From positions 8,804,001 through 8,868,000 of the forward strand of contig JAPNXP010000002.1 in assembly GCA_028753945.1 (NCBI GenBank): DNA of 64,000 bases. Reading direction: 5' to 3'. This DNA is from Hexactinellida sp. DTS-2022. Its lineage: Eukaryota; Porifera; Hexactinellida. The notes under the pieces were generated by a model. That model saw only the letters and a list, made by a program, of their open reading frames with translations. It was not told where the DNA came from and made no database searches. This document shows positions 1-64,000 of the stretch, one piece after another (positions within the stretch are counted from its first letter, which is position 1; each line of letters starts with the position of its first letter). The position numbers were made by a program, and so were the translations under genes.

Positions 1-108
1 CCTTGATGAAACTTTTCCAAAAAATGGAGCATGATCATCAATTAATGTGCTCATGCTGGATTTCATATTACTATGTTCTAAATGTTAAATACAAAAAACT
101 TAGTGTAT

Positions 109-1129
109 TCAATTTTCCGGGAAATCAGTCCTGCAGTCACAGGCAGAGCAGCATTTGACAGTATACTTAAGACAATTGCAATGATATTTCTCATATCTTT
201 TTTTCTTTGCTTTTGCAATTGCAACATATAATATTTAGAAGATTAGGTGGAGCTATTGGATCTTTTGTTGGTACTGGATCAAACCTCCCATCTTTCTTAT
301 ACCATCCATATATCAGGGGATGGAACGATTGCCTTTCTAGTGTTATAATTATTAAAATGAATTAACCAATCAAGATTTTGGAGATGCGCTGTGAGGATAT
401 GCTCCATTTCTGCTCCATCAGTAGGCGTCAATTTCTCAGGGTTTATGATTCTTTTTGCAGCACATCTAGTAAAGTGTGGTACCTTGTAACATGCAGTGGA
501 ATGTCCATTCTGCCACTATACATGTAACGTAAAACTTGATTACCGGAATTTGTGATTGAATCTTCACTAGACCGCAGATAGTTAAAGACTTTTGATGGTA
601 TTTAAGAGAAATTGCTGCTGGTGAGTTTTTTAATATATTTATTTTTCCAAATCCATAAATTGATGATACGGTGTCACAACCTGTAAACTATAAAGGAATA
701 CAAGGTCACTCTTCTGACGTTGGTTCAGTTCATTAATGATATCTTGTACCTTATATGTCCCAGAACCAGTAGCTAGGTATATTGGATTATGGTAATCCTT
801 GCAATGGTGTACCAACAACACCAGGATGTTAGTATCTTCAGCTTTAACAGTGATTGTACCATTAACTGATTAGTCAAATGTGGTTCGATCTATCAGTGTG
901 ACAGCATCATCCCTTGCTTGATGAAAGCAAATTCCATCTCCAAGAATGTTCGATACAAAAGATGTATTAACTCGGCCTTGTTATGGAGATTGTCGTCCAT
1001 TCGTTTAAAAAAAATGATGCTGGTCTTATCAGGACTTACCTCAACCCAATATGCCAAAATAACATTTGGAAACCGTCCACTTTCTTCAATCAACTCGTAA
1101 CAGACAAACAAATATATATATACACACAC
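109..1129 (-). pseudogene. Decayed transposon-associated protein with TGCDT motif and Cys-rich tail
   Basis: The minus strand holds successive pieces of one protein in different frames. From N to C they are a segment with FKRMDDNLHNKAEL, then KQG joined by a frameshift to DDAVTLIDRTTFD (stop), then AEDTNILVLLVHHC, a frameshift into FTGCDTVSSIYGFGK, a helical part with HSTACYKVPHFTRC and LTPTDGAEMEH, another frameshift into WYKKDGRFDPVPTKDP, and Cys-rich ends (ICCNCKSK, CCSACDC). The EDTNILVLL and TGCDTVS blocks resemble a family common in invertebrate genomes and usually repeat-associated; the acidic spacing suggests a PIN/FEN-like nuclease fold, which is inference. At least three frameshifts and several stops make it non-functional. 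The N-terminus lies at or before 1129. Family membership is fairly sure from the motifs; the biochemical role is not known. Confidence 0.6.
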
Positions 1130-1131
1130 CC

Positions 1132-2045
1132 AGCCTTGTGGTTTAATCTGTAATTGTGAGAAATAGATCTATATACGATAAAAAGCAATAAACCAAAAAA
1201 GACAACATCTTTATCTAATTTACTTGTGATTTTTGTGGGTTTCAAACTTTGCCCAATACAAATCACCCATAGGGGGATTTCTAAAAGTTGTGGTCGTTAA
1301 CTGAATACTGCCGAAAGCTTTTTCATGAATATCTAATTCACTCAATTCTTTTGAATAAATAAAATGAACTTTTAATTCAAAAGACATCAAGACAGCCATA
1401 TTTTGTCAACCTAAAAAAACTTTTGAAAAATTTTGTCCATTATTTTGCCCCAAAAATAGTGACAAACAATTGTTCTTTGAAACGAAATATGCTAAGAATA
1501 AAGGAAGTTAGTCTTACTTTGAAAACTACATCATGTGGAGCCATAATATTCCATTTTGGAAACATATTTCAAACGACTCGAACGCATACAAATGAAGCTA
1601 GATCAATTTATTAAAACTAATAAAGTTTATTTTTTGAACCATGGATGACGGAAAAAATTAAGAAAATTGCTTTCATGTCTCACAACTCAATAAAAACACG
1701 AGTAAACATTCTAAAAATGGACTATGCATTGAATTCCATGAATAACATAGTTTGCACAGCCAAAGTTTAAATTTTAATATTTTAATTGAGGTGGCATTCA
1801 AGTGGCAGATGTCACCTTTATGCTATGATATCATCATTAAATTTCAAAAAAACTTTTCTTATGTTTGAAATCGATAGAGAATATTACAAAATGTTCAAAT
1901 CGGAAATCTTTTGAAATTTGAAGAATATTTACTACGTTTTTTGGCCCTGCCACATTGTGTGGCGATTAGGCAGTCTACGGTTAATAGGCGTAACTTTGGC
2001 AATGTGGCCATCTATGTTTGTTATCAGAATCAAATTTGACAGTGC
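1132..2045 (-). mobile_element. Diverged F2 element copy, split by an F1 insertion
   Basis: Positions 1132-1300 and 1985-2045 read as the reverse complement of the 3' half of the F2 elements at 32188-32906 and 35540-36258. Shared landmarks are TCTGTAATTG, GAGAAATAGAT, AAGCAATAAA, TACAAATC then CCCATAGGG, and TGTTTGTTATCAGAATC. The match is interrupted exactly at TTAA (1297-1300 and 1981-1984), where an F1 element sits. The rest of the F2 copy beyond about 2045 was not traced. Confidence 0.6.
1301..1980. mobile_element. F1 TTAA-flanked element (680 bp), nested in F2
   Basis: It is flanked by TTAA on both sides (1297-1300, 1981-1984). The left end reads CTGAATACTGCC and the reverse complement of the right end CCGTAGACTGCC. 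The right terminus extends to a match with the left terminus of the F1 copy at 29227 (GACTGCCTAA, then a GTTGTGTCAGG/AATGTGGCAGG block). No transposase is visible inside, so it is non-autonomous. Its length matches the other F1 copy once that copy's hAT insertion is subtracted (about 685 bp). Confidence 0.7.
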
Positions 2046-2145
2046 AAGTTCACTGCAGCTGATTGTTTGACTATATAATGGCTTGATAACCATATTTCGT
2101 GATCAATTTATAAAGTTGTGCAGCTTATAAGGCATTTATTTTAAT

Positions 2146-2285
2146 TAGCATTATCCATGGTTCGAAGAAACAGATTTGATGATTTTTTCTAATTGTTCTA
2201 TCATGAGAACTATATTTCAGAATCTTTTGAATTTTTGTATATGAGAACTAATAATACGGTTGTATCTAATGATGTTTTAAAGTGC
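2146..2285 (+). repeat. F3-type element fragment
   Basis: About 140 bp, including CATGGTTCGAAGAAA, CAGATTTGATG and TATATGAGAACTAATAATA, match the reverse complement of about 59646-59785, which is the interior of the F3-like element at 59412-59964. The piece has no recognisable ends here and looks like a relic. The short open frame across it has no recognisable protein. Confidence 0.55.
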
Positions 2286-2404
2286 GTTTATTTGTACATT
2301 ATTTCAGACAATATTTCAAATTTTAGAGAAATGCTTAGTCATCGCTTCATTTCAAAATCCTTGCAGAAAAAAAATGCAGATCAAAATTTTTGAATCTTAA
2401 TTGA

Positions 2405-2957
2405 AAACATGGTATTTCGTTGAGGAGGAGTTGGATTTGTCTGATGTCGCTGATAGTATTTGCTCTAAGAGAAACAGTAACGCTACCACTTTTAGCCCAA
2501 CGTAGAGTGAAGAATCAATTGACATCGAATAATTTAGTTTCAATTGTTCATTGAAGTATGGTGGCTTAAGAAAATGTATATAGTTCGAGTTAAAATTCCA
2601 CTGTATCCAATCCTCGGGAAGAGGAAGTAAATTGATTTTTTCTATAAGTTGCTCATATGAGTCGATTGTATAGGCTACTTTATTTGTAACGTGTTGATCT
2701 AGACTCTGTCTGATCGCTTTTTCAAATAATTCAGCCTCTTTCTCATCGCGAGAATAACAAACTGGTTTTGTTTGAATTGAAGTAAGGTAAGATGGACAGT
2801 TAGGATAAAAGCATGGTACCGCATCGTCAGATAATTGGCATTTTTACGACGTATACTACATTAGGTACCGTCAGACTGCAAGACGATAAAATTTCTAATG
2901 ATATCTTTTTCACGAAAATGCTTTACATAAACAAATACATTCTTAATAGATAGAATA
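2405..2957 (-). pseudogene. THAP/P-element transposase relic
   Basis: On the minus strand, in shifted frames, the order is FVYVKHFREKDI (the second half of a THAP zinc finger, though its Cys has become Val compared with ICVKHFREEDI at 41222-41833), then DDAVPCFYPNCPSYL (the THAP AVPxxx box region), then IDSYEQLIEKINLLPLP, and near the end NTISDIRQIQ. Each block has a direct counterpart, in the same order, in the P-element transposase at 41222-43089 (GAVPVYLPCCPSYY, LLPLPKTW, NSISDIRQLE). Frameshifts and stops separate the blocks. The finger's first Cys pair and the catalytic part are absent. It is a truncated second copy from the same broad family, more decayed than the 41-kb copy. Confidence 0.7.
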
Positions 2958-3884
2958 TAATACTCATGAGAATTCCGTCAATTTTGGCCCGACGAGCTTT
3001 GCAGAGTCATAAGAAAAGTATCCAAATGCGTAATGTACAAATAACTGACTGTAAAGGCTCAACAATATACGTGGTTTTATCTTCGAAAAACTATGAATCT
3101 ATAATTTTCAGAGATAGTGTATATTGGCCACGCGAAATATTTTTGACAAAAGGGGAAATTCAAGTAAATCCAATGACCACATTATTCTAATACTCCATAA
3201 AGAGTATTGATAATTTGTTCACCTAGCTATCAGGTTCCTGGGCGGGCTGGGAGCCCTAGGCTGTGTGAGTAGAGGTCTAAAAATTTTTCTCGAAATAAAC
3301 CCATCAAAATAAAGTATAATCTCTTCGAATACGTAGTTTTTAATTTATTCAAAGTGATATTAGGTTGACTGAATAGTTATCAAACCGTTTATATATTTAA
3401 TACCGTTTTTAGGTTAGTTAAGGCTCGACTCACACCTTAAGATGTGTAGTAGCGGTAGTTGTAAATAACATAAATGTAATGGAGAGTTTACACAGTACAC
3501 GAAACAGCCCAAACTTGGAACTAGGCATTTAGTTTGCAGATAACATTATACACTATATTATATACCTATGGGAAATCGACCCCAAGGAACCATTTGTTAT
3601 AAGCATAATTATTCTATCGTTTCAGGTGTGGAAATTATGAAGTCATTGGCCCTTATGGATGATCTAAGCTTTAATCGTCTAGAAATTTAATCTTTCTAGC
3701 CTGTTTTTCACATCACTATACCTTCAAATATGAAAATATATATCCAGTCTCTGCTGGGAGACTATTTGAGAAAATTTATCTTCACACATACTTACACGAT
3801 GACGATATCATAAATTTAGTGATCACTCATCACTTAGTATTTACACAATAATTATTTTGAAAACAGGTTTATTCTTTTATTAAT
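2958..3884. other. No gene seen
   Basis: AT-rich DNA. A 74-codon open frame at 2966-3190 has no recognisable motif and is not called. No tandem structure or element termini were found. Confidence 0.4.
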
Positions 3885-3975
3885 ACTAGCGCGCTTCGCT
3901 TGCTAGATCGCTTCGCTTACTAGGTCGCTTCGAAGCAGAACACAACCACACACCAACCGCTTCGCGGTTGTTGAA
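3885..3975. repeat. GC-rich short-hairpin cluster
   Basis: In AT-rich surroundings this stretch repeats TCGCTTCGCTT-like words and small palindromes such as ACCGCTTCGCGGT. An inverted, diverged counterpart lies at about 60700-60775 (GCGACCAAGCAAGCGTAGCG, AACAACCCGCGAAG), and a stylistically similar cluster at 18297-18375. It may be a fragment of a short interspersed family; function unknown. Confidence 0.45.
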
Positions 3976-5550
3976 TGGTTTATACACCTCTAACATTGAT
4001 TATAAAGCGTATTAGGGCTAAATAGGCAAATTTAAAAATGTGAAATTTAGAGATTACATCATCATGTGATAATGAGTAAGCATATTGGCAATCTGGTGTT
4101 ACCAAAGTGTCCGCATCATTAATGTGCATGTTCTATTAAATTTTCAGATTTTTATCTCTTAGAGTGCGCGAATTATGTGCGATTAAGTGACTTTTCAGAG
4201 TTCTAGAAATGTGACAATGAAGTCATAACTTGTCGAGGTGTGAGAAATTTTGCGTGAAAACCTCAAATTGTTGACGGGTTACCCCTACATGCCAAAAATC
4301 AATATGGAAACCGGAAACCTAATGCTTTTTCAATTTTTATAATTGGAGCCTATCAGACTCAAGTTAAAAATCCCGAGATCGCGACGTTCCAGTCCTTATC
4401 TTACGCTACCACCAAGTAGTATATTTGTAAAATTTGGGAATTTAAAATTTAATTAATATTAATTTTAAATAATTGTAATACTCCCGAAGGAACAAGGAAT
4501 CATTTCTAATGATATCTATATGATAGCGAAGATTGATTATACTTAGTTACATTACCTGTATCACTCCTTTGTTTTAGTTTTTCATCTTGCTTTATTTTGT
4601 TCTACATTTTCTCATAATAATTATTTTGCGAAACTTCGTCATTTTCAACAATTTTAACTCGGGTGTCTATTATTTTAGAAACTAACAAATTGGTTTCTAT
4701 TTACTATACAAATACAGCAGGACTTTAGTGGAACGATTTTCGAAATTACTAATATTCTGAATTTTATAACATTTTATTTGTCAAAAAAGTTGGAATTTCG
4801 GCCAAAAGCGGCGGAAAATACATTTACATCCATAGACTCCTTAACTGTCCTTAAGGAGTAACTAAGGACATTCCGTTCTATTTAGTATAAGCTTCTACGA
4901 CAAAAATCTCAGTTACTTATTAATGTACTGTTTTTTAACAAGCCCGTGACTGGATAGGCATATTATTACTAAATATGCAATATCGAATCATAGTCTAAAT
5001 TAGAAGTAGAGTTGTACACCTTTTACTTTCAATATGGGCGGTCGATTTAATACATTTTCTAAGTAACTCTACGAATTATCCTGCTTTGGAGATAAGCTAT
5101 ATATAGAGTAACATTTGTTTATCAAATAGCTGTAACATCAATCGACATTAGTTAATTGCAAAGTAGCCTAATAGCAACCTACTTTTGTATCTATAATCAT
5201 TTTTTTAAGAGGTGTAATAACCAAGTACCATTTATCGGCATTTTGGTAGAATAAATTAAAAATAACAAATTGCTCGTAATATTTTGCAAAGTAATGAATT
5301 GTGCCTGATAGTGTGCAGTATTATCAATTAGTTTTGTATTAGAAATAGGCTCTATCTAGTGTGTATTGTGTAGGATAAATCATCGAAGTATTCAAGTTCA
5401 TGTTATTTGAAATTGCGTTATAAAATTGCTGAACAAATTACAAATATCTTATTAATCCATGGTACGAAATTTCTTCCAAATATTTATTGTAATTTATGGG
5501 CTGTTTAAAAGTACAGACATTCATTGTGCCTACCTATTGGGAATTGGACA
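3976..5550. other. Non-coding AT-rich DNA with one dispersed segment
   Basis: No coding signal was found. Positions 4782-4826 (with TTTCGGCCAAAAGCGGCGG) recur, inverted and with one mismatch, at 31845-31889, marking a dispersed repeat of unknown type. The words TTACGCTACCACC (about 4401) and TTAACGCTACCACCC (about 31510) are also shared between the two regions. Confidence 0.4.
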
Positions 5551-5554
5551 TATC

Positions 5555-6617
5555 TCAGGTCTCCCTCCCGCCTTCGCCTAATCCGGGGACACCTCCTCCC
5601 TCCCGCCTTCGTCTAAGCCGGGGACACCTCCTCCCTCCCGCCGTCGCCTAAGCCGGTTCACCTCCTCCCTCCCACCGTCGTCTAAGCCATGGACACCTCC
5701 TCCCTCCCACCGTCGTCTAAGCCAGGGACACCTCCTCCCTCCCGCCGTCGTCTAAGCCGGGGACACCTCCTCCCTCCCACCGTCGTCTAAGCCATGGACA
5801 CCTCCTCCCTCCCACCGTCGTCTAAGCCAGGGACACCTCCTCCCTCCCGCCGTCGTCTAAGCCGGGGACACCTCCTCCCTCCAGCCGTCGTCTAAGCCAG
5901 GGACACCTCCTCCCTCCCGCCGTCGCCTAAGCCGGGGACACCTCCTCCCTCTCCCGACGTCGCCTAAGCCGGGGACACCTACTCCCTCTCCCGACGTCGT
6001 CTAAGCCGGGGACACCTCCTCCCTCCCGCCGTCGTCTAAGCCAGGGACACCTCCTCCCTCCCGCCGTCGTCTAAGCCGGGGACACCTCCTCCCTCCCGCC
6101 TTCGGCCTAAGCCAGGGACACCTCCTCCCTCCCGCCGTCGCCTAAGCCGGGGACACCTCCTCCCTCCCGCCGTCGTCTAAGCCGGGGACACCTCCTCCCT
6201 CCCGCCTTCGCCTAAGCCGGGGACACCTCCTCCCTCCCGCCGTCGCCTAAGCCGGGGACACCTTCTCCCTCTCCCGACGTCGTCTAAGCCAGGGACACCT
6301 CCTCCCTCCCGCCGTCGTCTAACTTGGGGACACCTCCTCCCTCTCCCGACGTCGTCTAAGCCGGGGACACCTCCTCCCTCCGCCGTCGTCTAAGCCAGGG
6401 ACACCTCCTCCCTCCCGCCGTCGTCTAAGCCGGGGACACCTCCTCCCTCCCGCCTTCGCAAAAGCCGGGGACACCTCCTCCCTCCCGCCGTCGTCTAAGC
6501 CCGGGACACCTCCTCCCTCTCCCGACGTCGTCTAAGCCGGGGACACCTCCTCCCTCCCACCGTCGCCTAAGCCAGGGACACCTCCTCCCTCCCGCCTTCG
6601 CCTAAGCGGGGACAGTA
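5555..6617. repeat. 35-bp GC-rich minisatellite
   Basis: About 30 tandem copies of a unit close to CCTCCTCCCTCCCGCCG plus TCGTCTAAGCCGGGGACA. Variant units contain CCCGACGTCG and are 2 bp longer. The unit has strong strand asymmetry (C/T-rich). The array begins near 5555 and ends at GGGGACAGTACG, about 140 bp before the Mutator-like reading frame. No spacers and no CRISPR features. Confidence 0.92.
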
Positions 6618-6754
6618 CGTATATTCAAATTTCAAACATATCATTCAATGGGTAGGGGGTAGGGGGTATTTATTTGGGCAGTTATAAGACAAATCATGAT
6701 AGTCGTAATGGATTTACTTTTCAACATATTTTTTCAACTACATTAGAAAAAATA

Positions 6755-9206
6755 ATGTCAAGCGAGCCAAGCTTCGACGCTCAACTTTTCAATGAGTTTG
6801 ATGATTTTCTTCCGAAGGCTCATTCAACAGATTCAGACTGTATTCCTTCCGATTCCCAGTCTCCCCTTGCTACCATCTCTTCTCAAGGACCTCCTCCACC
6901 TATAACGACATAATCCCAAACATCTATCCCTCCACCAACACCTGGGATCTCGGAGTCCTTCTTCGAACTTGACATAGCGCCTCAGGATGCAGACAGTTTG
7001 ACAAGTCGGAGACGTAGGGGTCGCCCTTTCAAGCGAATCTACGCCAGAAGGCACACTCTAGGCAAAGTTGACACCATAGAAGATGCCTTAGTCAAGCAAC
7101 TAGAAGCTATTCCCAAAATTAAAAGCAAATCCAGGATACATAAGTTCTCAAAAACCCGTCCTCTACGAGGATATACTTCTAAATACCGTATTCCTTTATA
7201 TACCTATCCTAGATCAGTGAAGTTTGGAACATCTCATGGTGATTCTAACAAGATTGCATCTATACCAACTGGTATTCTTGATGTAGGAATTTTAGCATAA
7301 GTATTCGCTACCTTTCAATGCAACAAATGCAATGATTCACTCCTTGCCTTATACGAAGAGAAACGCAAATACGGTTGGCAGACATTCTTTAGGGTCAAGT
7401 GCCAGAGTTGCCATTCAGAACACGCAACTTTTCCATCCTCACGTTCTCTGGACATGCCCAGCCACCATACTTGTGTCAATGTACCTTTTACCCCCCAAGA
7501 TATGAATGAAGTTACGATGAGATCGGTATTAGCCACACATTCAACCGGTATGTCATGGCGTGATTTACACAAGATTGCCACAGTATTTGATATGCCACCC
7601 CCAAGTCAAGTTATGCTACCTCGATATGCCATCCGTCTTGAAGATGTTACTAAGAATGCAGTGAATGTATCGATGTCAGAAGCTGCTGATCATATGCACA
7701 GGAAGGTAGATTCAGAGCCGTCTCCCGAGACTGAAGCTGTCAACGTTCCGATATCTTTCGACAGCTCCTGGAAGACCAGGGGTTTCTTCTCCAATATAGG
7801 TTTCGGTGCTGCCATCTCTACCTCCACCAAGAAAGTACTGGATTACGAGATCTTGAGTCGACTATGCGAGAAGTGCTCTATCTGGACAGAAGACAAACAG
7901 TAGGACAAACCGTCCGAGTACGAGAAGTGGCTAGAGCGTCATAAGCCGAATTGCAACAGGAATTACACAGGTTCTTCCCAAGCAATGGTGCCGGAAGCTT
8001 CCGAGAGGATCTGGGGTCGCAGCTTGGAGAAGAACCGCCTGGTGTATTCCGTGTTTGTTGGTGACGGAGACTCTAAGGCCTTTCAGCACGCAACAACTCT
8101 TGATCCTTATCCCCTTGTGAAAGTGCGAAAAGAAGAATGTCTGACACATGCTGCCAAGCGTCTGAAGAAGAACCTAAAGAAAATGAAGCCAAATACAAAT
8201 ACAAAAACTTATATACAACACAAACTCTCCGAATGGAAAGCTGACTATATCGCCGCGAACTATTCTACCATTATCTTACAGAATCGTGGGACAACACCTG
8301 ATAAGCTGTCAAGAGCTCTACGCCTTCTACTCAAGCACGCAGCAGGAAATCATTCTGGCTGTCCTACCGGAGAGAACACATGGTGTCGTTGGAATAAACC
8401 GTCTAGTTCCACAACACCAGCTACTTTGACCACCTTTACACCTATTGAAATCCAGAAGGTACGCGAGGTCTTCAACACATATGCCACGACTGAGTTCAGC
8501 AGCCATCTGTCTAACTCAGAATGCGAATGAATCCTTACACAACATGATATGGTGTCTCTGTCCCAAGAACAAGCATGTTTCTCCTCAGTCTATCAGGATT
8601 AGCACTGCCATCGCTGTTCTGAGTTTAGATGAGGGAGAACTGTCACTTTTCGGGATGATGGATGACCTTGGGCTATCTCCATCTCGGCAGGTCTACCAGT
8701 CAATAGTCAACCGAATTCATAAGTTGCAAAGTTCCCGAACTTCCAGGATTAAGTCTAATTTCCAGCGACGACGAAGAAGACTGAAGCTGGTCAAGCAGCA
8801 CAGAGAGAAGGCACTGCTGAAGTCAGAAGGCGGGGGTAGCTACCGAGGAGGACGTTTTGGAGCTGAGAGCACGCAAAGCAAGAGAGGTAGGCAGGCCCGA
8901 GGACGGGGTAGACAGGCGAGAGGCGTTTCTACAGGCGTGAAGAGAAAACTCAAGGAGCGTAGTACTCCTTCTGTCTCTAGTCAGTATTCTGGTGATGCTT
9001 CTAGTAGTTCAGACGAGTCGACAACACTTTGTGCCATATGCGATAAGAGAGAGCCGGACCCAGTAGCATCCAGACGAGTCGGGAAGAAGATTGAGTCGCA
9101 ATGGGTATGCTGTGATGTCTGCTCAGACTGGATCCACTGCTACTTCGCTGATGTAGATTACGAGATTGTCTCAGCTGGATCTTTCACCTGTGACAAGTGT
9201 TCTTAA
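6755..9206 (+). pseudogene. Mutator-like transposase with C-terminal PHD-type finger (broken)
   Basis: One protein runs from ATG 6755 with in-frame stops at 6911-6913, 7298-7300 and 7901-7903, and a frameshift near 8510-8525 into the +3 frame. The order is a low-complexity N-terminus; a basic AT-hook-like RRRRGRPFKR; a CNKCND...CQSCHSEHA zinc ribbon; and a catalytic domain with ISFDSSWKTRGFF (first Asp), FVGDGDSKAFQ (second Asp), a Cys-rich NHSGCPTGENTWC and QNANESLHNMIW (Glu). After that come a basic Arg/Gly-rich linker and CAICDKREP...CCDVCSDWIHCYF...CDKCS, a C4HC3 PHD-like finger, ending at TAA 9204-9206. The DDE order and the GDGDSK block fit the Mutator-like transposase domain family of invertebrates. 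With few disabling changes it is a fairly recent pseudogene. Terminal inverted repeats were not found. Confidence 0.85.
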
Positions 9207-9847
9207 TATGTGAGTTGTTCAATTTTTACCTTTACTCGATCCATTTATTAATCAAAATAGGTTCGAATTTTAGCTATTTAGTACGACTAATTCGGTTTCG
9301 GTCACTTAGCGAGGGTTCACCTAACAAGGTCCGTTTTCCGACTTTGTTTGTTCGTATTTGGTGTCACCGGCTTCATTGGACCACCGTTACTATTGTAACA
9401 ACAGCAATATATATTCTTACTTAAAATTAATAAAGTCACTCATGAGTATAACAATTATGCTTCTTTGAAGATAGTTTTTTGGTTGATTTTTGAATTAATA
9501 TCACTATAACTCCATCCAGTCGAAGAATATTTAATTGAAAACCTTCCTCCTTCGAGTTTCTGGGTGTATCATTGATTCATTATACCATATTGTTGATGGA
9601 TCATGATGGTAGTTTGTGTTGTAGGGATAATAAGTAGGGTTTTTAATCTTTAGTCTCGGGAATTGTTTTTTAAACCCAGGTTCTCGGGATCACGATCTGA
9701 GACGTAATGCTGGTGATACAAGGGTTTTGCATTATTGGCTGAAATCGGTTTCAAATACTATATACTACACCTCGATTATAATAAAGACTCTGTGCATTAT
9801 AATGGTGATGTCATTTTTTCAATGAGTAAGCATATTCGTGATTTTGG
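9207..9847. other. No gene seen
   Basis: Sequence between the Mutator-like relic and the hAT element. It probably holds the 3' flank of the Mutator element, but no terminal repeat or target duplication could be recognised. Confidence 0.35.
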
Positions 9848-9855
9848 GTGGGTGA

Positions 9856-11410
9856 CAGTGATGTGCTCCGTTACTAAATCTTCCGTTACCTCGTTACCGT
9901 TACTTTTTTTATTCCGTTACCGTTGCTTGATTTCTTCCGTGACCGTTACTCCGTTATTTTTTGTTAATTTTATTAATATTATCCGTTTACCTTTATTCAG
10001 TACAGTTTACCTAATGTATCTGTAATGGCAATGGAATAAGTTTAACGTAGTAACGGTTACTGTGCATGGTAAAGTAATGGTAAGAGTGACTGATTAAAGA
10101 TAACGGTAACTGGTTAAAAGTAACGGATGCCCGTTACCGTTACTTTTTCCGTTACCGTTATTCCGCGATGCTCGTTACCATTACTTTTTTCCGTTACCGT
10201 TTCTCGGCGATGCTCGTTTCCGTTGCTTTTCCGTTTCCGTTGATCCGCGACGCCCGTTACCGTTACTTTTCCGTTACCGTTATTCCGCGATGCTCGTTAC
10301 CATTACTTTTTTCCGTTACCGTTTCTCGGCGATGCTCGTTACCGTTGCTTTTCCGTTTCCGTTGATCCGCGACGCCCGTTTCCGTTACTTTTCCGTTTCC
10401 GTTGCTCCGCGAAGCCCGTTACCGTTACTTTTCCGTTACCGTTACTCGGCGACGCCCGTTACCGTTACTTTTTTCCGTTACCGTTATTGCGCGACGCCCG
10501 TTACCGTTACCTTTTTCCGTTACAGTTTCTCGGCGATGCTCGTTACCGTTACTTTTCCGTTTCCGTTGCTCCGCGACGCCCGTTACCGTTACTTTTCCGT
10601 TACCGTTACTCGGCGACGCCCGTTACCGTTACTTTTTTCCGTTACCGTTACTCGGCGATGCTCGTTACCGTTACTTTTTCCGTTACCGTTATTCCGCGAC
10701 GCTCGTTACCGTTACTTTTTTCCGTTACCGTTTCTCGGCGATGCTCGTTACCGTTACTTTACCGTTTCCGTTACTTTCCGTTACCGTTACTCGGCGACGC
10801 CCATTACCGTTACTTTTCCGTTACCGTTATTCAGCGACCCTCGTTACAGTTATTTTTCCGTGACAGTTGCTCCGCGACGCTCGCTACCGTTACTTTTCCG
10901 TAACCGTTGCTCCGCGACGCCCGCTACCGTTACTTTTCCGTTATCGTTACTCGGCAACGCCCGTTACAGTTACTTTTCCGTTTCCGTTACTTTTCCGTGA
11001 CCGTTGCTCCGCGACGCTCGCTGCCGTTACTTTTCCGTGACCGTTGCTCCGCGACGCTCGCTGCCGTTACTTTTCCGTGACCGTTGCTCCGCGACGCTCG
11101 CTGCCGTTACTTTTCCGTGACCGTTGCTCCGCAACGCTCGCTACCGTTACTTTTCCGTTACCGTCGCTCCGCGACGCCCGCTACCGTTACTTTTCCGTTT
11201 TCGTTACTCGGCGACTCCCGTTAACGTTACTTTTCCGTTACCGTTATTCCGCGATCCTCATTACCGTTACTTTTCCGTTTCCGTTGCTCCGCGACGCCCG
11301 TTACAGTTACTTTTTCGTTTCCGTTACTTTACGTTACCGTTACTCGGCGACGCCCGCTACCGTTACTTTTCCGTTACCGTTACCGTTACTTGTAACGGAG
11401 TACATCATTA
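9856..11410. mobile_element. Non-autonomous hAT-like element filled by a CCGTTAC minisatellite
   Basis: The left end CAGTGATGTGCTCCGTTAC is mirrored at the right end, whose reverse complement contains TGATGTACTCCGTTAC. The 8 bp outside are GTGGGTGA (9848-9855) and GTGGGGGA (11411-11418), a 7/8 match as expected of hAT target duplications. The CAGTGATG-type tip fits the hAT superfamily. No transposase inside. The interior is almost wholly tandem repeat (separate entry), so the array lies inside the element. Confidence 0.72.
10126..11395. repeat. About 40-bp CCGTTAC minisatellite
   Basis: Roughly 30 copies of a 37-42 bp unit built from CCGTTACCGTTAC, CTCGGCGACGCC and a T run. Units vary (CTCCGCGACGC, TTCCGCGATGC, CCGTTTCCGTT). 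Stop codons are absent from several frames, which creates long spurious open frames of alternating RYRYFSVTV-like text; these are not genes. The CGTTAC word is also in the terminal repeats of the host element, so the array probably grew from subterminal repeats. Confidence 0.92.
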
Positions 11411-11656
11411 GTGGGGGAAATGTTGGTACAATAAATATGCTTATTATATTATATTTTCTCTTAACTCGTGGAGTTATGATTAATTGGCTCGATTTCCACA
11501 TTTTGCCCTTGCTATATGCGTATATATTATATGAAGGTTAATTGTGTTTAATTTTTTGTATAGATTTGATGTATTTTTTGAAATTGTATTTCTGTATACA
11601 GTGGATAGTGATTTTACCAACAGGTATTCGAATCTATTGTCAGATTTACACAACCT

Positions 11657-12135
11657 GGGGCCTTATTCACTAACATTTCTTAAACTTAAACTTAAACTTA
11701 AACTTAGTTTAAACTAAGTAATCACTACTTTTTGCGAAGTTTTCTAAACTTCTCAAAACAAAACTCAGAGTGATACAACCACTATTAGTGATACAACCAC
11801 GATAAGTTACGATAAATAATTCGTAAATAAATTAAATAATTGTAAATACAAGTATATTATCGTGAAATATTCAGTTAAGTCTGGTAAGAAGTAGACTTAA
11901 CTTTTTTGTTTACTTTTCAACAGAAAACTAAGCAAGAACTAAGTTTTATCTCAAAACTAAGCACAAACTAAGTTCAAACTAAGTTTAGACTTAGTTTGAA
12001 CTTAGTTTTGCTTCGTGAATACCTACTTAGTTTGTGCTTAGTTTGTGCTTAAACTTAGTTTAAACTAAGCACAAACTAAGTTTATGCTTAGTTTAAGCAC
12101 AAACTAAGTTCAAGAAGTTTAGTGAATAAGGCCCC
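11657..12135. mobile_element. Palindromic MITE with GGGGCCTTATTCACTAA ends
   Basis: A 479-bp element. The left end GGGGCCTTATTCACTAA and the right end TTAGTGAATAAGGCCCC are perfect inverted repeats. The interior is dense in AAACTAAGTTT/AAACTTAG words on both strands and could form long stems. No coding capacity. Target duplication is unclear (flanks ACCT and TGGT), so the superfamily is not assigned. Confidence 0.75.
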
Positions 12136-12505
12136 TGGTTCTCGTAATTAATCAATGGCAACAACAATTATTTAGCACTTAAAAGGACCTCGCCAAATTA
12201 GAGATTCATTGCCTATCTATTTGAGAGATTCAAAATTAGCTTCCAATGCCTTCCATAGATTCTAATTTCAGAATGCTAGCTACTTTTAACATTCTCGCTA
12301 CTACGTCTTTGCTCTTCTATTAACCTTTTGCACGTTTTGTAGTTCACAGTACATTTCCTCCAGTACTTATTCAATTCGAAAGCGCTCTAAGGCAAGGTAC
12401 ATCGAACCTTGTTGGGGACCTCTGCTCGAGGTTATACAGGCTACGCAATCCCTATCATGGTGAGCCCAGATAATGGTAACGCGACCTGCAACGGTACATC
12501 CCCAG

Positions 12506-12624
12506 TGGCGAATTATCACGTAACACTCCAACCAACACTTCTCCATCTAAAGTGTATTTCGGAAAGGCAACGCAACTGACGAGTCCATGCCGGGACGAAA
12601 CACAAGGATTGGAATTCAATACAG
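12506..12624 (+). CDS. Possible exon, unknown protein
   Basis: An open stretch reading SPSKVYFGKATQLTSPC and DETQGLEFNT ends at ACAG followed by GTGAGT, a good splice donor (12625). The acceptor (CCCCAG at about 12505) is weak; the frame stays open upstream only to about 12480. The composition is less AT-rich than the surroundings. It may be an exon of an unrecognised host gene or chance. A second open frame starting at ATG 12459 overlaps it and stops before the donor. Confidence 0.25.
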
Positions 12625-12997
12625 GTGAGTTTCTAGCTAATTTATTGACTAAATTACGATGGATTATTTATTGTAGTGCTGTCTGTATAAGGGGCGTAGA
12701 TTCCGGATGTGGATTTGTAATTTTGTATGCCCATCTTTATTTGGGTTTGTAGATTGATTGGGACTTAGGTGACCATTTTCAATTTGCAATTGTTTAAATT
12801 GAGAATCAACAAATTATTGGTATGTCCAGGGCCCTACCAACCATACCGGAGCCTACGCAGTGCGGTCTGTTAACATAACAGTGCAGTATGTTCATTTATT
12901 AATGGAGAGGACTGGAATGTGGCTGTAGGGGAGGAGGAGGCCACATATAACTTATTTTGTAGATTATATGTCTTGTACATGACTTATGTAAATTTCA

Positions 12998-13114
12998 CAT
13001 AGAAGATTTAGCTCACGAAGCCAATTATCGTTCACTTAGAGAGTTGGATGTAAATATGGAGAGGATTAAGCTACCCAAGCAAACAACACATGCGTTCTAT
13101 TTTGGCTTTGTATA
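12998..13114 (+). CDS. Possible exon or gene relic
   Basis: A frame reading EDLAHEANYRSLRELDVN and then MERIKLPKQTTHAFYF runs to a TAA near 13114. It looks protein-like but has no family I recognise, and the flanking splice signals are not convincing. Position and strand agree with the other exon candidates at 12506-14177. Confidence 0.2.
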
Positions 13115-13789
13115 ATACTTATTCTATTAAAGCTAGATTTCCTCAGGGAATCCAGTTTTCGATTGCTTCTAGTGCAGCTTATATGTTAACTTAATATATT
13201 AACTATGCGCTGACGGCAGGAAATCGACTCTAGCCCTTGTACCTTTCGTAATATAGTACTGTTTATAAAATTGGAACTAAAATATATTTGTATTTTGATT
13301 TCTGCAAGTCAATGAATTGCCCAGTCCAATCCAAAGTTCAGCAATATGGCCTGATAGCAAGTTAGGTTAACTTGTATATACTTTCATCTTTTGATGGAGT
13401 CAATTCTTTTTAACGATGCTATCAACTTTCAATTCAATGGGTAAGGCGATGAATTTTGCATAAATTATTATTGTGAATAACACATTAATAGACAGTAGAC
13501 TCGCGTTATTGTGAACACGGATAAGGCGAAATGTCAGTTTAATTCTCCTAAATATCCTAATGCACGTAAGTGATTACAGTTAATACGAATTTCCGGATAA
13601 CATTAACAAAATTGATTTCTGTATAGGTTTCAATTCCACTACAAAATAAGTGATATTACAGAGTGTTCTTTTGAAAGTAAATGTATCAACAGGAATAACT
13701 CGACTTCTCTACATATCCCTAGATATAGGTAACTAGACTGAAAAATGTTTAATATACTAGTTGTAATATTTTATTTATTTGGTATCTAG

Positions 13790-13887
13790 ATGTGATTATA
13801 TAGTTATCACTCAGGTGAGTGCTGATAGTAATACAAATATAATAGTTGAGGGAAATAGCATAGAGATTGCAACAGATTCAAATCCAG
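13790..13887 (+). CDS. Candidate internal exon, unknown gene
   Basis: A good acceptor (TTTGGTATCTAG) precedes an open frame reading CDYIVITQVSADSN and then TNIIVEGNSIEIATDSNP, which ends in phase 1 at CCAG followed by GTAAAT. The next candidate exon (14123-14177) starts in the matching phase, and the joined codon gives Ala. The intron between them is 235 bp and contains a complete MITE. The residue pattern alternates as in beta strands. I do not recognise the protein. Confidence 0.4.
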
Positions 13888-13919
13888 GTAAATACAATAT
13901 AGAAAATTAAATGAAAATA

Positions 13920-14075
13920 CAGTGGAGTTCGATTAATAGCATACGTGTTTGCCACTGAAACTGGTTGCTAATAGGGGAATGAAATTAACAGTATTATCAC
14001 GCTTGGGACCCGAAAAGCGGTTGCTAATAGAACAATATTACTAATGGGGGATTTGCTAATAAAGCAACTCCACTG
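13920..14075. mobile_element. Short Tc1/mariner- or pogo-like MITE
   Basis: 156 bp with ends CAGTGGAGTTCGATTAATAGC and reverse-complement CAGTGGAGTTGCTTTATTAGC; a TA precedes the left end. The interior has GGTTGCTAATA repeats. Size and tips fit non-autonomous pogo/Tigger-type elements. It lies inside the intron inferred between 13887 and 14123. Confidence 0.55.
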
Positions 14076-14122
14076 AATAACAATAGTACGTTTTATTTCT
14101 AAGTTATAATTTCAATATTTAG

Positions 14123-14177
14123 CTGACACGACTATTGTTGTTCTGGCCGATACAAATCCGCCAAAAGCTACAGTAAC
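14123..14177 (+). CDS. Candidate internal exon, unknown gene
   Basis: The acceptor TTCAATATTTAG is followed by 55 bases reading (A)DTTIVVLADTNPPKATV and then the consensus donor GTAAGTAAG at 14178. Phase and residue style (VVLADTN versus IATDSNP) agree with the exon ending at 13887. Probably part of the same unidentified gene; nothing clearly continues it downstream. Confidence 0.4.
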
Positions 14178-14269
14178 GTAAGTAAGATCTGTTCCTTAAA
14201 AAAGTACGAATACATGGTACAATAAAAATCCGACCGTTACTCTAGATTGATAAGTGACGTCATTTCGTT

Positions 14270-14735
14270 GTGAAGTTATCTGATACTTTGTGACATCTTT
14301 GAATTATTTGATGCAACAATAAACTGTTTTCCGGTAGTGACTCTTTATACCACTTATAGTAATTGTTGTTCTATTTATCCGGAAGTCTATTGTGAATTGT
14401 CTAATTGGTCTACAAGTTACATATTATGCACTTTTCCCTAAAGTTATCTGTTCCTTTGTCACATGTTTGACTCTTTGATACATCAATAAATTGAACCCCG
14501 TTCAGTAACTCGGTTTACCAGTTATTGTAATTGTTGTTCTAGTTATCCGAAAATATATTGTGAATTGTCTGATTGTTCTACAAGTTACATATTCCGCACT
14601 TATCCCTGAAGTTATCTGTTCCTTTGTCAAATGTTTGAACCGTTTGATAAATCAATAAATTGAACCCCGTTTAGTGACTCGTTTTAACAATTGTAGTAAT
14701 TCTTGTTCTATTTATTCCAGAACATTAAATTAAAA
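14270..14735. repeat. 168-bp tandem repeat, about 2.7 copies
   Basis: The word AAGTTATCTG recurs at 14273, 14441 and 14609, exactly 168 bp apart. Each unit contains TTTGTCACATG-like, ATCAATAAATTGAA, GTAATTGTTGTTCTA and TTGTGAATTGTCT words. Another block of the same family lies at 16740-17100. Confidence 0.8.
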
Positions 14736-15373
14736 AGGTTCAACCGAGATTTGCAGCTGTAAATTTGTTACTTGTTATTAACCATGATATTTATAATGCA
14801 AATAGGTACTTATTTTAAGTTTGAGTATTATTTATAACCTCCCTGGTACCTTTAAACAGTTCGCCATTTTGGCCTGGAAAAGTTTATTCATATTTACGCG
14901 CCTGAATGAAACCCTGCTTATGTGCATTATACTTTTGTTCGAATCTGCCAGTTTTCACTTTCTGATTAGCTTTTATGAACACCGGTTTTCAACATACAAC
15001 TTTCAATTTCAAGTAACCTATTGAGGGAAAGTATTTATTTGTGAATTTAAATATCTGCGATTCACTTGGTATACGATAATGATAAACTCTGCAGACAAAG
15101 TTCAATTGTTGTATTACCCAACGGTATTGATCAATGGGTATAATGTATTATCATGTATTATCCGTAACTAAATAGCAGAACTGCTTAACTGTCCTTCAGA
15201 CTCCCCCTCCCAACTCGGAAGGGTAAAACTAGTTTATTAGGACCCTGAGTTCATAAAATATGTATGTAACATATATATTTTTCAAAACTATACAAAAAAT
15301 TAATGTATAAAATAAAAATAAACATATACTGTACAGTTAGGAATATGATTATAACATAATATTGTTATATACT
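14736..15373. other. No gene seen
   Basis: AT-rich non-coding sequence; a 67-codon open frame at 14821 shows no recognisable features. Confidence 0.35.
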
Positions 15374-15478
15374 CTAACCTTGTTGACCCACAAGGTCTGC
15401 AATCCGCTTCTGAAGCTGGTCAACAATATTCAGCACTGAAGACCATTTCATGCAATACAATGTCATCGCTTCCTCACT
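15374..15478 (-). CDS. Candidate 3'-terminal exon, helical segment
   Basis: The minus strand reads SEEAMTLYCMKWSSV and then LNIVDQLQKRIADLVGQQG before TAG (15374-15376). The heptad-like hydrophobic spacing (L, I, V, L, I, L, V) suggests a short coiled coil. An AG just upstream could be an acceptor, and a GT within the CAAGGTTAG end could instead be a donor. It stands out from the AT-rich flanks but matches no family I know. Confidence 0.28.
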   Translation of the reverse strand, partial: SEEAMTLYCMKWSSVLNIVDQLQKRIADLVGQQG

Positions 15479-16739
15479 CTTATTTCTTCTTCACTCTTAT
15501 TCACTCAACGGATGCTAGGTAATTTTAATTCTGTTCCTCTTGTAGCAAGTCACTTAAGTTTGTAATACTGGAATGACAAATTGTTGTAGCGTCCCAGACG
15601 CCCCGCCCCATAAATCCTTGTAAGCCTCTTTCCAGTGTCCACCCTCTAATCGATTTCTATTTACCATACTGTCAATCTAATAGCATTCAAGACATTTAAA
15701 GTATGTAGATCTAACTTTAAATATATATCATTGAAATCAATTATTATACCGATTAGGACACTCAATTTCATATTGCTCTTCGTATTCTTTCTTTAGACTT
15801 AAATGTATACGACGACCAATTGCGGTGGAGTACAGCCAACTGCAAATAGTAAGTCGACATTTATTTCATCATTTATTTTACTCTAGTCTAACTCTGTTCG
15901 TGCTTGGAAGTAATTACATCTCGAGCATTTTAATTATAATTACATTTACATATCCCTTATTCCACGCCAAATCTTCCAGCTGCTTCACTTATTGGGAATT
16001 GAGTTTCATAGGTTATTTAAGAGGTTGGCTCCATTTTACAACTGAAATGTTGCTTACTTGAGTAACCGTTTTTCAAACTATCATTCTTGCGAAAGACTGT
16101 CCAGATTATTTACGAACCAGAATTTGGAGAGCGTTGTTAAGACTAAGTCGATGAATAACTGGTAAACACCTTGCAAATCCAATATATACACAACAAATTT
16201 GAACACTTGTAAATTGCTGATAATATCTTAGTTTATCGCTGATTACCAGCGTGTCGATTAAAATTCATTTGGCTGGTTATCGACTGGTAGGCTGTTTAGA
16301 GCTCCAAAAGTTGGTCAGTCTAGAATTGGAGTAGCGTTGAGAGTAATTTGGGGTTTATGGTTTATCTTTTGCGAATATCGTGAAACACGGTCTACTCAAA
16401 CGAGTATTATATAATTTTTAACTAAAGTATAATACAGAAAAGTAATGCTAGTTGCAAAAATATGTTTTGAATTTTTAATATAACAGTGATTGCAATATCC
16501 AAAGTTTATAATTGTGAAAATTGATTCTGCTAACTAAAACAGCCATAACTACTAACAAGAGTAAGGGCCTGAACTTTCTCCTAAACTTGCGCACGCCATT
16601 ACCCCGCATATACAATTTGTATATCAAAGCTAATGTTTGACTCGATTTATCCACATAATCCGCGAAAATTAAACAAAACAACAAGAAAATCCAAGTCTTT
16701 CCATCCAAGAAGTTAAAGTGATTACGGGATAATTCCTTA
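15479..16739. other. No gene seen
   Basis: AT-rich sequence with several short open frames (for example 15825-16061 plus, 16475-16708 minus) that lack motifs or plausible gene structure. Confidence 0.35.
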
Positions 16740-17100
16740 TCCCTCTACATTTTGCTTCTTTGACAAGTTTGCACTCTATGATACATCAATGAATTGAATT
16801 CCGTTTAGTAACTCGTTATGACACTTGTTGTAATTTTTGTTCTATTCATCCGGTAGTTTATTGAGAATTGTCTGGTCGGTCCACTAGTTTCATATTCCGC
16901 AGTTTTTTCTGAAGTTATCTGTTACTTTGTGACATCTTTGAACTGTATTACGGTTGTGACTCGTTATAACACTTGTAGTAATTGTTGTTCCATTTATCCG
17001 GAAGTTTATTATGAATTGTCTGGTCGGTCCACTAGTTTCATATTCCGCAGTTTCCCTGAAGTTATCTGCTACTATGTGGCATGTTCGCACTCATTGATCT
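16740..17100. repeat. Second block of the 168-bp repeat family
   Basis: About two units related to 14270-14735 (GAAGTTATCTG at about 16911 and 17058, 147 bp apart, so one unit carries a deletion). Shared words include ATCCGGAAGTTTATT, GAATTGTCTGGTCGGTCC and ATATTCCGCAG. The two blocks lie 2 kb apart in the same orientation. Confidence 0.75.
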
Positions 17101-18200
17101 TTCAGCGTAATTAGACTGGTATGTAACTTTTCAGTTGTTTCCTTACCTGAATCTCGATTAGTTCATAACATGAAATCTATCACCTCTATCTTCTCTCAAG
17201 AAGTTCCGTTTCCACATAAGATCATTCCTTTTTTCTCTTTGTATAATTCTAGAGTAATTATTTCTGTGTTCATAGTTCAGACAAATGCTATTGAGTTTTA
17301 TCCTCTCCATTTGCTGGATTTCTTTTATTCTTTTCTACAACTCCAAACCTCCACGCGATGTGAGTTTCTATCTTCCTTATTTATCTATTTATTGATTTAT
17401 ACTTGCAATATTTCAATCCTCAAGCTTCCTTGCTGGCTAGCTCATGTTTCTTTATGTCCCCAAGACCCTAACTAATAATATTTTGTTCTCTAGTCTGTAC
17501 GTATTTTATACACCAAGATCACCCTTAAATAACTCTGCTCTGGTCCACGCAAACAGTCGCCATTTATTGCTAATTACACAAAGAACATTGCATATATATA
17601 ATTATTGAAAAGGTTCCCTTAACTTTGGACAAAATATTCAACTCTTATTAAAATGCCCGATCGAAATATTTCTGCTGTTAGCTGGAAATTTTAACATTAA
17701 CATCCCATTGCTCCACAATCAATAGATAGAGCCAGGGGACAAGGGGTCGGAAATTAAATTGATTGCGGTCCACAAAGAATTTGTCATAGATATGCGGGGC
17801 ACTAAGTAAATGTTTTAGTAAATATATCCACTGATTCTACTTTGTTAGATATAAATATACGTATAGTTATTATTTCCAGTTTGTTCAAGTTACGTTGCTA
17901 ATCGGAAATTATTTGTTCAACGAATTAAATATGTCGCTATCGAACTAGAAATATTTTGTGATCATTTGCAGATCTATTTGTCAATTTATTGCTTAAAATC
18001 ACAAAATTATTAACTTTGGGCGCGATCCCTTACATAAGTAATATATTTTGGTATCATTAAAAGGTTCTAAGTTCTAACCAATATGTTAGGCTATTCGAGT
18101 TTTTTGTTATTTTCCACATTTATATTATATATATATATATATTAGTATTTACTAAGTTCTACAATAACAATTGATAATATCAGAGAAGTAGATCTTATGG
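17101..18200. other. No gene seen
   Basis: AT-rich sequence. The open frame at 17170-17475 is hydrophobic but has no family resemblance. A short (AT)n run lies at about 18128-18143. Confidence 0.35.
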
Positions 18201-18205
18201 TGTGA

Positions 18206-18375
18206 TCAAGGGCGTTGCCAGGGGGGGCTCCTGTGCGCCACCCCTTTGTTCCCATGCGCCCCCACTTGGAATTGGGATAGATCAATAGATTCAATATACG
18301 AGCCCTTCGGTCTCGTTCGCTTTACGACAGATCGGTGCTACGCACCTCAAGTTAACGGCCGCGTAGCGGCCTGAC
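18206..18375. repeat. hAT-like tip plus GC-rich hairpin cluster
   Basis: CAAGGGCGTTGCCAGGG resembles hAT termini (CAGGGGCG... type), but no partner end was found. It is followed at 18297-18375 by consecutive perfect hairpins, GGTGC-TAC-GCACC and GGCCGC-GTA-GCGGCC, in the same style as 3885-3975 and 60700-60775. Confidence 0.35.
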
Positions 18376-18639
18376 TCCTCACTAAACAAATGATTACATC
18401 GTTAGTAATGTTTGTCATAGTTATATACGTACTTATAATACCCGTTTACTTATAATACCCGTTGAAAGCTAACTTCTAGGTTGATTTTGAATTTCATTAA
18501 TTGTTTGCCTATTTGTGTGAACAACAACAACAAATATTCATGTTGGAAATTTTTAAACGCGAAATTCGTGTTCAGAATACTTGTTTACCTATTATAACAT
18601 TTGTTACCAATTATAACATTTGCCAGTTAGTTTATATCT

Positions 18640-20740
18640 CATATATTAAGGACTGGGAGTGAGGGAGACTGTCCACTTAGTATATTGCCAGTCCTAGTCC
18701 ACTTTGGTTTGACTCTAACTATGATTATTAATAGAATATATACCCACAATTTAACTAGCACGATGAACAGAAGAGAGGAAGACTGTCCACTTAGTATTTT
18801 GCCTGTCCTAGTCCACTTTGTTTTGAATCTTATACTGCATATTTGTCTAATATAAACACACAATTTATCTAGCCCTTACGGACAGGGAGAAATGGAGACT
18901 GTCCACTTAGTATATTGCCAGTCCTAGTCCACTTTGGTTTGACTCTAATTATGATTATTTGTCAAAATATATACCCACAATTTAACTAGCACGACGAACA
19001 GGGAGAGAGGGTGACAGTCCACTTTGTATATTGCCTGCCTTGTCCACTTTGTTTTGAATCTAATACTGGATATTTGTCGAATATATACACACAATATAAC
19101 TAGCCCTTACGGACAGGGAGAGAGGGAGACTGTCCACTTAGTATATTGCCTGTCCTAGTGGACTTTGGTTTGACTCTAATTATGATTATTTATCTAATAT
19201 AAACACACAATTTATCAAGACCTTATGGACAGGGAGAGAGGGAGACTGTCCACTTAGTATATTGCCTGTCCTAGTCCACTTTGGTTTGACTATAATTATC
19301 ATTATTTATCTAATATATACCCACAATTTAACTAGCCTGACGAACAGGGAGAAAGGGAGACTGTCCACTTAGTGTTTAGCCTGTCCTTGTCCACTTTGTT
19401 TTGAATCTTATACTGTATATTTGTCTAATATAAACAGACAATTTATCTAGCCCTTACGGACAGGGAGAGAGGGAGACTGTCCACTTAGTATATTGCCTGT
19501 CCTAGTCCACTTTGGTTTGACTCTAATTATCATTATTTATCTAATATATACCCACAATTTAACTAGCACGACGAACAGGGAGAGAGGGAGACTATCCACA
19601 TAGAATATTGCCTGTCCTAGTCCACTTTGGTTTTACTCTAATTATGATTATTTATCTAATATATACCCACAATTTAACTAGCACGACGAACAGGGAGAAA
19701 GGGAGACTGTCCACTTAGTATTTTGCATGTCCTAGTCCACTTTGTTTTGAATCTTATACTGCATATTTGTCTAATATAAACAGACAATTTATCTAGCCCT
19801 TACAGACAGGGAGAGAGGGAGACTGTCCACTTAGTATATTGCCTGTCCTAGTCCACTTTGGTTTGACTCTAATTATCATTATTTATCTAATATATACCCA
19901 CAATTTAACTAGCAGTACGGCCAGTGAGAGATGGAGACTGTCCACTTGGTATATTGCTTATCAAGTCCCACTTTGGTTCGAATCTAACACTGCATATTTG
20001 TCTAATATAAACACACAATTTATCTAGCCCTTACGGACAGGGAGAGTGGGAGACTGTCCACTTAGTATATTGCCTGTCCTAGTCCACTTTGCTTTGAATG
20101 TAATTATGATTATATATCTAATATAAACCCACAATTTAACTAGGACTACGCCCAGTGAGAGATGGAGACTGTCCACTTTGTATATTGCCTGTCCTAGTCC
20201 ACTTTGTTTTGATTCTACACTGCATATTTGTCGAATATATACACACAATTAATCGTACCCTAACGGACAGGGAGAGAGGGAGACTGAGCACTTAGTATAT
20301 TGCCTGTCCTAGTCTACTTTGGTTTGACTCTAATTATGATTATATATATAATATACTATACCCACAATTTAACTAGCACGACGAACAGGGAGAGAGGGAG
20401 TCTGTTCACTTTGTATATTGCCTGCCCTAGTCCAATTTGTTTTGAATCTAATACTGCATATTTGTCGAATATAAACACACAATTTATCGAATATAAACAC
20501 ACAATTTATCGAGCCCTTACGGACAGGGAGAGAGAGAGACTGTCCACTTAGTATATTGCTTATCGTGTCCCACTTTGGTTCGAATCTAATACTAAATATT
20601 TGTCTAATATAAACACTCAATTTATCTAGCCATTACGGACAGGGAGAGAGGGAGACTCATCACTTTGTATATTGCCTGTCCTAGTCCTCTTTGGTTTGAC
20701 TCTAATTATGATTATTTATCTAATATAAACCCACAATTTG
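18640..20740 (+). repeat. Satellite S1, about 115-bp monomers (18 copies)
   Basis: The word GTCCACTT recurs every 114-116 bp (18671, 18785, 18901, 19017, 19132, 19248 and so on). Two monomer types tend to alternate. One has GGTTTGACTCTAATTATGATT and TATACCCACAATTTAACTAG; the other has TTTTGAATCTTATACTGCAT and AAACACACAATTTATCTAG. The alternation gives a loose 230-bp dimer. The core CTGTCCACTTAGTATATTG is shared with the arrays at 34195-34653 (same strand) and 43088-54222 (opposite strand), so all three are one satellite family. Confidence 0.9.
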
Positions 20741-23700
20741 ACCTGAACAAATGAGGCCAAGGATTACGTCCATATTTACTACTCCCATTGAAACCAATCT
20801 TTTCCTTAGGCCATGCCCATCGTAAGTAATATTGTGATTTATTTACCCCGAAACAATGAAGACCTGGAATCGTACTTATTTTCTGTTCCTACTAAACTAA
20901 ATTATTCATTTTCCCGAGCCAATGTGGACCTGGAATAGTACTTATTTCCCTGTTCCCACAAAACTAAATTATTTAGTTACCCCGAACGAATGAGGAGCTG
21001 GAATACGGGATTATTTTCCTGCTCCCAATAAACTAAAATTATTTATGTAGCCCAAACCATGAGTAGCTGGATTACAAACTTCCTTTCTTGCTCCCAGCTA
21101 AACTTAAATTATTGATTTACCCCGAACCATTGAGGACCTGGATTACGTGCTTATTTTCCTGCTCCTTCTAAACTAAAATTATTTATTTACCCCGTACCAT
21201 GAGGACCTGGTTAACAAACTTACTTTCCTGCTCCCACTGAACTAAAATTATTTATATACCCCGAACCAATGAGGTCCTGGAATACGTGCTGATTTTCCTG
21301 CTCCTTCTAAACTAAAAATTTTTATTTACCCTGAACCATGACGAACTGGTTTACAAACTTACTTTCCTGCTCCCACTGAACTAAAATTATTTATATACCC
21401 CGAACCAATGAGGTCCTGGATTACGTACTTATTTTCCTGCTTTAACAAAACAAAAAGTATTATTTACTCCGAACCATTGAGGGGCTGGATTACGTACATA
21501 CTTTCCAGCTTCCACTGAAATAAAATTATATATTTAACCTGAACAAATGAGGCCAAGGATTACGTCCTTATTTACTACTCCCATTGAAACCAATCTTTTC
21601 CTTAGGCCATGCCCATCGTTAGTAATATTGTGATTTATTTATCCCGAAACAATGAAGACCTGGAATCGTACTTATTTTCTGTTCCTACTAAACTAAATTA
21701 TTCATTTATCCCGAGCCAATGAGGAACTGGAATAGTGCATATTTCCCTGTTCCCACAAAACTAAATTATTTAGTTACCCCGAACCAATGAGGATCTGGAA
21801 TACTTGCTTATTTTCCTGCTCCCACTAAACTTAAATTATTTATGTAGCCCAAACCATGAGTAGCTGGATTACAAACTTACTTTCTTGCAACCACTAAACT
21901 TAGATTATTTTTTTACCCCGAACCATTGAGGACCTGGATTACGTGCTTATTTTCCTGCTCCTTCTAAACTAAAATTATTTATTTACCCTCAACCATGAGG
22001 AACTGGTTTACAAACTTACTTTCCTGCTCCCACTGAACTAAAATTATTTATATACCCCGAACCAATGAGGTCCTGGAATACGTACCTATTTCCCAGTTCC
22101 CACTAAACTAAAATTACTTATTTACCCCGAACCATTGAGGACCTGGATTACGTGCTTATTTTCCAGCTCACACTAAACTAAAATAATATATTTACACCGA
22201 ACCAATGAGGATCTCGATTACGTGATTATTTACATACACCCACTTAACTCAAATTATTTATATACCCAGAACCATGAGGCCAAGGATTACGTACTTATTT
22301 CCTACTACCATTGAAACCAAATTTGTCCTTAGGCCATGCCCATCGTTAGTAATATTGAGATTTATTTACCCCGAAACAATGAGGACCTGGATATGTACTT
22401 ATTTTACTGCTCGTAGTAGATTAAAATTATTTATTTACCCCGAACCAACTAGGACCTGGATACGTACTTATTTCCCTGTTTTCCACTAAACTAAAATTAT
22501 TTATTTTCTCCGAACCAATGGGGACCTAGATCACGTCGTATTTCACTGTTCCCACTAAACTAAAATTACTTATTAACCCCGAACCAATGAGGACCTGGAT
22601 TACGCACTCATTTCCCAGTTCCCAATAAACTAAAATTATTCATTTAACCCCAACCATTGAGGATCTGGAATACGTGCTTATTTTCCTGCTCCCACTAAAC
22701 TTAGATTATTTTTTTACCCCGAACCATTGAGGACCTGGATTACGTGCTTATTTTCCTGCTCCTTCTAAACTAAAATTATTTATTTACCCTCAACCATGAG
22801 GAACTGGTTTACAAACTTACTTTCCTGCTCCCACTGAACTAAAATTATTTATATACCCCGAACCAATGAGGTCCTGGAATACGTACCTATTTCCCAGTTC
22901 CCACTAAACTAAAATTACTTATTTACCCCGAACCATTGAGGACCTGGATTACGTGCTTATTTTCCAGCTCACACTAAACTAAAATAATATATTTACACCG
23001 AACCAATGAGGATCTCGATTACGTGATTATTTACATACACCCACTTAACTCAAATTATTTATATACCCAGAACCATGAGGCCAAGGATTACGTACTTATT
23101 TCCTACTACCATTGAAACCAAATTTGTCCTTAGGCCATGCCCATCGTTAGTAATATTGAGATTTATTTACCCCGAAACAATGAGGACCTGGATATGTACT
23201 TATTTTACTGCTCGTAGTAGATTAAAATTATTTATTTACCCCGAACCAACTAGGACCTGGATACGTACTTATTTCCCTGTTTTCCACTAAACTAAAATTA
23301 TTTATTTTCTCCGAACCAATGGGGACCTAGATCACGTCGTATTTCACTGTTCCCACTAAACTAAAATTACTTATTAACCCCGAACCAATGAGGACCTGGA
23401 TTACGCACTCATTTCCCAGTTCCCAATAAACTAAAATTATTCATTTAACCCCAACCATTGAGGATCTGGAATACGTGCTTATTTTCCTGCTCCCACTAAA
23501 CTAAAATTATTTATTTACCCCGAACCAATGAGGACCTGGATTACGTGCTTATTTACATAATCCCACTAAACTCAAATTATTATATACCCCGAACCAATGA
23601 GGCCAAGATTACGTACTTATTTCATACTCCCATTGAATCCAAATTTGTCCTTAGGCCTTCCCCATCGTTAGTAATATTGTGATTTATTTACCCCGAAACA

Positions 23701-24313
23701 ATGAGGACCTGGATATGTACTTATTTTCCAGCTCGTAATAAACTAAAATTATGTATTTACCCGGAACCAATTAGGACCTGGATCACGTCGTATTTCCCTG
23801 TTCCCACTAAACTAAAATTATTTATTTACCCCGAACCAATGAGGACCTGGATTACGTGATTATTTCCCTGCTTCCACTAAACTAAAATTATCTATTAACC
23901 CCGAACCAATGAGGACCTGGATATGTACTTATTTTCCTGCTCGTACTAAACTAAAATTATTTATTTATCCTGAACCAATTAGGACCTGGATTACGTACTT
24001 ATTACCCTGTTCTCCACTAAACTAAAATTATTTATTTTCCCCGAACCAATGAGGACCTGGATTACGTGCTTATTTTCCTGCTTCCATAAAACATAAATTA
24101 TTTATTCACCCCGAAACCAATGAGGACCTGGTTCACGTCGTATTTCCCTGTTCCCACTAAACTCATTTATTTACCCAGAACCAATTAGGATCTGGATTAC
24201 GTACTTATTTCCCTTCTTGTACTAAAATTAAATTATGTATTTACCCCGAACAAATGATGACATGGATTACGTACTCATTTCCCTGTTCCAATAAACTAAA
24301 ATTATTTATTAAG
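20741..24313 (+). repeat. Satellite S2, about 70-bp monomers with roughly 800-bp higher order
   Basis: About 50 copies of a unit close to ACCCCGAACCAATGAGG, ACCTGGATTACGTGC, TTATTTTCCTGCTCCCACT and AAACTAAAATTATTTATTT. A special variant with GAGGCCAAGGATTACG and CCATGCCCATCG recurs at 20753, 21549, 22276, 23077 and 23599 (spacings 796, 727, 801, 522). About 22274-23074 and 23075-23500 are near-identical over long stretches. The array directly abuts S1 at 20740. Open frames in it are by-products of the repeat. Confidence 0.92.
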
Positions 24314-25590
24314 CTTATCGTACGAATATTACCTTATATTATTATTCCATACCGGGATGAAACACCTTCTAATAGTTTAGTTTGAGAGTATTTAGTCCGA
24401 AAAAACTTTTACCGTTAATATTTCAAAAATGATTTTTCTGACCTTTGACAACTTATAGTTAAAAAATGGCTAAACAAAAATTTGGCATATTTTAGTTTAT
24501 ATCAGTTCCTATATATTTGACCTTCCTTGAACAAAACGAACTTATATTGCGTGACCTGCCTATGATATATTGCCTAAAGATCGATCTTTTGACCTAATGA
24601 CCGCATGTTTAGGGTATTTATATCCAAAATAAATATATGCGAATGGATCAGTCTGAAAATGGTCAATTTTCTTCCTATAGTAGTGCTGTATATACTCTGA
24701 AAATTTACAACTAGACCTCCAACAGTTTTCATGCTATATGTCTGCGCCTAGACAATATTTTGTACTACGAAGATAGGAAGCCATGCGCTAGGTAATATGA
24801 TGTAATTCTGTAAATAGCCCATAAAAAGTTCAAAAGTCATGATTACATGCATAGTTGGGCTATTACAGGCAATAAAGGAGAATTTCAGCTCAATATTCAA
24901 AATAACAGTGAAACTACCCATAGGGCTAATACACTTTTGGCGTGCAGTATCCTTAAGAAGTGAGGAAGTTAAATATGGCCAGTTTCTATAGAACGTCTCT
25001 ACAAAGTTAATAAGAACATTCCAATTTATATATCAGCATGACTGGAAGCATGTAAAAAGTAATCAAAAAAAATACTAGAAGATTCTGAAGTACATTCTTG
25101 CCAGGAAAGTACAAAACGTCCCAAAATCCGTCTGAAATTCGGACAAAAGGGCACTAAACCACGTGGCACCGGTCATTTCTAACGGGTCTAAATACCTTTG
25201 TTATATAAACATAATCCTGGTAAAGAAGTATAAAATCTGCCGCTGTTGGTGTCCGGAAGTTAGAATTAAGCTCTAACGAAGATTTTATTTTTGCTTACGT
25301 CATCAAGTAGTGCCACATGACACATCCATATATGGTAAACAAAATCATAGAATGTAAACAACATGGTATGTAGTTCCAATTTGTTGCCCAGTGAATTTGT
25401 ATTGATTGATTGACATCGTTACATGGTTAGAGCAAGTCGCAACGACTTCTCATTCGTGAGATAATTAATTGCTCCGTCATCAAAAGTGGCGCATCCATAT
25501 GACCATATATGGTCAAAGAAATTAAAATTTGCAGAAATATGAATTTTAGTTTCTCAACTGTTTAGAGTCATCTTAATAGGTCTAAATCCA
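24314..25590. other. Degraded dispersed repeats, no gene
   Basis: No coding signal. Several words (CCATATATGG, and GCTCCGTCATCAAAAGTGG with GCGCATCCATATGACC) resemble parts of the F4 arms and of 33200-33270, suggesting old relatives of that family. Element ends cannot be drawn. Confidence 0.35.
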
Positions 25591-25774
25591 AATTTGCTAA
25601 GCAATACGATTGAATTTGAAGGACTTATAGCTGATGGTCCATTTTCTGCCCCCTGCTGGCCCTGCAGGTGTTGGATTTACGACGTTTTGATCCATCCTGA
25701 CAAAAATATACTTCAGAATCTTCTAGAAATTTTTTTGATGACTTTTTATGTGCTTCCAGCAGGGAATGAAAGGT

Positions 25775-25955
25775 TCACGAACGAACTTATTGAACTTGAA
25801 CTGAACGAACTGAACGCACGTCTTTTAAGCAATTCACGGTGAACGAACTGAACGAACGCCAACGGTTTCCGAACGCCAATTGAACGAACTGAACGAACTG
25901 AATTGAACGAATTGAACGAATTGAACGAATTGAACTGAACGAACTAAACTGAATA
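25775..25955. repeat. GAACGAACT-type microsatellite
   Basis: Imperfect short repeats built from TGAACGAACTGAACGAA and TTGAACGAATTGAACGAA, with interruptions near 25830-25890. No function inferred. Confidence 0.85.
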
Positions 25956-26150
25956 AAGATAAATTATAAATATGGATCCATCAAATATAATAGGTGACTG
26001 CAAAAGTGCTAATTCAGGACATCCCTCGTGGACTCATGTCTCTTAGATTAGGTTCTAGCTTCTTAATCTGAACTTCAATAACACCTTGGAGGATCGAACA
26101 GTCTATCATAAACGGAATAGTTCGACCCACTCACTGTACACTGACCAGCC

Positions 26151-28887
26151 CAGTGGCGCCCAACTTGCCATTCTGGGATGGGGCCCCCATCTCGAGATTT
26201 TTCCTGGGATGGGAATGTATTGTTTCCCATCCCGAGAATTTGTAGGATGGAAGAAATCTGCGCTTACTTACAAAGACAATTTAAAGTATTGTAAAACAAA
26301 TATTATTCAAAAACTATTTTATTGATTCATATAGTCATTGATGGAAGTACTAAGAATGTTCAGTCCAGTATTTAATTGTCTGTTCAGGGCCCCCGAAGAG
26401 ATTGCGTCTGGCCGTCGATCTGATAATGAAGGTGTCCACTGCTTTTTGCATGTTGATGGTCTTGCACATGGCCTTGCGAATGTGCAGTGTCGCGCAGTGG
26501 TTCAGTTTCGCCTCGGTCATGGTAGTGCGAAGATACGTCTTAATCCGCTTGAGGGCGGAGAAAGAACGCTCTGGACTGCACGTGGTCGCCGGAGCCACGA
26601 GGTAGATGCGAAGCATTGTGTGAGCATCCTTCGTCATTACAGCTAGTACATCGTTGGACCCATAGATAACGGCGAGACTTTCGACCGACAGCTTGGCCAT
26701 GTCCATGCTGGCGATGGCTGCCATGTTGTGCAAAGTCGTGATCTGATAACCAAATATGTCTCTGGTCAGGCCATCCGAGAGGTCGTCCTTGTAACGCTCA
26801 AAAACGGCACTCACCGCTGCGTTCGCCCCAGGTGTGCACAACGCCTCTTCAATTTCCTGCAATACAGTCAATTCTTCACCGGGGTACCGCACGAGAATGC
26901 TCTGCAGAGCTTCATTGTGGAACTTCTCGTAGAGATTGTTATATGCATCAACTATCACACTGGCATCTATCTCCATTTCGACTATCTGCCCACGGCGTCG
27001 AAACTGCATGGGCTCTCCGTACCGTGGGTTGCTCAATCTGTAGGTCTATTGTCTTTGCCACACAAGCATTGTAAAATGACACTGCGAACTCGTGAGAGTT
27101 TTTCATTGAGAGTATCTCGCTCACCCCTTCGATCAACCGTCGTACGCGCTGCACAGACATTTTATGACTCTGGATCTTCGTATGCACTGGATTAGTTACA
27201 AGGTAGAGGGAATCCAACAAACGAAGGCTATAGTAGATACGGAACTTGTGTAGTTGGTTGATGAGACTGCGAGCCTTCGATTTCATAGCCGCAGGGACTG
27301 TAGTTTCAATAGTTTGATCAGCCAGCCAGTCGATGATCTCACCGTACTGCTCTAGGAACGACGAGATAGCTGGTCCGCGCATTGTCCAACGAGTAGGACA
27401 CAGAGGTCTGAGGCCAGCAAAAATGTGCCCTTCCCTCTCCTCGTTGAAGTGGTCCATAAAGCTTTTGAAGGAGGCCTTACGACGCGGAGACCACAAAATA
27501 TGATCGACAGTCTGCTCCAAAGATTCTATAGCATCGATCAGCCACTCATGGGCTGAACTTGCGTCCTTGACTATCAGGTTGAGGTTGTGACCACTACAGT
27601 AACTGAACGTGGCTAGGGGATATTCAGCCAGGATTTTCGTCTTCACCCCGCCCCGTGCACCACGCATATTCGATGCGCCATCATACCCCTGAGCCCTACA
27701 GTTCTCCATTGACAACCCGTGAGAAGCCACAAGATTCTTGAGTGTAGTAGATATAGTCTCTGCAGAAGTATCCGTAAGAGTTTCGAAACACAGCCACTCC
27801 TCGTGTACTAGGAGATCATCCGTCACATACCTTATGCATAGACTAAGCTGCTCCATGACACCCTTATCAGTACACTCGTCCGCCATGATTCCAAAGAACC
27901 TGGACTGCTTCACTTCCTTCAGAGTTCTGTCTGTGATATCCTGCGCCAGAATGGACAAAATTTCATTCTGAGACCTCCAGCTGCAGTAGTCGTTCCTGAC
28001 CGTGGAGTTCATCTAGTCGTCAAGCTTGCTATCCCGCAAACGCATGAGGTCCACAATTAGTGTGAAATTTCCGTCGTTGTGGCTGTGACCGCGGAAAGGT
28101 AGACCTTGTTCTCAAAAGAAGCGTACACAGTCGAAAATCAACTCAATAGACTTCCTCGCATTGTGCTGCGCATTCTGCCTCTGACTTGTGATGTATGCCT
28201 CAGTCATGGATTTGGTCTGGAATGTCTGCCATGCCATCATACACCCCCTATGCGCATCTCCCTTTGCGTGCTTGTCTAGAGCTTGAACTCCAACTCTGTA
28301 GTCGCTCCAACCAGTTGTTACAAGCTTAATGCCAATGATTCTACTTTTGTCAACGAAACCCGGGATCATATTGTTCTCTATTGCCCACATACATGGAACG
28401 CATCGAAAGTCATCAGTTTCGGGACGGTGCTCGAGCCAAGGACGTGTCAAAGCCCAGACGCTGTGGTTAGTGGCGGCACGGTCGACACAGTCACTCGACG
28501 CTCCCACTAGCTCTACATATGGGACAGCAACGTTTCCTTGAGCTGAGGACAGTGTCTGCTGCTGATGATCTACGTACTCAGGTGCCTGAGCAGAGCTTAC
28601 AGTGTTCGGCTTCTTGGCCCAGAGTGTAGCGATTGAAGGTGTCACACCGGAGAGCTTGTTTTTCTTTGAATGAGGTGCTTCAGACATTGAACAATACTAA
28701 TTGCATGAGAGTCCGATATATCATACATGAAAATACTGTGAAAATTACTCAAGACAACTTAACAGTTTTATATGAACGTACTTATGTTCATTTGAAAATT
28801 TCCATGAGAATCTTTCATTTTTTTTAAATTATTAGTTCAAATCAATTGAGTCCCCATCCCGACATTTTGGAAACTTGGGCGCCACTG
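26151..28887 (-). mobile_element. Full-length hAT transposon with broken transposase
   Basis: The left end CAGTGGCGCCCAACTTGCC and the reverse complement of the right end CAGTGGCGCCCAAGTTTCC are clear inverted repeats, with GGGATGGGG repeated further in on both sides. The element is 2,737 bp and encodes a transposase on the minus strand. Flanks are GACCAGCC (left) and CAGCCAAA (right); a clean 8-bp duplication is not present, so the flanks have decayed or recombined. Confidence 0.85.
26350..28687 (-). pseudogene. hAT transposase (TTF/ZMYM type), inactivated
   Basis: Starting at ATG 28687, an N-terminal zinc-finger region (WLEHRPETDDFRCVPC... KGDAHRGC) is followed by stops at 28112-28114 and near 28015. 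The reading then continues in the same frame through the catalytic core: GIMADECTDKG (first Asp), QGYDGASNMRG (second Asp), YCSGHNLNL and CPTRWTMRG. A frameshift near 27030 leads into the C-terminal part with CSPERSFSALKRIKTYLR (catalytic Glu and hAT dimerisation helix), ending at 26350. All landmark motifs of hAT transposases are present and in order. Two stops and one frameshift make it a young pseudogene inside otherwise complete terminal repeats. Confidence 0.9.
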
Positions 28888-29226
28888 CAGCCAAAATTAT
28901 TTGAACAATAGGGATTCTAATGCACACACAATATTCATCCGGTAACTAATTAACGGCTATCTAAACTACTCTGAAATGACTATAAATAACTTACCATAGA
29001 TATACATATGAAAAGATTGTGATTTCAATTAAATTTAGAAAATATTCACGAAGTGGCATAAGTGTTTCTGCCACGTGCCACTTGTGGCATAAGTGGCACA
29101 AATGGAAATGTGTCTGTATCACAGTAGAAAATATTCGAATTGATTTGAAATTAAGCACTTAGAGTAATTTAACTATGTGGAATTCAAATCTGCTATCAGA
29201 ATTAATATATTAACATTGCATCTTAA
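28888..29226. other. No gene; short GTGGCATAAGTGG repeats
   Basis: About 29053-29103 has GTGGCATAAGTG-like words in direct and inverted order around CCACGTGCCAC. Otherwise AT-rich and featureless. Confidence 0.45.
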
Positions 29227-29434
29227 CTGTAGACTGCCTAACTGATACACGTTGTGTCAGGAGGGAAACATGTCGATCTAATCATTCAAATTTCGAGAAA
29301 ATTGGGATTTAGACATGGTTTTGCATTCTCAATCGATTTCAATCAAAAAATCAAAATTTTCAGAATTTGTTATGATGACGTAGCATAAAAGTGAACTGCT
29401 CCACTTGCCACCCTCTTACTTTTGTAGATAAGAA

Positions 29435-30235
29435 CAGGGATGGATTCACCGGGGGGGTTCAGGGGGGTTGCACCCCCCCCAAAATGGCTCAGGGGGAGTT
29501 CGAACCCCCCCAGTGGCGTTTCCAGGGGGGATTTGGGTGTTCAAACACCCCCCTCATTACTGGTTTCCAAAAGGGATATGTTGTTATTTATAATACCTAA
29601 ACATCTAAACGTCTTTGGTTAGTTTGGTACAACTGCACAATATTACACTCCTCCTACTATGTGACAAGAATAGCTGTACATCGATGTTTGAGCGTCTAAG
29701 ATTCAAAAAAAAATCTGGGGGAGGTTCCCCCCAGATCACCCCTTACCGTTGCTCGCTTCGTTCGCTCCAGAGCACCCCCCTCACGATAATCCTGGATACG
29801 CCACTTCCCCCCACCAAGAATATGAAAATATAATCCCAAAGTATATCTAGGGACTGGCACAATTCCCGAGATTGGTTGAGAGAAATATATGAGAGTTCTC
29901 TTCCCAATCTTTTCTGTTAGTACTTTTGGGAACGTTATATATCAAATATCAGGAAAAATCGTTAACTGTTGATTCATTGTGATTGTTGGTTAACTGATAG
30001 TTTAATTCAATCATTATTAATTTACAGTTTTGTATGAATTTAGAATAGATTTTTGACGTATATTAAATATATTTCAACTTTCTTGAAAGTTGCTTTCTCA
30101 AGTGCAGTTCTTAAAAAAAGAACGTCCAAAAACTGGCACATTTGACTCGCTGGCGCTTCCTACGGCGTCCACAATTCTAATGCCCAACTCTGGGCTTGGC
30201 ACCCCCCCAGATATTTTGTGCTGGATCCATCCCTG
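29435..30235. mobile_element. Non-autonomous hAT element with perfect 8-bp duplication
   Basis: Starts CAGGGATGGATTCACC and ends GGTGC... GGATCCATCCCTG in mirror form. GATAAGAA lies on both sides (29427-29434 and 30236-30243), a perfect 8-bp target duplication as for hAT transposons. 801 bp, no coding region, and itself carries a nested element. C/G homopolymer runs near the ends are prone to sequencing error. Confidence 0.82.
29511..29806. mobile_element. Second nested hAT-like MITE
   Basis: The left tip CAGTGGCGTTTCCAGG faces the right tip CCTGGATACGCCACTT. The interior holds inverted TTCAAACACCCCC and CTGGGGGAGGTTCCCCCC stretches. Target duplication is blurred by C runs (AACCCCCC versus CCCCCCAC). 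It sits inside the hAT element at 29435-30235, so it is the youngest layer of a three-level nest. Confidence 0.65.
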
Positions 30236-30724
30236 GATAAGAAATGTGAAAATCTCACCGTGGGAATACCCATAAGAAGATATTAGACTAATCTTATCTG
30301 TTTTAGGATATTTGGGTGGACTAATATAGAGTTGTGACAGATATAACTCAAATATATGTATATTTTCGTAATCCATTGTTCATCAAATACAGATTTATCA
30401 TTTTTATGAAAATGACGTAACTTTAGTTTCCTGATGCGGAATTGTTCAAATTTTGAGATCTGATAACTAATAAGGTAGTCGTATTTGTTCCTGTTTAGAA
30501 ACAAAGGATTACTTATATATTAACGGCGTTATATTGATTTAAAGAGAAAGTATGTGTCATCACTTTTTGTCTAAATCCTCGAATAAATCTTTTCAAAAAT
30601 TTCGTAATATTAATATATCATTGTGCTCCTATTGGATTTCAAATTTATAGGTTCTACATATTATATACAAAGAACTACAGGTTAAGTTATTTTCCTTAAA
30701 ATCACACCGGCAGTCTACGGTTAA

Positions 30725-31150
30725 TGATCACAAATTAATTATTTAATTAGCTGATTATATATTTAAACAATCCATCGTTTGTCAATAAATCCCGTTTTGA
30801 GTAAATTAAAGTTAAAGATTATCGGAAATATTCTAGCTAATATGCACGAATCAAATGTGTATTATGTAATAGTATCCTTAGTATAGACTAATATAATACT
30901 CGACGATAGTTTTTAACATTGTATTTTGAATAATATGTAGTTTTTGGCTTGAATTGGAAGAGTTTAAAGCAGTCCACGTTCTTTTGGGACACATTTTAAA
31001 GCAAAATGTAATCAAATAATTATCTGAAATTGTTATTGTTGTCATTATACATGTCTGTTTACCTTTGGTTATATATACATAGTCCATACTGTATAAGATT
31101 ATATGAATAAAGCTTATGGGTTTATCATATTATAGTTGATTGACAAAAAG
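30725..31150. other. No gene seen
   Basis: AT-rich sequence without recognisable repeats or coding signal. Confidence 0.35.
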
Positions 31151-31151
31151 A

Positions 31152-31226
31152 TATGCCAGGTTTGGGCATCGAACCCAGGAACACTTGCATACTGTTCCGA
31201 TATGCTACCAACTGAACTACTGGTAC
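31152..31226 (-). tRNA. tRNA-like sequence, probably a pseudogene or SINE head
   Basis: On the minus strand the 75-base stretch has an A box (TAGTTCAGTTGG) and a B box (GGTTCGATGCC) at tRNA spacing, and near-complementary ends GTACCAG and CTGGCAT (one mismatch, one G-U). The T stem has a mismatch and two extra bases precede the 3' acceptor strand, so a clean cloverleaf cannot be drawn. A tRNA-derived repeat is as likely as a decayed tRNA gene. No poly(A)/SINE tail was recognised. Confidence 0.4.
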
Positions 31227-32183
31227 TTCTAAATATTATAAAATGTATTATATTCCATATAAATGGGATATAGAATATAAAACACGTAAATAAATGTCAA
31301 TAAATGTGAATAAATGTATATATATATCCATTTAATTGCCAAAACATCAATAATGACGTTACTAAAATGCCCCCTGTAGGGAATGGAGTTCTGATTTTTG
31401 AAAATTTTCAATTCCAAGATAATTCCATGATATAGTTGTAATATATTTCACACTAATCTCGAAATTTCACTTTGTTGATAAATTCCCCAGAATTCCGAAG
31501 CAAGCACCTTAACGCTACCACCCATTAGTATTTGTATGGTATGCTGGAAACATGTCTACACATATAGTCCAATCAAATCAAACAATCTCCCACCAACTAT
31601 AGGTTACTATAGCAAGTATTTTTAGAAACTAACATATATGACTTCGTTCATATTTCTAGCAAGATTCTATAAAATGCATGTTTTTGGTTGCTATGGAAAC
31701 AATACTTGGAATCTATTTTTTCTAAACCCATAATACTATGAATCTAAATAATATTAGATAGGGAAATCATTTAAAACTATAGTATCTATAAACCTATCGA
31801 TTGTTATCATTCAATAAAATAATATTCTTCAGAATTTTGGGTTATAAATGTATTTTCCGCCGCTTTTGGCCGAAATTCCAGCTTTTTTGAGAAATTAACG
31901 CTACCTACGACTAGTCAGGACTGTGACGTGATGGGTAAAATCAAAACTATTAACGATGTCAATTCAATTAGTATATCAGTTCCTTTACCTTACTATAGAG
32001 TATTTGAAAAATAACTAACATCATTAATTTAATCTTAAACTTGCCAATATTCAATGAAAACATATATGGCGTTGCTATGTAATATAAGCCATAGATATTT
32101 CTAGTAGAAAATCACGATAACTTGAAACACTTTGTTTTACTTCATTACTAATAAAATCAATATGCATTCAATTTGGGTATACG
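31227..32183. other. Non-coding; contains a dispersed repeat segment
   Basis: 31845-31889 is the inverted partner of 4782-4826 (CCGCCGCTTTTGGCCGAAA). The rest is AT-rich with no gene signal. Confidence 0.4.
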
Positions 32184-32187
32184 TTAA

Positions 32188-32906
32188 GGTTAAATTACGG
32201 CAGATTCATGCAAAAAAACACATAGATTTCGTTTTGAAGTTAGGTGTTTGATTCTCACATATATGATAGAAGACACTATAGCTATATCGAAACTGAAAAC
32301 GAAATCTGATTATATTTTATAAATTTTATTTATGGGGAATGCAGTTTTATTGTAATACAAAAGTCCCATAGGGGGATTTGTTCAGACTCGACCAGATAAC
32401 TGTGGGGATTGCAAGATCAATATTACCTAAAGACATATTTTGTGTGATCTAACATAGAGATCATCGTTATGGGCGGTTGGTGAGTGGTTTAGAATTTTGA
32501 TAAAATGTATATAAAAAATATTGCGACCTTTTGAAACCAAAAAATTGATAAAAAGGTCATCATTTTATGAGAAATTTGAGAAAATGTTTGAAAAAAATAA
32601 TTCCAAGTCATAATTCAAAAATGTAAACCGTCTACCAACTCCGCACGCTTATAATCTTTAAATATTGATTCTGATAACAAACATTGATGGCCGCATTGCC
32701 AAATTACCCCATAATATCGACCAACACTTTTGGAATTCGCCCTATGGGAGATTTGTATTAGTAAAATTTTGAAACTGACAAAAAATAAAAAGTATAATAG
32801 ATAGGGACATTTTCTTTTTGTTTTATTGCTTTGTATCGTATAGATATCTATTTCTCTCAATTACAGATTAATACAAGAACTTTCATTAGCGTGGGGTAAT
32901 TTAACC
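32188..32906. mobile_element. F2 TTAA-flanked element (719 bp)
   Basis: TTAA (32184-32187 and 32907-32910) flanks perfect inverted tips GGTTAAATTAC. The inner halves are also weakly mirror-related (CAAAAGTCCCATAGGG on the left, CCCTATGGGAGATTTG on the right), so the whole element is semi-palindromic. It is the same length as, and clearly related along its length to, 35540-36258. No transposase. Confidence 0.8.
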
Positions 32907-33060
32907 TTAACACTACTAATATTTAACAGATTTGTTAACTGGTAAATATATTCCGTAGTCGTTTACCGTTATTAACAGTGGTTAATCGATTAAGCAAATC
33001 CAGGCTTGCACTGGCCGTTTAGGCGAGTTCAATTATAATTAAGACAGAGCATGCTTAGTA

Positions 33061-33161
33061 CAGTGGAGATGCATTAAGGGCCTATGGCACAAGCGGTGGG
33101 CCTATTTTCAAGATGGGCCTGGGGCTGTAGCCCCATCAGCCCCGGCCTTAATCTGGCCCTG
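33061..33161. mobile_element. Very short hAT-like MITE
   Basis: 101 bp. The left tip CAGTGGAGATGCATTAAGGG and the reverse complement of the right tip CAGGGCCAGATTAAGG align imperfectly. The interior GGGCTGTAGCCCC is palindromic. The CAGGGCC tip followed by ATTAAG is typical of hAT ends. No matching 8-bp flanks were found. Confidence 0.5.
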
Positions 33162-34194
33162 GTTATGTGGTTAGAGCTAAATTCAAGAGTCTATACTTTA
33201 GGAGAGAGTAAATTTGCTGCGTCATCTAAAATGGGCATATTACATGCCCATATATGGATCATTTTGAAAACGGTACGTGTTAGGGTCACATAATGTATTA
33301 TTGACGGATAGGAAGTCGGGTATTGCGAGCATTTTGAGACGTAGATTTTGATTCTAGCACCTTGGGTGTATGAGAAGAAAAATGGACAAGAAAACGTACC
33401 CTCGAATGAGATAATAGGCCATAAAAGATTAAAGTTTAACATATTAACTATTTTTTTTGATCAATTGTTGATTATTTTTGTCAATGATTGCTTGAATAGA
33501 GTAATGATACTACCAATCTTACCATTGTTTAGGAATACAATGCTGATAATTGTTCAGTGGTTAAACCAGTGATCCGCTCTGCAAAATAGGTCATAACTAT
33601 GAAAATAAACTTGGGCCAGACTCCAAACCATGTACAAACGATAGTTATGGTCTTTCGGCATTGCTTGGTCCAAAAAATAAATAGGGTCATGTAGAGTTTT
33701 GGACTAAATTTTCAGGTTCTTTTCATGTTAAGGACACCCTTAAGTTATGCGATTTTCACACCTTTCTATCAATGGTAATATTGTTAAAATCTCGAGATTA
33801 CTTAACTTTATCCATATGAAATTTATTATTGGCGAATGGGAAATGGGAATTCATATTAGGGACTCTGTAGATCACATTGATTTACCTAAGGCGTTCCCTT
33901 TAGCCTATATAATTATTTGGCACTCTCTCAGAAGGATTGCCCAGACCCTGTTCTGTAGTTCAGGTAATTCTTATCAATCAGATATCTGTAATTATGTTGT
34001 TTATTAAAAAATCTTGATAACTTTCTTTCAAATCTATTTCTTTTATTCTGACTAATCCTAATGTTTATGATAAATAAATTAGAGTTTGGGATTATGTATG
34101 GGATTATATATTATCTGAATTTATTTATCAAAATCATAGGATTAGTCAGATTAAAATGGAATCGATTTGAAAGAAACTTTTCAAAATATAACAT
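33162..34194. other. No gene seen
   Basis: Short open frames (33084, 33348, 33747 plus; 33191-33442 minus) have no motifs. 33205-33270 (GCTGCGTCATCTAAAATGGG with CCATATATGG) resembles a piece of the F4 arms. Confidence 0.35.
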
Positions 34195-34653
34195 GTTAAC
34201 TTAAAGTATGTATTTTTGACTAATATTGACCCACACTTGAACAGCACAACCATCCAGGGGGAGGGTAGACTGTCCACTTAGTATATTGTTTGACGGCGTC
34301 AACTTTATTTTGAAACAAATTATATATATTTCTCTGATATTAAGCTTCACTTCAACAAACACATCAGTACAGGGGAAGGAGGAGCCAGTCCATTTAGTAT
34401 TATTTGACGTAGTTGACCTAGTTTAACTCAAAGTATGTATATTTGACTAATATTGACCCACACTTGAACAGGCACAACCATCCAGGGGGAGGGTAGACTG
34501 TCCACTTAGTATATTGTTTGACGGCGTCAACTTTGTTTTGAAACAAATTATATATATTTCTCTGATATTAAGCTTCACTTCAACAAACACATCAGTCCAG
34601 GGGAAGGGGGGAGCCAGTCCACTTAGTATATTATTTGTAGTATTTCACCTATT
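34195..34653 (+). repeat. Satellite S1, four monomers
   Basis: Two copies of the roughly 228-bp dimer (ACCCACACTTGAACAG... AGACTGTCCACTTAG... GACGGCGTCAACTTT... CTTCACTTCAACAAACAC... GAGCCAGTCCA). It is nearly identical to the reverse complement of monomers in 43088-54222. The block stops exactly at the TTAA flanking the F3 element at 34658, inside a monomer (ACCTATTTTAA). Confidence 0.88.
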
Positions 34654-34657
34654 TTAA

Positions 34658-35355
34658 GGTTCAGGTATCCTCTAGAATACTTCTACCATAACTATTCACC
34701 CGAATGAAATAATTTTTTTACAGCGGATTTACTTCATCCTCAGGATGCCAAAAATACGATAATATTGGCAAATAAACTAATAGAGGAAAAGTCCTTTTTT
34801 AAATTTTACAATTTTTGCAGAATAGATCAAAGAGAAAAGATAAACAATACCAAGAATATTATTGATGAAATGTGTTTACCTGGATGTAATATAACTTTTG
34901 AGTACAGGAATTGTGAATATCTACATTTTTCTGGATTTCAAATTCTTTTATGTGATGTCGATTTTCAAATGAAGATTTCCTTATCCAAAATCCAAAAAAC
35001 AGATGAACTATTCATATTAGGGTAAATCGCAGCACTGAAAAGTTGTATCTTTACGAGATCTCTCCGAAACTGTTGAGTTTTTGATTCTATGACCAAAATT
35101 CACAAAATAACTTCTTCCGCAATTCTGAAAATGTTAGTTTTGAGGTATCGGCTTTTGAAAAAAAAATTTACACCAATTATTCCTAAATTGAGGTGACAAA
35201 AGTGTGTCAAACTGGAAGAATAATGGGAATCTTTCTTAGAAATCTCTTGAGAGTACTCATTGGTATCAATACAATCCCAAAATGCAGTAAAAGAGAAATA
35301 GACAATGATTTGGATTTTATCTAAATATTCGAAATTTATAGAGTATACCTGAACC
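34658..35355. mobile_element. F3 TTAA-flanked element (698 bp)
   Basis: TTAA (34654-34657, 35356-35359) flanks GGTTCAGGTATCCTCTA and its mirror TAGAGTATACCTGAACC. The first 120 bp match the right end of the element at 59412-59964 (ACTTCTACCA, ACCCGAAT, GCGGATT.ACTTCATC). An 86-codon open frame at 34765-35025 reads through the middle but has no recognisable domain; it could be a remnant. Confidence 0.72.
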
Positions 35356-35539
35356 TTAAATATCTAATTCCTGATAACCATGAAGCAACTAGAATATACA
35401 AATTTTGATTTCACATCTAAATTCCACGTGGTCGAAATACGCTAGGGGGAATTCCAGGTCAACTCAACCAGTCATTTCACCAACTTTCTCGGATTTGCCT
35501 GTAACTTCGTTAGTTAGTAGACAATGGTCTGTCATTTAA

Positions 35540-36258
35540 GGTTAAATTACGGCAGATTCGGGCAAAAAAACACATAAATTTCGTTTTGAAGTTAGGTGTT
35601 TGATTTTCACATATATGTTAGAAGACATTATAGGTAGATCCAATCTGAAGACGAAATTACATTATCTTCTATAATCTCGATTTTATGGGCCGTGCAGTTT
35701 TATGCTAATACAAAAGTACCCTAGGGGGATTTCTTAGGACTCCACTTGATAGAAAAGTGGTTTTGGGAATCAATATTTGTTATAGACATATTCTGAGCTA
35801 TGTATCACATAGATCATCGTTATGGGCGGTTGGTGACTGGTTTAGAATTTTGATTTGACCTATTTCAAAAAAATTGCGACCTTTTGAAGGCAAAAAAATG
35901 AATAAAATGTCACCTTTATATGCGATATTTTATGAAATGTTTGAAAAAAATAATTTGGAGTCTTAATTCAGAAATGTAAACCGTCTACCAACTCCGTACG
36001 CATATAATCTTTCGATATTGATTCTGATAACAAACATTGATGGCCGCATTGCCAAAACACCGCATAATATCTACCACTACTTTTGGAAATCGCCCTATGA
36101 GAGATTTGTATAAGCCAAATTTTGAAACCGTCAAAAAATAAAAAGTATAATGGATAGAGACATTTTCTTTTCGCTTTATTGCATTGTATAGTACAGGGAT
36201 ATATTTCTCACAATTACAGATTGATACAAGAAATTTCATTCACCTGGGGTAATTTACC
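35540..36258. mobile_element. F2 TTAA-flanked element (719 bp)
   Basis: Left flank TTAA (35536-35539), right flank decayed to TTTA (36259-36262). The left tip GGTTAAATTACGGCAG is intact and the right tip GGTAATTTACC has lost a base. Collinear with 32188-32906 throughout. No transposase. Confidence 0.78.
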
Positions 36259-36960
36259 TTTATTTGTGCAAGTAACAAATAATTCGGTCAACTGGTTCAA
36301 AAGTTATGACCTTACAAAATTTCGAAATTTCGTCATTGAATCCTATTTTTGAAAAGTTTTTCAAACTACCTCCCTAATTCAAACTATTGTATAATGGTGA
36401 TTCTATTATCTATTGCAACAAGAACTTCCAACTTGATACTTTAAAAGGCGTATATTCCAATGAGCGTATAATTGATTTGATATAAACTCATATTCCACCT
36501 CAAAACTGAAACTGAAACTGAAACCGGAAGTGGTTTCGGAACTATGACGTAGCATTCGGGGAGATTTTTGGAACTAAATTTCTAAATCTTTATATACTAG
36601 CTTTGACTTTATTTTCAGCATGTAGAAAGTTTCTTTTACTTCCCATGTATTCCCTTAGTGATATGAACTTTTATCAGACATTGACCACTAAATTTCAAAA
36701 CTGAAAATTAAAATAATTATTATTTTTGGAATTTGTTTATATATTTAGGTGTATTTTCGTTCAATCTAAAATATTTCCAGTTCAGCCTCTCTTTAACTCT
36801 CTTCTACGAATTATCTTTCAAAATAAACTTACCCATGATATGTTGATAGTGTAATAATCTCCCATTCAAGTTTCAGAAATCTTTGACAAACTTAGAAAAA
36901 CCTAAATTTATTCATTTATATACAGTTATAATACATGTATAATGCATTTTATTCATCATA
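36259..36960. other. No gene seen
   Basis: AT-rich DNA between the F2 element and the 37-kb pseudogene. No repeats or coding signal recognised. Confidence 0.35.
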
Positions 36961-38700
36961 TTACTTGCTTCTCAACTCAATTCCATCAGCTATAAATACC
37001 GAATCAGAACCAGACAGTTTATACTTCCGTGCACTCTTTGATGAAGGTATTGGAGCTGAGATTTTGCCCAAAATTTCACTTTCGGGGATATGACAAATAT
37101 CTTCTCTTGCAGGCCAGAAGAAACAATGTTCAGGATGGCCAGGCCCTTTGGGATGCATAAAGCTTACTCTCACATCACCTTTTCCTCGCACACATCTTCA
37201 ACTAATCCTATATACTAGTTGTTGTCATACATACAGGCAATATAATCAGCTATGCAGAGGTAAGAAATTTCCAAAGTTTTTCTAGAATCTGTTACCCTAT
37301 TTTTCATGAAGTCATATATAATCGTCATTTCCATTTGGCTACTTAATCGCTTTGCCGCAATTGGGTTCCGATTGAGTGGAGTATATTGGTGGTAGCTACG
37401 TGTACCAGGTAGAGTCTTGATATTTTTATATCTAGAACAACATTTACATAAACTACTACTTAATTAAATATTATCTTTAATTGACCCTATTAAAAGCTAA
37501 CATACCTTGTAGTAGATGCTTCCCGCATTTGAGCTACCTGACTTTTAGTAATGAAGAAGAATTGAATTGATGAGAGTTTAGGTGTTGTTGGACAAAAGTC
37601 AAACATCTGCAGTGGTGTCAAAATGTGGTGTTCCTTTGGGCTTTGTAAACTTGTTCTAGCAGTAACTCTCTTTACTGTTCCTCCAATGCCATCACATGGT
37701 GATTTTCCGTGGGATGTTGCGAAGAAATTCCAAGTCGCTTCAATTCCAAAATCACTCATATGTTGGCACAGGTTATACAAGTTCTTCTTGTTTTTATATT
37801 GACCTGCACATCCATCACTGAAATATTCTAGTCTTTTAATTTGTGGAAGAATTAGCTTTAGATGCTTTGTAAATATTTGCTGGATTACGTATACCATTAT
37901 AACATCATGCTCTGTATCATCGGATATAATACAAAGTGATTTATTGCACAATATTCCTAAAAATAAGTATATCCAAATCATACATTGTACTACTTACTAC
38001 TCATATGCTACTTACCATTTTCTCGATAGTAGAATACGATTGGAGGTAAAGTCGCTAGCAGGTTATTCCAATGAAATCCTTGGACTTCGTCTTGCACAAC
38101 AAAAGAGTAATTCTCCGCAAAATCAACCAAAACAATTGCTGAATAGTCATCAAGGGCATCTTTTCGCATTTTTAAATACGAAGTTTGAGCTCGAGAAATG
38201 TGTGAGTGAGACGTAATTTGTTAATTGAATTAATTAGAATTTCTTTTTATTGTTTTGAGGTGGTTGAATATGTCTCTAAGGTTGATTTATCAGTGCTTTC
38301 CCATTGATTGTATTCAATTAACGCCTATTAATTTAGAAAATACAGACAATTATATACTTAGTCACTATTCTAGGAAATATTAAATAATAGTTTACACAAA
38401 CCTGTTCATCTTTTTCACAGATCACAATATAAATATATTTTCTTAGGTTCTCGCTTCCCGGACATTTTTCACATCGATGAATCATACACTCCGAATATTC
38501 AGGTTAACAAACTAGCTTTGACATAAGATCTTTGTAGTCAACCGTAAGATCTTTGTAGTCTACCTGAACATCTAGAGCATCAACGAGAAGGATGGCGTTT
38601 TGGTGAATGGAACAAACACACACGGAGTGTGTACCATGTGAATCTGCAAGTACGCACCACTTTGGGCGTAGTTCACAAAACTTGGAAAATGAAATCTAAT
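36961..38700 (-). pseudogene. Intron-containing transposase-like protein, DDD candidate (decayed)
   Basis: Minus-strand exons can be followed with splice sites. Exon A (about 38700-38410), after an acceptor at CATTAG, reads FSKFCELRPKWCVLADSHG, a tandem YKDLTVDYKDLM, a stop, and CMIHRCEKCPGSENL. Exon B (about 38218-38013) reads YLKMRKDALDDYSAIVLVDF to FYYREN and donor GTAAGT. Exon C (about 37969-37506), after an acceptor ATTTTTAG, has CIISDDTEHD, FSDGCAGQYKNKKN, FFATSHGKSPCDGIGGTVKR and donor GTATGT. Exon D (about 37436-36961), after TGTTCTAG, has LPGTRSYHQYTPLN, then a stop and one-base frameshift, then GDVRVSFMHPKGPG. SDGCAxQYKN and SHGKSPCDG mark an invertebrate repeat-associated family. 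Asp in LVDF, SDG and CDG could form an RNase-H-like triad, which is inference. Stops, a frameshift and the small duplication make it a pseudogene. Confidence 0.68.
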
Positions 38701-38769
38701 GTAAGTTATATATAGCTTTAAAATATTACGCAAATTTATTAGGAAAGTAACAACAGTTCGTACCTTTAA

Positions 38770-40570
38770 GGTTATCCTGTATTGATATTCGGGCGAATAC
38801 GGTGAATCTCAGAATTGCATAATTTACCACTAGGAATACTCTAGATGAGATAGAGATTGACTTTTATGATTTTTTTTTCTTAATTTTCAATAAAGATGGT
38901 GTTTTTTAATAAAATATGACGTCCACTTCCTATATGGGCATGGCAATTTTTCAAAATTGTTGAATCTTTTTGAATTTTTGAACATATTATTATGAGACTA
39001 TTTCCTCTCAATATTAATTTTTATTTTTTTTATTTTTGCAGAAGAAACGATGCTATAGGAGATTTTTTCAAAATAATTATATAAAGCTGTAGTGCACTAA
39101 ACTAGCGTGATAAAATTTTAGAAGATAATTTTTCAATTCTAGATCAAGGGTCTGAGGATGGATCATGTGTTACCCCAGAGAAATCATTTGACTTTGTGAT
39201 AATTATTCTTGGTTTTATAAGCATTCTAGGGCTGCGGCCCACGAATTTCTCCGAATTTCAGCATCAAAAGTGGTGATAAAATTCTGCATTGCGATATATT
39301 GTGTCCCAAAATTATAAAATTCGGAATCTACAGGACAAAATATATAGGTTCACGTCAAAAAGTTCAGGAATATGTCAAAAATCAGGAAATTAGGGGTATA
39401 AAAGAAGATGAAGGGTATGCAAGTATACGGTGATTTTATATTACTGTGGCAAATTGGACTGCAGGATAATTCTGTTATTCTTCATAAAAGTGCGTCAGCT
39501 TCTTATCTATGCGTAGCATTTGGTTTCAACACTTTACAATAATATATCATGAGTTATGACCAATTTATGACTATGATTTTGTCTGTTTTGTCATATTTTC
39601 ACACCTCAAGGCCCTCAAATATACATTAATTTATTATATAAATCCCCAATTTGGTAATACAAAGATGGAAATAGCATTTGCGCACAAAATGAGACGTTAC
39701 ACGACACGATCCAATCATTATTCGATAGGTTATGGACTTTTGGGCCACAGAAGGGGGCAAAAAATCTGATATTTCACACCTGTTGATATTTCAGAAACGC
39801 TTTGAGATAAAATGATTATAGCCATTAGAAAATACTGTAAATACCTGACATTTATACGTTTATAATACATTTTAGGACTCTAGGTGTCACACTTTTTAAC
39901 ATGACCATTTATGGTAATTTGATGTGCCCAATTTTGATGACGAAGCAAATTTTCTAACTCTTGATCTCTGGACAGCAGAGACTAGCTCTAAAATTCTAAT
40001 CACATCATGATACTATTTCTTACTCATTGGATAAACTTTTGGGATAATATTATAAATCGAATGATGTGTTCTGATTTAAATGCCCAAATATGGTGGTGTC
40101 AGAGTGGCAATATGTTAATAAGCTGACAAAAATCCAACTTTTGATCCAAATGAGATAGAGCTTAGCTCTAAATTGCAAAAAATAGTCTAATTCAATTTCA
40201 AATGACATTATCTATTTTATGCAGTTTTGGAACTCCTTTTCTTCGCACTTTCATATTCTGGACTCAGCCACTTCGACACAAATTAATTTTGTTCTAATTA
40301 TGAAGGTGTAAAAAAAGACCATTTGGGCAGAATGATGTAAAAAAGAGAAGTTTTATTCCAGAAAGTCAAACATATTTTTAAAATGCTCAGTATATGTAGG
40401 CGCATGTTTTAAAAGCGGGCAATTTTGGCATTATAATACAAAAAAATTCAATTAGTATACTTCTAATGCAAAATAGTGGGGTTTTTTTACCAATTTCACA
40501 AAAATGACAATAACATAGAGTAGATTTAAAAAAAGCATATTTCGGTTCTATTTAAAACATTGAGTATTGA
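38770..40570 (-). mobile_element. F4 element, partial copy (inverted relative to 57343-59383)
   Basis: Begins after TTAA (38766-38769) with GGTTATCCTGTATTGATATT. It is the reverse complement of 57577-59383 along about 1.8 kb (for example AACATGCGCCTAC/GTAGGCGCATGTTTTAAAAG blocks, CATTTTGTGCGCAAATGC, GACACGATCCAATCATTA). Homology stops at GAGTATTGA (40570), where a hAT-like tip CAGGGCCGTGCC begins. The last 230 bp and second TTAA end are missing. AT-rich, no coding region seen. Confidence 0.8.
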
Positions 40571-40742
40571 CAGGGCCGTGCCTCTAATGCAAACTGCCCA
40601 TGTCAAACATGGGCAGAATTTTTCCAGACCATGTTCTGACCAGGTTGACCTGGTCATATGACCAGGTCAACCTGGTCATTTAACCAGGCCAACCTGGTCA
40701 TCTGACCAGGTCACAACCTGGTCATTTAACCAGGTCAACCAA
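40571..40742. repeat. hAT-like tip followed by ACCAGGTCAACCTGGTCA palindromes
   Basis: CAGGGCCGTGCC resembles a hAT terminus, with a small hairpin CTGCCCATG...CATGGGCAG beside it. Next come about six alternating copies of GACCAGGT and ACCTGGTC separated by CATATGA, CATTTAA or CATCTGA, so the run can fold on itself in several registers. No opposite hAT end or 8-bp duplication of AGTATTGA was found. Confidence 0.6.
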
Positions 40743-41221
40743 AACAATATTTAAAGTTTAATCTAGTATAATTTTCTAGCGAAAACTCAAATAAAGGAAC
40801 TATCATAGCCTACTATACATAAGGCCTCACAGTAACAATTGAAATTTGGACCAGGGATGAGGTCGCCGATCGATTATGAAAATGACGATTTGTTCTTCCG
40901 ATTGTCAAATTTGGTCAATCATGGTCTACCAAACATAAGACTTCACTTTTTTAAGCGAAATTTGGACCAAGGATGCGGTTGCAGTCGTAATTTCTAAATG
41001 AACCACAATGTTAAATAGTTAGTGTTTAGTAATTATTAATTTACCAAAACAATAGAAAATTCATTTGAATATATAATTTGATTGTATTATGTTTTTAGTA
41101 AGTCATGTAATCAGTGGATATTGAGTCTCTCTGTTCTTCTGGTGTATAAACTTTGTTTTAACCGTACTTAATTTTGTTTACTTGTACTACCTTAGCTTTT
41201 AGTATTGTTTAATTTTCAAAA
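40743..41221. other. 5' flank of the P-element gene
   Basis: AT-rich, with a repeated GAAATTTGGACCA(G/A)GGATG word (about 40847 and 40962). Should contain the promoter of the THAP gene; no core element can be named. No terminal repeat of the P element was recognised. Confidence 0.35.
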
Positions 41222-43089
41222 ATGCCTAATTGCTGCTCGGCTCCTGGCTGCAAAAGCAACTACAGATCTTCTTCAGAAATTGTACCAGTTTTCAAATTAC
41301 CACAAAATCCACCTGAACTCAGACACTCCTGGTTTAGGGCTCTTCGGAGGGATGATTTAGTTGAATTGAAGGCTGTTTATATTTGCGTGAAACATTTCCG
41401 CGAAGAAGATATAGAATACAGACACAAAGTTCCAAATGGAGATGGAACTTTCCGTGAAATCCCTCGAGTCAGCCCAAAGCTGAAAGATGGCGCTGTACCA
41501 GTTTATCTACCCTGTTGTCCATCATACTATCAATCTAGTGCTAAGCGCAGGCGTCCCCTCGACTTAAGAGAATATGAACTATTCAACCCAACTTTAACAC
41601 TTAGCTTGAATTCAGAAGCTGAAGAGGTTGAGAAGTTCGAGATTAACAGTTTACATGATATTCCTGACAAGTTATCTTTGCTTCCCTTGCCAAAAACATG
41701 GTCATTATGGTATCCTGACGAAAACAGTATAATTTTGCGCCCAAGTCTAATAAATAGCGATATCCTAGTAAATAAGTACTTGATAGTACATTCTGATCTA
41801 TCTGCTAGAGCCAATTGTAATGGAAAACCTTGATCGCTTTCGCTAAACTCAATTAGTGATATACGACAACTTGAAACGATTATTGGTGAAATTTCTAAAT
41901 CAACACATCCCTGTGAATCTTTTGTTTCTGAGACGACTGGTTCACATATCTCTTTAGCGAAAGACCATATCCAACAAGCCATCAATACTTTGCAAACTAA
42001 TGAATCCGATTTAGAATCAACTGATTATCCAGAACTTTCAAGACTGCAGTTCATACAATGCCAGTTAGAAAACAGCCTCGTCCCTCAAAACAGGCGTAGA
42101 TATAATGTACTAACACAAGTTTTGGCTCTTAAAACACATTTAATTTCTCCAGCCTGTTATAAATATCTCCAGCAGATGCTTTGTCTAACTCTTCCTCATG
42201 TCAATACTCTACTCAAGTTATATTCTTCATATGGCCTTGAAAGTGACTATTTTCCCTTCCTCAAACAAGCGACTCATTCTTTCTCTGATCCTGAAAAACA
42301 TGTAATTGTCCAAATGGACGAAATTCATGTCAAATCGGATATTTCATATATTGGTGGTAAGATATATGGTGCTAGTTTAAGACCAGAAGATCCGGTCAAA
42401 ACTGTATTCGCTATCATGGTCTCTAGTCTTCAGAAAAAATGGCCTGTATTGTTCGAATGTTATCCTGTGCTTCTCTTTCAGCGGAAAGGATATTCGCTAT
42501 AGTGGTATTATGTATTCAAGATCTAGAGCTTTGTGGTTTAGTTGTAGATATTATCTCTACCCACAACTATCCTCTCAATGTAAAATTATTCAAACTCTTC
42601 TCTAAAAATGGTAAGCTGGAAACTCAAGTACCGCATCCTTCTGATCCAAATCGGATCCTATTTCTCACCTTTGATTTTGTGCACATATTGAAGACAATAC
42701 GAAATAACTGGTTGAATCTAAAGTCAGAGAGTAAAAGTTTTATTTACCCTAATTTAGAAGATATACAAACAAATTATTGTTCCTATCCTTTGAGACTGTG
42801 CACAGCTTCTTTCCGCGATGTCCGTACCTTATATCTTTCTGAGAAAGAAAGCTTGGCAAAACTAGATCCAAGGCTAACATTTAAAGCATGTTTTCCTTCT
42901 TGTTTAGAACGTCAGAATGTGAAATTAGTTTTAAATGTCATACATGAATCCACAATATCTGCTTTAACCATTCAAAATGACCAACGTTGTGCTGCATATA
43001 AATCTAATACTTCAGATTTTCTTGACATTGTCTTATCTTTATGGAAAATGTTCAATGTAAATGCTCCATACAAGCATGTTCGTTTAAAC
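41222..43089 (+). pseudogene. THAP/P-element transposase, 5' part (interrupted)
   Basis: The ATG opens a canonical THAP DNA-binding finger: C5 and C10 (CSAPGC), W37, C55 and H58 (ICVKHF), and the AVP box at 91-93 (GAVPVYL). After a spacer (LLPLPKTWSLW) a TGA at 41831-41833 breaks the frame. The same frame continues (NSISDIRQLE) into the RNase-H-like core (VIVQMDEIHVK, with the first catalytic Asp). A frameshift near 42445 leads to SAERIFAIVV, CGLVVDIISTHNYPLNVKLF, PHPSDPNRILFLTFDFVHIL, IRNNWLN and SCLERQNVKL, all typical of P-element/THAP9-type transposases. Coding stops inside HVRLN where satellite DNA starts at a TTAA (43084-43087). The next piece is at 57226. Non-functional as it stands. 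Confidence 0.88.
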
Positions 43090-46000
43090 TAGGTCAACTA
43101 CGTCAAATAATTACTAAGTGGACTGGCTCCCCCCTTCCCCTGGACTGATGTGTTTGTTGAAGTGAAGCTTAATATCAGAGAAATATATATAATTTGTTTC
43201 AAAACAAAGTTGACGCCGTCTAACAATATACTAAGAGGACAGTCTACCCCTCCCCCTAGCTGGTTGTGCCTGTTCAAGTGTGGGTCAATATTAGTCAAAT
43301 ATACATACTTTGAGTTAAACTAGGTCAACTACGTCAAATAATTACTAAATGGACTGGCTCCCCCTTCCCCTGGACTGATGTGTTTGTTGAAGTGAAGCTT
43401 AATATCAGAGAAATATATATAATTTGTTTCAAAATAAAGTTGACGCCGTCAAACAATATACTAAGTGGACAGTCTACCCTCCCCCTGGATGGTTGTGCTG
43501 TTCAAGTGTGGGTCAATATTAGTCAAATATACATACTTTGAGTTAAACGAGGTCAACTACGTCAAATAATTACAAATGGACTGGCTCCCCCTTCCCCTGG
43601 CCGGATGTGTTTGTTGAAGTGAAGCTCAATATTAGTCAAATATACATAATTTGTGTTAAAATAGGTGAAATACTACAAATAATAGACTAAGTTGACTGTC
43701 TACCCCTTCTCCTGGACGTATGTGTTAGTTGAAGTGAAGCTCAATATCAGAGAAATATATATAATTTGTTTCAAAACAAAGTTGACGCAGTGAAACAATA
43801 TACTAAGTGGACAGTCTACACTCCCCCTGGATGGTTGTGCCTGTTCAAGTGTGGGTCAATATTAGTCAAATATACATACTTTGAGTTAAACTAGGTCAAC
43901 TACGTCAAATAATTACTAAGTGGACTGGCTCCCCCCTTCCCCTGGACTGATGTGTTTGTTGAAGTGAAGCTTAATATCAGAGAAATATATATAATTTGTT
44001 TCAAAACAAAGTTGACGCCGTCTAACAATATACTAAGAGGACAGTCTACCCCTCCCCCTAGCTGGTTATGCCTGTTCAAGTGTGGGTCAATATTAGTCAA
44101 ATATACATACTTTGAGTTAAACTAGGTTAACTACGTCAAATAATTACTAAATGGACTGGCTCCCCCTTCCCCTGGACTGATGTGTTTGTTGAAGTGAAGC
44201 TTAATATCAGAGAAATATATATAATTTATTTCAAAATAAAGTTGACGCCGTCAAACAATATACTAAGTGGACAGTCTACCCTCCCCCTGGATGGTTGTGC
44301 TGTTCAAGTGTGGGTCAATATTAGTCAAATATACATACTTTGAGTTAAACGAGGTCAACTACGTCAAATAATTATAAATGGACTGGCTCCCCCTTCCCCT
44401 GGCCGGATGTGTTTGTTGAAGTGAAGCTCAATATTAGTCAAATATACATAATTTGTGTTAAAATAGGTGAAATACTACAAATAATAGACTAAGTTGACTG
44501 TCTACCCCTTCTCCTGGACGTATGTGTTAGTTGAAGTGAAGCTCAATATCAGAGAAATATATATAATTTGTTTCAAAACAAAGTTGACGCAGTGAAACAA
44601 TATACTAAGTGGACAGTCTACACTCCCCCTGGATGGTTGTGCCTGTTCAAGTGTGGGTCAATATTAGTCAAATATACATACTTTGAGTTAAACTAGGTCA
44701 ACTACGTCAAATAATTACTAAGTGGACTGGCTCCCCCCTTCCCCTGGACTGATGTGTTTGTTGAAGTGAAGCTTAATATCAGAGAAATATATATAATTTG
44801 TTTCAAAACAAAGTTGACGCCGTCTAACAATATACTAAGAGGACAGTCTACCCCTCCCCCTAGCTGGTTATGCCTGTTCAAGTGTGGGTCAATATTAGTC
44901 AAATATACATACTTTGAGTTAAACTAGGTTAACTACGTCAAATAATTACTAAATGGACTGGCTCCCCCTTCCCCTGGACTGATGTGTTTGTTGAAGTGAA
45001 GCTTAATATCAGAGAAATATATATAATTTGTTTCAAAATAAAGTTGACGCCGTCAAACAATATACTAAGTGGACAGTCTACCCTCCCCCTGGATGGTTGT
45101 GCTGTTCAAGTGTGGGTCAATATTAGTCAAATATACATACTTTGAGTTAAACGAGGTCAACTACGTCAAATAATTATAAATGGACTGGCTCCCCCTTCCC
45201 CTGGCCGGATGTGTTTGTTGAAGTGAAGCTCAATATTAGTCAAATATACATAATTTGTGTTAAAATAGGTGAAATACTACAAATAATAGACTAAGTTGAC
45301 TGTCTACCCCTTCTCCTGGACGTATGTGTTAGTTGAAGTGAAGCTCAATATCAGAGAAATATATATAATTTGTTTCAAAACAAAGTTGACGCAGTGAAAC
45401 AATATACTAAGTGGACAGTCTACACTCCCCCTGGATGGTTGTGCCTGTTCAAGTGTGGGTCAATATTAGTCAAATATACATACTTTGAGTTAAACTAGGT
45501 CAACTACGTCAAATAATTACTAAGTGGACTGGCTCCCCCCTTCCCCTGGACTGATGTGTTTGTTGAAGTGAAGCTTAATATCAGAGAAATATATATAATT
45601 TGTTTCAAAACAAAGTTGACGCCGTCTAACAATATACTAAGAGGACAGTCTACCCCTCCCCCTAGCTGGTTGTGCCTGTTCAAGTGTGGGTCAATATTAG
45701 TCAATATACATAATTTGAGTTAAACTAGGTCAACTACGTCAAATAATTACTAAATGGACTGGCTCCTCCTTCCCCTGGACTGATGTGTTTGTTGAAGTGA
45801 AGCTTAATATCAGAGAAATATATATAATTTGTTTCAAAACCAAATTGACGCCGTCAAACAATATACTAAGTGAACAGTCTACCCTCCCCCTAGCTAGTTG
45901 TGCCTGTTCAAGTGTGGGTCAATATTAGTCAAATATACATAATTTGAGTTAAACTAGGTCAACTACGTCAAATAATTACTAAATGGACTGGCTCCCCCTT

Positions 46001-49000
46001 CCCCTGGACTGATGTGTTTGTTGAAGTGAAGCTTAATATCAGAGAAATATATATAATTTGTTTCAAAATAAAGTTGACGCCGTCAAACAATATACTAAGT
46101 GGACAGTCTACCCTCCCCCTGGATGGTTGTGCTGTTCAAGTGTGGGTCAATATTAGTCAAATATACATACTTTGAGTTAAACTAGGTCAATTACGTCAAA
46201 TAATTACTAAATGGACTGGCTCCCCCTTCCCCTGGCCGGATGTGTTTGTTGATGTGAAGCTCAATATTAGTCAAATATGCATAATTTGAGTTAAAATAGG
46301 TGAAATACTACAAATAATAGACTAAGTTGACTGTCTACCCCTTCCCCTCGACGTATGTGTTAGTTGAAGTGAAGCTCAATATCACAGAAATATATATAAT
46401 TTGTTTCAAAACAAAGTTGACGCAGTGAAACAATATACTAAGTGGACAGTCTACCCTCCCCCTAGCTGGTTGTGCCTGTTCAAGTGTGGGTCAATATTAG
46501 TCAAATATACATAATTTGAGTTAAACTAGGTCAATTACGTCAAATAATTACTAAATGGACTGGCTCCCCCTTCCCCTGGACTGATGTGTTTGTTGAAGTG
46601 AAGCTTAATATCAGAGAAATATATATAATTTGTTTCAAAATAAAGTTGACGCCGTCAAACAATATACTAAGTGGACAGTCTACCCTCCCCCTGGATGGTT
46701 GTGCTGTTCAAGTGTGGGTCAATATTAGTCAAATATACATACTTTGAGTTAAACTAGGTCAATTACGTCAAATAATTACTAAATGGACTGGCTCCCCCTT
46801 CCCCTGGCCGGATGTGTTTGTTGATGTGAAGCTCAATATTAGTCAAATATGCATAATTTGAGTTAAAATAGGTGAAATACTACAAATAATAGACTAAGTT
46901 GACTGTCTACCCCTTCCCCTGGACGTATGTGTTAGTTGAAGTGAAGCTCAATATCACAGAAATATATATAATTTGTTTCAAAACAAAGTTGACGCAGTGA
47001 AACAATATACTAAGTGGACAGTCTACCCTCCCCCTAGCTGGTTGTGCCTGTTCAAGTGTGGGTCAATATTAGTCAAATATACATAATTTGAGTTAAACTA
47101 GGTCAATTACGTCAAATAATTACTAAATGGACCTGCTCCCCCTTCCCTTGGACTGATGTGTTTGTTGAAGTGAAGCTTAATATCAGAGAAATATATATAA
47201 TTTGTTTCAAAATAAAGTTGACGCCGTCAAACAATATACTAAGTGGACAGTCTACCCTCCCCCTGGATGGTTGTGCTGTTCAAGTGTGGGTCAATATTAG
47301 TCAAATATACATAATTTGAGTTAAACTAGGTCAACTACGTCAAATAATTACTAAATGGACTGGCTCCCCCTTCCCCTGGACTGATGTGTTTGTTGAAGTG
47401 AAGCTTAATATCAGAGAAATATATATAATTTGTTTCAAAATAAAGTTGACGCCGTCAAACAATATACTAAGTGGACAGTCTACCCTCCCCCTGGATGGTT
47501 GTGCTGTTCAAGTGTGGGTCAATATTAGTCAAATATACATACTTTGAGTTAAACTAGGTCAATTACGTCAAATAATTACTAAATGGACTGGCTCCCCCTT
47601 CCCCTGGCCGGATGTGTTTGTTGATGTGAAGCTCAATATTAGTCAAATATGCATAATTTGAGTTAAAATAGGTGAAATACTACAAATAATAGACTAAGTT
47701 GACTGTCTACCCCTTCTCCTGGACGTATGTGTTAGTTGAAGTGAAGCTCAATATCAGAGAAATATATATAATTTGTTTCAAAACAAAGTTGACGCAGTGA
47801 AACAATATACTAAGTGGACAGTCTACACTCCCCCTGGATGGTTGTGCCTGTTCAAGTGTGGGTCAATATTAGTCAAATATACATACTTTGAGTTAAACTA
47901 GGTCAACTACGTCAAATAATTACTAAGTGGACTGGCTCCCCCCTTCCCCTGGACTGATGTGTTTGTTGAAGTGAAGCTTAATATCAGAGAAATATATATA
48001 ATTTGTTTCAAAACAAAGTTGACGCCGTCTAACAATATACTAAGAGGACAGTCTACCCCTCCCCCTAGCTGGTTATGCCTGTTCAAGTGTGGGTCAATAT
48101 TAGTCAAATATACATACTTTGAGTTAAACTAGGTTAACTACGTCAAATAATTACTAAATGGACTGGCTCCCCCTTCCCCTGGACTGATGTGTTTGTTGAA
48201 GTGAAGCTTAATATCAGAGAAATATATATAATTTGTTTCAAAATAAAGTTGACGCCGTCAAACAATATACTAAGTGGACAGTCTACCCTCCCCCTGGATG
48301 GTTGTGCTGTTCAAGTGTGGGTCAATATTAGTCAAATATACATACTTTGAGTTAAACGAGGTCAACTACGTCAAATAATTATAAATGGACTGGCTCCCCC
48401 TTCCCCTGGCCGGATGTGTTTGTTGAAGTGAAGCTCAATATTAGTCAAATATACATAATTTGTGTTAAAATAGGTGAAATACTACAAATAATAGACTAAG
48501 TTGACTGTCTACCCCTTCTCCTGGACGTATGTGTTAGTTGAAGTGAAGCTCAATATCAGAGAAATATATATAATTTGTTTCAAAACAAAGTTGACGCAGT
48601 GAAACAATATACTAAGTGGACAGTCTACACTCCCCCTGGATGGTTGTGCCTGTTCAAGTGTGGGTCAATATTAGTCAAATATACATACTTTGAGTTAAAC
48701 TAGGTCAACTACGTCAAATAATTACTAAGTGGACTGGCTCCCCCCTTCCCCTGGACTGATGTGTTTGTTGAAGTGAAGCTTAATATCAGAGAAATATATA
48801 TAATTTGTTTCAAAACAAAGTTGACGCCGTCTAACAATATACTAAGAGGACAGTCTACCCCTCCCCCTAGCTGGTTGTGCCTGTTCAAGTGTGGGTCAAT
48901 ATTAGTCAATATACATAATTTGAGTTAAACTAGGTCAACTACGTCAAATAATTACTAAATGGACTGGCTCCTCCTTCCCCTGGACTGATGTGTTTGTTGA

Positions 49001-52000
49001 AGTGAAGCTTAATATCAGAGAAATATATATAATTTGTTTCAAAACAAAATTGACGCCGTCAAACAATATACTAAGTGAACAGTCTACCCTCCCCCTAGCT
49101 AGTTGTGCCTGTTCAAGTGTGGGTCAATATTAGTCAAATATACATAATTTGAGTTAAACTAGGTCAATTACGTCAAATAATTACTAAATGGACTGGCTCC
49201 CCCTTCCCCTGGACTGATGTGTTTGTTGAAGTGAAGCTTAATATCAGAGAAATATATATAATTTGTTTCAAAATAAAGTTGACGCCGTCAAACAATATAC
49301 TAAGTGGACAGTCTACCCTCCCCCTGGATGGTTGTGCTGTTCAAGTGTGGGTCAATATTAGTCAAATATACATACTTTGAGTTAAACTAGGTCAATTACG
49401 TCAAATAATTACTAAATGGACTGGCTCCCCCTTCCCCTGGCCGGATGTGTTTGTTGATGTGAAGCTCAATATTAGTCAAATATGCATAATTTGAGTTAAA
49501 ATAGGTGAAATACTACAAATAATAGACTAAGTTGACTGTCTACCCCTTCTCCTGGACGTATGTGTTAGTTGAAGTGAAGCTCAATATCAGAGAAATATAT
49601 ATAATTTGTTTCAAAACAAAGTTGACGCAGTGAAACAATATACTAAGTGGACAGTCTACACTCCCCCTGGATGGTTGTGCCTGTTCAAGTGTGGGTCAAT
49701 ATTAGTCAAATATACATACTTTGAGTTAAACTAGGTCAACTACGTCAAATAATTACTAAGTGGACTGGCTCCCCCCTTCCCCTGGACTGATGTGTTTGTT
49801 GAAGTGAAGCTTAATATCAGAGAAATATATATAATTTGTTTCAAAACAAAGTTGACGCCGTCTAACAATATACTAAGAGGACAGTCTACCCCTCCCCCTA
49901 GCTGGTTGTGCCTGTTCAAGTGTGGGTCAATATTAGTCAATATACATAATTTGAGTTAAACTAGGTCAACTACGTCAAATAATTACTAAATGGACTGGCT
50001 CCTCCTTCCCCTGGACTGATGTGTTTGTTGAAGTGAAGCTTAATATCAGAGAAATATATATAATTTGTTTCAAAACAAAATTGACGCCGTCAAACAATAT
50101 ACTAAGTGAACAGTCTACCCTCCCCCTAGCTAGTTGTGCCTGTTCAAGTGTGGGTCAATATTAGTCAAATATACATAATTTGAGTTAAACTAGGTCAACT
50201 ACGTCAAATAATTACTAAATGGACTGGCTCCCCCTTCCCCTGGACAGATGTGTTTGTTGAAGTGAAGCTTAATATCAGAGAAATATATATAATTTGTTTC
50301 AAAATAAAGTTGACGCCGTCAAACAATATACTAAGTGGACAGTCTACCCTCCCCCTGGATGGTTGTGCTGTTCAAGTGTGGGTCAATATTAGTCAAATAT
50401 ACATACTTTGAGTTAAACTAGGTCAATTACGTCAAATAATTACTAAATGGACTGGCTCCCCCTTCCCCTGGCCGGATGTGTTTGTTGATGTGAAGCTCAA
50501 TATTAGTCAAATATGCATAATTTGAGTTAAAATAGGTGAAATACTACAAATAATAGACTAAGTTGACTGTCTACCCCTTCCCCTGGACGTATGTGTTAGT
50601 TGAAGTGAAGCTCAATATCACAGAAATATATATAATTTGTTTCAAAACAAAGTTGACGCAGTGAAACAATATACTAAGTGGACAGTCTACCCTCCCCCTA
50701 GCTGGTTGTGCCTGTTCAAGTGTGGGTCAATATTAGTCAAATATACATAATTTGAGTTAAACTAGGTCAATTACGTCAAATAATTACTAAATGGACCTGC
50801 TCCCCCTTCCCTTGGACTGATGTGTTTGTTGAAGTGAAGCTTAATATCAGAGAAATATATATAATTTGTTTCAAAATAAAGTTGACGCCGTCAAACAATA
50901 TACTAAGTGGACAGTCTACCCTCCCCCTGGATGGTTGTGCTGTTCAAGTGTGGGTCAATATTAGTCAAATATACATAATTTGAGTTAAACTAGGTCAACT
51001 ACGTCAAATAATTACTAAATGGACTGGCTCCCCCTTCCCCTGGACTGATGTGTTTGTTGAAGTGAAGCTTAATATCAAAGAAATATATATAATTTGTTTC
51101 AAAATAAAGTTGACGCCGTCAAACAATATACTAAGTGGACAGTCTACCCTCCCCCTGGATGGTTGTGCTGTTCAAGTGTGGGTCAATATTAGTCAAATAT
51201 ACATACTTTGAGTTAAACTAGGTCAATTACGTCAAATAATTACTAAATGGACTGGCTCCCCCTTCCCCTGGCCGGATGTGTTTGTTGATGTGAAGCTCAA
51301 TATTAGTCAAATATGCATAATTTGAGTTAAAATAGGTGAAATACTACAAATAATAGACTAAGTTGACTGTCTACCCCTTCTCCTGGACGTATGTGTTAGT
51401 TGAAGTGAAGCTCAATATCAGAGAAATATATATAATTTGTTTCAAAACAAAGTTGACGCAGTGAAACAATATACTAAGTGGACAGTCTACACTCCCCCTG
51501 GATGGTTGTGCCTGTTCAAGTGTGGGTCAATATTAGTCAAATATACATACTTTGAGTTAAACTAGGTCAACTACGTCAAATAATTACTAAGTGGACTGGC
51601 TCCCCCCTTCCCCTGGACTGATGTGTTTGTTGAAGTGAAGCTTAATATCAGAGAAATATATATAATTTGTTTCAAAACAAAGTTGACGCCGTCTAACAAT
51701 ATACTAAGAGGACAGTCTACCCCTCCCCCTAGCTGGTTATGCCTGTTCAAGTGTGGGTCAATATTAGTCAAATATACATACTTTGAGTTAAACTAGGTTA
51801 ACTACGTCAAATAATTACTAAATGGACTGGCTCCCCCTTCCCCTGGACTGATGTGTTTGTTGAAGTGAAGCTTAATATCAGAGAAATATATATAATTTGT
51901 TTCAAAATAAAGTTGACGCCGTCAAACAATATACTAAGTGGACAGTCTACCCTCCCCCTGGATGGTTGTGCTGTTCAAGTGTGGGTCAATATTAGTCAAA

Positions 52001-54222
52001 TATACATACTTTGAGTTAAACGAGGTCAACTACGTCAAATAATTATAAATGGACTGGCTCCCCCTTCCCCTGGCCGGATGTGTTTGTTGAAGTGAAGCTC
52101 AATATTAGTCAAATATACATAATTTGTGTTAAAATAGGTGAAATACTACAAATAATAGACTAAGTTGACTGTCTACCCCTTCTCCTGGACGTATGTGTTA
52201 GTTGAAGTGAAGCTCAATATCAGAGAAATATATATAATTTGTTTCAAAACAAAGTTGACGCAGTGAAACAATATACTAAGTGGACAGTCTACACTCCCCC
52301 TGGATGGTTGTGCCTGTTCAAGTGTGGGTCAATATTAGTCAAATATACATACTTTGAGTTAAACTAGGTCAACTACGTCAAATAATTACTAAGTGGACTG
52401 GCTCCCCCCTTCCCCTGGACTGATGTGTTTGTTGAAGTGAAGCTTAAACTAGGTCAACTACGTCAAATAATTACTAAATGGACTGGCTCCCCCTTCCCCT
52501 GGCCGGATGTGTTTGTTGAAGTGAAGCTCAATATTAGTCAAATATACATAATTTGAGTTAAAATAGGTGAAATACTACAAATAATAGACTAAGTTGACTG
52601 TCTACCCCTTCCCCTGGACTGATGTGTTTGTTGAAGTGAAGCTTAATATCAGAGAAATATATATAATTTGTTTCAAAACAAAGTTGACGCAGTGAAACAA
52701 TATACTAAGTGGACAGTCTACACTCCCCCTGGATGGTTGTGCCTGTTCAAGTGTGTGTCAATATTAGTCAAATATATATACTTTGAGTTAAACTAGGTCA
52801 ACTACGCCAAATAATTACTAAATGGACTGGCTCCCCCTTCCCCTGGACTGATGTGTTTGTTGAAGTGAAGCTTAATATCAGAGAAATATATATAATTTGT
52901 TTCAAAATAAAGTTGACGCCGTCAAACAATATACTAAGTGGACAGTCTACCCTCCCCCTGGATGGTTGTGCCTGTTCAAGTGTGGGTCAATATTAGTCAA
53001 ATATACATACTTTGAGTTAAACTAGGTCAACTACGTCAAATAATTACTAAATGGACTGGCTCCCCCTTCCCCTGGACTGATGTGTTTGTTGAAGTGAAGC
53101 TTAATATCAGAGAAATATATATAATTTGTTTCAAAATAAAGTTGACGCCGTCAAACAATATACTATGTGGACAGTCTACCCTCCCCCTGGATGGTTGTGC
53201 TGTTCAAGTGTCGGTCAATATTAGTCAAATATACATACTTTGAGTTAAACTAGGTCAACTACGTCAAATAATTACTAAATGTACTGGCTCCCCCTTCCCC
53301 TGGCCGGATGTGTTTGTTGAAGTGAAGCTCAATATTTGTCAAATATACATAATTTGAGTTAAAACAGGTGAAATACTACAAATAATAGACTAAGTTGACT
53401 GTCTACCCCTTCCCCTGGACGTATGTGTTAGTTGAAGTGAAGCTCAATATCAGAGAAATATATATAATTTGTTTCAAAACAAAGTTGACGCAGTGAAACA
53501 ATATACTAAGTGGACAGTCTACCCTCCCCCTGGATGGTTGTGCCTGTTCAAGTGTGGGTCAATATTTGTCAAATATACATACTTTGAGTTAAACTAGGTC
53601 AACTACGTCAAATAATTACTAAGTGGACTGGCTCCCCCCTTCCCCTGGACTGATGTGTTTGTTGAAGTGAAGCTTAATATCAGAGAAATATATATAATTT
53701 GTTTCAAAACAAAGTTGACGCCGTCAAACAATATACTAAGTGGACAGTCTACCCTCCCCCTGGATGGTTGTGCCTGTTCAAGTGTGGGTCAATATTAGTC
53801 AAATATACATACTTTGAGTTAAACTAGGTCAACTACGTCAAATAATTACTAAATGGACTGGCTCCCCATTCCCCTGGACTGATGTGTTTGTTGAAGTGAA
53901 GCTTAATATCAGAGAAATATATATAATTTGTTTCAAAATAAAGTTGACGCCGTCAAACAATATACTAAGTGGACAGTCTACCCTCCCCCTGGATGGTTTT
54001 GCTGTTCAAGTGTGGGTCAATATTAGTCAAATATACATACTTTGAGTTAAACTAGGTCAACTACGTCAAATAATTACTAAATGGACTGGCTCCCCCTTCC
54101 CCTGGCCGGATGTGTTTGTTGAAGTGAAGCTCAATATTAGTCAAATATACTTAATTTGAGTTAAAATAGGTGAAATACTACAAATAATAGACTAAGTTGA
54201 CTGTCTACCCCTTCCCCTGGAC
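43088..54222 (-). repeat. Satellite S1 array, seven-monomer 801-bp higher-order repeats
   Basis: About 11.1 kb of roughly 115-bp monomers (from GTGGAC-type landmarks at 43119, 43235, 43349, 43465, 43576, 43691, 43807, 43920). Seven monomers form an 801-802 bp unit. A diagnostic monomer pair recurs at 43098, 43900, 44702, 45504, 47907, 48709, 49740 and 51571; the 45504-47907 gap is three units, while 49740 and 51571 are off register, so the array has rearranged blocks. Copies are nearly identical, implying recent homogenisation. Monomer landmarks are ACTAAGTGGACAGTCTACCC, GGATGGTTGTGC, TGTGGGTCAATATTAGTC, GAAGTGAAGCT and AAGTTGACGC. Repeated 66-codon frames on the minus strand are by-products. 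Orientation is opposite to the S1 blocks at 18.6 and 34.2 kb. Confidence 0.95.
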
Positions 54223-56907
54223 CAGGGGCGGTCCCAGGATCTGGCAGTCCCGGGGCCGGGGCGGGGCAAAGATTTCAAAACCGGGGCAGTATTGTTTTTC
54301 TAGTTTGTATAATATTAATAATATACGTACTATATATCCACTTCATTATAAGATAACAACATATATTGAGTGTAGGCTTTTACTGAACGTAGAATACTAT
54401 TGCAATAAATTGAAAATACAGTCACTCCCAAATAATGATACATTGGGACGTGAGGTATATGCTAGCCTAAGGTATATATATCTAGAATTGTATTACCTAC
54501 ACACAATGAAGACTCAATGAACCTGTTGTTTGCTTTGGCAAAATCATCTACAATTTCCCCTATATCAAAACTAATGTCCTTATTTAAAGACAATAGTATT
54601 AGTGGGCCCAGTCTTTCGTCTGCCATTGTTGATCGGAGAAATGTTTTGATCAGGTTCAGGCGCGAGAAAGTCCTCTCAGCTGACGCTGTGACTACTGGGA
54701 GCGAATGGGCAATTTGATACAAAACCAAGACTGAACAGAAAATGTGACGCCCCTGGTGTTCCAGATATTTCCATACATCTCGAGTATCAGAAGGTTTCCC
54801 GCCCTCTGCTTCAGGGAGTGTCTCAAGCGTGATCTTAAGAAAATTTAGTTCCATCTCAACCTTTAAAGCGTCACCTGGGATTAAATGTTTGTACTTTTCA
54901 TATAGAGGTTTGACGATGGTCCAATTAAGGAATCTAGTATTATCGTTCCCTGTGGGAGTTTTCGGTTGTAGTGCACCAAGTGCAAGATATAATGGTCTGC
55001 TATGTTCAGCAAATCTCTCGTTCAGACAGTGCAACATATCATTGATCATCTCATTATATATGTTAGATGCTACATCCTCCCCAATTTCTCCAATGTTAGC
55101 AGCTGTACTGCGTAATTTACGACGCCTCATCAAATAGAGGTTTGATTCAAAATAAATTTTTCTAGAATCTTCGAATATGTCGGAAAATTTCTCACGGGCT
55201 TCCGTCAATGCCTGCCGTAGGATAGCGAGTAGAGACATCGCCTGATTTAGGTCACAGTCGACAGATTGGAGCATTCTGTTTAGCACAAAAGCTTTCCCGG
55301 TGAGCTCCATTAACGCTCCGTTAAAGAACAAGAATTCTAATGTGCACCTTTGTAAGAGGTTTCTCGCCTTTGTACCTCTTTCTCCCTTTTCCTCTGATAA
55401 AGAAGTTAAAGCATCAACTATGCTTGTGAAAGTCAGACGTACAGCTGCGTTTGCCCTGTATTGGTAAGCCCATCTAGTTTTACTGAAGCTCTTTAAGGTC
55501 ACTGCAGCAATATGCCGCTTGCATTTTCCACTCAGCTCCTTTGGACCAGCCGCGATAGGGTGAATATCATCGACACAGCAATTGTCACTATCCTCAGAAA
55601 TGTCAGAATCCTCAGAGTCTTCAATCCTATTTTGGACTTCTTCTACTACTTCTACTTGATCCATACGAAATTCCCTAAATCTAACATCGTTCGCAGTTTT
55701 CAATACTGCTGCACAGACTGATCCAGAAAAGAAATTGTGAAGGTCCTTCAGGGTAGCATAACAATCAGCGCATTCTTGACGCTCCAGGCAAGAGGAAACT
55801 AGAGCGAGGTTCAATTTATGACAGTAGCAATGCACATACCTTAAATGTGGATTTACTTGAGTCAAGAGAGTTGCTACTCCCCCACGACATCCTGACATCA
55901 CGCTCGCTCCATCGAAGGAAATACCAGTACAGTATTCCCAAGATAGAGTAAGTTCTGCAATTACATCATTGATTATATTTGTAAGACTAACAGCATCCAA
56001 TCTTTCGGTACCAATGACCTTCATCGTACGTTCCTGAATTTTCCCCTCAGCTTTCAAATATCGCACTCCAACAGCAACTTGTTCAACCTTTGCTCGATCT
56101 TTAGTCTCGTCAGCAAAAACACTGAATAATCTCAACTTCTTGACTTCTGACGATATTTTTCTAGTGACATAAACTCCCATTGTTATGATTAGTTCATTTT
56201 GGATACGTTTGCTGAGATACGTTGCATTCTTCGTGGGGTTGTTGAGTTTGCCAGCAATCATTTTGTCATGCCTTCCAATTAGCATCATTAACTCAAGAAA
56301 ATTCCCACGGTTTGAACTACTATCGCCTACCATTCCAGGAATAACATCGCTTGTGCAGGCTTCCCTGTGTCCACGAATTCCAATATTCTGCCTTGCACAA
56401 TATAGCAGGGCCTCGATGATTGACACAATATATGCCCTGTTTTCTATCACCTGCTTGTCGTGGTTTTTGTCAATCAATTCAGTAACAGACTTTCCGAACT
56501 TTTCGGTTTTCAGGTAGTCTTGATACGTTATCAATGCGTTAATATGTTGTGCATTCGACTCGTGCTCCGTCAGTCTCTCCGAGTGTCTGAAATTGGTCCA
56601 TCCACCTGTTGAAGAAAAGCTTGACTTCACCCCACCAAACCAGCTACAACAAAAACAAAAGCCAGCGTCCTTGATGAGTGAGTATTCCAACCATGGCCTG
56701 TCCTTGTACCACCCAACCTTGAAATTTCTACATTTTTGGGAAATGCGTGGGTTAACTGGCTGAACTGGAGTGTCAGACTTTGACTTACTAATATCTTCAG
56801 GACGTAAATCCGAAGCTACATGCAAAGCGAAGCGTTTAGGATTGGGCAATGACAATAGTTGACTTTCAGCCATCTATAGAAGCTATTTAATCGATATAAT
56901 ATATATA
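54223..56907 (-). mobile_element. hAT transposon, left end present, right end not found
   Basis: The tip CAGGGGCGGTCCCAGG at 54223 directly follows S1 satellite (CCCCTGGAC). The transposase CDS is on the minus strand, so this is the element's 3' end. No mirror-image tip appears between 56874 and 57225, and satellite DNA does not resume on the right. The right limit given is only the start of the neighbouring MITE. The right end is lost, or was removed by rearrangement at the satellite edge. Confidence 0.7.
54462..56873 (-). CDS. Intact hAT transposase (ZMYM/TTF-type), 803 aa
   Basis: An uninterrupted frame from ATG 56873 to the stop at 54462. An N-terminal TTF-type zinc finger (about 45-110) has GFCFCCSWFGG and RLTEHESNAQH. 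The catalytic core has ADETKDRAKVEQ (Asp 255), GISFDGASVMSG (Asp 321), YVHCYCHKLNLAL (about 345-358) and SKTRWAYQYRA (Trp 468). An acidic insert at about 415-437 (EDSEDSDISEDSD) is part of the helical insertion domain. The C-terminal dimerisation region has TASAERTFSRLNLIKTFLR with catalytic Glu 733. All three catalytic residues are present and the length is normal for the family, so the protein could be active or recently active. It would cut and rejoin DNA at hAT ends in the nucleus. A MITE begins 35 bp upstream of the ATG, and the element's right end is not visible. Confidence 0.93.
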   Translation of the reverse strand: MAESQLLSLPNPKRFALHVASDLRPEDISKSKSDTPVQPVNPRISQKCRNFKVGWYKDRPWLEYSLIKDAGFCFCCSWFGGVKSSFSSTGGWTNFRHSERLTEHESNAQHINALITYQDYLKTEKFGKSVTELIDKNHDKQVIENRAYIVSIIEALLYCARQNIGIRGHREACTSDVIPGMVGDSSSNRGNFLELMMLIGRHDKMIAGKLNNPTKNATYLSKRIQNELIITMGVYVTRKISSEVKKLRLFSVFADETKDRAKVEQVAVGVRYLKAEGKIQERTMKVIGTERLDAVSLTNIINDVIAELTLSWEYCTGISFDGASVMSGCRGGVATLLTQVNPHLRYVHCYCHKLNLALVSSCLERQECADCYATLKDLHNFFSGSVCAAVLKTANDVRFREFRMDQVEVVEEVQNRIEDSEDSDISEDSDNCCVDDIHPIAAGPKELSGKCKRHIAAVTLKSFSKTRWAYQYRANAAVRLTFTSIVDALTSLSEEKGERGTKARNLLQRCTLEFLFFNGALMELTGKAFVLNRMLQSVDCDLNQAMSLLAILRQALTEAREKFSDIFEDSRKIYFESNLYLMRRRKLRSTAANIGEIGEDVASNIYNEMINDMLHCLNERFAEHSRPLYLALGALQPKTPTGNDNTRFLNWTIVKPLYEKYKHLIPGDALKVEMELNFLKITLETLPEAEGGKPSDTRDVWKYLEHQGRHIFCSVLVLYQIAHSLPVVTASAERTFSRLNLIKTFLRSTMADERLGPLILLSLNKDISFDIGEIVDDFAKANNRFIESSLCVGNTILDIYTLG

Positions 56908-57065
56908 CAGTAGAACTCGGTTAAGACGTACTCGCTTGGGAAACAATAAAAAGTACGTATTAACCGATTGTACGTCTTAACCGAGTACTATTCAATACAT
57001 TTTGTTCTTTTGGGAAGAATAATTTAGTACGTCTTAACCGAGTACGTCTTAACCGAGTTCTACTG
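56908..57065. mobile_element. pogo/Tc1-mariner-like MITE (158 bp)
   Basis: Ends CAGTAGAACTCGGTTAAGAC and its mirror GTCTTAACCGAGTTCTACTG are perfect over more than 20 bp; TA flanks both sides (56906-56907, 57066-57067). The interior repeats GTACGTCTTAACCGAGTAC. The TA target and CAGTAGAAC tip fit pogo/Tigger-type elements. It lies just upstream of the intact hAT CDS and could affect its promoter. Confidence 0.82.
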
Positions 57066-57225
57066 TATATATATAATATACATGTACTATATAAACAAAC
57101 TATGTAATGTAAACCAAATAATGTCTTCGTTCACTTGCCATAAAATAAACCAGTGACCGGAACTGGGCTCTGGGGTGTTAGGACAAAATTAAAATTAAGT
57201 ACAGAGGTAGTATTACAGGATAACT
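57066..57225. other. Right edge of the insertion in the P-element gene
   Basis: From the MITE to the TTAA at 57226-57229. The last bases before TTAA, read inward on the minus strand, are AGTTATCCTGTAATAC, which resembles F4 tips (GGTTATCCTGTATTG). This may be the right end of a TTAA element whose left end has been overrun by satellite. Confidence 0.45.
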
Positions 57226-57342
57226 TTAAACGATCCACCCTCTCAACCATTCACTTTAATGACGACCGCTTTGCCTTTTTAGATCGTATAGTTTGTTGGT
57301 TAGCCGCTTGGGATTCACTTCCTGGGAAAGATGGGAAATTAA
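57226..57342 (+). pseudogene. THAP/P-element transposase, middle fragment
   Basis: Starting at TTAAACGAT the frame reads LNDPPSQPFTL, the expected continuation of HVRLN at 43089 (P-element proteins usually have RLNDPFxxPF here). A frameshift near 57255 leads to DDRFAFLDRIVCWL, AAWDSLPGKDGKL. The fragment ends at TTAA 57339-57342 within GKL, where an F4 element is inserted; coding resumes at 59384. The shared TTTAAAC at both edges places the upstream insertion at TTAA. This fragment links the two sides of the nest. Confidence 0.75.
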
Positions 57343-59383
57343 GGGTATCCTGTACTGATATTTTGACACCCGACGACCTAATGTTATTATTGCGTTTTTG
57401 GATAGTGCTAAATATTCTAAGATATCCCTGAGATTATTAGAGTTCTACTATGTATATATCCCTAGTTATGAACTAGACAATGTCAATATAGGCCTAATCC
57501 ATACTAGCCAAGAAATTACAAAAATTTTTTATGTTAGTTTTTAGCGCGAAACATGTCAATTATAAATTATACCTGAGTCAATACTCAATGTTTTAAAAGA
57601 TCTCGAAATATGCTTTTTCTTTAATCTACTCTATGTTATTGTCATTTTTGTGAAATTGGTCAAAAATAACCACTTTTTTTCATTAAAAGTATACTAATTC
57701 AATTTTTTTGTATTATAATGGCTAAACTCAGGTCTTTTAAAACATGCGCCTACTTATCTTGAGCATTTTAAAAAAAAGTTTGACTTTCTAGAATAAAAAT
57801 TCTCTTTTTTACATCCATATGCCCAATTGGTCTTTTTTACACCTTCATAATTAGCATTTAATTAATTTGTGTCGAAGTGGCTGAGTCCAGAATATGAAAG
57901 TGCGAAGAAAAGGAGTTACTAAACTGCATAAAATAGATAATGTCATTTGAAATTGAATTATACTATTTTTATCAATTTAGAGCTAAGCTCTATCTCATTT
58001 GGATCAGAAGTTGGATTTTTGTCAGCTTTTTAACATATTGACACTTTGACACCACCATATTTGGGCATTTGAAATCAGAACACATCATTCGATTCATAAT
58101 ATAACCCCAAAAGTTTATCCAATGAGTAAGAAATAGTATCATGATGTGATTAGAATTTTAGAGCTAGTCTCTGGTGTCCAGAGATCAAGAGTTACAAAAT
58201 TTGCTTAGTCATCAAAATTGGGCACATCAAATTACCATATATGGTCATGTTAAAAAGTATGACACCTAGAACCCGAAAATGTATTATAAACGTATAGAAA
58301 GTCAGGTATTTACAGTATTTTCTGATGGCTATAATCATTATATCTCAAAGGGTTTCTGAAATATCAACAGGTGTGAAATGTGTGATTTTTTGCCCCCTGC
58401 TGTGGCCCAAAAGTCCATAACCTAACGAATAATGATTGGATCGTGTCGTGTAACGTCTCATTTTGTGCGCAAATGCTATTTCCATCTTTGTATTACCAAA
58501 TTGGGGTTTTATATAATACATTATTGCATATTTTAGGGCCTTGAGGTGTGAAAATATGACAAAACAGACAAAACCATAGTCATAAATTGGTCATAACTCA
58601 TGATATATTAATGTAAAAGTGTTGAAACCAAATGCTACGCATAGATAAGAAGCTGGCGCATTTTTCTGAAGAATAACAGAATTATTCTGCTGTCCAATTT
58701 CCCACAGTAATATATGAGAACCGGCTACTTGCATACCCTTCATATTCTTTTATGCCCCTAATTTCCTAATTTTTGACATATTCCTGAACTTTTTGACGTG
58801 AACCTGTATATTTTGACCTGTAGATTCCGAATTTTTTAATTTTGGGAACAATATATGGCAGTGCAGAATTTTATCACCTGATTTGTTGTTGAAATTCGGA
58901 AAAATTCGTGGGCCGCAGCCTTAGATTGCATATAAAACCAAAAATAATCATCAGAAAGTCAAAAAATTTCTCTGGGGTAACACATGATACATCTTCAGTC
59001 CCTTGAACTAGAATTGAAAAATTTTTCTCCTAATATTTTATAACGATAGTTTAGTGCACGACTGCGTTTTATGATTATTTTGAAAAAATGCCCTTTAGCA
59101 TCGTTTCTTCTGCAAAAATAGATAAAATAAAAATTATTACTGGGAGGAAATAGACTCATAATAATATGTTCAAAAATTCAAAAAGATTCAACAATTTTTA
59201 AAAAATGTCATGCCCATATAAGGAAGTCGACGTCTTATTATATTAAAAAACACCATCTTGATTGAAAATTAAGAAAAAAAAAATCATAGAAGTCAATCTC
59301 TATCTCATCTAGAGTATTCCTAGTAGCAAATTATGCAATTCTGAGATTCACCGTGAACGCCCGAATATCAATACAAGATACCC
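57343..59383 (+). mobile_element. F4 TTAA-flanked element, complete (2,041 bp)
   Basis: TTAA at 57339-57342 and 59384-59387. The left tip GGGTATCCTGTACTGATATT and the reverse complement of the right tip GGGTATCTTGTATTGATATT differ at two positions. It interrupts a transposase codon run (GKL before, LSKQTFTS after) so that removing it with one TTAA restores the frame, which proves the ends. No open frame of note inside, so non-autonomous. A partial inverted copy is at 38770-40570. Confidence 0.88.
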
Positions 59384-59411
59384 TTAAGCAAACAAACTTT
59401 CACAAGCTTAA
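59384..59411 (+). pseudogene. THAP/P-element transposase, third fragment
   Basis: Directly after the F4 element the bases read LSKQTFTSL, the expected continuation of the GKL at 57342 (P-element transposases have GKLSxQTFxSxRH at this point). Coding is lost at the next TTAA (59408-59411), where an F3-like element starts. The rest of the C-terminus was not found beyond 59968. Confidence 0.7.
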
Positions 59412-59964
59412 GGAGATAGATCCTCAAATTTTAAACACCCGATAACCCCCAATTATTATTGCACTTTTGGACAGTACAAGTTATTCTAAGAAGGACGTGG
59501 AAACTCAGAATTTCCAAACTCGACAAATTTGAATTAGATATTGATAGTTTAAAATAGCGTAATAGTGAATCCATACTAGTCAACGGCATTTCTAGCAATT
59601 TTCTCTGATTGGCGCAAGTTCTAATTTAGTGCCAATTTAAAACATAATTAGATTCAACCTTATTATTAGTTCTCATATACAAAAATTCAATAAATTCTGA
59701 ATTATTGTTCTCAAGATAGAACAATTTGAAAAAAACATCAAATCTGTTTTCTTCGAACCATGTATAATGCAATAATTATATTAACAGGGAAAACTTATCT
59801 GTTCCGCAAAATACGATTTTATAGAAGAAACAAATTTCACTGAGTTACCTAGATCGAATATTATTGCATTTTTGCCATCTAGAAGATGAAGTAATCCGCT
59901 CTAAAAAATTTAATTAATTCGGGTAAATACCTTTGGTAGAAGTGGTTTAGAGGATACCTGAACC
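59412..59964 (-). mobile_element. F3-like TTAA-flanked element (553 bp)
   Basis: TTAA at 59408-59411 and 59965-59968. The right end, inverted, reads GGTTCAGGTATCCTCTAAACC and matches the F3 element at 34658 for about 120 bp. The left end GGAGATAGATCC is followed by ACACCCGATAACC and ATTATTATTGCACTTTTGGA, which match the left interior of F4 at 57343. It looks like a hybrid or a link between F3 and F4. The middle matches 2146-2285. Confidence 0.6.
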
Positions 59965-59968
59965 TTAA

Positions 59969-60699
59969 CCGTACACGGCCCAGCTGTTACAACGTGTAAC
60001 AACACTATTTTATTGTTTTTGGAGGGCCAATATTGCCTAAATCGTTGGAATTTCAAAGATTTAGACATGGTTTTTCCTTCTTGTTCTTCTGGTCAACTTA
60101 AATTTTATTTTTCCAGGAACTTTTTGGACCATGGATGAGCTTCATCCATCTGATCCATGGTCCAATAATATATATTTGCAAATACCTAGAATGGAGCACA
60201 AATCGTTCGAAAGAAATCAGAATGCATAATAGGCTATGTTGAATCGAAATGCACAAAGGAATTGCATTTTAAATGAACTTTTGACGTGGTTATTTGGGTA
60301 TTGATTTTGAGTGTAATCCATGGTCAAAACACTTATAAAAACATGTTTGTGTTTACAGAGTTGATTGAAGAAACTACAATACACACAGGGCTATTTTTTG
60401 GTATATATGTGTATTTTGGATCTGGCTCGGACCAGTTCGAGTTATGAAAAAAAATCACACTTACCAAGGAATTTTGACGTCATTGTCACATTTTTGAAAG
60501 TGTGAAAATCTACCTAATGTATCATAACTCGCACTCCATGAGAGATTGAAATGTGAAAATTTAATACAATGTGTATACTAATGGTGCCTACCTATACCCC
60601 AATTCACGAATTTGCTACTTATTTTCTAATTATTGCGTCATCATGTTGATACAAAATACCCCAAAAATGTTTTTCTCCTTCGCAATTCACGAAGTTTCG
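59969..60699. other. No gene seen
   Basis: AT-rich sequence; no continuation of the P-element protein and no repeats recognised apart from CATGGATGAGCTTCATCCATC, a small palindrome near 60130. Confidence 0.35.
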
Positions 60700-60775
60700 A
60701 GTACAAAACACAACAACCCGCGAAGTGGTTGTTGGGTAGATGCACACGTCTCAAAGCGACCAAGCAAGCGTAGCG
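60700..60775. repeat. GC-rich short-hairpin cluster
   Basis: AACAACCCGCGAAGTGGTTGTTGGG and the CAAAGCGACC/AAGCAAGCGTAGCG words are an inverted, diverged version of the cluster at 3885-3975. Function unknown. Confidence 0.4.
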
Positions 60776-60899
60776 TGTTAGTTTTATTTATTAAATAACA
60801 TCTTTGTCTTCTTCATCATTCATTTTGAAAAATTTATTTTGCTGTTTTTCAGCATGTACATTATATATTCACAATATTTACAATTACTTTATGAGATTG

Positions 60900-61045
60900 T
60901 TTATATAGAGCTCAGCTCTAATAAAGCTCAGATTTTTTCCCATACTAAAAGCCCAGGCTTACTTTCTGAAGGTCAATTTTGAAAACTTGGAAAAATTGAC
61001 TTTTCTCAGTTCCTGAATTCACTAAAAATCTGAGCTCTATATAAA
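60900..61045. repeat. 146-bp inverted-repeat unit
   Basis: TTTATATAGAGCTCAG at the left is exactly mirrored at the right (CTGAGCTCTATATAAA), with AGCTCAGATTTTT/AAAAATCTGAGC deeper in and GTCAATTTTGAAAACTTGG near the centre. Possibly a small MITE; target duplication not evident. Confidence 0.55.
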
Positions 61046-61229
61046 TTATTTACTTTATTTACATTATATGTACTATTTACAATTACTATATTTACATTAT
61101 GTGCACTATTTACCTTTATATTTCATTTATTTCTTCACCATCAACAGGGACTCAACGATCATTTGCCTCAAAAACATGCTTTACGAGCAAAATCTTATTA
61201 CACAGGCCATGTAGAGGATGGTTGGCATA

Positions 61230-61346
61230 CTAGGATCGTGGAAGGTGGAAAATGGAAAAGTTGGAGGGTTGGAGGGATAAAACTGAAAAGAGTACCGAGG
61301 AGATGGAAGGGTGGAAGGAGGCGACGGACAAGAAAAAAGAAGAAAT
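61230..61346 (+). repeat. Purine-rich tract
   Basis: About 115 bases strongly biased to A and G on the plus strand (GGAAGGTGG, GGAGATGGAAGGGTGGAAGG, AAGAAAAAAGAAG). The open frames on both strands here are basic or Pro/His-rich by-products of this bias. Confidence 0.5.
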
Positions 61347-61625
61347 GATGAATCTGATAATGACCATGGGGAACCACATATACTAGCTCTAAATCAAATT
61401 GAGGAGAAGTGACATTAGATTGGCGGCTTGGAAGAGGTGGAGGGGCACTTTGTAAATAGGATACATCTTTAGTAGTTCCTTTAGTAGTTCTTTTGGTATA
61501 CATCATTCACTATTCGTGGATGAAAAGAATTATAAACGGAATACTCTGAATAAACGCCAGGTCAATAAAGATGGTCAATGATCGGCATTGGACTCACGCC
61601 TGTTCATATTAACAACGCCTAATCA

Positions 61626-61760
61626 GGTCTATTGATTGTGGCGGGGTCCATCGCCCGTGATTCAATGACACGAGCTGCAAGTAATTTAGCTGTAAAATTT
61701 GGCAAAGATGGATATGTTCTAATCCATGAAGTTGGTTCCTTCGAGGGCATCAAATCACAG
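61626..61760 (+). CDS. Candidate exon, possibly ILEI/FAM3-like
   Basis: After a possible acceptor (CCTAATCAG) the plus strand reads LLIVAGSIARDSMTRAASN, LAVKFGKDGYVLIHEVGSF, EGIKSQF. The pattern (hydrophobic strand, Asp, helix with Leu, Gly, then a VGSF/GFR-like turn) is reminiscent of the ILEI domain in FAM3 and related secreted proteins, but the similarity is weak and judged by eye. No clear donor follows. It could be an exon of a host gene running into the flank. Confidence 0.28.
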
Positions 61761-61849
61761 TTTAATTATTTACATGTTTCTATTCGCTATTTGATATTTT
61801 TGAAACTCGACGTGCTAGATTTTAATTCTAAAAGGCTAAATGCTTGACT

Positions 61850-63084
61850 AACCCTATTTTCCATACCCACTTAAACTCCTGCCACTCTTTTTGGCCCTGT
61901 CTATATGGCCGCTACCAGTTCACAACTATTTATTTGTTTTAGCACACATTCCAATAAATGTACTAGTTTCTAGTATTTTTATTTAGTTATAGTTCTGACA
62001 TCCTATTAGCTAGGGAAATACGTCATCTGTTTCATCCAATACATGATATATTGTTACTACATTGTCGCATCACAACTCTGTATATGCCACCTTGTCTAGT
62101 AGTAGTAATCAGGTGTTTATTTTTAGGTGCCAGCCAGGCAGGCATCGGTTGAGGTGAAAAAGTGCCTAGCTGCACTTGATTTCGTGCCAAGTGTCTGTCC
62201 AGATATCGTGGATAAATCCCTGTTTGAGTTCCGTACAAATTTTAGATCCTCCATATAATGCCGCATCATCGAAATATACCGAATATGTATTATGGCTGAT
62301 AACTTTAGGGTGCCGTAGAATTTTTACCTTCCATGATAAAGTGGCGGCCAATAAAATGCTGGATAAACCTCTGGTTGGAACCCACCGAACATTACATTTT
62401 CTCTTCATTTCTCTTTACATATATTATTTCAATTCGATTACACACAAATATACAATACAGCTCAATACTCTGAAGCTGTTTATCTGTCTGAATGCGTGTT
62501 ATTTTTGTTATTATACGCTATACATATTTATATTTGCTTTGACTAGACATTAAGCTTTACAATAGAAAGTTGCTACGCATATTTCTTTGATTGGGACGCA
62601 AAGGGCTAACTGTAACGGGCAGTTGGTTATGTTGGGATACGCTGAGCTACTCGTCCTGAGTTCATCTGCAGCAAGAGTTAGAGTACACTAATTTCATAAC
62701 CACAGCCATGTTTCAGATGCTCAATTCAGTATTGGTTGATGACTAACGCTTTATATATTGTCAAATAAAAGTTTTACCTGTGTCTTGAGTTGTTACGACT
62801 GATGTACTTCTGCTCATCCGAAGCTATCCAGAATGATTCTTGCAATGTACTGACTGCTCTTGAAAGTTGAAAAGGTTACTATTATCTGCGAATCGCATGT
62901 AAGTGTGTAAAAATATGTAATCAATTTCCATATACTTAGGATTGAAATCTATACGGCGTTACCATTTAGCACTTACAATACATTATATAGAAATTATCCA
63001 AATTCGTTTGGTTAGTAATAACTATCTTCCACTAATTGTGTTTGTTTTTCGTAAACGTAACACATTTTGAAGTTTCCCTTCCTA
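61850..63084. other. No supported gene
   Basis: Overlapping open frames at 62166-62408 (minus) and 62176-62553 (plus) occupy a less AT-rich stretch at about 62100-62400 that could hide an exon, but no family or splice structure could be supported. Confidence 0.3.
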
Positions 63085-63122
63085 TCCTATCATATCCTAT
63101 CCTATCCTATCCTATCCTATCC
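63085..63122. repeat. (TATCC)n microsatellite
   Basis: About seven copies of CCTAT in tandem with one CATAT interruption. Confidence 0.9.
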
Positions 63123-64000
63123 GACTCGTCCTGTTAGTGATAACTTATTAATTCACTTATCACCCTGCTATATGACTAATCTAGCTATTGAATACCGCGT
63201 CAATATACTAGGAATTGTGTGTGAATAGCGTGGCAATTCCAATTAAGATCTACGTATCCAACCATGGTCTGTTTGATCATTTGATGAATTTCATTAGTTA
63301 GCAAAATTGTTTTGGCATATTTCCTTGAGCTGATAATTCTTCGTATTAATTGCTTGTTACAAGCTATAATGAAACTCAAAAGCTCTAATGGCCAGCAAAC
63401 TCTCTTTGTGTCAAGCATAGTTTCGAAATTATCAAATTTCAACACATTGACAAATTAGTAATTCAATTGGTTTATCGTCTTCGTTTCACTTAGAAGTGTT
63501 TTTACTTGTTTTTGTATTTAGATAGACTGTTAGGAGTTTTCATTGGGAGAGAGTCTCTACTTCATTGACCCTCTACCCACTACTGAGTACTCCTTCTCTT
63601 ACTTTACGTTCCAGAATGACCAAGCTACCTAGCAACGGACAGTGTTTATACACATAATATATGTCATTGTTTTGTAAATATCTGCTGAATTATTCTATTA
63701 TATCAATTGCAATCAATTGTTATTTCGAACAATACAATATCCTATGTTGCTGGGAACCTAGATGCAAGCTGTGGTGTGCCTCTAAGCGTGTGTCGCGCGT
63801 TTCTAGATAAACCATTGATCCCGTAATGGGGCCATTTATCTGTTGTAGAAATTGCTTATATCAATCAAGAATTGGCAGACAATGAAATGAAGTCAGCCGG
63901 ATACTTGTGTGAGAATCATGACATCATAGATCTAAGATTCACGCAGTGACTCCACTGGAAAAGGTTTCAGCCAACAATAGGCTGATGAAGTATATCATAT
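63123..64000. other. No gene seen
   Basis: AT-rich to the window end. An 81-codon minus-strand frame (63200-63445) has no recognisable motif. Confidence 0.35.

Follow-up and report, generated by a model that had tools for sequence, protein, structure and literature searches.

The analysis of a 64,000-nucleotide stretch of the Hexactinellida sp. DTS-2022 genome (the window; GC 37%) reveals a P element that is broken at three TTAA sites. Its 5′ part (40804..43087, forward strand) opens with an inverted-repeat end at 40804-40971 and carries THAP/P transposase coding from 41222, and inspection of the sequence places the end of this coding at CATGTTCGT|TTAA (43084-43087) and its restart after the TTAA at 57226-57229. 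The middle piece (57226..57342, forward; about P2285-2402, 95% identical to the complete copy L002) breaks in turn at the TTAA at 57339-57342, and a third piece (59384..59411, forward; P2399-2426) resumes at the TTAA at 59384-59387 and ends at a third TTAA (59408-59411). The coding of the first piece is also interrupted by a stop (41831) and changes frame near 42480.

The interrupted element is a P element. Its 5′ part is 98.4% identical to L002, which is 3,714 bp long, and its terminal inverted repeats span about 170 bp, as seen when the 3′ end of L002 is compared with the inverted window segment 40804-40971 (168 bp, 97.6%). The inverted ends of the Drosophila P element, at 31 bp, are shorter. 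Like the P/THAP9 superfamily, which combines THAP, a P-type HTH and RNase H with terminal inverted repeats and a 7-8 bp target duplication, the element shows these matches in order, with only THAP above the Pfam cut-off (41222-41830, E 2.1e-12). TNP-like_RNaseH_N (41990-42499; E 4.1e-5, 24.3 versus 24.6 bits) and the Tnp_P_element HTH (41990-42499; E 5.3e-4, 20.8 versus 23 bits) fall slightly under their cut-offs and TNP-like_GBD (42439-43089; E 0.042, 14.7 versus 24.8 bits) falls far under. Flanking duplications of 7 bp were recognized by eye in three of the four complete copies shown (L002, L003 and L005), while the fourth, L004, sits in a palindrome. The window copy differs from the superfamily in being broken by the stop, the frame change and the three TTAA breaks; its 3′ end is lost and its own target duplication is not visible.

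An earlier note on this DNA had described a single P-element gene divided by two TTAA insertions (14.1 kb and 2.0 kb) and had proposed two checks, namely a P-profile match for the middle piece and a comparison with other genomic P copies. The first was not obtained, as the 58-amino-acid frame at 57255-57428 is without a Pfam match; the second decides the question. With the window pieces joined by script as the query, all 21 counted copies of the same genome that span the joints, of which 19 are close (about 92-98% identity) and two, L028 and L029, are relatives at 72%, read uninterrupted across both. This count was drawn from loci L002-L030 with the parts of one copy merged (L015 with L021), leaving out the non-spanning fragments (L016, L018, L019, L020, L022, L023 and L027) and also the second P fragment in L030 (69%), though it spans both joints. 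The exact TTAA joints and the uninterrupted copies elsewhere uphold the split, the former continuity of the pieces and the greater age of the P element relative to the TTAA insertions. We rejected an assembly error as the origin of the split by inference, both joints lying at exact TTAA and the P element resuming in order.

The division into three parts stands with respect to the two TTAA joints as they were described, but it was incomplete, lacking the third break at 59408-59411 and the loss of what follows. The close P copies cease to align with the window at 59412, apart from L026, which has its own insert there, and no remaining P sequence was found from 59412 up to C11:8874000, 6 kb beyond the window; the 3′ half of the P element is lost at this locus. 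In its place lies the end of a family G TTAA element (59408..59638, forward; TTAAGGAGATAG...), 85% identical to the insert of L026, where a family G end occupies the same TTAA of the P element. The right part of a family D TTAA element follows (D693-883; 59780..59968, forward; 89%), and then TTAA and non-P sequence.

The second insertion (57339..59387, forward) is an ordinary non-autonomous TTAA element, 2,049 bp long and complete. It has TTAA joints and 24-bp terminal inverted repeats (92% complementary), and of 40 matches scored for the family, here termed F, 36 are further full-length copies (best 99%), nearly uniform in size at 2,048-2,052 bp. A diverged and truncated copy lies beside the P element (38766..40571, reverse; 91.6% to 57577-59387). 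TTAA on both sides, inverted ends starting from TTAAGG and near-uniform size are shared with non-autonomous elements of the piggyBac type, or possibly of the Kolobok type, since Kolobok is likewise described as targeting TTAA (PMC6004289). A likely TTAA enzyme is piggyBac (PF13843), with 57 matches in this genome, several of them within long open frames. None of these was linked to the F ends, and for the piggyBac gene next to the window (C11:8869650-8871526) the flanking stretch that was searched held no clear inverted ends.

The first insertion (43084..57229), which has TTAA on both sides and is missing from all 21 counted P copies that span its joint, is of a different kind. It consists of satellite on the left, a hAT gene inside and an F-like right end (57206..57229, reverse; TTAAAGTTATCCTGTAATACTACC read inward) that agrees with the F terminus at 14 of 16 bases. 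On the left, the satellite sequence TTAAACTAGG sits directly on the TTAA of the P element, which argues that the satellite DNA arrived together with the insertion or constituted it. The two ends (left TTAAACTAGGTC..., right TTAAAGTTATCC...) agree weakly beyond TTAA and do not form matching terminal inverted repeats, and a genome search with up to three mismatches found the 24-bp right end only once, as itself. The 14.1-kb insertion thus appears not to be a normal element.

The hAT element (54223..57165, reverse) has its left terminus, CAGGGGCGG, at 54223. The claim that it is intact holds for its frame, which is open over 803 codons (54462-56873, reverse) and matches DUF4371 (1.7e-19, above cut-off) and, barely above cut-off, the dimerization domain Dimer_Tnp_hAT (2e-4, 21.5 versus 21.4 bits). 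It does not extend to the ends: a search for an 8-bp target duplication gave no match (best 5/8), and the best candidate for an inverted right end is weak (8/12, at 57165, with a flank that is not repeated), leaving the right terminus uncertain. No other full-length match was present among the matches scored. Between the frame and this candidate lies a short sequence with inverted arms (ACAGTAGAACTCGGTTAAGACGTAC; 56894..57079) that matches many places in the genome, near positions 2672-2761 of the hAT-region query.

These features bear on the reading of the insertion as plain nesting, in which an F-like element would have entered the P element at 43084 and later lost its left end by deletion or satellite exchange that stopped by chance at a TTAA. 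The F-like right end is as expected, and a hAT element without a matching duplication makes loss or exchange beside it likely, but the junction is exact at both the TTAA of the P element and that of the satellite, and TTAA is common among the sampled satellite ends; we consider this course quite unlikely.

The satellite array itself (43084..54222, forward), delimited by TRF and autocorrelation, is built of monomers of about 115 bp (TTAAACTAGGTCAACTACG...) with higher-order periods of 572, 802 and 1031 bp (autocorrelation). Eight of 17 sampled 400-bp windows (43084 to about 50700) are 98.8-100% identical to the unit 572, 802 or 1031 bp onward, which supports later local homogenization of the array. 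The earlier note had placed satellite growth after the insertion; growth solely at that stage is doubtful given that satellite forms the insertion's left terminus. At 52444..52447 (forward) an odd joint, AAGC|TTAA|ACTAGG, unites two different monomer TTAA sites, and TRF splits the array here. A short tract of the same satellite with TTAA at both ends (34193..34657, reverse) adjoins a D-type TTAA element (34654-35359).

Satellite ends were sampled from the best matches of a genome search, not from the whole genome, and their borders were taken from local alignment; the tract ends of a monomer HMM were rejected as borders and dropped, as they follow monomer phase. By this measure 26 of the 37 sampled ends lie within 2 bp of a TTAA, against 2.39 expected and a maximum of 10 in 200,000 simulations. 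A recognized TTAA family is faced by 11 of these 26 and none by the other 15, and two of the 26 (L082 and L086) have one flank in common. For the family-less ends, a search for an inverted partner at the ten that were testable yielded none that was convincing (best 11/16, with 123 and 144 TTAA tested), where outward sequence spanned 0.6-43 kb, with less than 1.5 kb at four ends; decayed TTAA elements could escape such a search. By eye, several of the TTAAs at satellite ends occupy positions that read TCAA, TTGA or CTAA in other monomers. At L009 a TTAA-to-TTAA segment carrying the P 5′ end is inverted, and its joints are exact on both sides.

The remaining 11 sampled ends lie more than 2 bp from any TTAA. 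Three of them overrun an element border that itself carries TTAA (C11:4716248, C11:5996580 and C12:824703), and eight lie away from TTAA (C11:5618657, 5621503, 5997050, 6008099, 7420322 and 9232520, and window positions 20739 and 54222, the last being the hAT border). As controls, other P copies are interrupted at 21 points, of which 3 to 5 coincide with TTAA by eye, and one of the 16 borders of the remaining TRF intervals in the window does so too. The latter figure, together with the recurrence of one tetramer at 26/37 ends (TTAA being the sole tetramer counted), speaks against ordinary end joining with TTAA as a short shared sequence; four bases may suffice for such joining, the DNA is AT-rich, and the end at C11:5997050 lies at a palindrome and not at TTAA, but we hold this origin to be very improbable.

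The satellite left end of the first insertion, seen in the P element, turns up again next to D sequence, at position 52444 and at C11:6007388. Such recurrence would fit a satellite that belongs to a TTAA element as a repeat, either at its end or inside it, the element's true left terminus being TTAAACTAGGTCAAC and the array having moved as a normal transposon. Xstir on Xmix offers a precedent (PMC6004289, PMC12628747). We nevertheless regard this as unlikely: TTAA ends also occur at other monomer phases, and the genome has just a single occurrence of the insertion's 24-bp right end. At the junction beside D (C11:5995297), TTAAACTAGG meets the interior of a D element at D687-690. This junction is one-sided, with no remainder of D found in 14 kb downstream, and the reference D copy reads CTAA at this position, so that a pre-insertion TTAA in D is inferred.

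On the whole, cutting and joining at TTAA probably brought the satellite DNA here, perhaps through alternative transposition, and the array was then homogenized locally. TTAA-specific transposition into the P element, with satellite lacking its own inverted repeat joined to it and homogenized afterwards, is the best overall explanation, on which our confidence is about evenly balanced. The P element would have been struck by a transposase probably of the piggyBac type, acting at two places: the TTAA that ends an F-like element, and a bare TTAA within a satellite array or next to one. Either alternative transposition used the ends of two elements, or a released satellite segment was ligated through its TTAA overhangs; both routes would place a satellite segment that lacks its own inverted repeat on the TTAA of the P element. 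Local unequal exchange may then have homogenized the array, and the hAT element with adjacent loss or exchange may have removed the stretch between the satellite and the right end. This model is supported because 26/37 sampled satellite ends are at TTAA, because the left end is satellite and the right end F-like, and because piggyBac matches are numerous in the genome, whereas it is weakened by the one-sided D junction and the 11/37 ends off TTAA. At this locus, alleles that differ in the 14.1-kb insertion were not seen. More tentatively, and with the balance of our judgment against it, TTAA-cutting transposases could scatter satellite as bare passengers, that is, TTAA-bounded segments without inverted repeats that are set free between TTAA elements or next to them and then rejoined at TTAA elsewhere, in which case the satellite family would become TTAA-bounded across the genome.

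The nested insertion is ordinary and useful mainly for the order of events; the interesting part is the TTAA-bounded satellite. How satellites spread to new chromosome positions is an old question, explained mainly by circles, Helitrons and growth inside an element. Satellite ends clustered at TTAA, including one within a P element, would open a transposase route to testing by a simple count and an excision assay. Our literature search on satellites with piggyBac or TTAA, covering titles and abstract openings with subscription journals largely uncovered, found no report of TTAA-bounded satellites. In one of the nearest systems, Xenopus TTAA MITEs are described as carrying tandem repeats (Xstir on Xmix) that are amplified internal element sequence (PMC6004289, PMC12628747). 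Arrays are tied to TTAA elements in both cases, but the Xenopus repeats are internal, whereas here the array itself forms the terminus at the target TTAA, P coding being followed directly by satellite and not by one of two inverted ends of a single element. The proposed use of the ends of two elements is shared with a hAT-enzyme system in which intervening DNA is joined into a circle (PMC3744419), but that system involves 8-bp duplications and was shown by genetics, while ours involves TTAA and is deduced from sequence. Abrupt satellite ends and transposon neighbors are also features of mollusc satellite junctions (PMC5139131) and Helentron-borne satellites (PMC7492417). Of the mollusc satellites that were examined, just one is reported to have non-random junctions, within a palindrome, whereas here the sampled ends cluster at TTAA.

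The analysis of the P-type (THAP) transposon that starts at 40804 reveals a real and ordinary nested P element. The earlier note had it split at TTAA, and every breakpoint named there (43084/57226 and 57339/59384) is an exact TTAA in the window sequence. The first piece carries a THAP domain above the Pfam cut-off, and its matches to the P-type HTH and RNase H domains fall slightly short of theirs. The protein test is silent for the middle piece, whose 58-aa frame is without a Pfam match, whereas the joints are settled at the DNA level: in a search of the 112.4-Mb genome (18 contigs, the window being C11:8804001-8868000), all 21 counted spanning copies, from fetched loci L002-L030, run uninterrupted across 43087/57230 and 57342/59388, and the proposed former continuity thus holds. 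A 69% P fragment in L030, left out of this count, is also continuous over both joints. The complete copy in L002 measures 3,714 bp, and its 3' end matches the 5' end of the window P in inverted orientation over 168 bp; 7-bp flanking duplications were seen by eye in three (L002, L003, L005) of the four complete copies viewed. The fourth, L004 (C13:4510758-4515804), is flanked by inverted repeats that match perfectly over 24 bp or more, as if at a palindrome centre. Elsewhere, P fragments at C7:1337397, 1352339 and 1367282 have equal scores and a spacing of ~14.94 kb, which resembles a large tandem duplication, and tandem palindromic TGACCAGGTCAACCTGGTCAT repeats occupy 40637-40740, ~60 bp upstream of the P terminus in the window.

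The second insertion (57339-59387) is an ordinary non-autonomous TTAA element, complete at 2,049 bp with 24-bp inverted ends, and every frame contained wholly within it is shorter than 70 codons. Besides the window, its family, F, comprises 36 full-length (2,048-2,052 bp) and 3 partial copies among 40 scored of 852 first-look candidates, the full-length copies being mostly 95% and at best 99% identical; a diverged, truncated copy (91.6% identity) lies at 38766-40571. P itself ends at a third TTAA (59408-59411), followed by a terminus of a different TTAA family, G. The same P TTAA carries a G insert of ~0.87 kb with inverted ends in L026 (C14:2430600-2434377), a diverged P copy. Its identity to the window, measured over P only, is 92.1%, compared with 98.1% for L002, and the two copies carrying G are not closest relatives. 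Because of this divergence, two independent hits seem likelier than common descent; exchange between P copies is a further route by which both could share G. From 59780 follows the right part of an element of a third TTAA family, D, then a TTAA and non-P sequence, and the 3' half of P was not found up to C11:8874000.

The first insertion (43084-57229) contains an 11.1-kb array of ~115-bp satellite monomers, a hAT gene, as well as a short inverted-repeat sequence with matches at many places. At its left end the satellite unit TTAAACTAGGTCAACTACG sits directly on P's own TTAA. The right end of the insertion, TTAAAGTTATCCTGTAATACTACC, shares 14 of 16 bases with the F terminus, and a genome search allowing up to three mismatches found this sequence once. 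Within the array, 8 of 17 sampled 400-bp segments (starts 43084-50284) are 98.8-100% identical to the unit 572, 802 or 1031 bp onward, and the last three (from 51484) reach at most 78% identity; at 52444, where TRF splits the array, two different TTAA sites of the monomer meet. The hAT gene (54462-56873) is open over 803 codons, and only fragments of its family were matched elsewhere, at best with 84-86% identity. A matching target duplication was looked for around hAT and not found, the right end being a weak candidate only. At 18646-24310 in the window, a diverged relative of the satellite (~115 bp) adjoins a 69/70-bp satellite family, and the left end of this relative also lies at a TTAA.

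Sampling of satellite ends covered the fetched satellite loci, the window, neighbouring stretches and ten short stretches chosen among the matches listed, and 42 ends were computed, from which five were removed as locus ends or internal breaks. A TTAA lay within 2 bp of 26 of the remaining 37, against 2.39 expected from the same flanks and a simulation maximum of 10; two of the 26, in L082 and L086, have one flank in common and are probably one duplicated end. As controls, interruption points in other P copies, judged by eye, showed a clear TTAA in 3 of 21 (5 of 21 when sites merely containing TTAA are added), and in eight further TRF intervals of the window, five of which are parts of a single array, 1 of the 16 ends lay at a TTAA. 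A recognised TTAA family faces 11 of the 26 ends, and in eight of these the element has satellite on both sides and so was inserted into satellite. No recognised family faces the other 15. For the ten of these with 0.6-43 kb of outward sequence, no convincing inverted partner was found (best 11/16); the other five have less than 300 bp. The P joint is one of these ten, and another adjoins the interior of a D element; at that position (D687-690) CTAA is found in the reference D copy. Among the 11 ends more than 2 bp from a TTAA, the computed border overruns a TTAA-carrying element border in three (C11:4716248, C11:5996580, C12:824703); the eight that do not lie at TTAA are C11:5618657, 5621503, 5997050, 6008099, 7420322 and 9232520, and window positions 20739 and 54222. 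Separately, C12:723200-733800 and C11:7420300-7432600 each hold a satellite tract followed 5-9 kb on by piggyBac gene pieces, one satellite end having the same flank in both, and are probably a duplicated block.

PiggyBac enzymes leave TTAA overhangs that are repaired without loss, and the genome holds 57 piggyBac transposase domain matches. Of these, 37 lie on C11, a contig that makes up 13.8% of the genome and also holds most of the listed satellite matches. Several piggyBac genes are paired on opposite strands with equal scores (C11:4928457/4938567, 5004528/5008793 and 10780310/10785053; C5:2680771/2691172), as if in large palindromes. In L009 (C12:2154458-2159389, positions 445-1504), a ~1-kb segment comprising the first 368 bp of P and 683 bp of flank is inverted, and both its borders fall exactly on a TTAA. 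Such a structure would be expected if DNA bounded by TTAA can be cut and rejoined in either orientation. In maize alternative transposition, the ends of two elements are used and the intervening DNA is joined into a circle (PMC3744419). A TTAA enzyme acting in this way would set free pieces of satellite that end in TTAA on either side and could then fit any TTAA gap; this is the model we prefer, in which we infer the cut-and-join step.

Tandem repeats are known inside TTAA MITEs of Xenopus (PMC6004289, PMC12628747), and in a survey of molluscs just one of the satellites examined is reported to have non-random junctions (PMC5139131). A literature search, judged by titles and abstract starts, returned no paper on TTAA-bounded satellites. 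A satellite starting on TTAA is a new form of satellite-transposon association, one that merits a genome-wide count.
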